From the IMG/VR virus record IMGVR_UViG_3300031974_004478, positions 1-36,457 of that record: DNA of 36,457 bases, one strand, 5' to 3'. The notes beneath the pieces are model-generated. The model worked only from the letters and a program-made list of their open reading frames with translations, did no database searches and had not been told where the DNA came from. Source of the DNA: a virus. Below are positions 1-36,457 of this stretch, in pieces; positions within the stretch are counted from its first letter, which is position 1, and each line of letters starts with the position of its first letter. Both the position numbers and the translations under genes were made by a program.

Positions 1-221
1 TGTTGGACTTGTTTATTAGATCCACAATACGTTCTCCAGTCAGAGTCGACGGTTTGTCTGGATCTGCGTGCTCGTTTCGAATTTTTAGGTAAGATTTTAG
101 ATCGAGTGAATAATTTCTTTCCGATGTATTTGCGTCCATTTGACAAGTCCGTAATGAGGTAGACAAACCCGGCAAAGTCAGTTGGAGTTTCGGTGAATTC
201 TTTTTGTTCATAATACCACAT
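1..221 (-). CDS. GIY-YIG nuclease-like protein, 3' end cut by window
   Basis: Partial gene running off the left edge; 73 codons are visible. I start it at the ATG reading MWYYEQKEF, after which the GIY-YIG core appears as GFVYLITDLSNGRKYIGKK (about residues 18-36), followed by a basic stretch and SDWRTYCGSN. GIY-YIG proteins are single-domain nucleases, often homing (Seg-like) endonucleases in T4-like phages. The usual catalytic Arg and Glu further on would lie partly or wholly outside the window, so activity cannot be judged. No good ribosome binding site precedes the ATG; a late-promoter-like box ends only five bases upstream. Confidence 0.8.
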   Translation of the reverse strand, partial: MWYYEQKEFTETPTDFAGFVYLITDLSNGRKYIGKKLFTRSKILPKNSKRARRSRQTVDSDWRTYCGSNKQVQ

Positions 222-226
222 ACATT

Positions 227-234
227 TATTTATA
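227..234 (-). promoter_or_regulatory. T4-type late promoter box (candidate)
   Basis: The minus strand reads TATAAATA, the exact T4 late consensus, just before the GIY-YIG gene. It lies only five bases from the ATG at 221, so transcription from it would begin about at the start codon and give a leaderless message. It also overlaps the stop region of the upstream gene. The box may be real but serve another purpose, or be chance in AT-rich DNA. Confidence 0.35.
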
Positions 235-454
235 GAACCGTAATATCAACCATATGACCTACTTGACGAATCATTACTCTTTCACCTTTCGAATTATAAT
301 TGTAATAAGTCTCTCGAGTTGGCTCATAGTTGAAAGGCATATTTTTACTGACACCTTTTAACGATTGTTGGTCGTTAGGAATATTCATCGGCATATTACG
401 ACTAACTCCTTCAAGCATTGTTTGATTTATTATATTGACTGAATTAATCTCCAT
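230..454 (-). CDS. hypothetical 74-residue protein with internal repeat
   Basis: I do not recognise the family. The N-terminal half contains a near-duplicate: LEGVSRNMPMN (about residues 14-24) and LKGVSKNMPFN (about 32-42), 18 residues apart. The C-terminal half is Tyr/Asn-rich and then ends in a short beta-like segment. The ATG overlaps the end of the zinc-ribbon gene upstream by 11 bases, in line with the compact operon. No membrane segment or cysteine cluster is seen. Confidence 0.6.
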   Translation of the reverse strand: MEINSVNIINQTMLEGVSRNMPMNIPNDQQSLKGVSKNMPFNYEPTRETYYNYNSKGERVMIRQVGHMVDITVL

Positions 455-599
455 CGTCAGAAACCCATGAATCTACTTCGATTGATCTTTTTTCTATTTC
501 TGCCCGACGACCACATATCGGACAGAAATTTGGTTTTACATATGTTGCTGCGTAAGAAATTTCTTCGCATTCTTCACATTCAATAATGTAATCTTCCAT
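444..599 (-). CDS. small zinc-ribbon protein (51 aa)
   Basis: A short gene between nrdJ and the 74-residue protein. It carries two CxxC knuckles, CEEC near residue 8 and CPIC near residue 26, a classic zinc-ribbon spacing, followed by an acidic tail. Its ATG overlaps the nrdJ stop codon (TAATG), so translation is probably coupled to the reductase. A link to nrdJ function is only suggested by position. Small zinc ribbons in phages may bind nucleic acid or protein partners; no specific role can be assigned. Confidence 0.7.
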   Translation of the reverse strand: MEDYIIECEECEEISYAATYVKPNFCPICGRRAEIEKRSIEVDSWVSDDGD

Positions 600-2815
600 T
601 AGAAGTCGATCTCACATGCACCACCAGCACAAGCTGCGGCTCCAAGAGTATCAACATCAGTATATTTCTTTTCGGTAATATCAGTAGACCAATCTATTTG
701 TCGCAAATTCTTTTGAATCTTATTCCATTTATGAAGTAAATAAGAATCTTTTAGACAATGCTCAGCTAACTTAATATCACCTTTACAATAGTTTTCTGCA
801 AAGTTTTCGAACCTTCGAATCCAATCTGCACGTGCAGCATTTTCTGAAGATTCCAAAGAAATATCGAGACCAAATCCTTGAGCAGTAGAACATGCATCCC
901 ATAAATTTGGGAATACTTTTAATGCATCAACTACCATGCCCGAAGCGAAGATGGCTGCTGTGTCATATTTTTTGACCATTTCTTTGGCCGTAATGACTGC
1001 TGTATTTGGAGCTTGATTAAAATCTTTATCACCTGACATTGGAAGGAAAGAGATTCCAGCAAAAGAATGTCGATTTTCGAATACAAATTTTTCTACTTCA
1101 TCCCAATCATCTACGATGATAGTATTAGATACGTTATGACGAATTCCCTTGTCAGCACAAAGTTCTTCATTTGTGCCAGCTACAACCCAATGTTTTTGAG
1201 CTTTTTGAACAAGTTTAAGGTGTTCCACACCAAGTAAAGAATCTTTGAGATAAGATCCTTTGTGCGGGATAATTGGAAACGATACTACAACATCTGTACC
1301 ACCAGCCGACCATACGGACTCTTCTACCATATATGGATTTGTTTTTTGAATTGCTTGTGTAATTTCGGATTCTTTGTTCATCTGAACATTACGAATATAC
1401 ATATTAGAATGCTCAGCATGAATGCCAGAAGCAGTTTGCAATAAAACCGAAGCGTTGCCCGATGGTTTAACACATGTCGTTCTAGCCGCTGGATTGATTC
1501 CGATAATTGCTGCAACTTCTCTGTTTGTTTTTTTGACAATCTTAGCGCCCTTCTGTAAGACTTTTTCATCAAATAAAATATCAGGATTATTCATCCATCC
1601 AGTAATAGATACTCCAAGCAGGGCTTCTCGATCAAAAATTTCTTTCGAAGTTTTTGAGAGAAATTTGAAGTCAGTATACCCTGCTTGGAGTGTACCGAGG
1701 ATAGCAGCCGCGCGGCAGGCCTTGTAGAAGTCTTCCTCGGTATTGCACATGCCTCCATTGATCTCAGTAAGATTACAACCTTGCCATCCTGATTCACCCT
1801 TAATTTGTGGGAACATTCCGATTTCTACACATGGATTAGTTGTATGTTCTGTTGATTCAACAAAGACAAAACCTGGCTCACCAAACTGTTTTACTTTATC
1901 CATTAAAGTACTAAACTGTTCTGGTGTAGCTTTATCCCGTACAATCACTGCAGAGTTATTTGATCTTGCTCTTTGTGGATTATCCATAAACCAATTACCT
2001 GTTTTTGCACTCATCATTTCTTCATCATCTGGAGAAAAAAGACAAATAGTAGCAGAACGACGTACACCACCAGATAACACAGCATCGGCTGCATGCATAG
2101 CAATATCGTATACATCAATTGGTTTTAAATTTACGGGATCTTTTTGGTCAATTACAATACCTTGAAGAAGGTGCTCTACTTTGTCGAGTGAACGACGTAG
2201 GCCTTCTGGTCCTGGTGCTTTAAATCCACCTGAGATTTTTGCACCTTTTGGACGAATTTGTGATAAGTCGAAGAATACTCTACGACCTTCATAGTCAGGA
2301 TGTTTACCACCACCGACCATATATGATGACATTAATACGTCAAGTGCAGAAGCCCAACCTTCGATTGAGTCATCTACGATATATCCTTTTGCTTGTTTTG
2401 TGCGACCTTGAATTTGAGGCAATTTGGCCACATGATGTTTTTGTACAGAGAATCCAGCACCAGCACCACATAGTAAAATATAAAATAATTCACCGAAAAA
2501 TGCTGGACGATCTGCATAAGAAGAGGTACAATTATACATTCGCATTTGGTGTTTTAAGAGTTGCTCTCCACCAAATTGAAGAGATCTTTGAGCTGCTAAC
2601 ACACGTTGTTCTTTATAAGCTTGCTTTGCTTCCTCGAAATATGGAGCAAGTTCGTTATTCTTTTCGTTATAGTAATTTGAATGCATATCGATTACTCGAT
2701 CTACTGCTTCATTCCAACTCTCATATCTATCTTCACCATCAACGAATCTGGAATAACCTTCATAAAATTTTGTCTCGGAAAGAAACTTCCGAGTGTCAAC
2801 ATGTGCTGTTGCCAT
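599..2815 (-). CDS. nrdJ: class II (adenosylcobalamin-dependent) ribonucleoside-triphosphate reductase
   Basis: A 738-residue enzyme of the single-chain class II type (Lactobacillus leichmannii RTPR is about 739 residues). It reduces NTPs to dNTPs using a cobalamin-derived thiyl radical, which needs no oxygen and no iron-radical subunit. Visible active-site parts: Cys96 in MYNCTSSY and Cys347 in GWQGCNL (redox pair), NPCVE at 327-331 with Cys329 (thiyl radical) and Glu331, and a C-terminal C-x4-C (Cys729, Cys734) that re-reduces the site. GAGAGFS at 118-123 fits the family core. Start ATG has an AGAGG site 8 bases upstream. It supplies dNTPs during infection, alongside ThyX further on. It depends on host cobalamin. 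Confidence 0.95.
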   Translation of the reverse strand: MATAHVDTRKFLSETKFYEGYSRFVDGEDRYESWNEAVDRVIDMHSNYYNEKNNELAPYFEEAKQAYKEQRVLAAQRSLQFGGEQLLKHQMRMYNCTSSYADRPAFFGELFYILLCGAGAGFSVQKHHVAKLPQIQGRTKQAKGYIVDDSIEGWASALDVLMSSYMVGGGKHPDYEGRRVFFDLSQIRPKGAKISGGFKAPGPEGLRRSLDKVEHLLQGIVIDQKDPVNLKPIDVYDIAMHAADAVLSGGVRRSATICLFSPDDEEMMSAKTGNWFMDNPQRARSNNSAVIVRDKATPEQFSTLMDKVKQFGEPGFVFVESTEHTTNPCVEIGMFPQIKGESGWQGCNLTEINGGMCNTEEDFYKACRAAAILGTLQAGYTDFKFLSKTSKEIFDREALLGVSITGWMNNPDILFDEKVLQKGAKIVKKTNREVAAIIGINPAARTTCVKPSGNASVLLQTASGIHAEHSNMYIRNVQMNKESEITQAIQKTNPYMVEESVWSAGGTDVVVSFPIIPHKGSYLKDSLLGVEHLKLVQKAQKHWVVAGTNEELCADKGIRHNVSNTIIVDDWDEVEKFVFENRHSFAGISFLPMSGDKDFNQAPNTAVITAKEMVKKYDTAAIFASGMVVDALKVFPNLWDACSTAQGFGLDISLESSENAARADWIRRFENFAENYCKGDIKLAEHCLKDSYLLHKWNKIQKNLRQIDWSTDITEKKYTDVDTLGAAACAGGACEIDF

Positions 2816-2849
2816 ATTAATACCTCTTGTATGTAACTGATTATTTTGG

Positions 2850-2893
2850 AATACTTGTAGTATTATATATCATTTTTTCGGTTTTGTAAACCG
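2850..2893 (-). promoter_or_regulatory. two palindromes overlapping the nrdJ promoter (possible operators)
   Basis: On the minus strand CGGTTT-ACA-AAACCG (2879-2893) covers the -35 box, and AATACT-ACA-AGTATT (2850-2864) covers the downstream edge of the -10 box and the likely start site. Both are perfect 6-bp inverted repeats around the same ACA centre. The arms differ, so they need not bind one protein. No repressor candidate is identifiable here. Confidence 0.4.
2862..2890 (-). promoter_or_regulatory. sigma70-type promoter for nrdJ
   Basis: Minus strand: -35 TTTACA (2885-2890) and -10 TATAAT (2862-2867) with an exact 17-base spacer, giving a leader of about 40 bases before the nrdJ ATG. 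It is the strongest-looking member of a set of five similar promoters in this window. Two short palindromes overlap it (see next entry), suggesting control of initiation. Confidence 0.75.
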
Positions 2894-2905
2894 TTCTGGG
2901 AGCTA

Positions 2906-3118
2906 TTATGGAAAATATTTTTTCAACATATCAATTTTATCTTGAGCTGCTGCAATCTTTTCTAACTCACCGTCAACTGCTTCAAGAATATCGGCATGCT
3001 CACCAATACCTACACTTTGTTCCATATAAATTTTTACATTAGCTTCAGCTAATCCAATGATACCTTCGTAATGTTTTACAAGGCCTTCTTTAATTATCTG
3101 TGCTGTCTTGAATGACAT
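2906..3118 (-). CDS. conserved small phage protein, helical
   Basis: About 70 residues beginning MSFKTAQIIKEGLVKHYEG. The reading frame is open further upstream, but this ATG has a GGAG site six bases ahead, and earlier starts would lengthen the overlap with the o-spanin gene. Recurrent AEANV / GIGEHADILEAV segments and heptad-like Leu/Ile spacing suggest an all-helical protein. I recall similar small proteins in marine T4-like phages with no known function. It overlaps the end of the o-spanin gene and is last before the nrdJ promoter. Confidence 0.65.
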   Translation of the reverse strand: MSFKTAQIIKEGLVKHYEGIIGLAEANVKIYMEQSVGIGEHADILEAVDGELEKIAAAQDKIDMLKKYFP

Positions 3119-3476
3119 CATCATCTCCATCAATTGCTGTTTCATAATAGACTATAATAGCCTGTTGTTGTTCAATATATCTTCTTAGCTCTGCTAAGTT
3201 CAATGACAAGTTTTCATAGTCACGAACAGATATAGCATAAAATACTAATTCACTGCCATTTGACTTTTTAAACTTTTCGATAAATTCGTCTATATTTTCT
3301 GCTGTTACTACATGAAAATATGGTGAAGTTAATTTTAATCCTTTTGGTCTTTCGACAATTGGAATATTTTTTTCTATAATTTCTGGAACCGTAATAATTG
3401 TCGGTTCAGGAGCTTTTGTACAACTACTGAGAAGTAATAGACTCAAGCTCACTAATAATATCTTTTGTACCATCAT
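3090..3476 (-). CDS. outer-membrane lipoprotein, probable o-spanin (Rz1-like)
   Basis: Starts with a lipoprotein signal: MMVQK, a Leu-rich core and the lipobox LSSC at about residue 19, then a Pro-rich segment (KAPEPTIITVPEIIE). The mature part (about 109 residues) is longer than classical Rz1. It begins inside the end of the i-spanin gene (53 bases of overlap in another frame), the arrangement expected for an Rz/Rz1 pair. Family knowledge: o-spanin and i-spanin meet across the periplasm and fuse inner and outer membranes in the last step of lysis. Function is inferred from lipobox plus context. Confidence 0.7.
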   Translation of the reverse strand: MMVQKILLVSLSLLLLSSCTKAPEPTIITVPEIIEKNIPIVERPKGLKLTSPYFHVVTAENIDEFIEKFKKSNGSELVFYAISVRDYENLSLNLAELRRYIEQQQAIIVYYETAIDGDDDVIQDSTDN

Positions 3477-3801
3477 TTACTCTCTTTTCAATCATTCCAG
3501 GTTTTTTTAAACTTAACCTTGTGAGATCGTGCTCTTGCAATTTCGTTCTTAGCTCATCTGTATAATCAGTTGCTGATTGTAAGTCTAAAGCTAATTGACT
3601 ATTAATTGCTTCTAATTCTTCTTGAGTTGATTCTAAGGCATCAATCATTGCATCTTTTGCTTTTGCTGCAGTCTCAAGTTTTGCATTATTTTCGTGTAAT
3701 ACTGCTAATCTTTCTTGAGTATCATTGTAATAGTAATAGGCTCCATAAGCAGCAGAAGCCATAAAGAGTAAGATACCAAATGCAATATAAAGTCTAACCA
3801 T
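3424..3801 (-). CDS. inner-membrane i-spanin (Rz-like)
   Basis: 125 residues: an N-terminal membrane segment (about residues 4-24), then a long coiled coil rich in Glu/Ala/Leu (about 28-90), ending in HDLTRLSLKKPGMIEKRVN, a tail very like Rz proteins (H-x-L-x-x-L-x-x-KKPG-hydrophobic). This is the standard i-spanin layout. The downstream lipoprotein gene overlaps its 3' end. Together with the SleB-like endolysin at 31.7 kb it makes up the lysis set, although the endolysin is 28 kb away. Confidence 0.8.
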   Translation of the reverse strand: MVRLYIAFGILLFMASAAYGAYYYYNDTQERLAVLHENNAKLETAAKAKDAMIDALESTQEELEAINSQLALDLQSATDYTDELRTKLQEHDLTRLSLKKPGMIEKRVNDGTKDIISELESITSQ

Positions 3802-4042
3802 TATCTTCCATATATTTTCTGAATCTCTTCAGTAAAATCATTTCCTTTTTACGACGTCTATCAGTCACAGTTTGTGTTTTATATCGAGGTCCCATTGCTG
3901 TGGCTTTAGGATCTGGAATGGCACTAGTATTCATAGTAGGTGCATCTTCAACTTTCAAAGTTTTAGGATAATTTTTATCACCAGGTTTTAACTTAGGTTT
4001 ACCTGCTGCTCTTCTTTTTCTTATATTATCCCATAAACTCAT
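3794..4042 (-). CDS. hypothetical basic 82-residue protein
   Basis: Begins MSLWDNIRKRRAAGKPKLKPG and stays rich in Lys, Arg and Pro, with a basic helical tail (RRRKKEMILLKRFRKYM). No domain is recognised. It overlaps the spanin gene downstream by 8 bases and the upstream gene by 4 (ATGA). Similar short basic proteins occur among virion-associated proteins of marine T4-like phages, as far as I recall. It probably belongs to the virion block rather than to lysis, but the sequence does not settle this. Confidence 0.6.
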   Translation of the reverse strand: MSLWDNIRKRRAAGKPKLKPGDKNYPKTLKVEDAPTMNTSAIPDPKATAMGPRYKTQTVTDRRRKKEMILLKRFRKYMEDNG

Positions 4043-4626
4043 CGAATTAACTCGCTTGCTGATAAGTAAATTTTTTGATTTGTTCTTATGTGTTTTGCTT
4101 CGTATATATCTATACCAAATACTGTACCCACTGGATAACTATTTTCTTCAATTCGTACTTGATCTCGTGGATTTACCATTTCTTCATAAGAGCTATTAAG
4201 TATCTTATGATTCTGAACTCTATAAACTCCTGGCGCCAATTGTTTATCTTCAAGTACAAACCATTCAGTATTTTCTTTAAGGAAATCAGTAACATCAATG
4301 TCATGTTCTTTTAAAATACTTTCTAACTTTTTTTCGGAGATTTCGCATTTTTCTTTAAGTAAGTAGAGCGCGGCCGCAAAAGATCCAAGTTTTGTTCCAC
4401 CTCCGGGGATTTTTGATATGAGCCTCTTGATGTTAGCGCAGAGGCGAATGAAAGGAGTCCAACTAGCAATATCTTCGGGACTTTCAACTTTTTTAGATTT
4501 AATGCGCTGACCATCTTTATCGATGATACCTTGTTTATAAGCATCCCAATTTTCCCACTTCATAACAAGCATACGAACAAATCGAAACGCATAGGTCAAA
4601 TCTGCGGCTGACTTCACTATTCCCAT
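4039..4626 (-). CDS. conserved T4-like marine phage protein, probably virion-associated
   Basis: 195 residues starting MGIVKSAADLTYAFRFVRML. It contains a helical middle part (PGGGTKLGSFAAALYLLKEK) and a C-terminal half with beta-like pattern (WFVLEDKQLAPGVYRV, YPVGTVFGIDIYEA). I recognise the pattern from many marine T4-like phages, where it sits among head/tail genes; no biochemical function is known to me. AAGGA lies eight bases before the ATG. It overlaps the next gene by four bases. Confidence 0.7.
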   Translation of the reverse strand: MGIVKSAADLTYAFRFVRMLVMKWENWDAYKQGIIDKDGQRIKSKKVESPEDIASWTPFIRLCANIKRLISKIPGGGTKLGSFAAALYLLKEKCEISEKKLESILKEHDIDVTDFLKENTEWFVLEDKQLAPGVYRVQNHKILNSSYEEMVNPRDQVRIEENSYPVGTVFGIDIYEAKHIRTNQKIYLSASELIR

Positions 4627-4994
4627 TAGATTTTCCTTAATGCCTCTATTACGGTTTTATCTTGTTCGAAGCCAATTATTTGATCATTTGTAATATAATT
4701 TAAAAATATTAAAAATGGTTTTATAACTGGCCAATGTTTTTCATTTAATTTTAATTCTAATATTTCAAGTGCTGCTTCCATTCCAAATGAATTGAATACA
4801 ACAATTAAGTGATTCATAATCAATCTTTCAGATAACTCACCTGTTTCGAGATAGCGATTCACCAATCTCTTAATATAAGTGTATCTTTTAAGATCATCAT
4901 AAAAGTCCTCTATGTCAGAAAACTGAGGATTACTATAATGTTTTGCGGCGTAGAGAAAAAGATTTTCTTCAGTGAGTTTTTCAAATATCAGCAT
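4626..4994 (-). CDS. conserved hypothetical phage protein (122 aa)
   Basis: An all-helical protein: LTEENLFLYAAKHYSNPQFSDIEDFYDDL, then LVNRYLETGELSERLIMNHLIVVFNSFG and KHWPVIKPFLIFLNYI. I recall the same pattern (F/L-YAAKHY ... ERLILNHIIVL ... WP-x-LKxFL) in marine T4-like phages next to the preceding family. Function unknown. Its stop overlaps the next ATG by one base (TAATG). Confidence 0.7.
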   Translation of the reverse strand: MLIFEKLTEENLFLYAAKHYSNPQFSDIEDFYDDLKRYTYIKRLVNRYLETGELSERLIMNHLIVVFNSFGMEAALEILELKLNEKHWPVIKPFLIFLNYITNDQIIGFEQDKTVIEALRKI

Positions 4995-4999
4995 AATGT

Positions 5000-5010
5000 T
5001 ATTTATTATA
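5000..5010 (-). promoter_or_regulatory. weak late-promoter-like AT box
   Basis: The minus strand reads TATAATAAATA five bases before the ATG at 4,994. It is close to but not the same as the T4 late box TATAAATA, and as at 227-234 it leaves no room for a leader. Could equally be AT-rich chance sequence. Confidence 0.2.
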
Positions 5011-5012
5011 AT

Positions 5013-5339
5013 TTAGTTAATAACTGATTTCAGCCTTTCAATCAATGTTGCTTTCTTTTCTCTACGATCAAGTTCAATACCATGCTCTCTTCCAACTTCT
5101 TCAAGCTCAAGCTTTGTCATATCAAAGAGATCAACATCCTCATCTACCTCGATTGGTTCCATTGGCTTAGGAGCTGGAGGTGGTGGAGGTGGAGGTGGAG
5201 CAATTGCTACTCCAAGATACTCATCAATTTGAGATTGTGTATGTCTACGAGCTACAAGTAGTTCGCCTGTACGAGGATGTTCCCAACCACGAACTGTTGG
5301 AATAGCATCTTTTTGATGATTAGGAGGATTAATTGCCAC
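5013..5339 (-). CDS. proline-rich linker protein with SAP/Rho-N-like C-terminus
   Basis: 108 residues from a GTG start with GGAG seven bases upstream. N-terminal part has a PTVRGWEHPRTGELL segment; residues about 48-60 are a run of prolines with Ala/Lys; the end (MTKLELEEVGREHGIELDRREKKATLIERL) looks like the short helix-turn-helix SAP/Rho-N or HeH fold that binds nucleic acid or proteins in phage structural proteins. Placed directly downstream of the long hydrophilic virion protein, with 11 bases of overlap. Role inferred only from composition and position. Confidence 0.6.
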   Translation of the reverse strand: MAINPPNHQKDAIPTVRGWEHPRTGELLVARRHTQSQIDEYLGVAIAPPPPPPPPAPKPMEPIEVDEDVDLFDMTKLELEEVGREHGIELDRREKKATLIERLKSVIN

Positions 5340-6540
5340 TCTTCATCTCCTTATAAGCTGCTGCAACTCGATTGATGATTTGTTTATCACCAACTTTTGC
5401 GTCATTTGGACGTTTTGCTGCATTTGGTCCAGCGCGACCAGCTTTAGATGCATCATCATGTCCAAGCTCTTCTACGTCTTTACCGTTGATGCCGACTTCT
5501 GGATTTCCATCAGCCTTCATATCTTGTTTCATTTTCTTGCCACCAGGAGAGTCATACTGTCCATGTGGTTCAGAAGGTGTAGCACCTTTCATATGGGCAT
5601 CTGCTTTTTCCCAAATAGACATAAGACGCTGGCGGATTGAAGTGGATTCTTTTTGTTCCATTTCATTTCCTTTCGATTTGCCGTTATCCAATTTTGGATT
5701 TACATTACCAGTTTCTTGTTTTTCTTTTTTCTTACGAAGACCTTTAAAGTCATTTGCAGTAATCTTACCATCTTTGTCATGGTCGAGTTTGTGCTGTGCA
5801 CCTTTTAACTCTTCTTTTTCTACTGCTTCGTTTTTCTTTTCTTTATCCCAAGGTGCCTTCGGTAAAGTTACTTGATCTTTAGGCTTGGCTGTACGAGCCG
5901 CCTTGGCCAATCCTTTCTGAATGTCCTTTTGGGACAATGTTTTTTCTTCCATACTTGTTTCCTCATTTTGAAGTTTGGCCAGTCTTTCTTTAGCATGCTT
6001 CAATGCTTTAGCATGCGCTTGTTGTGAATTCATATGCTTCACTGCATCGCCACGATTATCTGCTTCTTTGCCCATTTGTTGATGATGGTCATGAGCTTTT
6101 TGATGGCGAGCAATCACATCTTTTAAATTATCAATGTGTTTTTGATTATCTTCGTTCGTTGGAGCTTTATAATCGGGTTTTTGCCTTTCAGGATATTTTT
6201 TTCCAGTTTTTGGATCTACTTCATCCTTATGACCTGATGGTACGTAATAGCTTACGCCAGTTGGTCCGTATGCTTTACCTTCTTCAACAGCTTCTTTTGC
6301 TGGTACTTTTGCTTTACCAGTTAATTTATCAACAGCCATTTTTGTGCCGTGTTGACGTTTTAAAAATTGGTTAATTCCAGATTTACGTTGTTTTTCGTAA
6401 TCTTTTTTAACATCAGGTGATGCGCCTGCTTGACCCATACCACCTCTTCCAGTTTTATCTCCTGCATCTGCAGCGGATGCTGGCACTTTTTTCAAATATC
6501 TACCAGCCAATCCCTTTGAAATTTCGCTAAATCTTTTCAT
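5329..6540 (-). CDS. long hydrophilic Lys-rich phage protein with EF-hand-like loop
   Basis: 403 residues, highly charged and low in hydrophobics, rich in Lys, Asp, Gly, His and Ala, so mostly disordered or helical. An EF-hand/dockerin-like loop DHDKDGKITANDF lies around residue 255-267. The N-terminus MKRFSEISKGLAGRYLKK and the end IINRVAAAYKEMKSGN are more ordered. The composition fits a scaffold/core or internal head protein of T4-like phages, though I cannot link it to a T4 gene. AAAGGA precedes the ATG. Predicted calcium binding needs support: only one loop is seen. Confidence 0.6.
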   Translation of the reverse strand: MKRFSEISKGLAGRYLKKVPASAADAGDKTGRGGMGQAGASPDVKKDYEKQRKSGINQFLKRQHGTKMAVDKLTGKAKVPAKEAVEEGKAYGPTGVSYYVPSGHKDEVDPKTGKKYPERQKPDYKAPTNEDNQKHIDNLKDVIARHQKAHDHHQQMGKEADNRGDAVKHMNSQQAHAKALKHAKERLAKLQNEETSMEEKTLSQKDIQKGLAKAARTAKPKDQVTLPKAPWDKEKKNEAVEKEELKGAQHKLDHDKDGKITANDFKGLRKKKEKQETGNVNPKLDNGKSKGNEMEQKESTSIRQRLMSIWEKADAHMKGATPSEPHGQYDSPGGKKMKQDMKADGNPEVGINGKDVEELGHDDASKAGRAGPNAAKRPNDAKVGDKQIINRVAAAYKEMKSGN

Positions 6541-6552
6541 TTGTTTTTCCTT

Positions 6553-6855
6553 TTACATGTAGATATTAGTGCCAACTGCACCGGCTGCAGCAACAACTGC
6601 AACCCAAAATAATTTATTTAATACTGTCACTGTTCTATGATTATCTAATACGATTCTTTCTATCTCATCAATTTTACCAGATAATCTATTTATCCTTTCA
6701 AATTGATTATTATGGTGCTCTTGTAAAGTACCAATCTTTTCTTCAGCGCGAGCCAATGCCACCATTGCATCAGTAAGCTGATCGAGTTTATCCTCGATTC
6801 TTTCTAGTCGAGTTTCTGTGGTTTGAGAAGGCATTTGCTCTAATCCTTGTTTCAT
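6553..6855 (-). CDS. coiled-coil protein with C-terminal membrane anchor (XhlA-like)
   Basis: 100 residues: a soluble N-terminal coiled coil with repeated LxxLTDAMVALARAEEKI-type heptads (about 15-75) followed by one membrane segment, LFWVAVVAAAGAVGTNIY, at the C-terminus. This is the layout of haemolysin XhlA-like phage proteins, which act near holins in some phages. In marine T4-like phages similar proteins sit within the virion block, so a lysis role is unproven. Its ATG overlaps the upstream stop (TAATG). Confidence 0.6.
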   Translation of the reverse strand: MKQGLEQMPSQTTETRLERIEDKLDQLTDAMVALARAEEKIGTLQEHHNNQFERINRLSGKIDEIERIVLDNHRTVTVLNKLFWVAVVAAAGAVGTNIYM

Positions 6856-7199
6856 TAGTTATCTACTTTCGCTCCAGCTCTCCATTGATAACAAGACCAA
6901 TATCGTGCTTTCCATTTTGGTCCTGGATTCTCACAGTTATGACGCGCTCTAAATGATTTACGTCTTGCTGGATCATCTCTTTTAATTTCCATATTAGGAT
7001 CACCAAAAGATACCTTTACGACATTACCTTTATCGTTTTTAACATAAACATAAAATTTCTTACTACCACCACGAGTTGGGTTATTCAATGTAACCTTTTT
7101 ACCCTGATACTCGGCTTCTGTGATTTCTAAATCTTCATATAAATCACATGCTTCACAGTAATCGTCAATCTCTTCTGCTCTATATTCTTTAAATTTCAT
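6855..7199 (-). CDS. conserved virion-associated protein with C-rich ARYWSC motif
   Basis: 114 residues from the ATG reading MKFKEYRAEEIDDY. The frame is open upstream, but that part would be read wholly inside the preceding gene, so I use this start. The C-terminal half KVSFGDPNMEIKRDDPARRK followed by SFRARHNCENPGPKWKARYWSCYQW is a motif I know from many T4-like phages, sometimes fused to the prohead protease or other head proteins. The N-terminus resembles the shared FKxY segment of neighbouring head proteins but lacks a clear (L/I)xE cleavage site. Function unknown; probably head-associated. Confidence 0.65.
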   Translation of the reverse strand: MKFKEYRAEEIDDYCEACDLYEDLEITEAEYQGKKVTLNNPTRGGSKKFYVYVKNDKGNVVKVSFGDPNMEIKRDDPARRKSFRARHNCENPGPKWKARYWSCYQWRAGAKVDN

Positions 7200-7200
7200 C

Positions 7201-8043
7201 TTACTGCCCCGGCGTTTTCTTTCTAGCTCTGATAGTTGAAAGGTCTGTACCCCATTCTGGTTGATTATCATACCATTGATCTGTACGTTCATCAATCTCA
7301 CCATCACCATCATCATCTCGTCCTTGAGCTTTTAGACGAAATGTTCTTTTTACTACAGCATCAGTTACACGCTTCACGTCTCGAATCATCGATGGCTGTT
7401 TTACGATCTTACGAAGTTCTTGCTTTAATGCACCTGGTCCAGCAGCTTGCATAAACATTGCTGGCAATCCTTCGATATCAACCCTAAATGTCATTTCTTC
7501 ATTAAGATCTACAGATTCGTTTGCTTTACGAAACTTACGTACAGCATTACGATCTGCCATACCCAAACCTTTTACACGCTTCGCTCGAGTTTTAAGATCT
7601 GCTGAATGATCAGTTTTTCTTAAAATATTTGCAACTGCAGAATTTGTGGCACGATCTTTACTATATTTTGCTTTGTCTTTATATGACTGCATTGCCTTTG
7701 GTGTATCAAGAACTTCATCTACACCTTCTTTTGTTTTGTATGGTCCTTTTGTTACACGATTCCGTTTTGGTCCCATATGTAACCAACCTGCATCAACATG
7801 TTTTTTCACATCTTTCTTATCAACTTTTTTCGAGACGCGAGTAATAGGATGCATAATAGTAGCTTTAGTACCAACTTTTGACATATCGATTGCTTCATCA
7901 ACCGATTCGTTTTTCGCTTTCATATAAGCAGCAATCGCCATATCTCGGCGTTCTTTTGCGTCTTTACCTTTAAATTGTGGGGCATCTGACTTTTTAAAGT
8001 CATCAATCCATGCACCCATACCGTCTGATACTTTTAATGGCAT
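7201..8043 (-). CDS. conserved virion-block protein, 280 aa
   Basis: The N-terminus VSDGMGAWIDDFKKSDAPQF and the following KGKDAKERRDMAIAAYMKAK match a segment I recall from several marine T4-like phage proteins. The middle is basic; a segment near residues 182-235 (MTFRVDIEGLPAMFMQAAGP) looks folded, and RDDDGDGEIDERTDQW is a possible calcium-loop-like acidic turn. Repeated KNESVDEA / ANESVDLNEE pieces contain L-x-E sites that a T4-type prohead protease might cut. One base of overlap (TAATG) with the gene upstream. Function unknown. Confidence 0.6.
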   Translation of the reverse strand: MPLKVSDGMGAWIDDFKKSDAPQFKGKDAKERRDMAIAAYMKAKNESVDEAIDMSKVGTKATIMHPITRVSKKVDKKDVKKHVDAGWLHMGPKRNRVTKGPYKTKEGVDEVLDTPKAMQSYKDKAKYSKDRATNSAVANILRKTDHSADLKTRAKRVKGLGMADRNAVRKFRKANESVDLNEEMTFRVDIEGLPAMFMQAAGPGALKQELRKIVKQPSMIRDVKRVTDAVVKRTFRLKAQGRDDDGDGEIDERTDQWYDNQPEWGTDLSTIRARKKTPGQ

Positions 8044-8288
8044 TATGCTTTCCCCGCTAAATCTTTATCGGCACCGCCATAGGTACCTTTTCCTTTTGTA
8101 GCAAACGCATTGACTCTTGCCATTCCCCATTGTTGAGGAGTGGTTCCTGGTCGGTGACCAGTTCTCCAAGCGGCAACACCTCTATTATATACTTTACGCA
8201 AAGTACTGAGTTTCATACCAGATTTCTCTGCTTTTTTCTTTAATGCTGCAGTTGCATCTTCTGCAATATACGCTTTAAATTTCATCAT
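8043..8288 (-). CDS. DUF5824 phage protein with capsid-targeting-like N-terminus
   Basis: 81 residues. The stretch KKKAEKSGMKLSTLRKVYNR then GVAAWRTGHRPGTTPQQWG and ARVNAFATKGKGTYGGADKD is the DUF5824 signature common in T4-like phages; the function is not known. The first ten residues, MMKFKAYIAE, resemble the T4 internal-protein targeting peptide (MKTYQEFIAE) and would end in an I-x-E cleavage site. It overlaps the nucleotidyltransferase gene by four bases. Likely a head-internal protein; that is inference from the N-terminus. Confidence 0.75.
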   Translation of the reverse strand: MMKFKAYIAEDATAALKKKAEKSGMKLSTLRKVYNRGVAAWRTGHRPGTTPQQWGMARVNAFATKGKGTYGGADKDLAGKA

Positions 8289-9472
8289 GGATTTGCTGTC
8301 CTATTTACTTTTTTAACATCTCGCATTCTTGCTCGATCCATCATGCGATCATGTCTTTTCGCATCTGATTCTTTCTCGCGATCAATTCTTTTCTTAGCAA
8401 TGTCAACCTGAGTATCTTGCTCGCCATACATCTGCTTGAATCTTTTTGTGTGTTTCGAAGGTTTTGTCTTAGCTCTTGCATCTCCAGGCGCCGGCTTATA
8501 TGCTGCTGGGTTGTTATCATCCATCGATGCTCCTTTTTTGAAATGAGCCTTTCGTGCAGTAGAAGTTGACTTTGACAAACCTTTATAATATGCTGCGCCT
8601 TCAGAAAGACCTTCTTTTGCCACAGAAAATGAAGCCACAGGAATTTCTTCTTTGAGGTGTTCAATATCTGTTAACCATTTGCGGTATGTATTGCCACTAC
8701 CTTCGATGATAACGTAGTTGGCTCCGAGTCTTTTAATTTCTGAGATTTCTCCAGTATCTTTGTTGATGACTGTATCTCCGATATTGTAGAGCATGCCATT
8801 AACATAGTTTTCTCTAATTTCTGATACGGGCTCAAGTTGAACATGTCTTTTAAATTCATTTTCTTCTTTCAATCCCATGCCTTTACGGACATCATTAAAT
8901 AAACGTCTAGCATCCGGATTTGACATTGCTTTTGGAAGATTTTGCGCGAAAGATGTAAAGTTATTATTTGCAGCAAATTCTCGCTGTTTAGTTCCTGATG
9001 CACCTTTTGCACCCTTAGCATCTGGATCACGTTGACCAGCTGATACTACATTTATTTTTTGAAAGTTATAGAGTCCGTGTTTGCCTTTTTTGCCATTATA
9101 CTTATTTAGTAATATATCAAACTCACGAACTCTATCTGAACCTACCACCATTACAACATTTTTAAATCCTTCGTTATATAACGATGTTGCAGCATCAAAT
9201 AAATTTCTAATCTTTTTATTAAGCATAATCATACGAGCATGCTTTGGAAACATCTTTCTCACATGTTTAATTTTATTTGTATATGGCAACGGATTTTCTT
9301 TAGGGTCCTCAGACTGTGATAAGAAAACTCTATATGGATTTTTTGCGGCTTTAATCGCAATTGTATTTAATAACTTCTCATGACCAATCGTAGGAGGATT
9401 CATGCGGCCAAAAGTAAAATAGACCGTTTTTTCCTCTTCGACTAAAAAGTTCTTGAATGAACTAAAACTCAA
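8285..9472 (-). CDS. nucleotidyltransferase-fold protein fused to virion-type tail
   Basis: 395 residues. N-terminal half (about 16-165) is a cytidylyltransferase/NMNAT-like fold: YFTFGRMNPPTIGHEKL (HxGH-type motif at 28-31), VVMVVGSDRVREF and a late GTKQREF. The C-terminal half is hydrophilic and basic, like neighbouring virion proteins. It starts with TTG, overlapping the upstream stop (TTGA), with GAGGA seven bases ahead. The N-terminus MSFSSFKNFLVE ends in an L-x-E site, as in capsid-targeted proteins. Family enzymes transfer NMP from NTPs; the substrate here is unknown. Its position in the head block suggests it may be packaged. Confidence 0.75.
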   Translation of the reverse strand: MSFSSFKNFLVEEEKTVYFTFGRMNPPTIGHEKLLNTIAIKAAKNPYRVFLSQSEDPKENPLPYTNKIKHVRKMFPKHARMIMLNKKIRNLFDAATSLYNEGFKNVVMVVGSDRVREFDILLNKYNGKKGKHGLYNFQKINVVSAGQRDPDAKGAKGASGTKQREFAANNNFTSFAQNLPKAMSNPDARRLFNDVRKGMGLKEENEFKRHVQLEPVSEIRENYVNGMLYNIGDTVINKDTGEISEIKRLGANYVIIEGSGNTYRKWLTDIEHLKEEIPVASFSVAKEGLSEGAAYYKGLSKSTSTARKAHFKKGASMDDNNPAAYKPAPGDARAKTKPSKHTKRFKQMYGEQDTQVDIAKKRIDREKESDAKRHDRMMDRARMRDVKKVNRTANP

Positions 9473-10086
9473 CCTTTTTTCCTCGCAACCTCTGCTTTAC
9501 GAATAGCTGGGAACATCTTTGTCGCCAACCTATCTATTCGTGATTTCATTTTATCTAAACGCTTTTCGATTTCTTGACGACGTGCAAAATTCAATTCGCC
9601 TTTTGGAATATCACGAGTAAGTTTCTTAAGGATTGCGGTACGGGCTGCTCTGCGTGCACGTTTTACGAGCTTATCTTTTGGTGCCATTTTACGCATAGCT
9701 CTACGTCTTCCCATTGCAATGCGAGCTTTCGCTTTCTTCATTGCACGAGAACGCTTTAATCTTTGTTGTACACTGAGAGCTTCGTGAAAACCTTTACCGT
9801 CGCAATGATCACAACCTTTACCATTGCATTCTGGACATTCAGTTTTCTCAGAATATTCTTTTACCCAATTTTTTCCGTTGGGATCATATGCATCATATTG
9901 GCAATTATTTTCTTTTGTTGGTTGACCAAACTTATCGCCACAATTTTTGCAGCACATGCCTTCCATTGAAGCTTCGGTTGGATCACCTGCTCCACGGCGT
10001 TTCCGCTTGTATGCGTTGTATTTTTCCTGGTCTGTAGCGCCAGGTTTATAGTCTACGGACATATAGTCCTTAAAGCCTATTGGCAT
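9469..10086 (-). CDS. basic virion-block protein with zinc-finger motifs
   Basis: 205 residues. Cys-rich N-terminal half: CCKNCG near residue 45 and CPECNGKGCDHCDGKG near 84-99, the latter a DnaJ-type CxxCxGxG pair, likely binding zinc. The second half is strongly basic (QQRLKRSRAMKKAKARIAMG, then RRRAMRKM) and helical, suited to DNA binding or packing in the head. N-terminus MPIGFKDYMSV resembles the FKxY start of neighbours without a clear cleavage site. GGGGAGAT precedes the ATG. Function unknown; head-associated by context. Confidence 0.65.
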   Translation of the reverse strand: MPIGFKDYMSVDYKPGATDQEKYNAYKRKRRGAGDPTEASMEGMCCKNCGDKFGQPTKENNCQYDAYDPNGKNWVKEYSEKTECPECNGKGCDHCDGKGFHEALSVQQRLKRSRAMKKAKARIAMGRRRAMRKMAPKDKLVKRARRAARTAILKKLTRDIPKGELNFARRQEIEKRLDKMKSRIDRLATKMFPAIRKAEVARKKG

Positions 10087-10088
10087 CT

Positions 10089-11312
10089 TTATCTCCCCGG
10101 TTTATCCCATCCTTTTATAATGTTTGGTGAAAAGTTGGCATAGGAAAATTCTAACCTATCAACTATTTTCACCGCATCACCACCAAGTTTATCTATTGCA
10201 ACGTAACCTTCTTGGCCTGTTGTACGATAACCTTTTTTTGTTTTTAAAAACGTTTGCGTATTATTTAGTTTATTAAGTATATTTATAATTTTTAATTTCG
10301 CCAAAACGATAACTTTTTGCAAATCGAACATTAATTTTAGCGATTTTTTATTGGCAGGACTAAAAAACTTTAATATTTCTTCTCGTCTTTGATCGACAGC
10401 TAATTGTCCTCGTGCCGATTTACGTGCCATTCTCTCACGGTCAAATTTTTGGTTGATCCATTTGATAAGGTTATTTGTATGTTGTGTTGTATTTCCCACG
10501 ACTTCACCTTTTCTGACGAAGGTGTTGTTGAAGGTTTCCACCATTTGAGCAAGCTTATCATTGGCTTCCAACTGCCGAAGAGTTGTACCACTGATTTGAT
10601 TGAAAATTTTTCCGGCCTGAGACAAATAACCATTAACTTCCTCCGTGTCTTTTTTAGACATAGTATAACGAGTCATATCCCTAAGCGTTGCGTCTTGGCT
10701 CCACACATTTCGGCTTGGCTTAAGCTTAGAGGCGTCAACTCCGTACGAAGCTTTGAGAGACTCGAAGGTGTTACCCGTATAGGCTGTATGCCAGACAATT
10801 CCAATTTTTGATTTCTTAACATCGCGAGCTCCATCCGACTCAGCTGGCAACGCATAGACGATAGTATTAGGATGAAATGTAACATATTTCTTTCCTTTAA
10901 TTTTTTGTGTTTTTACATCACCTGGTCCAAAAAGGAAATCGCCTTGAATAATTCCTTTAATACCCAATGCAGGTAATTCTTTTAATGCTGCTTTTAGTTT
11001 GACATTCAAATCACCCGAAGTGTCAGCGTCAACATCAGCAGGAGTTTTGTAAACTTTAGGATTTTTGTTAAAGATACCTTTTTTAGCGACAAAAAACTTT
11101 CCGTCACGAGGATCAGTACCAGCAAATATAGCAGGAGCACCATCCCATTTAACAGTAACATTTCCATCTTTAACACCACCTAAGGTGTCTCTTAGCATTC
11201 GTAAAGCAAGAATTGCATCACGCGTTCCTTTGACTCCACCGTAGAGAACTTTATCCTCTATGTGAGTCATATGTGTATTCTTCTGTTCCGTTATATATTC
11301 TTTAAAGCTCAT
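10089..11312 (-). CDS. ligase-like nucleotidyltransferase-fold protein (DUF6267-type)
   Basis: 407 residues, I believe the family listed as DUF6267 in marine T4-like phages. It shows the motif order of ATP-dependent ligases and capping enzymes: VKWDGAPAIF with Lys55-x-Asp-Gly (motif I), VAKKGIFN (75-82), IIQGDFLFG (121-129, motif III-like), KIGIVWHT (169-176), EGYVAID at 368-374 (motif IV) and AVKIVDR at 380-386 (motif V, Lys382). A helical insert separates motif III and IV. Enzyme activity is inferred. N-terminus MSFKEYITE matches the capsid-targeting pattern with an I-x-E site. Sits between virion genes, 8 bases after its upstream neighbour. Confidence 0.7.
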   Translation of the reverse strand: MSFKEYITEQKNTHMTHIEDKVLYGGVKGTRDAILALRMLRDTLGGVKDGNVTVKWDGAPAIFAGTDPRDGKFFVAKKGIFNKNPKVYKTPADVDADTSGDLNVKLKAALKELPALGIKGIIQGDFLFGPGDVKTQKIKGKKYVTFHPNTIVYALPAESDGARDVKKSKIGIVWHTAYTGNTFESLKASYGVDASKLKPSRNVWSQDATLRDMTRYTMSKKDTEEVNGYLSQAGKIFNQISGTTLRQLEANDKLAQMVETFNNTFVRKGEVVGNTTQHTNNLIKWINQKFDRERMARKSARGQLAVDQRREEILKFFSPANKKSLKLMFDLQKVIVLAKLKIINILNKLNNTQTFLKTKKGYRTTGQEGYVAIDKLGGDAVKIVDRLEFSYANFSPNIIKGWDKPGR

Positions 11313-11319
11313 TTGTCTA

Positions 11320-12090
11320 CTATCCGTCCGTAACTAATACTATATCAAATGATGATGAAATTGTTGAACCGGCTGATGCAATTGCTCTTATTTCCACATC
11401 TGTTTTTGGCGGAAGGCGAATTGGAATTTGATAATCTCGAGTATGAAAACCACCAGGAACATCCATAATATCTCTTGTTCTAAATGCTCCAGCAACGGCT
11501 TCAATTTGTCTCGTAAATAGTGTTGCAGTTGCTGAAGAGTTATAAGCGCCAACTCCAACATTCCATTTAGTTAAATATCCAGTGCAGTGAGCTGGAACAG
11601 TATAAAGACCTAACATTGTTTGACCTAGACCATAAGTCGTACCAGTTCCAATAAGACCAATATCAGCTAATATTGTACCAGTGCCACCTGCTCCTGTTGA
11701 TATCCTTATATTACCTTCATTTGTTCCAGTTGAACCTGAAGATGCAACAAACGCACGAAATATTCTCAAAAAATTAGTAGTACCTACAAGATTGTTAACT
11801 GGCTGAGTCGCTTCAATCTGATTGTAATTTTCATCCAATCCTAGGATCGTTACCGTTCGTGCTCCATTTCCAGTTGGATTATCATCTGCATCGTCACTTG
11901 AAACAAAAACTGGAAATGGAGAAGTAAGGTAGGTATAAAGACCGCCTTGTTGCCATATTGTTTCAGGAATACCTCCTATATTTGGATTACGTCCAAACTT
12001 GTGAATGACATCAGTCTTAAGTACCATTCCATTCGAAATGTCAACCATCTCGGCTAGATCAGAATTTGCAAAGTGTCTTTGTATTGGCAT
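11320..12090 (-). CDS. conserved structural protein, beta-rich
   Basis: 256 residues starting MPIQRHFANSDLAEMVDIS, then KFGRNPNIGGIPETIWQQGG and alternating short hydrophobic stretches with Gly/Thr/Ser, typical of an all-beta virion protein (IRISTGAGGTGTILADI, GLGQTMLGLYTVPAHCTGYL, FDIVLVTDG). I recall close patterns in marine phage structural proteins, including podoviruses. It may be a head or tail decoration/fibre-base protein; the exact role is not visible. AGGTAAACT leads the ATG, four bases after the upstream gene. Confidence 0.7.
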   Translation of the reverse strand: MPIQRHFANSDLAEMVDISNGMVLKTDVIHKFGRNPNIGGIPETIWQQGGLYTYLTSPFPVFVSSDDADDNPTGNGARTVTILGLDENYNQIEATQPVNNLVGTTNFLRIFRAFVASSGSTGTNEGNIRISTGAGGTGTILADIGLIGTGTTYGLGQTMLGLYTVPAHCTGYLTKWNVGVGAYNSSATATLFTRQIEAVAGAFRTRDIMDVPGGFHTRDYQIPIRLPPKTDVEIRAIASAGSTISSSFDIVLVTDG

Positions 12091-12093
12091 AGT

Positions 12094-13152
12094 TTACCTG
12101 TACTTGAAATCACACATAAGACGAGTTGGGTATCCATCCTTGCCTTGCGTATCTCTTAAATTGAGTTTAAATGTATATGTTGGGGATTGCATTTCGATAT
12201 CAATACGTTTACCCTTACCGCCTTTACCGCCGTAATAGATAACTGGTGCATTTACAGTAGCAGCACGCTTCATAGCCTTTTCATCCATTTTCTTAGATAA
12301 AATTTTACCAGTAAGTTTATGTATAATATGATAATTAAATCCAATACCAGATTGTAGAAGACGATTCATTCCAGCTTTATCGAATCTTGGTCGACGATCT
12401 ACTGAACCTTTATGTGTACCATTAAAGACTTCGCAAAACTTAGTCTCATCAATACCAAATAGCTTTAGAAGTTTTTTACCATCTTTATTTGTAATACTTC
12501 CATTCTCGATTTCTTTACGAGTCAAAACTGTTTTTACACCAACGTTAAAGAACGTAGTAGTTCCACCAAGTTTTAATGAAAGGAAAATAGGACCTTTATC
12601 TGTGGTAACGGTAATATCAGTAACTGATTTACCTACATCATATCCACGGCCTTTAGGATTTGTTAGCTGAATGTTTGGTGTAAATACTAATGGACGTCTT
12701 GTATTCTCACCACCTACAACATCAACCTTAAATGTCTTTGAATCTTCAATCTTATAAGTGTTGTTCATATCCTCAATTGCTGCAAGCATCTTTCCATCAG
12801 ATACTTCTTCACCAGCCCACCATTTTAGAAGTGCATCTGCAAATTGAGGTTCAAATAAATTACCGCGGTTATTTGCACCGCGGTTGCCTGAAGATCCATT
12901 ACCAAACTTAAGTTTTAAAATATTAATGTCAGCTTTTTGATTAATCTGTTTAATAGTATAATCACCATCAATCATACGTGAAACATTAACATTTACTTTT
13001 TTGGCCAAATCCAAATTAATTGGAGTATCAGCTTTATTTCTGAGCAAACTAAATAGACGTTTTACTTCCTCAATATTTGGCTGAGGAAATTTATTATCAG
13101 CAAGAGTCTTTTGAATTTCCTCAGTCGATTTAGGAAAAAAAGTATATGCCAT
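12094..13152 (-). CDS. conserved T4-like phage protein, possible PD-(D/E)XK-like fold
   Basis: 352 residues with AAAAGGAG ahead of the ATG and a late promoter box just upstream. I know this family from marine T4-like phages only as hypothetical. Between residues 95 and 210 it has a helix GNLFEPQFADALLKWW (Glu101), then VTDITVTTDKGPIFLSLKLG with Asp179 and Ser192-Leu-Lys194, which fits the Asp-x(10-20)-(E/S)-x-Lys layout of PD-(D/E)XK nucleases. This is a pattern guess and could be chance. A TTFFNVGVKTVL strand follows. First gene of the virion block in transcription order. Confidence 0.6.
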   Translation of the reverse strand: MAYTFFPKSTEEIQKTLADNKFPQPNIEEVKRLFSLLRNKADTPINLDLAKKVNVNVSRMIDGDYTIKQINQKADINILKLKFGNGSSGNRGANNRGNLFEPQFADALLKWWAGEEVSDGKMLAAIEDMNNTYKIEDSKTFKVDVVGGENTRRPLVFTPNIQLTNPKGRGYDVGKSVTDITVTTDKGPIFLSLKLGGTTTFFNVGVKTVLTRKEIENGSITNKDGKKLLKLFGIDETKFCEVFNGTHKGSVDRRPRFDKAGMNRLLQSGIGFNYHIIHKLTGKILSKKMDEKAMKRAATVNAPVIYYGGKGGKGKRIDIEMQSPTYTFKLNLRDTQGKDGYPTRLMCDFKYR

Positions 13153-13174
13153 TTGATTTGTACTCCTTTTCCTA

Positions 13175-13182
13175 TATTTATA
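13175..13182 (-). promoter_or_regulatory. T4-type late promoter
   Basis: Minus strand TATAAATA, 22 bases upstream of the ATG at 13,152, followed by a good AAAAGGAG site. Exact match to the T4 late consensus, with a sensible leader. It would start the late virion block (13,152 down to about 3 kb). Confidence 0.7.
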
Positions 13183-13187
13183 TAGTT

Positions 13188-13367
13188 TTAATCGTAGAAG
13201 TTTTGGAAAGCTTTTATATTTGTTGATGTTCCAGATACAGTAATTTCTGGATTTCCACCACCAGGGCCTTCAGTTATCCACGATTCTAATTTCAACTCGA
13301 ATCTATCTAAGAGTTGTAGGAATTCGTGTAAAGGACAATCGTAAGCGATATCGAATGTATAAGACAT
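13188..13367 (-). CDS. small hypothetical protein (59 aa)
   Basis: Begins MSYTFDIAYDCPLHEFLQLL and ends KAFQNFYD. The first part is a likely helix, and the second has a GPGGGNPEITVSGTSTN segment with beta pattern. I do not recognise it. No clear ribosome binding site is seen, but the reading frame fills the gap between two small genes and its composition is protein-like. Confidence 0.55.
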   Translation of the reverse strand: MSYTFDIAYDCPLHEFLQLLDRFELKLESWITEGPGGGNPEITVSGTSTNIKAFQNFYD

Positions 13368-13382
13368 AGTTTTAACTTTCGT

Positions 13383-13547
13383 TTAGTTTGAGTAAGCGTT
13401 GCGAAGGATAGCTTGAGTTTTAGAACGTTTATTTAAATAATATTGTGGTTTTGATTTTTTATATTTTGATGTGGGAATTTTTGTAATTGTGATATGAGAA
13501 GGGATTGGTGTATTAGGGATGATTTTTTGATGAGAGTTAAGTGTCAT
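13383..13547 (-). CDS. small basic hypothetical protein (54 aa)
   Basis: Starts MTLNSHQKIIPNTPIPSHIT and has a Lys/Tyr-rich end (KYKKSKPQYYLNKRSKTQAI). A textbook AAAGGAG lies seven bases before the ATG and a promoter of the shared type is 30 bases upstream, so expression is likely even though the protein is very short. Net positive charge; no domain recognised. It could bind nucleic acid or a host protein as many early phage proteins do, but that is a guess. Confidence 0.6.
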   Translation of the reverse strand: MTLNSHQKIIPNTPIPSHITITKIPTSKYKKSKPQYYLNKRSKTQAILRNAYSN

Positions 13548-13575
13548 TTGTTTCTCCTTTTTAATCTCTAATACC

Positions 13576-13604
13576 TTTCTACCATAAAAAAAGGGAGTTG
13601 TAAA
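13576..13604 (-). promoter_or_regulatory. promoter of the shared TTTACA-N17-TAGAAA type
   Basis: Minus strand -35 TTTACA (13599-13604), 17-base spacer ending in TGG, -10 TAGAAA (13576-13581). It lies before the small gene at 13,547. The -35 box lies in the loop and arm of the transcription terminator at 13586-13615, so the same bases serve two purposes. Confidence 0.5.
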
Positions 13605-13615
13605 CCCCCTTTTTT
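13586..13615 (-). terminator. Rho-independent terminator (bidirectional shape)
   Basis: AAAAAAGGGAG-TTGTAAAC-CCCCTTTTTT on the plus strand: a G/C core flanked by A and T runs on both sides. In the minus direction it ends the transcript of the Na/phosphate symporter-like gene, with eight T residues after the stem. Confidence 0.75.
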
Positions 13616-13635
13616 CACTTTATATGATTTTTTTT

Positions 13636-14109
13636 CTAAAATCTACCAAGAAACTTTGCAATATATCCTACAAATGGTAGTAACGAGAGAGCCATTAATA
13701 AGTTCATGCCCGTGTGGGCCATGGCTATTCGAAGAGTATCACCTCGAGGCCATCCATCTGAGACGAAAAAGCCAGCTAACCATATCGTACCTGTGGTACC
13801 AATGTTAGCGCCTAATACTGCTGCAACTGCTGCTGGAAGTGGTAAAGCTCCAGATGCAACTAAAGCAATGATTGCTGTTGTTGATAACGATGATGATTGC
13901 CAAAGGAGAGTCATAACGATTCCTCCAATGAACATGTATATTGGACTACCTAAAAAGAATTGTAGATGGTCCATATTTCCCATTGACTTCATTCCACCCG
14001 AGAATGTTTTGAGGCCAATGTAAAAAATCACCAGTCCAACAAGAGCGGTGATTACAGGATTTCCTAGATCCATTTTCTTTACCTTTTTCCAGAGTTTGGT
14101 TGTTGACAT
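13636..14109 (-). CDS. half-length Na+/phosphate symporter (PF02690-like)
   Basis: 157 residues, membrane protein with about four hydrophobic segments. It holds one complete Na/Pi-cotransporter II repeat: IFYIGLKTFSGGMKSM, then LLWQSSSLSTTAII with the QSSS motif (71-74), VLGANIGTTGT (98-108) and a final IAMAHTGMNLL. Full-length NptA/YjbB proteins have two such inverted repeats; this one has a single repeat and would need to dimerise or act otherwise. Family role: sodium-driven phosphate transport across the inner membrane, plausible as help under phosphate limitation. AAGGA precedes the ATG, a terminator follows, and a hairpin precedes, so it may be its own unit. Confidence 0.8.
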   Translation of the reverse strand: MSTTKLWKKVKKMDLGNPVITALVGLVIFYIGLKTFSGGMKSMGNMDHLQFFLGSPIYMFIGGIVMTLLWQSSSLSTTAIIALVASGALPLPAAVAAVLGANIGTTGTIWLAGFFVSDGWPRGDTLRIAMAHTGMNLLMALSLLPFVGYIAKFLGRF

Positions 14110-14128
14110 GTCGTATCCTTAAAAACTA

Positions 14129-14160
14129 TTAAAGAGGCGTAACTATCTACCCCTCTTTAA
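14129..14160 (-). terminator. hairpin before the symporter gene, terminator-like
   Basis: Perfect 9-bp inverted repeat TTAAAGAGG (14129-14137) / CCTCTTTAA (14152-14160) with a 14-base loop. On the minus strand it is followed by TAGTTTTT, a short T run. It sits between the gene ending at 14,184 and the symporter start, so it could end upstream transcription or shape the symporter leader. Confidence 0.55.
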
Positions 14161-14183
14161 TTCAAAACTATGTAACAGGTATA

Positions 14184-14363
14184 TTAATTTTTTTTCTGTG
14201 AATTGAATTTTTGTTCCTGTTCTTTACGTTCTCGTTTTAGTGCTTGTTTTACACCAAATTGACGACGTCTTTCACGTTCTTTTGGATCATAAGCTTCATA
14301 ACCAGAGATTCCCCAATCTTTGGCCCACATGCCAATCTGATCAGGATCATGTTTTTTAGCCAT
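14184..14363 (-). CDS. small charged hypothetical protein (59 aa)
   Basis: Begins MAKKHDPDQIGMWAKDWGIS, then a strongly basic helix (KERERRRQFGVKQALKRERK). The ATG overlaps the end of the upstream gene by eight bases. Unrecognised; the alternating Arg/Glu/Lys pattern suggests one long helix. No ribosome binding site stands out, so translation may be coupled. Confidence 0.55.
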   Translation of the reverse strand: MAKKHDPDQIGMWAKDWGISGYEAYDPKERERRRQFGVKQALKRERKEQEQKFNSQKKN

Positions 14364-14580
14364 TATTAATTGCCTTCAATTGTTGTACTAAATCTACTCG
14401 CTGTTCTGGCGTAGAATTTTGTAATTGAAGTCTAGCTTGATAAAGACGTTCTAATCTTTTTCGAGTACCTTTATCTTTTTTCCTACGCTTTTCTAAAATT
14501 CGAATTTCTGATTCAATTCGAGGGAGGCCCAGAGCCATAGTCTGGACATCCCGATTTACGCTTCGCTGTACGCGATCCAT
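14356..14580 (-). CDS. small helical hypothetical protein (74 aa)
   Basis: Begins MDRVQRSVNRDVQTMALGLP, then a coiled-coil-like run of Lys/Arg/Glu/Leu (ILEKRRKKDKGTRKRLERLY) and EQRVDLVQQLKAINNG. Its ATG overlaps the upstream stop (ATAATG) with GGAGG eight bases ahead, inside the upstream coding end. Function unknown. Confidence 0.6.
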   Translation of the reverse strand: MDRVQRSVNRDVQTMALGLPRIESEIRILEKRRKKDKGTRKRLERLYQARLQLQNSTPEQRVDLVQQLKAINNG

Positions 14581-14816
14581 TATGCTGCCTCCGTTTTGGT
14601 CATTTTAGCAACCGTCTCTGAAAAATCCATATCAGGATATGCTTTTTGATATGCTGCTATTAGTCCAGCAATTCTATTTGAAAAAACTAAAGTAGCATCC
14701 ATAGTATTATAATCCCATTTCTTTTGATTATCATATATGTCCTGTTCAAGTTGTTTATCTATAGGATCTTCAATTGAGTCTATGATTTCTTGTCGAGACA
14801 TTTTGAAAATATCCAT
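14580..14816 (-). CDS. small hypothetical protein (78 aa)
   Basis: Starts MDIFKMSRQEIIDSIEDPID; mainly helical, ending MTKTEAA. The last codons GAGGCAGCATAATG contain both the ribosome binding site and the start of the next gene. The same 3' junction occurs at the end of the DUF932 gene just upstream. Unrecognised family. Confidence 0.6.
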   Translation of the reverse strand: MDIFKMSRQEIIDSIEDPIDKQLEQDIYDNQKKWDYNTMDATLVFSNRIAGLIAAYQKAYPDMDFSETVAKMTKTEAA

Positions 14817-15772
14817 TATGCTGCCTCCGCAAATTCGAGGGCAGTTTGCAATGCTCGACTCTTACGTGATTGGTTATCACCAAACCATGATGAGTAAAGA
14901 CGATTATCTTCATTACGACCTTGAACATGGTCAGTTACATATGTGACTGCATTAAATGCTTGCCACCATGAACCTTCGGCATATTGTGCACCGGGCTGTG
15001 ACTCAAGGTTATCCATACATAATTTAGCATTGCGTGATAGAGTATCGATCGATAGAGCCTTATCTTGTACACGCTTATCAGCTGTACGAGGCCATACAGT
15101 ATTGTAATATTCGATCAATGATTCAGCAGTAAAACGCTTAGAACCAAGAAATGAAGCATACTCTTTGTATGTTTGCATTTTTTCGGTAGCGATACCAAGT
15201 GCTTCTTTCACCTCTTCAGGATTAAACTCTGCACGGTGACCAACTTTCATTGCGATTTGTGAAGATGTATTCAACGATAAAGACAAAGTATTATGACATA
15301 CAACACGAATAGGTGTGAAGCGAATATCAATTGATTTGCCATATTGATGAGGATTTGCAAACAAGAAGTATGAATCAACTTGATCGCCTTTGAATAATTC
15401 GAATGACTCTTTGACTTTAGCCAAAGCCCAAACCATACGACCTTCTTTCAATGAACCAGCTGTGTGCATTTCCATATCACCAGCCATTACATATTCACCA
15501 AAGAATTCAAATGCCTCTGAATTTTGTAGAGGTTTCCAGTTCTCACCGACATTAGTAAGAATTTTGCCATCAGTCTCACGTACAAGAGACTTTTGACCAG
15601 TTTTCATCTTCGATCCATTGAAGTCAATGTATGACTCAACTTCACGAACAGTCCAATCAACACCAGCTTTTTTCATCATTTGTGCTGGTGTAAGATCATT
15701 GCTTACAGGAACTCCAAGGCCGTGCCATGGAACTTCACCTGCATATGCCATTGTTTCTACTTCATGACTCAT
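14816..15772 (-). CDS. DUF932 phage/plasmid-like protein
   Basis: 318 residues with the family's usual opening MSHEVETMAYAGEVPWHGLG, and further family segments such as TNVGENWKPLQNSEAFEFFG, RFTPIRVVCHNTLSLSL and the C-terminal AYAEGSWWQAFNAVTYVTDH. DUF932 (TIGR03299-type) proteins occur in many phages and plasmids; their biochemical role is not established to my knowledge. AGGAG stands seven bases ahead of the ATG. It heads a small run of short genes behind the 15,960 gene and its promoter. Confidence 0.9.
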   Translation of the reverse strand: MSHEVETMAYAGEVPWHGLGVPVSNDLTPAQMMKKAGVDWTVREVESYIDFNGSKMKTGQKSLVRETDGKILTNVGENWKPLQNSEAFEFFGEYVMAGDMEMHTAGSLKEGRMVWALAKVKESFELFKGDQVDSYFLFANPHQYGKSIDIRFTPIRVVCHNTLSLSLNTSSQIAMKVGHRAEFNPEEVKEALGIATEKMQTYKEYASFLGSKRFTAESLIEYYNTVWPRTADKRVQDKALSIDTLSRNAKLCMDNLESQPGAQYAEGSWWQAFNAVTYVTDHVQGRNEDNRLYSSWFGDNQSRKSRALQTALEFAEAA

Positions 15773-15783
15773 AATATATCTCC

Positions 15784-15960
15784 TTATACTAGCTCAAAGC
15801 CATTTTCAATTAAATTAAAACATTCATCTGCCGTAGCATCGAATTGTTCTTGACTGCATTCTGAGAAGTTAAGACCTAGGGCAGCCATAGTATCTACGAT
15901 CTTTTCTGCGTACTCGTACGTGCAGTTAAATCGTTTTTGAATTTCAAATATATATAACAT
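15784..15960 (-). CDS. small hypothetical protein (58 aa), early-type
   Basis: I use the ATG reading MLYIFEIQKRFNCTYEYAEK because AAGGAGAA lies five bases upstream and the promoter at 15986-16014 leaves a short leader; the longer open frame runs through the promoter itself. The protein is helical, acidic and has three Cys. Function unknown. First gene of the 15,960 to 14,184 run. Confidence 0.65.
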   Translation of the reverse strand: MLYIFEIQKRFNCTYEYAEKIVDTMAALGLNFSECSQEQFDATADECFNLIENGFELV

Positions 15961-15971
15961 GTGTTCTCCTT

Positions 15972-16010
15972 CATTTGATATATCTATCCTACCATATTCC
16001 ATATCAAATG
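15972..16010. repeat. inverted repeat in the divergent promoter region
   Basis: CATTTGATAT (15972-15981) and ATATCAAATG (16001-16010), a perfect 10-bp inverted repeat with a 19-base centre that includes the -10 box of the minus-strand promoter. It lies between divergent genes, so it may be an operator or form a hairpin in the leader. The left arm is conserved at the related promoter near 33,055, the right arm is not. Confidence 0.5.
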
Positions 16011-16014
16011 TAAA
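15986..16014 (-). promoter_or_regulatory. promoter of the shared TTTACA-N17-TAGGAT type
   Basis: Minus strand -35 TTTACA (16009-16014), 17-base spacer ending in TGG, -10 TAGGAT (15986-15991), then a leader with AAGGAGAA. From the -10 box to the ribosome site it is almost identical to the promoter at 33060-33088. Confidence 0.65.
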
Positions 16015-16032
16015 CCCTAAAAACGCATTTAA

Positions 16033-16689
16033 ATGAAAAAAATGGACATAAATTTTATCAAATCTACTCAACATTGTCAGCGAAACTGGGATACATCTCG
16101 GCAAATTCCTCAAGATCATATAGATCTATTAGAGGCAGCTGCTCGTTATTGTCCTAGTAAACAAAACTATGCCTTCTATAGTGTAAAATTTATTACCAAT
16201 AGAAAGCTTATAGAACAAATACATGATACTACAAATCCAGGAGGTAATGGAGGGTTTGGGGTTTTAACAGATCCAACTCAACCAACGAGTCCTGATAATA
16301 TGACATTCTATACAAATCCACAAACCCTTGCTAATCTACTCGTAGTTTTTGGATATAATATTCCTTATTCTAAACAAGCATCACTTAAAGATAAAGTAGG
16401 CCATTTTGATTATCCTTTTAAGAGAGATGCAGATATGGCTATGGGTATTGCTCTTGGTTACTTATTTTTTGTAGCAAATTCTCTTGGTTATAAAACTGGA
16501 GGAAATGCTTGTTTTGATATTGATGCTTTACGAACACTTTTAACAGAAGATTTAAGTTATGATCCTGCAGTAATGATAGGTATAGGATATGCAGACGACA
16601 ATAGAAATCCAAGAGAACATCATACAGATCCAACTTTTACCTTTCCAGCAAGATACAAAGAAGAAATTAAAATGGAGTACTATACATAA
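16033..16689 (+). CDS. nitroreductase-family flavoprotein
   Basis: 218 residues (or three fewer from the ATG at 16,042; neither has a clear ribosome binding site). The family's opening is clear: CQRNWDTSRQIPQDHIDLL, then AARYCPSKQNYAFY, a region that binds FMN in nitroreductases. The C-terminal YDPAVMIGIGYADDNRNPRE and PARYKEEI match the family's end. Such enzymes use FMN and NAD(P)H to reduce or oxidise varied substrates, including ring dehydrogenation in natural-product pathways. It heads a three-gene plus-strand operon with one-base overlaps, and faces the large minus-strand cluster, so a shared pathway is plausible but unproven. Confidence 0.8.
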   Translation: MKKMDINFIKSTQHCQRNWDTSRQIPQDHIDLLEAAARYCPSKQNYAFYSVKFITNRKLIEQIHDTTNPGGNGGFGVLTDPTQPTSPDNMTFYTNPQTLANLLVVFGYNIPYSKQASLKDKVGHFDYPFKRDADMAMGIALGYLFFVANSLGYKTGGNACFDIDALRTLLTEDLSYDPAVMIGIGYADDNRNPREHHTDPTFTFPARYKEEIKMEYYT

Positions 16690-17369
16690 TGATACATCCT
16701 AGAAATGAGAGTACTAATAGGTACCCACTATTTAATGAATTAATTCCGGAGTATACTTTTGATAATAACTTATTAGATTATGGAGGAAGTTCTGGTAATC
16801 TGATTTATTTTTCAAATGGTGCAATTAACGAATCTAAATATACATGCATTGATGTAGTTAAAGATGCTATCAACGCAGGGCAATCTGAATTTCCAAATGG
16901 CAACTTTATTCACTGGAACAGATATAATGAAACGTATAATACAAATGGCATAAAAAATGAGTCGCTTCCTTTTATACCAGATCATGATTATATCTGGGGT
17001 TATAGTGTTTTTAGCCATATGATATTAGAAGACATTATCGAAGTTATTTTATGGATGAAATCTTTAAACCCAAAAAAGATTATAATGTCATACTTAAATA
17101 ATGATCATGATGATTATTCTAATTGGACTATGAACTATTTTTACCAAAAAAGAATTGAGTCTTTCGGCGAGTGCGTAGATTTTAGAAAGAACGACGAAGA
17201 TTATTTTTATCTTACTGACAATAAATACGGTAACAAAAACGGAGAATTTTTTATTGCAGTTTATAAAACAGAATGGCTATTAGAACAATTTTCGAAATAT
17301 AAAATTGAAGCTAAAAAGATACACGCTATAGAAAATAATTGGCCAATACCATTTTTAGAGATTAAATAA
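16689..17369 (+). CDS. SAM-dependent methyltransferase
   Basis: 226 residues, class I Rossmann type: motif I LLDYGGSSGN (28-37), acidic residue at the end of the next strand in YTCIDVVKDAI (Asp55), a motif II/III-like DYIWGYSVFSHM, and MSYLNNDHDDY further on. The likely target is unknown: small molecule, sugar or protein. Overlaps the nitroreductase stop and the next start by one base each, so the three are translated together. Noticeably AT-rich, as the rest of the cluster. Confidence 0.75.
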   Translation: MIHPRNESTNRYPLFNELIPEYTFDNNLLDYGGSSGNLIYFSNGAINESKYTCIDVVKDAINAGQSEFPNGNFIHWNRYNETYNTNGIKNESLPFIPDHDYIWGYSVFSHMILEDIIEVILWMKSLNPKKIIMSYLNNDHDDYSNWTMNYFYQKRIESFGECVDFRKNDEDYFYLTDNKYGNKNGEFFIAVYKTEWLLEQFSKYKIEAKKIHAIENNWPIPFLEIK

Positions 17370-18118
17370 TGAATAAAATTGTATTAGTTACCGGAGGATT
17401 CGATCCTATACATTCTGGACATATTTCTTATTTAAGAGCAGCATCTCAATTAGGTAATAAATTAGTTGTAGGATTAAATACTGATGAATGGCTAGCTCGT
17501 AAAAAAGGTAGAGCTTTTTTACCATATGAAGAAAGGAAAATAATTGTTGAAGGATTAGAAATGGTCGACTGGACACTTCCTTTTAATGATGACGATGGTA
17601 GTGCTTGCGATGCAATTAATAGGATTCTCAAAGATACTATGGATACTGTTGTCTTTGCAAATGGAGGGGATCGCAATGGAGAGAATACTCCAGAATATAT
17701 CAAATATAAAAATCACCCTGATGTAGAGTTTGCGTTTAATGTAGGTGATAAAAAAATACAGTCTTCAAGTAAGATTTTAAATCGTTGGAGAAATAACAGA
17801 TTTGCAGAAAGAAATTGGGGTCAATGGAAAGTATACGACGAAGATAAGAATTGGAAAGTAAAGCAATTACTCATTTATCCTGGTCAAGCTTTATCAAATC
17901 AAAAACACACAAAAAGAAATGAGTTTTGGCATATACTTTCTGGTCAATGTGTGTTAAAATTAGAAGATAAAGATATTGTATTAAACACAAATGAATCATA
18001 CTTAATTCCACCCAATAAATGGCATCAGGGGACAAATATTAGTGATACGCTTTGTACTATATTAGAAATTCAGTATGGAGAAGAATGTACTGAAGATGAT
18101 ATTACACGAATCATTTAA
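17369..18118 (+). CDS. cytidylyltransferase-like domain fused to a cupin
   Basis: 249 residues in two domains. Residues 1-140: cytidylyltransferase of the RfaE-C/TagD type, with GGFDPIHSGH (9-18), YEERKIIVEG around Arg56 and a late IQSSSKI (130-136) in place of ISSTxxR. Residues about 150-249: a type-II-mannose-6-phosphate-isomerase-like cupin with possible metal ligands His180, Glu185, His188 and His219 and the family end ILEIQYGEECTEDDITRI. The first domain would charge a sugar or alditol phosphate with CMP, and the second could isomerise or epimerise a sugar. I know of no standard enzyme with this fusion. Stop codon overlaps the facing gene at 18,111. Confidence 0.8.
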   Translation: MNKIVLVTGGFDPIHSGHISYLRAASQLGNKLVVGLNTDEWLARKKGRAFLPYEERKIIVEGLEMVDWTLPFNDDDGSACDAINRILKDTMDTVVFANGGDRNGENTPEYIKYKNHPDVEFAFNVGDKKIQSSSKILNRWRNNRFAERNWGQWKVYDEDKNWKVKQLLIYPGQALSNQKHTKRNEFWHILSGQCVLKLEDKDIVLNTNESYLIPPNKWHQGTNISDTLCTILEIQYGEECTEDDITRII

Positions 18119-18341
18119 ATTTTCTATATTCAGGATTTGGATGATCTTTTAGTCGTTCATTATATAGCTTTGCTACTATTCGTGCTGCAGTACTTTCGAA
18201 AAATCTTGGTGCTAAAGCATGAATAAAACTTGCAACTGCCGCATAAAATAATAATCCAGAAGCATATATTGCAAATTTAAAATGGCCTAAAGTATTTGTT
18301 CCACTTTTTTTAATATGTGCTTGACATTTTTTACTTAACAT
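18111..18341 (-). CDS. DUF6356-like small membrane protein
   Basis: 76 residues: N-terminal basic part MLSKKCQAHIKKSGTNTLGH, a membrane segment (FKFAIYASGLLFYAAVASFI, about 22-41) with HALAPRFFEST after it. This H-F-x-F ... IHALAP-x-x-F pattern is the DUF6356 type, unknown function. Last gene of the minus-strand cluster; its stop overlaps the plus-strand operon's stop by eight bases. It overlaps the upstream oxygenase by 11 bases. Confidence 0.6.
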   Translation of the reverse strand: MLSKKCQAHIKKSGTNTLGHFKFAIYASGLLFYAAVASFIHALAPRFFESTAARIVAKLYNERLKDHPNPEYRKFK

Positions 18342-18840
18342 TTTTTTCCTCTACTATCATCTGTAAACTTAGTTTGGGTATAGTTGTAAGATTTGCTGCG
18401 CCATGATTGTCTTGAGATAAAATAAATGCATCTCCTCTTTCATAATCTTTTATAAGATTTCCTTGTTCAATAAAAACATGGCCTGGAATATAATCGCCTA
18501 ATGCTACCCATAAACGCAATTGATTTTCTTCTACTGGAAGATCTTTATGCATACCAAGTACACAGGCAGGCATAACTCTACTCAACCACCATCCAACGGT
18601 TTTATAACCCTCAATTGTGGGCCATTCTAATTCTTTAGATTGATTCCAACCAAAATATAGTTCCCACTGTAAACCTTTTTTGTTATTACTATCTATAGAG
18701 CCTTGCTTCCAATTTCTAAAATATTCTTGTAAATTTTTTTTACCATAATCATTCCATGGCCTCGATTCAAACTCTAATTTATTTAAATATTCATCAGTCC
18801 AATGAAGTGGAATAGAAACTTTATTTTTTAGTTTGTGCAT
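18331..18840 (-). CDS. putative Fe(II)/2OG-type oxygenase (copy 1)
   Basis: 169 residues. The C-terminal half has the cupin-like oxygenase pattern: VLGMHKDLPV with His98-x-Asp100, LRLWVALGDYIPGHVFIEQG, GDAFILSQDNHGAANL with His146, and KLSLQMIV where Lys156 stands in place of the usual Arg that binds 2-oxoglutarate. A Lys there is known in a few members (for example FIH), but this one needs testing. N-terminal part SIPLHWTDEYLNKLEFESRP may shape the substrate pocket. Expected reaction is hydroxylation or desaturation; substrate unknown. Located between a glycosyltransferase and a DUF6356 gene. Confidence 0.65.
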   Translation of the reverse strand: MHKLKNKVSIPLHWTDEYLNKLEFESRPWNDYGKKNLQEYFRNWKQGSIDSNNKKGLQWELYFGWNQSKELEWPTIEGYKTVGWWLSRVMPACVLGMHKDLPVEENQLRLWVALGDYIPGHVFIEQGNLIKDYERGDAFILSQDNHGAANLTTIPKLSLQMIVEEKNVK

Positions 18841-19823
18841 TTATCTACTATAGTTTTAAAATAACTCATATTTGGAATAGAGTAATCTATATCCCAAAAT
18901 TCTTTTGGTACGTTATCTTTATTTTTAATAAGATCTATAAAATGATATTTATTGTATTCTAATTTATTTTTTATTCTATGTAAAAGGTTATTATAGTTTT
19001 CACCTTTTAGATTGATGAGGTTTTCAGTAATACCCTTTACTCTTGTTTCAGTACTATCTTTATTATCAAATTCGTAATTAAATAATTCGTCATATAATTC
19101 AAAACCCAATTCTTTTAATTTCATATGAGAATTTTTTGTAGCAAGACCTAAGAAAGGCCTACAGTGTAAAAGTGCTTGTGCAAATTTATTTCCCATATAC
19201 ATTGTGTCATCAACTATAGCTTCTGGTAAAATATGCACAAATCCCCTTTCATAGTAATTTCCTTGTACAATAAACCCTTCATTACCATAAGGTAAATCAC
19301 TTGTGTAAATATCGTCTAAAGTTCTTTGTTGATTATCAAAATATTTAAATGGATATGGCTTATAAGGTAAATGATTGTCACTTACTTCCATATTGTGCCA
19401 GCTTAAATATCCATCATCTATCAAATTATTTTTTGCAAATTCATCAAGTAACATACCTCGCCAATATTTAGATTTTCTATTTAAGCAAGTATATAACTTA
19501 TCAATCGGAGGATTATATGTTTTTTCATACTTTGTAAAATTGTCGTACGCATATAGCCATGTCCACATTGACCAATTGATTACACATTCCGGATTGTTAT
19601 CATTAAAATTACCAAGCCATATTTCCAAATTACACATATTTTTTATTTTATCAAATGCTTGACTATCTTCAATAATACGATTATATTCACTTGGATGAAA
19701 CCACACTACCTTTTCATATTTAGCTCCATCACCAAAAAAATGGTTTATAAACTTATCCGAATATAAATCCCAATATTTAAATTCTTCTTGCGGCAAAAAC
19801 CAAGGCGTAATATATTTTATCAT
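18828..19823 (-). CDS. glycosyltransferase-like protein
   Basis: 331 residues. Middle part LYTCLNRKSKYWRGMLLDEF, then DDGYLSWHN, and the later FVHILPEAIVDDTMYMGNKF followed by HCRPFLGLATKNSHMKLKEL, GFELYDE is a pattern I associate with phage and bacterial glycosyltransferases, where the late E-x-K-x-P-like region contacts the nucleotide sugar. Here Glu-Lys is replaced by NKFAQALLHCRPF, so the family assignment is only general. It could attach the sugar made with the help of the pyrophosphorylase two genes upstream. Four-base overlap with the dioxygenase upstream. Confidence 0.6.
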   Translation of the reverse strand: MIKYITPWFLPQEEFKYWDLYSDKFINHFFGDGAKYEKVVWFHPSEYNRIIEDSQAFDKIKNMCNLEIWLGNFNDNNPECVINWSMWTWLYAYDNFTKYEKTYNPPIDKLYTCLNRKSKYWRGMLLDEFAKNNLIDDGYLSWHNMEVSDNHLPYKPYPFKYFDNQQRTLDDIYTSDLPYGNEGFIVQGNYYERGFVHILPEAIVDDTMYMGNKFAQALLHCRPFLGLATKNSHMKLKELGFELYDELFNYEFDNKDSTETRVKGITENLINLKGENYNNLLHRIKNKLEYNKYHFIDLIKNKDNVPKEFWDIDYSIPNMSYFKTIVDKCTN

Positions 19824-20542
19824 TCAACATCTCGTGTAATCATATCTTCACCAGTTTTCATTTTTTTATTATAGATATTATCTTCTTCGATTACTAACTT
19901 TTTTAATTGTTCAAAAATATCCTTTCTTGTATATGTAATGCTCAAAGCTCTTCGCAATGTATTTGACATATTAGGCATACTACTATGTAAACAACGGGTA
20001 TTAAACAAAATCAAATCTCCAATATTGCATTCGACTTGTTCATAATTATCTAAAAATAAATCCTGATATCTTCCTTCGATAGCATTCCAATGATCGATAA
20101 AATAATTTTGGCTATGTGGTAAAAATGCTGTTGCACCAGTCTGGCTATCAAACTTTTCTAAAGGTATAAAAACATGAATACCAAGAAGATCTTTAGTCTT
20201 ATTGAATTTATTAAATCTATTAGGAGTGTCGAGATGCGGATTAATAAGATCCCAACCAGGTTTTTGACACACAAAACATCCTTTACCATATGATTTGAAA
20301 TTCGTAGGAATATATTTTTCAACGCATCCTTTTATTTCTTCGCTTAATTGTAAAGATATCTCATCAGTAGTATATTGCAGATAATTGTCTTTTTGTGGCA
20401 TGCCTGTAATATAATTTTTTTCATAGTCAAAACCATGATGAGCATTAACAATTGTTTCTTCTCTTCGTAAATTTTTAATCAGTTTACTAGAAATTACATT
20501 TGGTATAATACAAAAACCTTTATTTAAAAATTCTTCTAACAT
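19820..20542 (-). CDS. PhyH-family (phytanoyl-CoA dioxygenase-like) oxygenase (copy 2)
   Basis: 240 residues with all PhyH marks: NKGFCIIPNVISSKLIKNLR at the start, INPHLDTPN with His103-x-Asp105, FIPLEKFDSQTGATAFLPHS, ECNIGDLILFNTRCLHSSMP with His186, and TLRRALSITY with Arg197/198 for 2-oxoglutarate. This family hydroxylates lipids, amino acids and antibiotics, and includes enzymes that act on carrier- or CoA-bound acids. It directly follows the adenylating enzyme (7 bases of overlap), so oxidation of the activated acid is a reasonable guess. Confidence 0.8.
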   Translation of the reverse strand: MLEEFLNKGFCIIPNVISSKLIKNLRREETIVNAHHGFDYEKNYITGMPQKDNYLQYTTDEISLQLSEEIKGCVEKYIPTNFKSYGKGCFVCQKPGWDLINPHLDTPNRFNKFNKTKDLLGIHVFIPLEKFDSQTGATAFLPHSQNYFIDHWNAIEGRYQDLFLDNYEQVECNIGDLILFNTRCLHSSMPNMSNTLRRALSITYTRKDIFEQLKKLVIEEDNIYNKKMKTGEDMITRDVE

Positions 20543-21921
20543 CTAAAATAATCTCTTATCATTTCTTTATCAATTTTTATGCCACGAAAAAAATTATATT
20601 TGTTTATACGTTTACTTTGGTCAATTTGCAATCTTGAATTTATTTGATTTATATGCTCCTTTAATTGATTTATTTTCATTTCGTTTGTATCGCTCCAAAG
20701 TGCCAGATAAAGTTTATTATAAATCGTATCTGTAATTATCTCACCATCAATATCAAACATAGCTGGAATATTACTTAATTCCTGTAGATTTAATTCTACT
20801 TGATTTATTTTTACAATATCATATCTACCTTTATGAATAAAAATATTATTTCGCTGTATTTCAAAAATATCATTCATCTCGATAATAGTATTATAAACTG
20901 GCATATGTACATTAAGTTTTTCTTTTTGTACATCGAACTTATAAAAATTATCTATTTGTACAAACTCTCGAGAATCAAAAGATTTATTTCTTTTCAATTG
21001 AGATAAAAATAATGGTCCACTTGTTTCATTACATCCGAATATGCTTTCAAATTTTTGAATACCTAAGTCGAAGAAATCATTCCATTCTGGATTGATATAG
21101 CTTAAAGTAAACATATTTAAATTATTGAAATTTCTTTTATTTTGTTTTGCAACTTTAAGGAATATATCTATGTCAACACTAAAAGGAAAACTTATATTTT
21201 CAATTTTATATTGTTCTGCTATTTTTGCAACTTGATTTAATTCATATTCTGTTTGTTTATCATAACCAAAACAAGTATGGAAACTTACATCATCACTTGC
21301 TAACACTGGTAAAAAGAAAACAGCTAAACTACTTCCGTGATGTAGATTTCTAATATGTAATACACTACCACTATATAGTTTTTTATTTCTCTGTACGAGT
21401 TCGTACATAAAATTATGTTTATGTTTTACTATCTTTGGTGTTCCAGTTGTACCACTCGAGGTACAAAAAAGCATATAATCTTCCGGATCTGGTCTTATAG
21501 CATTAATATTGTCATCAATGTTGATATCACAGTTTCTCAAACATTTTACATCATAAATATTTTTACTGCGCTTAGAATAATATTTGAGTTTATCAACGTT
21601 ACGTTCATCTAATTTATGTAGAAATATATCTATGTTACCATAGACATCGTTCTTAAAATCTTTTATGCCAAGTTCATCTGCTCTGCTCGAATAGTCTAAA
21701 ACCACAAATAACAAACCAAGCTCTAAGCTTGCAAATGTAATAGCGAAATAATCAAAATCTATTCGTGTAATACCAAGGGCAATAGTCTGACCCTTTCTAG
21801 CTTTACATTTATTGACTAATATATTTTTCCAATAATCAATTCGTACGAATAAATCATCGCGTCGTAAATCACCTTCTTTATAGAGGAAATTTTTGCTTAC
21901 AATGTTTCTATCGAGTATCAT
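20536..21921 (-). CDS. AMP-forming acid ligase (ANL superfamily)
   Basis: 461 residues with the core motifs: FCTSSGTTGTPKIVKHKHN (A3, 152-170), FGCNETSGP (A5, 295-303), DIFEI near Asp351 (A7), HKGRYDIVKINQVELNLQEL (A8; Gly365, Arg366, Asp368, Lys371) and a C-terminal Lys at about 449 in FFRGIKIDKEMI (A10). Such enzymes make acyl- or aminoacyl-AMP and pass it to CoA, a carrier protein or an amine. No carrier-protein gene is seen near by. Substrate not predictable. In a lytic phage cluster this enzyme is rare; it is very AT-rich (13 G/C of 60 in 20821-20880). Overlaps the pyrophosphorylase gene by four bases. Confidence 0.85.
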   Translation of the reverse strand: MILDRNIVSKNFLYKEGDLRRDDLFVRIDYWKNILVNKCKARKGQTIALGITRIDFDYFAITFASLELGLLFVVLDYSSRADELGIKDFKNDVYGNIDIFLHKLDERNVDKLKYYSKRSKNIYDVKCLRNCDINIDDNINAIRPDPEDYMLFCTSSGTTGTPKIVKHKHNFMYELVQRNKKLYSGSVLHIRNLHHGSSLAVFFLPVLASDDVSFHTCFGYDKQTEYELNQVAKIAEQYKIENISFPFSVDIDIFLKVAKQNKRNFNNLNMFTLSYINPEWNDFFDLGIQKFESIFGCNETSGPLFLSQLKRNKSFDSREFVQIDNFYKFDVQKEKLNVHMPVYNTIIEMNDIFEIQRNNIFIHKGRYDIVKINQVELNLQELSNIPAMFDIDGEIITDTIYNKLYLALWSDTNEMKINQLKEHINQINSRLQIDQSKRINKYNFFRGIKIDKEMIRDYFRC

Positions 21922-22562
21922 AGAAATATCTTATAATTATCACAGTATTCGTTGTAACCTGACCACGTACCTAAATCTACGTATTCTTTATTATAAGAAT
22001 AATTTATATCAATTGAATTTAGATATTCTCCCATTTCTTTTCCAACATAATCTTTAGGCATATCTTCTATTACGAGTTTAGCTGCACCCCAAAATTTATT
22101 CTGATTAGATGAAGTTTTTTTACTCTTAATGTCAAATTTATTTTGAGATATCCTATCTACTTTTAAATTATCATTAGAAGTTTCAAAAATACAGGCTACG
22201 TGACCTTCGATATTAAGTGCTTCTATAAAAGGATTTCCTATGTAGACTGTATCTGGTAAACCGTATAATAAAATTCCACTATGAATCCATCTACGAAAAT
22301 CATTTAATACAAATGGATTCATATTATTTTGACATATATGGGAATACCCTATAAAGTGTCTTAAAATATCGGGTTTATAATTTTTGCCATGAATAAAAAA
22401 GATATCATCACACTGAGCTTCTTTCATTTTATCAACCGTATGTTCAATAACTGGTTTATAAAAATCATAGCCGAGTAAAGGTAACATTTCTTTACTAAAT
22501 GGTAAATTTAATCGAGTTCCGTTTCCTCCTACAGGAATGCAACCATATATTTTATTTTTCAT
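21918..22562 (-). CDS. nucleotide-sugar pyrophosphorylase-like nucleotidyltransferase
   Basis: 214 residues. The family N-terminus is clear: IPVGGNGTRLNLPFSKEMLP (GGxGTRL at 12-18, Lys24), then PVIEHTVDKMKEAQCDDIFF. Later WGAAKLVIEDMP and EYVDLGTWSGYNEY fit the end of the sugar domain. It is shorter than RmlA (about 290), so the family's C-terminal part is missing or cut down. Expected to form NDP-sugars from NTP and sugar-1-phosphate, supplying the glycosyltransferases in this cluster. Sugar identity unknown. Overlaps both neighbours by four bases. Confidence 0.75.
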   Translation of the reverse strand: MKNKIYGCIPVGGNGTRLNLPFSKEMLPLLGYDFYKPVIEHTVDKMKEAQCDDIFFIHGKNYKPDILRHFIGYSHICQNNMNPFVLNDFRRWIHSGILLYGLPDTVYIGNPFIEALNIEGHVACIFETSNDNLKVDRISQNKFDIKSKKTSSNQNKFWGAAKLVIEDMPKDYVGKEMGEYLNSIDINYSYNKEYVDLGTWSGYNEYCDNYKIFL

Positions 22563-23266
22563 ATTAATTTTATTTGCGAACAGTTATCGTTTTCTAAAAT
22601 ATATTTAATAGCTAAACACACATCATAATCATTTGCTTTATTATAATATATTTTTTTATCTCCAACTGATATTCCACCTTCAATATAGTTAATTTCTAAT
22701 CCGTCTCCACTTGGATTAAAATAATCATCAATACATTTATTATTAGTATTATTTTTAATCGGATAAACTTGAATCCAAGGTAAAGCTAACGTTCCTTCAT
22801 CATTGAGTTGTTTCATTTCATTATAGCTTTTATCAAAATGAAACAACAAATTAAATCTGCCTTCATCAGTATGATTGATTCCATTATGAATAGTTTTAGC
22901 ATTTGTAATTACTGGTCCATCATAATAATAATCAATTTCTATATCATTTTTTTTAAATCTAATTAAATGTTCTTTATCATCTATTGGAAGTATAAGCGTG
23001 CAGCCTCTAGTGTAATCGCTATGATATCCAGTTTCAGCACCTGGTGGAACGTAACTAAAACTATAAGTTGAGCTTTCTTTTAAAAATGCTTTTATTCTCC
23101 AGGCTTCTAAATTGATCGGAAACAAAATATCTTTAAACTCAGAAAAATATTTACCACCCTTTATACTATAACTAGGCCATGTTTCAATAGATGACACATA
23201 GTCGTTTAACAATTTTTTATTGTATTTAATCTTTACTGGACTAATGTAATCGTCAGTATTAATCAT
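22559..23266 (-). CDS. putative Fe(II)/2OG-type oxygenase (copy 3)
   Basis: 235 residues. Residues 68-145 show SFSYVPPGAETGYHSDYTRG with His82-x-Asp84, LILPIDDKEHLIRF, ITNAKTIHNGI with His127 and DEGRFNLLFHFD with Arg137, the full set of iron and 2-oxoglutarate ligands in the right order. A long C-terminal extension (about 150-235) has no family I know. Substrate unknown. Starts with an eight-base overlap with the SDR gene, so made together with it. Confidence 0.7.
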   Translation of the reverse strand: MINTDDYISPVKIKYNKKLLNDYVSSIETWPSYSIKGGKYFSEFKDILFPINLEAWRIKAFLKESSTYSFSYVPPGAETGYHSDYTRGCTLILPIDDKEHLIRFKKNDIEIDYYYDGPVITNAKTIHNGINHTDEGRFNLLFHFDKSYNEMKQLNDEGTLALPWIQVYPIKNNTNNKCIDDYFNPSGDGLEINYIEGGISVGDKKIYYNKANDYDVCLAIKYILENDNCSQIKLI

Positions 23267-23831
23267 ATCTATTTGCCGTTATAGTAATTTCTTCAATGCA
23301 CATTTTTGATTCTGTAATGTATTTAATACATTCTGCTACTTCTTCTACTGTTAATTTCTTTTCTTCTGGGTGTAATCTATCAACATAAGGAGTATGCATA
23401 TGACCAACACTAATATATGTGCATAAAATTCCTGGACTTACATTTGTTCTATTGTGATTAATAGTTTGACAAATATTTTCTAATGCTACCTTTTCGGCTC
23501 TATAACTTACGTATTTAATCCACGGCTGTTCAGTATTAATGTGATCAGTAATACTTCCAATTCCAATTAAATGACCAGTTTTTCCAGCCTCAAGCCAAGA
23601 AACATATATTTTATGCATCATTCTTGCTTGCACATATGCTAAATTACCAACTAAGGTGTGAGCATTTAATATAACGCCGTCATACTGATGAGTAAGTTCT
23701 ACAAATTTATTTTGAATTTCCTCATCATTTATATCCCATCCATTACTTCTACTATAAAAATCACTATCTAGAACTTTTGCTATTCCAGACGCTAATCCAG
23801 TTTCTGGATTACCTGTTGTTATAAACTGCAT
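23259..23831 (-). CDS. short-chain dehydrogenase/reductase-like protein
   Basis: 190 residues, shorter than the usual 250. N-terminal ITTGNPETGLASGIAKVL resembles the TGxxxGxG cofactor loop (TG at 6-7, Gly12, Gly16), NAHT (56-59) stands for the NAG motif, LIGIGSITDHI gives the catalytic Ser (93), and YVSYRAEKVALENI the Tyr110-xxx-Lys114 pair; SPGIL (132-136) fits the PG motif. So the catalytic set is present though the cofactor loop is divergent. Expected NAD(P)-dependent oxidoreduction of a sugar or acyl group. Overlaps the neighbour by 23 bases. Confidence 0.7.
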   Translation of the reverse strand: MQFITTGNPETGLASGIAKVLDSDFYSRSNGWDINDEEIQNKFVELTHQYDGVILNAHTLVGNLAYVQARMMHKIYVSWLEAGKTGHLIGIGSITDHINTEQPWIKYVSYRAEKVALENICQTINHNRTNVSPGILCTYISVGHMHTPYVDRLHPEEKKLTVEEVAECIKYITESKMCIEEITITANRYD

Positions 23832-24450
23832 TTACTGCTTCCTTATTCGCTGTTATCATTTCACGGTATTTGCGAAACTCTTCATTTTCTTGGGGTGTTG
23901 TATCTACTACATCGTCAGCATCAATAAAAAGTATATTTACTCTTGGAGCGGCAGTGCCATTTGTAGTGCTATGCAACACATGAGTATTAATCCAATATGC
24001 TTTGCCTGGTTTCAGGCTAAAAACAATTTCATCTTTTGGAAAAACAAAATAATCCAATGGTGGTATTGTGAAAACTGGTATTTGATATCTATCTTTAAAA
24101 TTGTCACAGTGCGTAGGATAACAGTCACCTTCAGCTAATAACATAATTCGAACAGCTGCTGGATTAGGATGAATTTTATTTACACATTCTTTTATATATG
24201 GAATTTCTAATTCTGGATTCCAATGCCATTTTGTGCCTTTGCGATTATCTTCTTCAACTATATCGCCGTTTGGATTATACCCAATACGGCCATGAGAAAT
24301 CCAATCTTCGGGGTTTTTTGTATTATATTGTAACCACCACCATTTCTGCCGGCCTCCTAAACTTGGATTGTCACGTATTACTTTAAGAACTTCTTGTTTA
24401 AGCAAATCTACATCAAAATTAAAATTATATTCTTTATAGAGATGATCCAT
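23809..24450 (-). CDS. putative aspartyl-hydroxylase-like 2OG oxygenase (copy 4)
   Basis: 213 residues. MLLAEGDCYPTHCDNFKDRY has His114-x-Asp116, YFVFPKDEIVFSLKPGKAYW and INTHVLHSTTNG give the second His (157 or 160), and APRVNILFID has Arg170. The layout is that of small phage 2OG oxygenases of the AspH/prolyl-hydroxylase superfamily. N-terminal Trp-rich region (KWWWLQYNTKNPEDW) may bind the substrate. AGAGGA lies before the ATG. Substrate unknown. Confidence 0.7.
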   Translation of the reverse strand: MDHLYKEYNFNFDVDLLKQEVLKVIRDNPSLGGRQKWWWLQYNTKNPEDWISHGRIGYNPNGDIVEEDNRKGTKWHWNPELEIPYIKECVNKIHPNPAAVRIMLLAEGDCYPTHCDNFKDRYQIPVFTIPPLDYFVFPKDEIVFSLKPGKAYWINTHVLHSTTNGTAAPRVNILFIDADDVVDTTPQENEEFRKYREMITANKEAVNAVYNNR

Positions 24451-25120
24451 TGAATTCCTCTGGTTTCATAAATGGTTTTAAATATTTATTCTCTTTTCCA
24501 TGGGCGTAATCTAAAGCTGGATGCCTGTGTGGCATTACAGGATAATAATCAACTCGGCTGCTATGTGCCACGTGTGTCCATCCTCCTTCTCTTCCAATAC
24601 AATATTTACTTGTTGAAATTAATTTACAATTTTCTTCAATACTCATATGGCTGCCTAATTCAATAGGATTATCAATATATTGAATTATTTCTTCGCTTAC
24701 GTTTCTTGGTAAAGTATATGCATGTCCGTTATAAATTTCTTCTGGTCCAGTGGTATAATAGCACACATGATCTTGAGGATTTCTTTTAAATCGCGTAGGA
24801 TAATATTCATGTCTTAAAATACATGGAATAGTTTGAATCTCGTCTTCTGTATAATTTGGTGCTCTAAGATCTTTAAGATTCTCTTTCCAAGATTTCTGAG
24901 GATCTATTTCTAAATGTATTGTTGGTTTTTTATGAACAATAAGCGGATACTGTGGTTCTTGAAAACATGTCAGTATTTCACACCATTTACTATAGTTCCT
25001 ATCATTTAAACATAAATCTATATTTAATTCTTCTTTTTGATTTACTAATAGCCAACTTATATTTTGCCATAATCCACCGAGACCCATATAATCAAAATTA
25101 AAAAACATTACCCTTTGCAT
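24434..25120 (-). CDS. glycosyltransferase-like protein (GT9-like end)
   Basis: About 228 residues; start uncertain between the ATG at 25,120 and one at 25,108 that overlaps the upstream stop (TAATG). Begins MQRVMFFNFDYMGLGGLWQN. Near the end LISTSKYCIGREGGWTHVAH followed by SSRVDYYPVMPHRHP resembles the C-terminal nucleotide-sugar part of heptosyltransferase-like (GT9) proteins, which have a D/E-GGxxHxA motif. Total length is below GT9 enzymes (about 350). A partner for the NDP-sugar and cytidylyltransferase genes is plausible. Confidence 0.55.
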   Translation of the reverse strand: MQRVMFFNFDYMGLGGLWQNISWLLVNQKEELNIDLCLNDRNYSKWCEILTCFQEPQYPLIVHKKPTIHLEIDPQKSWKENLKDLRAPNYTEDEIQTIPCILRHEYYPTRFKRNPQDHVCYYTTGPEEIYNGHAYTLPRNVSEEIIQYIDNPIELGSHMSIEENCKLISTSKYCIGREGGWTHVAHSSRVDYYPVMPHRHPALDYAHGKENKYLKPFMKPEEFNGSSL

Positions 25121-25563
25121 TTTTGAGCATACCAACTTAAAGGAAGATTTAGAAATTTATAATCTTGACCAGTTACTTTACCTCTACAACTCGACGCTCC
25201 ACAATTACAATTTGGAATAGGATCTTTTTTAGTCAACATGAATGTTCCATAATCTACTGTTAAATATTCATCAGCTTCGATATCTCTTAGAGCTCTAAAT
25301 ACTACTTGTCCATCTATATAAACATTGGGTTCACAACTATGATTAATATAAGCTTGATATTCTGCACCTTCAGGCAAATCAATTACTAAATCTTTGTCAA
25401 TCAGTAATCCTTTATACCACTTATGATTCGATAAATGTCGTGCTAATCCACCCACAACAAATATTATTTCATCTTTTTTTATTTTAGCCGTAGCTTTTCG
25501 ACAAAGGCCATGAACATTATGCTCTTTAACGACCGTATCTTTATTGATATGAAAAAAATTCAT
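25108..25563 (-). CDS. SET-domain methyltransferase with post-SET cysteines
   Basis: About 151 residues from the ATG reading MNFFHINKDTVVKEHNVHGL. The SET core is plain: YINHSCEPNVYIDG (the NHSCxPN motif), VFRALRDIEADEYLTVDYGT with the catalytic Tyr, and a post-SET zinc site CNCGASSC. GLCRKATAKIKKDE is the usual N-terminal SET-N strand. SET enzymes methylate lysines with SAM; in a bacterial virus the likely target is a host or virion protein, not histones. The whole compact domain is present with no extra domain. Overlaps neighbours by 23 and 13 bases. Confidence 0.85.
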   Translation of the reverse strand: MNFFHINKDTVVKEHNVHGLCRKATAKIKKDEIIFVVGGLARHLSNHKWYKGLLIDKDLVIDLPEGAEYQAYINHSCEPNVYIDGQVVFRALRDIEADEYLTVDYGTFMLTKKDPIPNCNCGASSCRGKVTGQDYKFLNLPLSWYAQKCKG

Positions 25564-26299
25564 TAAACTTTGGATCCTCAAAATTTGCCATAACTAATGC
25601 GTGATATCTTGTTTTACCTTTTTTATTATTTACTGCATGATTGTGCTGTGTATTAATTATCCATGCCTCATTAAATTTATAATATTCAATGTGATGTTTA
25701 TAATCCATATACACAATCATTGAGGTATCTTCGTTTGTGACTAGTGGTATATGCAAATAAGCATGCGTATATATTGGTTCATAGTAACAATGACTATGCC
25801 AATTTATTCTTTCGCTATCATCTACTTTACTAATTAATACTCTGTCGCACATTTCCCATGTTACAAACTTTTCGATTACAGATCTGATATATGGTAATTT
25901 TAAAGTGGTATCAACCATATGTTCTGGTGGTACTCGACCATCTTTAATTAAATGAGATTTTCCTAATATCTCCATAAAATCCCAAGTTTCACCAAATCCA
26001 AAATCTGGATCTTCACACCAGTTTCTTAGAAATTTAGACGTCCAATAACTACTTGTTCCTTGGCCTCGTGTACCCTTTACGTCGTTATTATATCCGTTCC
26101 ATTGACCATCAATAGAATTTAATTCTGTTAATATTTTATCTTGATCTAAATTTAATTTATCGGCTAATTTATAGTGAGGAACATGCAATAGTTGTTTTGC
26201 TATAGGATGAATAGCTCTATCGCTTGCACACCGAGGGTTGCAAGTCGAATCAAATGCAGGAGCATTTTCTACATCTTCAAGTCTCCAATGTAGATCCAT
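25541..26299 (-). CDS. putative aspartyl-hydroxylase-like oxygenase with HxH motif (copy 5)
   Basis: 252 residues. NWHSHCYYEP has His168-Ser-His170 where the family usually has HxD, then HAYLHIPLVTNEDTSMIVYM, AWIINTQHNHAVNN (His219/221) and KTRYHALV (Arg231). AspH-type enzymes do not need the acidic ligand, so HSH could still bind iron. The first 130 residues (CNPRCASDRAIHPIAKQLLH, WTSKFLRNWC) are family-unknown. GAGG lies before the ATG. May have an unusual iron site or be inactive. Confidence 0.65.
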   Translation of the reverse strand: MDLHWRLEDVENAPAFDSTCNPRCASDRAIHPIAKQLLHVPHYKLADKLNLDQDKILTELNSIDGQWNGYNNDVKGTRGQGTSSYWTSKFLRNWCEDPDFGFGETWDFMEILGKSHLIKDGRVPPEHMVDTTLKLPYIRSVIEKFVTWEMCDRVLISKVDDSERINWHSHCYYEPIYTHAYLHIPLVTNEDTSMIVYMDYKHHIEYYKFNEAWIINTQHNHAVNNKKGKTRYHALVMANFEDPKFNEFFSYQ

Positions 26300-26606
26300 A
26301 TGATTTTACCTCTTTTATATCGCTTTGCCATAAATCATCAATAATACGTTTAATATGAGATCTTAAATCATTTAAAGGAGCTATTAAATAATCTCCATCA
26401 TGAAAATTATTTCTTTTTTTCTCTTCTAAATTCCATAGTTGCTCATTGATAGATTTAAGTATATTAAAAAAATATTGTATATCCTTGTATTCTTCTAAAT
26501 TATATTGCAAAATTTCTTTATGAACATTTAATCCATGATCCATTTTAATTTGAAGTATAGTTGCTCTATCAACATATTCTCCAATACCAATTTCAACTTT
26601 AGGCAT
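26277..26606 (-). CDS. DUF6165-like protein
   Basis: 109 residues with the opening VEIGIGEYVDRATILQIKMD, typical of DUF6165 (VSVGELxDKxTILxIK). The rest is helical (EYKDIQYFFNILKSINEQLW, DLRSHIKRIIDDLW). In bacteria such proteins often occur near glycosyltransferase or surface-sugar genes, as I recall; function unknown. Here it lies between two oxygenase genes, with overlaps on both sides. Its presence supports a surface-sugar theme but does not prove it. Confidence 0.65.
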   Translation of the reverse strand: MPKVEIGIGEYVDRATILQIKMDHGLNVHKEILQYNLEEYKDIQYFFNILKSINEQLWNLEEKKRNNFHDGDYLIAPLNDLRSHIKRIIDDLWQSDIKEVKSYGSTLET

Positions 26607-27078
26607 CTACACAACCTACTAAATGAATACGTGTTTCCCAACTTGCATTTACTGCAGTATGTCTTTGAACAGTATCAACCCAATAAACTGATCCATCTCC
26701 TTTTAATCGATGCAGATTATCTTCTAATATAAAAAAACAATTGTCATTTGTAGCTAAAGGAATATGAATCCTAGGAGTAAAATCTCGATGATAAGAATAA
26801 CATGTTTTAGAATCTTGCACCATTATACGAGTTCTAAACATATTAAATTTTTCCATAATAGAATTAGTATATGGTATATTAAATAAAGGAATACGAAAAG
26901 CTTTTTCTTGATCTCTCGGATGTATATTTTGATCGTGTGTAAATTCAGCAACTGCGCCTGTGCCGTAATACGGATCTTGATCTTTTGATATTCCTTGTAA
27001 ACAAAGAGTTCCTTCAGGCAATGTTTTCAACTCTTCTTGTATTGTTTCTATGTTTACTTTATCTAAAAATTTTATCAT
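26599..27078 (-). CDS. putative 2OG-type oxygenase (copy 6)
   Basis: 159 residues. TCYSYHRDFTPRIHIPLATN gives His97-x-Asp99, CFFILEDNLHRLKGDGSVYW the middle strands, VDTVQRHTAVNAS His140 and ETRIHLVG Arg150: complete ligand set in a minimal beta-sandwich. AAGGA stands before the ATG. Related in layout to copy 5 (PLVTNED versus PLATNDN after the first ligand), so the two may be old duplicates. Substrate unknown. Confidence 0.7.
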   Translation of the reverse strand: MIKFLDKVNIETIQEELKTLPEGTLCLQGISKDQDPYYGTGAVAEFTHDQNIHPRDQEKAFRIPLFNIPYTNSIMEKFNMFRTRIMVQDSKTCYSYHRDFTPRIHIPLATNDNCFFILEDNLHRLKGDGSVYWVDTVQRHTAVNASWETRIHLVGCVDA

Positions 27079-27547
27079 TGTTAATCCTTAATACATATTG
27101 CATTCCACCATAATGTAATTGTTCATAAGTAATATTCCAATTGTATTTACTCATTTTTTGAAACGCTTTAAATAAATTAGGACTTTCTTCTCTCGACACC
27201 CATATATTTTTATAGCCCATATCTAAACATTTTTCGGCCGATAAATCTAATGTTGTTGTTCCGCGTTTTAAATCAGCTTTCCATCCACCAAAATCATAAT
27301 TTCTATCTCTCGTATGTCGTGACATAATTCTTATTGAACCATTGTATTCTGGTATTTCAACTGCAGCGCTATAATATACCATATTATCATAATTATCCCA
27401 ACCCATTCTTGCAAACTTAGTATATTCAAATAAAGGATTTTTTAAATAATTATCTTCGTGTTTGTGGCCACGATTTTTTTCAAATAACTCATTTATATAT
27501 GGAATATATTTTTCTATCTTATCCAGTTTCCAAATCATCTGTTCCAT
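27059..27547 (-). CDS. conserved phage protein, possibly acetyltransferase-like
   Basis: 162 residues (or from a second ATG at 27,538). The middle SAAVEIPEYNGSIRIMSRHT, RDRNYDFGGWKADLKRG and KNIWVSREESPNLFKAFQKM are a pattern I know from marine phages. The strand-turn-helix order with a C-terminal MQYVLRI looks like a GNAT acetyltransferase without its clear acetyl-CoA loop, so the label stays open. Overlaps the next gene by 20 bases and the upstream one by 29. Confidence 0.45.
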   Translation of the reverse strand: MEQMIWKLDKIEKYIPYINELFEKNRGHKHEDNYLKNPLFEYTKFARMGWDNYDNMVYYSAAVEIPEYNGSIRIMSRHTRDRNYDFGGWKADLKRGTTTLDLSAEKCLDMGYKNIWVSREESPNLFKAFQKMSKYNWNITYEQLHYGGMQYVLRINNDKIFR

Positions 27548-28130
27548 CTAAGCTAAACATTAATGCAATTCGTGGTTTATTAGACATATTCATTACAGCA
27601 TGTGGATATCCGATATTAAGAAAATACGCTTGACCGTTTTCTAAATTATAAGCTTCTAATTCACCATCGCGTCGAAATACATTGACCACATTTCTATCGC
27701 CATAAATTGGACAAATGCAACGAACAGCATATGATACATCATAATCAACATGAAATGGAATCGCTTTACCGGGTGCTAGCTTAGTAATTCGTATACGACT
27801 TGCTGGTGCTTTTAATTGAGTTACAATTTCTTCAAAATAACTGTTAGTATAATCTTCTGTTGGAATATTATAAAGATGTTCTTCTTTACGACGCAATCTT
27901 TCTTTAATGCTTGCCGTGTGTGGTAAAATTTCACTTGGAGTTGTTAAATTGATTTGTTCGAAGTTATCATACACCTGACCTACTAGTTCCATATGATTAT
28001 CACACAGCATAGGATTAGCTGTACGAACATCAGTAAATTTTGTTGCCAATTTATCTGTAGCTTTTTGTAATTTATCTAAATCAATATTTAGATTAAAATT
28101 TTTAACTGTCGGTAAATTTTGTTTTCTCAT
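27519..28130 (-). CDS. putative 2OG-type oxygenase (copy 7)
   Basis: 203 residues. KLAPGKAIPFHVDYDVSYAV with His127-x-Asp129, CICPIYGDRNVVNVFRRDGE, NLENGQAYFLNIGYPHAVMN with His177 and KPRIALMFSLDG with Arg187. All iron and cosubstrate ligands are in place. N-terminal half is helical and polar. It follows the aminotransferase-like gene with a four-base overlap. Such phage enzymes are common in marine T4-like genomes; substrate unknown. Confidence 0.75.
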   Translation of the reverse strand: MRKQNLPTVKNFNLNIDLDKLQKATDKLATKFTDVRTANPMLCDNHMELVGQVYDNFEQINLTTPSEILPHTASIKERLRRKEEHLYNIPTEDYTNSYFEEIVTQLKAPASRIRITKLAPGKAIPFHVDYDVSYAVRCICPIYGDRNVVNVFRRDGELEAYNLENGQAYFLNIGYPHAVMNMSNKPRIALMFSLDGTDDLETG

Positions 28131-28894
28131 AGTTTATAAATTCCTGCTAGACAAATTCGCGCTTGTTTTCCTCTTTTAAACTTTTCATATTCATCATCTT
28201 CTGTTGTTGCTAACCAAACTGAATCACTTGGTTTAAAATCCATTTGTTTACAAATTTCTTTTTGCTGATCTTTTAATTTGTTCCAAATAAAATCAATATC
28301 AAAATTACTTATAATAGTTTCTGCTATATCATGTGCATAATAATTATAATATTTTGCTGAGTGTATTAAACTATCTAATTTTTTATCAGGCCTTTTGGTA
28401 AAATACCAACCAGTTCTTACGTTACGAATACCAAATGGTTTCGATAAACTAAAGAAAATATGTTCAACATTTGAACCAATTTCTATTTTTTTTATCTTTG
28501 TACTTCCAACATATGCTAAATCTAAAGCTAAAGAACCTGAATGTATTTTTGTAAAGTTTCCATCAATAGCACTAGGCCAACTTTGATATTTAATACACTC
28601 TTCGTACGGATTACCTTTTGGACTAATCCATTGATAGTCGCCTTCATCCATATAGACAGATCTAGTTTCTTGGTGATACCACCAATCCAATCCTTGAGTA
28701 ATTCCATTCATAGGATAAACATTGTAGTTAGTTAAATCAATGATTGGTAATAACCATTCTTTAATATTAGTTTTATAAAGTTCTACGCTATCATAATCTG
28801 GATCAACAGTGTCAATAATTTGTTTAACTTCAGTTAATACTGGTGTTCTTATAGCTTTACTAAGATTTAATATGCTATCTTTTATGGTGGTCAT
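28127..28894 (-). CDS. short PLP aminotransferase-like protein
   Basis: 255 residues from the ATG with AAGGAAAC before it. It has the class I aminotransferase order: VYPMNGITQGLDWWYHQETR (large-domain entry, 60-79), LALDLAYVGSTK (Asp125, which would hold the PLP ring N), FFSLSKPFGIRNVRTGW with Lys152 as the PLP lysine and Arg160, and a final ARICLAG (Arg246) like the carboxylate-binding Arg. Normal enzymes have about 390 residues; most of the small domain is missing. Could transaminate a keto sugar or acid for the cluster, or be a non-catalytic relative. Confidence 0.65.
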   Translation of the reverse strand: MTTIKDSILNLSKAIRTPVLTEVKQIIDTVDPDYDSVELYKTNIKEWLLPIIDLTNYNVYPMNGITQGLDWWYHQETRSVYMDEGDYQWISPKGNPYEECIKYQSWPSAIDGNFTKIHSGSLALDLAYVGSTKIKKIEIGSNVEHIFFSLSKPFGIRNVRTGWYFTKRPDKKLDSLIHSAKYYNYYAHDIAETIISNFDIDFIWNKLKDQQKEICKQMDFKPSDSVWLATTEDDEYEKFKRGKQARICLAGIYKL

Positions 28895-29420
28895 AATGGT
28901 TTCCTTCAAACGGAGCAAATAAATTAATCCACCATTTATTTACTGGTCCTTTTTTTGAATGTCCTAATAAATTTAGCATTCCATAAAACACATACGAATA
29001 TATATATACTAACAAAAAATGGTAAAAAAAGCCATAATATAATGCAATCATCCAAGTTACTGCCATTGTCATTAAACCATACTTATGAAAAAACATTATT
29101 CTTGGATTTTGATATAAATCTTTTACAAATTTTCGCGGGATATTTTTTATTCTCCAAGTTGAGAACAATATTTGATGCCATTTTTTATATAATGGACTAT
29201 GAGGATCTTTAGGAGTATCTGAATATGCATGATGCATTCTATGAATTCCAGACCAACTTAATGCGGACTGACCTCCACATAATACACCGCAATAAAGCAT
29301 AATACATTGTCCTATAGGAGATACTTTTATTTCACCATGTGAGAAACAACGATGATAGCCAAACGTAATACCTATAGAAGCTAAGATATAATATAAGATA
29401 TAAGATTCAATGAATACCAT
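28875..29420 (-). CDS. membrane fatty-acid desaturase-like protein, cut close after the third His box
   Basis: 181 residues from an ATG with GGAG upstream (an upstream TTG in frame is unlikely). SCD/acyl-desaturase marks: HRCFSH (H-x4-H), HRMHHAYSD (HxxHH), GHS (the extra His), HYDHHKR (HxxHH) at the very end. Four membrane segments are visible. Known members go on for 40-60 residues after the last box; here the stop comes two codons later, and the box is read over the start of the next gene. Introduces double bonds in acyl chains. Adding desaturation to a phage pathway could change host or product lipids. Confidence 0.8.
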   Translation of the reverse strand: MVFIESYILYYILASIGITFGYHRCFSHGEIKVSPIGQCIMLYCGVLCGGQSALSWSGIHRMHHAYSDTPKDPHSPLYKKWHQILFSTWRIKNIPRKFVKDLYQNPRIMFFHKYGLMTMAVTWMIALYYGFFYHFLLVYIYSYVFYGMLNLLGHSKKGPVNKWWINLFAPFEGNHYDHHKR

Positions 29421-29433
29421 AATACAATTCTCC

Positions 29434-29466
29434 AAAATAAAAATAGAGGGCTAACCGTGGCCCTCT
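29434..29466 (-). terminator. Rho-independent terminator
   Basis: Minus strand: AGAGGGC - CACGGTTA - GCCCTCT (7-bp stem, 29445-29466) followed by ATTTTTATTTT. It ends transcription from the barrel-protein gene. It sits only 14 bases before the desaturase start, so the big cluster either needs its own promoter inside this zone or relies on read-through; no clear promoter is visible. Confidence 0.75.
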
Positions 29467-29509
29467 GCGTGCTTATTACGTAGCAACCCGATTCATAATA
29501 TTATATATA

Positions 29510-29857
29510 TTAGAATTTAAAAGATGCACCTACTGTGAGGTTATCTTGATCGAAATCTTCATTAGTTTCGACTGTTACATATGCTTCAGCATTCTCTAAG
29601 AATGGATATCTCATAGACCATTCTAGATCCAACTTTTCGTCAGATAGATTTTGCATATCTAGTTCTGTTTCGACACCCCAGTTAATTCCCCAAAGGTTAT
29701 AACCTACATATGGAGTAGCAGTAATTGCTTCTGCTTCTGTGTCGAAGTTGTATTCAGCTTCTAGCGTTGCGCCTGCTGAGAATCCACCGCCGAGTTCGGC
29801 GGCGTTGATAGTTGTTGCTGTCAATAGAGCAGCAGTTGTTAGTGCAATGAATTTCAA
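29510..29857 (-). CDS. secreted small outer-membrane-barrel-like protein
   Basis: 115 residues with a classic signal peptide (MKFIALTTAALLTATTINAA, cut near residue 20). The mature part alternates polar and hydrophobic residues with aromatic girdle positions (TPYVGYNLWGINWGVETELD), as in outer-membrane beta-barrels, and ends in Phe (LTVGASFKF), the signal for outer-membrane assembly. At about 95 residues it has room for only some six strands. Phage-coded, so perhaps alters the host surface. AAAGGA is 12 bases ahead of the ATG. Followed by a terminator. Confidence 0.6.
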   Translation of the reverse strand: MKFIALTTAALLTATTINAAELGGGFSAGATLEAEYNFDTEAEAITATPYVGYNLWGINWGVETELDMQNLSDEKLDLEWSMRYPFLENAEAYVTVETNEDFDQDNLTVGASFKF

Positions 29858-29869
29858 TATATCGTTCCT

Positions 29870-30100
29870 TTATTTACGATGCCAGATTTCGTATAGAACC
29901 CAAACTGCGATCAAACCAACTAGGCCTTGAGAACCAAGAGCAGCAATAATACCGCTTACGTTATCAATAACACTAGAAACGGGTAGGAAAGGAATGTTGC
30001 CTAGACCTAATACTTCTAAGACAATCATCAATGCTGCAAGACTAATACCGACTTCAGCAAGAGATCCTGCCCATGTTTTTACTTTGTTTAGAATTTCCAT
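29870..30100 (-). CDS. small membrane protein with two membrane segments
   Basis: 76 residues: VGISLAALMIVLEVLGLG (about 17-34) and GLVGLIAVWVLYEIWH (about 60-75), with IPFLPVSSVIDNVSG between. I recall related sequences in marine T4-like phages without a role. Size and topology would also fit a holin, but nothing else supports that. AAAGGAG lies seven bases before the ATG. It follows the tmRNA gene, and could share its promoter. Confidence 0.55.
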   Translation of the reverse strand: MEILNKVKTWAGSLAEVGISLAALMIVLEVLGLGNIPFLPVSSVIDNVSGIIAALGSQGLVGLIAVWVLYEIWHRK

Positions 30101-30125
30101 TTAGAATTCTCCTTTGTTGAATAGT

Positions 30126-30398
30126 GTCACTTTTCTGTTGCTAGGTAAGTGACCAACCCCCTGTGTTATGCTGCTAAAGCGTAACCAGATGGTGCAAAGT
30201 TATCGTTTGCATTTGTGTTTCGTAGACTCAAATACCAGTCGATCCTATTTCAGCCCCATCATAAACACACGACTTGTGACTTTCGGTCCTTGTCCTATGC
30301 ACAGGAAAGCAGGTGCATCTACTCTCATGTGTTTATGGTGGAGCTGCGCGGTACTGCCCCGCGGTCCTGAATACTCTCTAACATCTACTGTCGTTTAT
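30126..30398 (-). ncRNA. ssrA: circularly permuted (two-piece) tmRNA gene
   Basis: In the minus direction the acceptor part comes first: a T-arm CGCGG-GGCAGTA-CCGCG (30347-30363) directly followed by CAGCTCC-A-CCA (30336-30346). After a 78-base spacer the coding piece begins with GGGGCTGAAATAGGATCGAC (from 30257). GGGGCUG pairs over 7 bases with CAGCUCC to form the acceptor stem, and the flanking CATAAACACA / TGTGTTTATG repeats extend this stem, as expected for processing into two RNAs. The tag frame and a 3' hairpin (30126-30153) follow. This permuted form is known from alphaproteobacteria (and separately cyanobacteria). Ends approximate. tmRNA frees stalled ribosomes and marks the peptide for breakdown. 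Confidence 0.9.
30166..30210 (-). other. tmRNA tag reading frame (ANDNFAPSGYALAA)
   Basis: Fourteen codons then TAA, starting GCA. The ANDN start and ALAA end are the classic proteolysis-tag features: the ALAA end is read by ClpXP-type proteases. The middle FAPSGY differs from the common ANDENYALAA. The exact resume codon is not proven; GCA is the likeliest. Confidence 0.85.
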
Positions 30399-30404
30399 TT
30401 ATTA

Positions 30405-30433
30405 ATTCTACCACATCTGGGAGAAAATGTAAA
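30405..30433 (-). promoter_or_regulatory. promoter for the tmRNA (shared TTTACA-N17-TAGAAT type)
   Basis: Minus strand -35 TTTACA (30428-30433), exact 17-base spacer ending TGG, -10 TAGAAT (30405-30410). Start would be near 30398, right before the acceptor piece of the tmRNA. The same box types are found before nrdJ and three small genes. Confidence 0.7.
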
Positions 30434-30496
30434 CCTTAAATATATGCTAAGTGACATTTGTGACATTTTTATCACTAAAGTTTAATACCATTATTT

Positions 30497-30504
30497 TATA
30501 AATA
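30497..30504 (+). promoter_or_regulatory. T4-type late promoter
   Basis: TATAAATA on the plus strand, 52 bases before the ATG at 30,557 and in the right orientation for the two small plus-strand genes. Exact consensus. The stretch 30434-30496 between the two promoters holds nothing else that I can name. Confidence 0.7.
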
Positions 30505-30556
30505 GCTACAAGAGCGGCAAATACATTGATCATGAGAGAACTAAAACGAGGACAAC

Positions 30557-31033
30557 ATGGTCGATCCAATTACGGCTGTCGGTTTGGCTACGACTGCATT
30601 TAACGGCATTAAGCAAGCCATATCGATGGGTAAAGATATCCAGTCAATGGGTACACAATTAGGTCAATGGTCTAAGGCCATTTCTGATTTAAACTATTCG
30701 CATGAAAAAGCACAAAAACCACCTTGGTGGAAAAAACTTGGTGGAGGCGTAGAAGCTAATGCCATGGAAGTGTGGATGCAAAAGAAAAAAGCTGATGAAA
30801 TGAGAGAAGAATTAAGATCTCATATCAGTCTTTTTTATGGTCCATCTGCATGGGATGAAATAGTAAAAATTGAAGCACAAATGCGTAAAGAACAAAAAGA
30901 AGCAATTTACGCTAAAGAAGAAATGAAACAAAAAATAATGGAATGGGTAGTTGGTATTATTGCTACTCTAGTAGGAGGTGCAGTAGTTATATTTGTAATA
31001 TGGTTAATAGGAAAAGGTCAAGGTCGTTGGTAA
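30557..31033 (+). CDS. conserved late phage protein with C-terminal membrane anchor
   Basis: 158 residues. Opening MVDPITAVGLATTAFNGIKQ and DLNYSHEKAQKPPWWKKLGG match a family I recall from marine T4-like phages. Middle is a charged helix (KIEAQMRKEQKEAIYAKEEM), and WVVGIIATLVGGAVVIFVIW is a single membrane segment near the end. Placed after a late promoter. Perhaps a structural or membrane-stage protein; function unknown. Confidence 0.7.
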   Translation: MVDPITAVGLATTAFNGIKQAISMGKDIQSMGTQLGQWSKAISDLNYSHEKAQKPPWWKKLGGGVEANAMEVWMQKKKADEMREELRSHISLFYGPSAWDEIVKIEAQMRKEQKEAIYAKEEMKQKIMEWVVGIIATLVGGAVVIFVIWLIGKGQGRW

Positions 31034-31246
31034 ATGTTAGCACATGTCTTTGTTCTTGTACTTATGATAGATGGTAAAATAGTAAGCCAAGACATGCACT
31101 TTTGGTCAATCGAAAGATGTAATTATTTTGCTGGGCAAATGGTGAAAAGATATGGTCGAGGTAAAATACCTGACGAACAATCACCATTTGCCTATTGCAA
31201 ACCTAAATTAGTAGACACCAGCAAAATAAAACCAGAAGTTTATTAA
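31034..31246 (+). CDS. small conserved phage protein with hydrophobic N-terminus
   Basis: 70 residues following the previous gene without a gap (stop TAA then ATG). N-terminal MLAHVFVLVLMIDGKIVSQD is hydrophobic like a weak signal; then FWSIERCNYFAGQMVKRYG and FAYCKPKLV with two Cys that could form a disulfide. Pattern known to me from marine T4-like phages, function unknown. Its stop is inside the first copy of a tandem repeat. Confidence 0.65.
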   Translation: MLAHVFVLVLMIDGKIVSQDMHFWSIERCNYFAGQMVKRYGRGKIPDEQSPFAYCKPKLVDTSKIKPEVY

Positions 31247-31272
31247 TCATTTCAGAAGTTTATTAATCATTT
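31233..31272. repeat. perfect 20-bp tandem duplication at a convergent gene junction
   Basis: CAGAAGTTTATTAATCATTT occurs twice back to back (31233-31252 and 31253-31272). The first copy carries the stop of the plus-strand gene and the second carries the stop of the facing minus-strand gene. Without the duplication, the two stops would overlap, as at 18,111-18,118. Looks like a recent slippage event. Confidence 0.85.
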
Positions 31273-31661
31273 AAATCATGATTATGAATTGCCATAATCG
31301 CATAATGAATTACTTTCTGTAAATCTTTACGGCCTTGTTCACGATCACCTTTCTTTCCATAGCGCTGAGCATACTTCAAGATATTTCCAATACAGAAACC
31401 TTCGGCATGGCCACTATCGAAAATAAATTCTGTAGCTTGAAATTTATTTTTAGCATAGTGCTGATTATATGTTGAATCGATATAATCTTGCATTTCATCT
31501 AAAAGGCCTTTTTCATTGAACTTATATTCAATAGTAGAAGGCCAACCAAATGTATAATCTTCAGTTTCTTTAGGATTAAATCCCAAAGTCATATTACTCA
31601 TATTGCTTGTATCAATTGTGATGAATCCATCATCTTCAAGATCTTTTTTCTTCTGAGCCAT
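31263..31661 (-). CDS. DUF3310-family protein
   Basis: 132 residues. The C-terminal half GFCIGNILKYAQRYGKKGDR then EQGRKDLQKVIHYAIMAI is the DUF3310 signature (small helical phage domain, sometimes fused to other early proteins; function unknown). N-terminal half is acidic with a GWPSTIEYKFNEKGLL stretch. One-base overlap (TAATG) with the endolysin gene upstream. Confidence 0.8.
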   Translation of the reverse strand: MAQKKKDLEDDGFITIDTSNMSNMTLGFNPKETEDYTFGWPSTIEYKFNEKGLLDEMQDYIDSTYNQHYAKNKFQATEFIFDSGHAEGFCIGNILKYAQRYGKKGDREQGRKDLQKVIHYAIMAIHNHDLND

Positions 31662-32161
31662 TATTTTCTCCTATAAAAAATATGAGAACCAATTCTTGTC
31701 ACACGATCAAGAGTAGGCGCCCAATAAGGTTTTACATATGTAGCATGATAGTGTGTTGAACCTTCAGTAATTCCACGATATGCTCCATGAACATAGAAAT
31801 CACGAGCAAACTTACGTGAACGCTCCCATGCTTCTGAATTGTTTGGTGTGTCAGCTTTACCGTCACAATACCAACTAAATTGACAAGTGCGCTTTCCTAC
31901 AACATATCCATCATGTACTACATCACAAATTGTATCAGGATAATATCTACTTTCAACTCTATTTTGAACCACGTCTGAAACCGCCATAGCATCAGCCATA
32001 CTTACAGCTCGTGTTTCAAAATAGATATTCAAAGCAAGACACTCAAGTTCTTTAGCTTCAAACTTTTCTTGTTCTAGTTTTTGAGCATATGCTGGAAAAG
32101 CATAAATGCTACCAATAACCATACTGCCTGTTAATAATCCAGATAAGATTGACTTCCACAT
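31661..32161 (-). CDS. SleB-type cell-wall hydrolase (endolysin)
   Basis: 166 residues from the ATG reading MWKSILSGLLTGSMVIGSIY (GAGGC upstream, TAATG overlap). N-terminal signal or anchor of about 26 residues (to AYAQ), so export may be Sec-dependent. The Hydrolase_2 domain shows LALNIYFETRAV with catalytic Glu49, VVQNRVESRYYPDTICDVV, CQFSWYCDG, AWERSRKFA, THYHATYVKPYW. The family cleaves peptidoglycan glycan strands (lytic transglycosylase). Works with the spanins at 3.1-3.8 kb for lysis. A signal-anchor endolysin would explain the lack of a clear holin. Confidence 0.85.
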   Translation of the reverse strand: MWKSILSGLLTGSMVIGSIYAFPAYAQKLEQEKFEAKELECLALNIYFETRAVSMADAMAVSDVVQNRVESRYYPDTICDVVHDGYVVGKRTCQFSWYCDGKADTPNNSEAWERSRKFARDFYVHGAYRGITEGSTHYHATYVKPYWAPTLDRVTRIGSHIFYRRK

Positions 32162-32280
32162 TATTTTTGCCTCATATAATATTGGTGTATCAACGTTTCG
32201 CCTGCACATATGCGTTGATACAATTCACGTAGACTAATTTGGTGGTACTTTGCCACTTCTTTATATAATTGATCTACCAT
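32161..32280 (-). CDS. tiny hypothetical protein (39 aa)
   Basis: MVDQLYKEVAKYHQISLREL then YQRICAGETLIHQYYMRQK. The ATG overlaps the upstream stop (ATGGTAG) and its own stop overlaps the endolysin start (TAATG), so it is fitted tightly in the operon. Helical with many Tyr/Gln. Function unknown; small size keeps confidence modest. Confidence 0.5.
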   Translation of the reverse strand: MVDQLYKEVAKYHQISLRELYQRICAGETLIHQYYMRQK

Positions 32281-32504
32281 TCTTTTCGGTCTTCTTCGTT
32301 ATCCCAACCATAGCGATATGCTTCGATCTCACCTACAGTCATGTTGTCTTTTTCAACTCGCTCACCTTTATGAGTGCCATATGGCCAGTAGTGAGGGTCG
32401 AAAGAACGGTGATAATAGCGGTCAGCAGAACCCCTATCTTGAGGACTGCCATGTAAAGGAATACCATCAGTTACGATGATGTCAAAATCTGGATACTTTG
32501 TCAT
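32274..32504 (-). CDS. conserved phage protein (76 aa)
   Basis: I use the ATG reading MTKYPDFDIIVTDGIPLHGS, since the earlier in-frame start would lie inside the upstream gene. IPLHGSPQDRGSADRYYHR, DPHYWPYGTHKGERVEK and a final EIEAYRYGWD are a pattern I recall from many T4-like and marine phages (unknown function). No cofactor motif. One-base overlap with its upstream neighbour. Confidence 0.7.
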   Translation of the reverse strand: MTKYPDFDIIVTDGIPLHGSPQDRGSADRYYHRSFDPHYWPYGTHKGERVEKDNMTVGEIEAYRYGWDNEEDRKEW

Positions 32505-32722
32505 TAGTAAGTCTCCAATCCTGTGAAACCTTCTTGTGTCCAACCACGAGCTTCAGCGTGACCAAGAACAATATCTTGATAATTTGAAGCAGGCCACCAA
32601 CCCTCTTTAAGGGCCCATTGTTTCATATCAAGTTGAACCATTATCGATTGTTCACCTTGAGCTGTATCAGCATTGATACGTCTAATTTCATCTCCAACAA
32701 AAGCGATTTCTGCTATAGACAT
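32504..32722 (-). CDS. small hypothetical protein (72 aa)
   Basis: MSIAEIAFVGDEIRRINADT, then a Trp-rich part (MKQWALKEGWWPASNYQDIV, ARGWTQEGF). Unrecognised. The ATG overlaps the upstream stop with GAGGTAGCATAATG, close to the junctions at 14,580 and 14,816. Confidence 0.6.
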   Translation of the reverse strand: MSIAEIAFVGDEIRRINADTAQGEQSIMVQLDMKQWALKEGWWPASNYQDIVLGHAEARGWTQEGFTGLETY

Positions 32723-33033
32723 TATGCTACCTCCTTGAACCCAACCATACCAACTTCGTACTCAACACCATTTACTTCCATGCGGTCAAACATAGATGTG
32801 GAACGAAGACCTAAACCATCTTCACGCTCAACAAGAACGGTAACGTCATCGTTAGCATCTTCACCGATCTTCTTAGACCAGCTACCCATTAGATTGTTTG
32901 TCCAACGGAACGCATATTCCAAAACGTCAGTTACGTTGTGTCCATCTGAAAAGTTAACCTCAGCAACAGGTGTGAAACCTTCTACGGCGCCTGTGATTTC
33001 ATTGTAAGTTATGTGCTTAACGATGATTTTCAT
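32722..33033 (-). CDS. hypothetical protein (103 aa), early-type
   Basis: Start at MKIIVKHITYNEITGAVEGF, with AAGGAGAA seven bases upstream and a shared-type promoter at 33060-33088. Middle DVLEYAFRWTNNLMGSWSKK and DVTVLVEREDGLGLRST read like a small alpha/beta protein; I do not recognise it. Heads the run 33,033 to 31,263 that includes the endolysin. Confidence 0.65.
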   Translation of the reverse strand: MKIIVKHITYNEITGAVEGFTPVAEVNFSDGHNVTDVLEYAFRWTNNLMGSWSKKIGEDANDDVTVLVEREDGLGLRSTSMFDRMEVNGVEYEVGMVGFKEVA

Positions 33034-33059
33034 AACATTCTCCTTCATTTGATATAACT

Positions 33060-33088
33060 ATCCTACTATATTCTGAAGGCAATGTACA
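33060..33088 (-). promoter_or_regulatory. promoter of the shared type (TGTACA-N17-TAGGAT)
   Basis: Minus strand -35 TGTACA (33083-33088), 17-base spacer ending TAG, -10 TAGGAT (33060-33065). The leader that follows is a near copy of the one at 15,960: same bases from -10 to the AAGGAG site with one change. AT-rich 33089-33138 beyond it has no clear terminator. Confidence 0.6.
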
Positions 33089-33138
33089 TGCTTTTTTTAA
33101 AATTCTTTTTATTTAAAATCAATAACTTATGATTTTTT

Positions 33139-33840
33139 TTATTTTTTAATGAATTTTCTTATGATTGGAAACACTTTTTCAATCTCTTTGGCACATTCAA
33201 GAGCAACTTCACGGTGTTCTTTTTGTGTACCATTTCCAGATCTTAGTTCGATGTAGTGCATCCATGAACGAATAGTACCATTCATATAAATTCGTGACAT
33301 CATATTACCTTCAGGCAATACAGCTCGAGCTTGTTCTTTAGCAATACCATTTTCAATTGCCCACTGATATACTTCTTTAGCTTGATTTATAACCCCGTGT
33401 TGTCTACGACCCCACTCAGTAATGAGATCTTGTTTTTTCAAATCTAATTGAATAGCAGGATCATTTTCGATTTCAATAGAATTTTGACGATTAGTATGGT
33501 CTTGAAGGCGAGCTTCACGTTTTACCATATCTAAATCTTTAGTTGGATCAGCATATCGTTGACTAAACTCTTGAAAGCTAAAACTTCTATGTCTTAAGAT
33601 TTGTCTCGCGATGTCTCTTGTTGTTTCAATTTCGAGGCATGCTGAGACCATTTCGAATGGCGACCAGTGAGATTCTTTGGCAAGGTATGACAAGAGTCTC
33701 TCAGCTGTTTTCTTGTTGGATTGGTTGGATGGATTGGAGACACGGGCGCAATACGCGATGAGATCTTGGGCATCATCAATTCCTATAAAAGCATCTTTTG
33801 CGGGTTGTGAATAACTAATTAGTCTTACATTAGGTTTCAA
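33139..33840 (-). CDS. thyX: flavin-dependent thymidylate synthase
   Basis: 233 residues. ThyX signature RHRSFSFQEFSQR (RHRxxSxxxxSxR, 83-95), with HWSPFEMVSACLEIE before it and RAVLPEGNMMSRIYMNGTIR then SWMHYIELRSGNGTQKEHRE after it (substrate-binding region). Makes dTMP from dUMP with FAD, NADPH and methylene-THF. Start codon is TTG overlapping the helicase stop (TTGA), with GAGGA eight bases ahead. With nrdJ it forms the nucleotide set. Confidence 0.95.
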   Translation of the reverse strand: MKPNVRLISYSQPAKDAFIGIDDAQDLIAYCARVSNPSNQSNKKTAERLLSYLAKESHWSPFEMVSACLEIETTRDIARQILRHRSFSFQEFSQRYADPTKDLDMVKREARLQDHTNRQNSIEIENDPAIQLDLKKQDLITEWGRRQHGVINQAKEVYQWAIENGIAKEQARAVLPEGNMMSRIYMNGTIRSWMHYIELRSGNGTQKEHREVALECAKEIEKVFPIIRKFIKK

Positions 33841-35201
33841 AGTTTAAAATCCTCAAATTTCTTTCCAGCTGGAGTTTTATCAAATACTGGTGTATCATCG
33901 GTTAACGTTTGTTGGGAATCATCCACATCAAAAAGGCGCATACGACTTCTATCGACACCAACAACAAATCTTTTATAATGAGTAGGATCGTTGTACCGAT
34001 TCTTAAGCTGTTTGACCATAATTTGACCTTGTCGTTCGAGCTCTTCTGTCGAGATGAGTGCAAACATGAGGTCTGCGGTAGCGGGTAATCCAAAAGATTC
34101 AGAGGTATCTTCAAGCCCAACATCCGAGTTAGAATAACCACTGCGAGTCGTTTGCGTTGCAGAGAATATCGGTAGGTCGTATTCCACTGCAAGACCTCGT
34201 AATTCTTCAGCAATTGCTTTAATGTAGTTGTATGAATTGATAGCACCACCCATTCCTTTCATACGGCTAGATGCGCAGATATTAAGATAATCAATAAAAA
34301 TAATATCAGGTACAAATTGTTTTTTAAGTTTTAGTTCATTTAATAGTGCTCTAAAATGACCAGCATGAGCAGAACCAGTTGGATATTCTTTTACAATAAG
34401 CTTACCAGTTGTTTTACGAGCAAGATCAGCAACTTTAGTCGTAAACATATCTTTTGATAGATTGTCAAGTTGATCGATTGGAACATTTAATAAGTTAGCA
34501 TCGATACGTTCAGCAATCCTTTCTTCTGCCATTTCCATAGTAATATAAAGAACATTATGACCTTCAGTCAATGCGCTAGCCGCAACATGGCACATGAATA
34601 ATGATTTACCAACACCTGTGCCAGCAAGAGCAATATTAAGAGTCTTGTTTGGTACACCGCCTTTGGTAATTTTGTTAAAATACTCAAGATCAAAAGGAAT
34701 ACGAGATTCTTCTGTATGATAGAAATCATAACGTTGATTCACATCTTCAATATAATCGTGACCAACTGAAGCATCAAATGTCACAGCAAGAGCATCTTGT
34801 AAAAGAGATGGCAAACTATTTTTTGTAAGCGTAGAATGTTTACCATCAATAATAGTAATTGATTCCATTACAGCATTATAGATTGCTCGATCTTGACACC
34901 ACTTTTCAGTATTATCAAGTAACCATTTATCATCTACTTTATCACCAACAAATAATGTTTCAGCAATTTCACATGCTGCAGTATAAGCATCACCACTTAA
35001 AGTTGAATTATTTAACTCAACCATAAATGATTCTGCTGTAGGTAACTTATTATATTTTGCTACATATTTACCGGCTTCTTTAAAAAGAGTACGATAAGGT
35101 CCTTCGAAATATTCTGGTTTAATAAATGGCAAAACACGACGCATATAATCATCGTCTGTCAATAAGTTTCTTAAAATAGTTTGTTCTATTTTGTTATTCA
35201 A
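33837..35201 (-). CDS. replicative DNA helicase (T4 gp41 / DnaB-like)
   Basis: 454 residues. N-terminal helical domain like gp41 (EQTILRNLLTDDDYMRRVLP, FIKPEYFEGPYRTLFKEA) and RecA-like core with Walker A AGTGVGKS (193-200), Walker B DIIFIDYL (Asp304), AEELRGLAVEYDLPIFSATQ (motif near the sensor), and KQLKNRYNDP (late Arg). Unwinds DNA 5' to 3' ahead of the replisome. Starts with TTG, overlapping the cupin gene by eight bases. Good T4-like marker. Confidence 0.92.
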   Translation of the reverse strand: MNNKIEQTILRNLLTDDDYMRRVLPFIKPEYFEGPYRTLFKEAGKYVAKYNKLPTAESFMVELNNSTLSGDAYTAACEIAETLFVGDKVDDKWLLDNTEKWCQDRAIYNAVMESITIIDGKHSTLTKNSLPSLLQDALAVTFDASVGHDYIEDVNQRYDFYHTEESRIPFDLEYFNKITKGGVPNKTLNIALAGTGVGKSLFMCHVAASALTEGHNVLYITMEMAEERIAERIDANLLNVPIDQLDNLSKDMFTTKVADLARKTTGKLIVKEYPTGSAHAGHFRALLNELKLKKQFVPDIIFIDYLNICASSRMKGMGGAINSYNYIKAIAEELRGLAVEYDLPIFSATQTTRSGYSNSDVGLEDTSESFGLPATADLMFALISTEELERQGQIMVKQLKNRYNDPTHYKRFVVGVDRSRMRLFDVDDSQQTLTDDTPVFDKTPAGKKFEDFKL

Positions 35202-35541
35202 TATACCCTACCGTTTCTCTTACTATATCGTTATGATTAAACTCAGCCCAATAGAGTTCGTAAGCAACACCAGACTCTAAACATTCAAACTGATGATAGA
35301 GGCCTGGTTTGACTTTATGATAATCACCTTCTTGAAGAACTGTAACATCAACTAAATCATAGTCGCGTTGCCAGGTACGAATAAGCATGCTACCTGATTC
35401 AACATAAAATCCATTCCATTTATAACGATGTAAGTGTTTAGAGCATACGCCACCTTCTTCCATTTCAATACGATGAAACTCTAAAGCACCATTTGCTTCA
35501 ATCAATTCCGTCGTTCCCCAAACTTTACCTGCTTTCATCAT
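35194..35541 (-). CDS. small cupin protein
   Basis: 115 residues, single cupin barrel: GVCSKHLHRYKWNGFYVESG (His-x-His, then Tyr/Glu positions), SMLIRTW, VLQEGDYHKVKPGLYHQFEC (late His). Resembles mannose-6-phosphate isomerase-type or other sugar-binding cupins, possibly a metal-bound isomerase or a regulator. It precedes the helicase, but no functional link is clear. ATG ATG start, overlapping the tiny frame upstream. Confidence 0.75.
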   Translation of the reverse strand: MMKAGKVWGTTELIEANGALEFHRIEMEEGGVCSKHLHRYKWNGFYVESGSMLIRTWQRDYDLVDVTVLQEGDYHKVKPGLYHQFECLESGVAYELYWAEFNHNDIVRETVGYIE

Positions 35542-35591
35542 TCATTCTCCATCAATGCTGCCCAATTGCAACCCTCGAGCAGTTCTACCAT
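35538..35591 (-). CDS. possible 17-residue leader frame before the cupin gene
   Basis: MVELLEGCNWAALMENE, ending in a TGA that overlaps the cupin's ATG. It fills the 57-base gap between two genes that otherwise would not be coupled, and includes a GGAG before the cupin start. Too short to prove; may only keep ribosomes moving (coupling) or be chance. Confidence 0.3.
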   Translation of the reverse strand: MVELLEGCNWAALMENE

Positions 35592-35598
35592 TGTTACC

Positions 35599-35847
35599 TT
35601 AGCCAAAACGATCCCTCATTAGTTTATCTCTTATTCTACGAGTATATATTGTTTCAGGTATTTGATCTATGATTTCAATTAGAAGTTTCAAATCTTCTCG
35701 GTCAAATCCTCCATACTCTGTATCTTTGTTTACAATGTAGCCACGTCTGTTGAGTTCGTCGATGAAGTCTTGATCGTCCAAACTGTCGATGATATCACCT
35801 ATATAAACATCTACATCTACCTCTACATTTACAGTTTTATAGCGCAT
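35599..35847 (-). CDS. small acidic hypothetical protein (82 aa)
   Basis: I use the ATG reading MRYKTVNVEVDVDVYIGDII, as the longer frame overlaps the upstream gene. Acidic (DIIDSLDDQDFIDELNRRGY), ending in a basic RRIRDKLMRDRFG. A beta strand then helices; similar short early proteins with VDVDVYxxDxIDxLDDxDLIxEL are common in T4-like phages, function unknown to me. Confidence 0.6.
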   Translation of the reverse strand: MRYKTVNVEVDVDVYIGDIIDSLDDQDFIDELNRRGYIVNKDTEYGGFDREDLKLLIEIIDQIPETIYTRRIRDKLMRDRFG

Positions 35848-35848
35848 T

Positions 35849-36046
35849 TTAGTGCTCCAATCCAAATTCGAAGTCCAGTCGGTAACCATCACTAGGTTTA
35901 TAACCAAAGTGCCTAAGTTCTTTGATTTCGTTCATCATAGCATTGCCGCTATAGTTAGCATAAGGATACTTGCCTAACAATCGTTCACCCGTCTTACAAC
36001 GTGCATCTTTCTTGAAGACAAACAGTGTGTAACCATATTGTGTCAT
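35849..36046 (-). CDS. small hypothetical protein (65 aa)
   Basis: MTQYGYTLFVFKKDARCKTG, then ERLLGKYPYANYSGNAMMNE and a GYKPSDGYRLDFE end. The FVFKKDARCKTGERLL part recalls short proteins in several T4-like phages. ATG overlaps the upstream stop (ATAATG), so coupled translation. Function unknown. Confidence 0.6.
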   Translation of the reverse strand: MTQYGYTLFVFKKDARCKTGERLLGKYPYANYSGNAMMNEIKELRHFGYKPSDGYRLDFEFGLEH

Positions 36047-36375
36047 TATACATAGGCCTTACCTAGTAAATTTTCTGCTGACCAACGGGCTTCCCAATCT
36101 CCAATCCATTCAATTTTCTTTTCTCTTGACCAACCAGCCAGATAATCATTGTCTCTGTCAAATAGTTTTAATACTTCTTCTTCTGACATTAACTGTGTAT
36201 CAACAATGTTTTCATTTAAACAAAGTTGGCTGAACTCTTCAGCTTCATTGCAAGTCACAGAATCTTTAATAAAAGTTTCTGGATCACAGTCTTTGATGTC
36301 ACTCGTAGGAATGACATATCTTGTTCTAAACTGTAGAACCGCGGTTAACACTACATAATCACTCATTTCGCTCAT
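36046..36375 (-). CDS. hypothetical protein (109 aa)
   Basis: Start at MSEMSDYVVLTAVLQFRTRY, with GAGGAAAT ahead of this ATG; another ATG at 36,366 is possible. Contains FRTRYVIPTSDI and a helical acidic middle (MSEEEVLKLFDRDNDY), ending in a Trp-rich part (EWIGDWEARWSAENLL). Unrecognised. Overlaps the partial gene upstream. Confidence 0.55.
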   Translation of the reverse strand: MSEMSDYVVLTAVLQFRTRYVIPTSDIKDCDPETFIKDSVTCNEAEEFSQLCLNENIVDTQLMSEEEVLKLFDRDNDYLAGWSREKKIEWIGDWEARWSAENLLGKAYV

Positions 36376-36457
36376 TCCATTTCCTCGCATCTTCAGGTGT
36401 ATTAATTTCTATTCCATTCCATTCTACCTCATTTACACCAATTTGTACACCGTTTTT
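36359..36457 (-). CDS. hypothetical protein, 5' end outside window
   Basis: Only the last 32 codons or so are visible, ending VEWNGIEINTPEDARKWNER then Asn-Glu and TGA. The W-x-G-I-x-I-x-T-P-E-D-A-R-K-W-N pattern looks like the conserved end of a short phage protein. Its stop falls inside the following gene. Confidence 0.55.
   Translation of the reverse strand, partial: KNGVQIGVNEVEWNGIEINTPEDARKWNERNE

Follow-up and report, generated by a model that had tools for sequence, protein, structure and literature searches.

The window analysed here comprises 36,457 nucleotides, positions 1–36,457 of the IMG/VR virus record IMGVR_UViG_3300031974_004478. The block at positions 16033–29435 was confirmed to hold, as proposed in a preliminary description, 21 open reading frames in two overlapping, convergent operons (Table 1), three on the plus strand (16033–18118) and eighteen on the minus strand (29435–18111), meeting in an 8-base overlap at 18111–18118. 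Neighbouring genes overlap by 1–44 bases, the larger overlaps being due to TTG start calls; gene 20 likely starts at an ATG slightly downstream of the listed TTG, and the likelier start of gene 21 is the ATG at about 29420. Two other IMG/VR contigs, one of which ends within gene 9, share the identical gene order with 92–100% protein identity, and the block is therefore not an assembly artefact. The GC content of this island is 29.9% against 37.1% and 37.2% in its flanks, where phrog_1221, ribonucleotide reductase, endolysin, thyX and gp41 are found. A terminator-like hairpin between gene 21 and the upstream gene (29510–29857) lies at the right edge of the island, and a scan for sigma-70 promoters gave no excess over shuffled sequences. 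The gp41-type helicase matched the PHROG DnaB-like helicase (1e-133) and its counterparts in C48C1 and cyanophages (62–69%), with the nearest records in Kyanoviridae. The virus is T4-like (Kyanoviridae-like) and infects bacteria, probably in a marine habitat. Megablast of 14.0–31.5 kb against named phages returned no match, and the anti-phage defence models of PADLOC had none among the 10 of 21 proteins scanned.

Table 1. Genes of the island and the hairpin at its right edge, with the principal evidence for each assignment.
Feature	Coordinates	Strand	Evidence
Gene 1, nitroreductase-family protein	16033..16689	+	Pfam 3.2e-6
Gene 2, SAM methyltransferase-like	16689..17369	+	Pfam 7e-4, below cut-off
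Gene 3, RfaE/TagD-type nucleotidyltransferase fused to mannose-6-P-isomerase-type cupin	17369..18118	+	Pfam 5.9e-12 and 4.2e-22
Gene 4, DUF6356 small protein with hydrophobic stretch	18111..18341	-	Pfam 3.4e-12
Gene 5, 2OG-like protein	18331..18840	-	HKD..H motif only; no family match
Gene 6, putative glycosyltransferase (preliminary description)	18828..19823	-	No family match
Gene 7, PhyH-family 2OG oxygenase	19820..20542	-	Pfam 7e-11
Gene 8, ANL-superfamily adenylating enzyme	20536..21921	-	Pfam AMP-binding 1.1e-9
Gene 9, short NDP-sugar nucleotidyltransferase-like	21918..22562	-	NCBIfam galU 2.4e-6, N-terminal 63 residues only; Pfam below cut-off
Gene 10, Asp_Arg_Hydrox 2OG oxygenase, second block	22559..23266	-	Pfam 0.0032, below cut-off; HSD..H
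Gene 11, short SDR-like protein, second block	23259..23831	-	NCBIfam 0.0021
Gene 12, Asp_Arg_Hydrox 2OG oxygenase, second block	23809..24450	-	Pfam 8.8e-4, below cut-off; HCD..H
Gene 13, conserved protein, putative glycosyltransferase (preliminary description)	24434..25135	-	No family match
Gene 14, SET-domain methyltransferase, second block	25108..25581	-	Pfam 8.4e-12
Gene 15, Asp_Arg_Hydrox homologue, HSH..H replacing HxD..H, second block	25541..26299	-	Pfam 3.5e-6
Gene 16, DUF6165-like	26277..26606	-	Pfam 1.4e-4, below cut-off
Gene 17, Asp_Arg_Hydrox 2OG oxygenase	26599..27078	-	Pfam 9.3e-9; HxD..H
Gene 18, GNAT-fold acyltransferase (class a of three alternatives), core	27059..27547	-	Predicted fold
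Gene 19, Asp_Arg_Hydrox-family 2OG/Fe(II) oxygenase, most conserved core gene	27519..28130	-	Pfam 1.8e-6, above cut-off
Gene 20, compact PLP fold-type I aminotransferase-like enzyme, core	28127..28918	-	Fold and Schiff-base lysine
Gene 21, acyl-CoA-type (SCD-like) membrane di-iron desaturase, core	28875..29435	-	Pfam FA_desaturase 2.5e-9
GC-rich hairpin, then T run	29444..29467		Terminator-like on minus strand; consensus match only

Genes 18–21 form the core of the island. Gene 19 has 117 relatives in IMG/VR, and its H127, D129, H177 and R187 are invariant, leaving the HxD..H metal triad intact. At synonymous sites that are saturated, pN/pS pointed to purifying selection on gene 19 (0.21), gp41 (0.26) and the SET gene (0.19), and the constraint on gene 19 equals that on the replicative helicase. 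The desaturase assignment of gene 21 stands above the Pfam cut-off; its family profile aligned over the whole catalytic domain with the solved acyl-CoA desaturases 4zyo/4ymk (1e-14 to 1e-15), and the three His boxes are invariant across 26 homologues. Gene 20 is predicted to be a PLP fold-type I aminotransferase-like enzyme, as first suggested, from its AlphaFold model (pLDDT 92), which Foldseek related to Trp and histidinol-P aminotransferases, and from the invariant lysine K154 (SxSKxFG), accompanied by invariant D127, R162 and R248; transamination is itself a prediction. The possible GNAT enzyme encoded by gene 18 is upheld by its predicted fold (pLDDT 90.6; Foldseek to the GNAT family, E about 5e-6, TM about 0.5–0.6), there being no Pfam or PDB sequence match to gene 18 and no acyltransferase family in Pfam matched by it or by 17 homologues. 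PDB profile searches with genes 18 and 19 gave chance-level matches only.

A second block, consisting of genes 10, 11, 12, 14 and 15, is also found in more distant phages. The SET methyltransferase (gene 14), securely above the Pfam cut-off, is present in 9 IMG/VR contigs, and its NHSC.PN and DY motifs and post-SET cysteines are invariant in 7 homologues. The short-chain dehydrogenase (SDR) claimed for gene 11 is weak, its sole support being the NCBIfam match, and a homologue (6e-32) occurs in a Bacteriovoracales aminotransferase/radical-SAM region. As for the seven Fe/2OG-type oxygenases originally listed (genes 5, 7, 10, 12, 15, 17 and 19), HxD..H was found in six, the exception being gene 15, in which the histidines H168, H170 and H221 of the variant motif are invariant in 6 homologues. 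Genes 7 (PhyH), 15, 17 and 19 (Asp_Arg_Hydrox) stand above the Pfam cut-off and genes 10 and 12 below it, while gene 5 was assigned by motif. Two small genes were left unmentioned in the preliminary description and carry domains of the DUF6356 (gene 4) and DUF6165 (gene 16, below cut-off) families.

Genes 1–9 are mostly private to this lineage, and genes 5–9 are found together only in its closest kin. This variable part holds the ANL enzyme, the pyrophosphorylase, the cytidylyltransferase and one of the two putative glycosyltransferases. The ANL ligase, nitroreductase and cytidylyltransferase-cupin were all substantiated above the Pfam cut-off, and the ANL enzyme further by an NCBIfam amino-acid adenylation domain (1.9e-7) and the motif SSGTTGTPK; the phage collection contained no relative of this enzyme, and a PDB sequence search found no match. 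The NDP-sugar pyrophosphorylase and the SAM methyltransferase persist as weak assignments. The two glycosyltransferases (genes 6 and 13) gained no backing from Pfam, PHROGs or NCBIfam, nor anything credible from PDB profile searches, at a remoteness too great for exclusion; gene 13 is 62–82% identical in 3 other phages.

The distribution of the core was followed through about 80 IMG/VR loci, which were picked via gene 19 and have shared ancestry, so that the following counts are not independent. Desaturase and aminotransferase both lay no more than about 10 kb from gene 19 in 25/25 loci with at least 9 kb on either side, and exactly one of three acyltransferase-like families was present in all 26 such well-flanked loci, although the identity of class b as a GNAT is doubtful (hhalign E 0.005, probability 7%). 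On the gene-19 tree, the order or strand of the core changed at least 14 times and the acyltransferase class at least 8 times. Class a, the type of gene 18, was never found with a TauD oxygenase (0/28 loci), while TauD occurred in 43 of the 52 loci lacking class a. Even a close relative had a swapped aminotransferase, with 43% identity as against 77–88% for most genes of the block. Four loci (L013, L040, L052 and L081) carry differing cargo between the core and phrog_1221, and the annotation of C48C1 has no core genes between gp41 and the homologue of 10089–11312; gene content is hypervariable at a fixed backbone site. Sister islands encode a KedN5-like B12 radical SAM protein (E 1e-44, below the family cut-off), TauD and a Rieske oxygenase. 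In Mosig, an isolate on Pelagibacter HTCC1062, the core sits next to the tail fibres, between VrlC and the neck protein. The Pelagibacter phage HTVC008M had no match to the core, which is therefore dispensable.

It is very likely that genes 18–21 are functionally linked, and they probably act together in making one molecule. The core genes were not scattered singly in related phages, and catalytic residues did not vary freely among their homologues; the idea of a pathway therefore survives. The notion of a self-contained pathway of 21 genes narrows to the four-gene core and a second recurring block, since genes 1–9 are mostly private and the order is reshuffled.

The core was also found in chromosomal context in two Bacteriovoracales genomes (JAFMBV010000002 and contig C34 of G092). 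In these unannotated regions, homologues of the desaturase, gene 20, gene 19 and TauD lie within 15–20 kb, and more 2OG enzymes and a B12-type radical SAM gene are close by. The bacterial TauD homologue is weakly similar to PtlD and ScoE, one of the genomes has a GNAT-SET fusion, and the Bacteriovoracales gene-20 relatives adjoin twitch-type radical SAM and asparagine-synthase-like genes. Two further candidates from the genome scan with gene 20 were rejected, L096 because it looks like a piece of phage within a Paceibacter MAG and L098 because its aminotransferase is distant and the core is missing.

Our main reading, to which we give a probability of roughly 40%, is that of a mobile, low-GC accessory biosynthesis island in which exchangeable modules surround a fixed core and which produces an aminolipid-like compound, an acylated and hydroxylated amine, destined for the host envelope. 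We infer its chemistry from enzyme families, and likewise the product class, order of steps and envelope target. The PLP enzyme would supply or remodel an amino compound, to which the GNAT enzyme would join an acyl group; the desaturase would make an acyl chain unsaturated and gene 19 would add the hydroxyl group, the outcome being an acylated, hydroxylated amine similar to the aminolipids of bacteria. The second block (SET gene 14; 2OG genes 10, 12 and 15; SDR gene 11) and the private set (ANL, pyrophosphorylase, cytidylyltransferase-cupin, PhyH and nitroreductase) may modify this product further or couple it to a glycan or head group. Delivered to the host envelope during infection, it could change the membrane itself or the way in which other phages recognise the host. 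A decorated lipid or amide, as envisaged in the preliminary description, is a plausible product. An acyl-amide or lipid is our tentative choice, the lipid reading being supported by the match of the desaturase profile to acyl-CoA desaturases; against it counts that gene 19 has no obvious membrane segment, which a lipid hydroxylase might need. A role in the envelope or in superinfection is rather doubtful. As a guarded suggestion, genes 18–21 and their counterparts may represent an unrecognised pathway of marine T4-like phages and Bacteriovoracales for a new class of acylated hydroxylated amino compounds (lipid or natural product), made during infection and varied between lineages by swappable tailoring modules.

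Known lipids offer an analogy: ornithine lipids, made by the OlsB/OlsA pathway with the hydroxylases OlsC/D/E, would resemble the proposed product in that an amino acid is N-acylated and hydroxylation follows (PMC3972451), but OlsA/OlsB were not detected in the island, which has a PLP enzyme and an acyl-CoA-type desaturase in addition. Amide-linked aminolipids are produced by SAR11 and roseobacters, and phage adsorption to Ruegeria pomeroyi lacking them was about 4-fold lower (PMC9938194). Ectoine biosynthesis, which likewise combines PLP, GNAT, cupin and 2OG enzymes, was considered and discarded, as there was no EctB/EctC match and the desaturase is constant.

The same enzymes might instead yield a small soluble compound akin to a natural product, not a lipid but an amine or amino-acid derivative, which would serve in signalling, bind metals or inhibit the host or competitors; tailoring would then fall to the 2OG, radical SAM and PLP enzymes. 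The B12 radical SAM, TauD, Rieske and radical-SAM relatives in sister islands resemble natural-product tailoring as much as lipid chemistry, and the ANL enzyme of the window and the Bacteriovoracales neighbours of gene 20 point the same way; a constant acyl-CoA-type desaturase and a cluster in which no carrier protein, NRPS or exporter was seen make this unlikely. Modification of a protein or peptide (virion, tail fibre or host protein) by hydroxylation of Asp/Asn-type residues, methylation of Lys by SET and acetylation by GNAT would suit the Asp_Arg_Hydrox and SET families, which have protein substrates elsewhere, the gp41-like conservation of gene 19, as if its target were constant, the tail-fibre neighbourhood in Mosig and the bacterial GNAT-SET fusion. 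It is distinctly unlikely, for the desaturase, ANL enzyme and nucleotidyltransferases are left unexplained, the island of the window lies near gp41, thyX and ribonucleotide reductase rather than tail genes, and no precursor peptide was recognised.

A hypermodified DNA base or modified RNA is barely credible. Phage base hypermodification employs PLP, GNAT and radical SAM enzymes, but Asp_Arg_Hydrox is not known as a family of nucleic-acid oxygenases, a membrane desaturase fits poorly, and no base-hydroxymethylating or nucleotide-activating gene was recognised; with its marker genes absent, DNA hypermodification was rejected. There may also be no pathway, only unrelated accessory genes in an insertion hot spot, with 2OG oxygenases lowering 2-oxoglutarate or making succinate; a role at the level of 2OG has been proposed for cyanophages (PMC3037559). 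The many 2OG enzymes of marine T4-like phages and the variability of genes 1–9 agree with this quite improbable reading, which is weakened by linkage in 25/25 loci through at least 14 rearrangements, by mutually exclusive acyltransferase-like classes and by bacterial clusters of the same genes, all unexpected of a grab-bag.

The vague observation of many 2OG oxygenases in marine phages gives way to a testable and well-delimited unit: four intact enzymes whose linkage has survived repeated rearrangement. Should the favoured pathway end in an envelope lipid or metabolite, each phage lineage would be changing in its own way the chemistry of the cell surface in bacteria that are very abundant in the ocean, with bearing on superinfection, host range and the cycling of phosphorus-free lipids.

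The available text of PMC7029224 describes a comparable hypervariable island in T4-like marine phages, the pelagimyophage host recognition cluster (HRC), with sugar, glycosyltransferase and radical SAM genes, located with tail-fibre genes between VrlC and gp14, for which a role in changing the host surface and preventing coinfection has been proposed. The core in Mosig occupies this HRC site. The island of the window is alike in its hypervariable content at a fixed backbone site but lies between the phrog_1221 gene and the endolysin/thyX/gp41 side, with no VrlC or tail fibre recognised beside it. That text names a stearoyl-CoA desaturase (freshwater phages) and an Asp/Asn hydroxylase (core) separately and does not describe the linked core. 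Phage-encoded fatty acid desaturases are shared with the cyanophages of Roitman et al. 2018, as cited in the available text of PMC11480375. Large envelope-type biosynthesis blocks are likewise known from the T4-like cyanophages P-SSM2, S-SM2 and S-SSM7, whose lipopolysaccharide gene clusters co-occur in part in several phages (PMC3037559), whereas the island core has oxygenase, desaturase and aminotransferase chemistry. Of the genes compared with those of named phages, it was gene 3 that clearly had relatives in cyanophages of this kind.

The window, a linear IMG/VR fragment of 36,457 bases, is part of a T4-like phage whose DnaB-like helicase is 62–69% identical to those of phage C48C1 and of cyanophages. 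All 21 open reading frames of the island, numbered here by position, are present as the preliminary description had them and all overlap, with a GC content of 29.9% against 37.1–37.2% outside it. The same gene set was found in two more contigs at 92–100% protein identity, one of which ends inside gene 9. Envelope-type gene islands are already known from marine T4-like phages (PMC3037559, PMC7029224), and to that extent the general kind of the island is not new. In the openly accessible papers that were found, neither the linkage of the core genes, nor the three acyltransferase-like families that alternate in the core, nor its counterparts in bacteria are described. Close by, the phage also encodes a Na+/Pi-cotransporter-like protein with a possible part in phosphate economy.

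The core comprises gene 21 (desaturase), gene 20 (aminotransferase), gene 19 (2OG oxygenase) and an acyltransferase-like gene. With gene 19 as query against IMG/VR, 117 relatives were confirmed and 80, at 75–100% identity, were kept. Homologues of genes 20 and 21 were located within about 10 kb of gene 19 in all 25 loci flanked by 9 kb or more on each side; as the genomes of the two cultured Pelagibacter myophages measure 141 and 147 kb, this linkage is far beyond chance, even though these loci share ancestry. The genes vary in order and strand, D-A-H, D-H-A and a reversed A-H-D being some of the arrangements, and a quick gene-19 tree, many of whose branches are weak, implies at least 14 such changes. 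A linked core in related phages, whose absence would have weakened the pathway idea, was found, without a fixed order. The core is also present in Pelagibacter phage Mosig (Mosig_72, 72%; Mosig_79, 44%; Mosig_80, 35%), beside genes for TauD, a methylase, an acetyltransferase, FMN reductase and peroxiredoxin and the tail fibres, while a search of Pelagibacter phage HTVC008M for the core gave no match. Core and SET block occur together in a 518-kb IMG/VR contig (L046/L135), far above the size of known relatives, which may be a chimera, a jumbo phage or host sequence.

Each of the 26 loci flanked by 8.5 kb or more on either side holds one, and only one, of three acyltransferase-like families (class a, that of gene 18, in 12; b and c in 7 each). 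A homologue of the TauD gene Mosig_75 was found in 0/28 loci with class a versus 43/52 without it. Gene 18 has a GNAT fold in a structure model, in agreement with the possible GNAT named before; class c matches Acetyltransf_1 weakly and class b is a GNAT only doubtfully. This constant set of PLP enzyme, acyltransferase-like protein, acyl-CoA-type desaturase and 2OG hydroxylase would suit the making of an acylated, unsaturated, hydroxylated amine, and an aminolipid-like product would act on the host envelope. Amide-linked aminolipids, the loss of which lowers phage adsorption, are made by SAR11 and roseobacters (PMC9938194), and in ornithine lipids N-acylation precedes hydroxylation (PMC3972451). 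On these grounds, together with the enzyme set, an aminolipid-like product is the leading reading, only by analogy, with a natural-product pathway and protein modification as less likely rivals.

Among the other assignments, the nitroreductase, nucleotidyltransferase-cupin fusion, PhyH, AMP-binding enzyme, SET protein, 2OG oxygenases and desaturase were supported, and for the aminotransferase-like gene 20 a structure model (pLDDT 92) shows a compact PLP enzyme of fold type I. Support was weak for the calls on genes 2, 9 and 11, and the calling of genes 6 and 13 as glycosyltransferases went unsupported. HxD..H is present in six of the seven 2OG-type proteins, the exception being gene 15 with HSH..H, a motif that may mark an iron site of three histidines or a change in chemistry.

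Coordinates of features in the window and in comparison loci
Feature	Sequence	Positions	Remarks
Na+/Pi-cotransporter-like protein	window	13636-14109	157 aa; Pfam 4.6e-15
Gene 15, Asp_Arg_Hydrox homologue	window	25541-26299	HxH..H, not HxD..H, in 6/6 aligned homologues
Hairpin with T run	window	29444-29467	between island and upstream gene
Rieske-type ring-hydroxylating oxygenase	L081 (another phage)	1513-2577	immediately upstream of core
B12-type radical SAM protein	L013 (sister island)	6312-7790	related to KedN5 C-methyltransferase family (E 1e-44, below cut-off)
B12-type radical SAM protein	L040 (sister island)	7959-8975	
GNAT-SET fusion	L118 (Bacteriovoracales)	9992-10996	beside gene-19 and gene-20 homologues; separate genes in phages

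A second block is formed by the SET gene 14 with genes 15 and 11, often 10 and 12, found together in 9/9 SET-bearing contigs and opposite in strand to the core in several of them. Genes 5–9 were jointly seen only in near-identical kin, with a partial set in locus L003. The stretch separating the core from the same phrog_1221 gene is filled with different cargo in L013, L040, L052 and L081, namely radical SAM, further 2OG enzymes and genes without assignment, and in C48C1, the nearest named phage, no core gene is annotated at the corresponding site. Between locus L026 and the window most block genes and thyX are 75–88% identical and gene 20 merely 43%, which argues for module swapping.

Synonymous sites are near saturation between the window and its relatives. 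Gene 19 (median identity 79%) has a pN/pS of 0.21, similar to the replicative helicase gp41 at 0.26, and SET one of 0.19. Constraint is looser in genes 20 and 21 (0.62), in spite of which their catalytic residues, whose free variation would have spoken against a pathway, are retained.

Strong gene-19 matches were found in only 2/369 genomes of the bacterial phylum concerned. A Bacteriovoracaceae MAG contig harbours desaturase-desaturase-aminotransferase, gene 19, TauD, methyltransferase and FMN reductase, with more 2OG genes, a B12-type radical SAM gene, aroC/aroB/aroA and efflux genes (the aro, efflux and some neighbour genes being named from sequence reading, without family search). In the second genome gene 19 adjoins gene 20, and TauD, radical SAM and a pair of desaturases accompany them together with the GNAT-SET fusion. 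MAG contamination is a residual possibility as the source of the bacterial core; both contigs exceed 100 kb and the first carries housekeeping genes. A contig of a Paceibacter MAG (L096) appears to be a piece of a core-bearing phage and is probably misbinned. Compact gene-20-type aminotransferases also lie near radical SAM genes in three Bacteriovoracales loci (L119, L120 and L121), where one radical SAM protein matches NF033640, twitch type.
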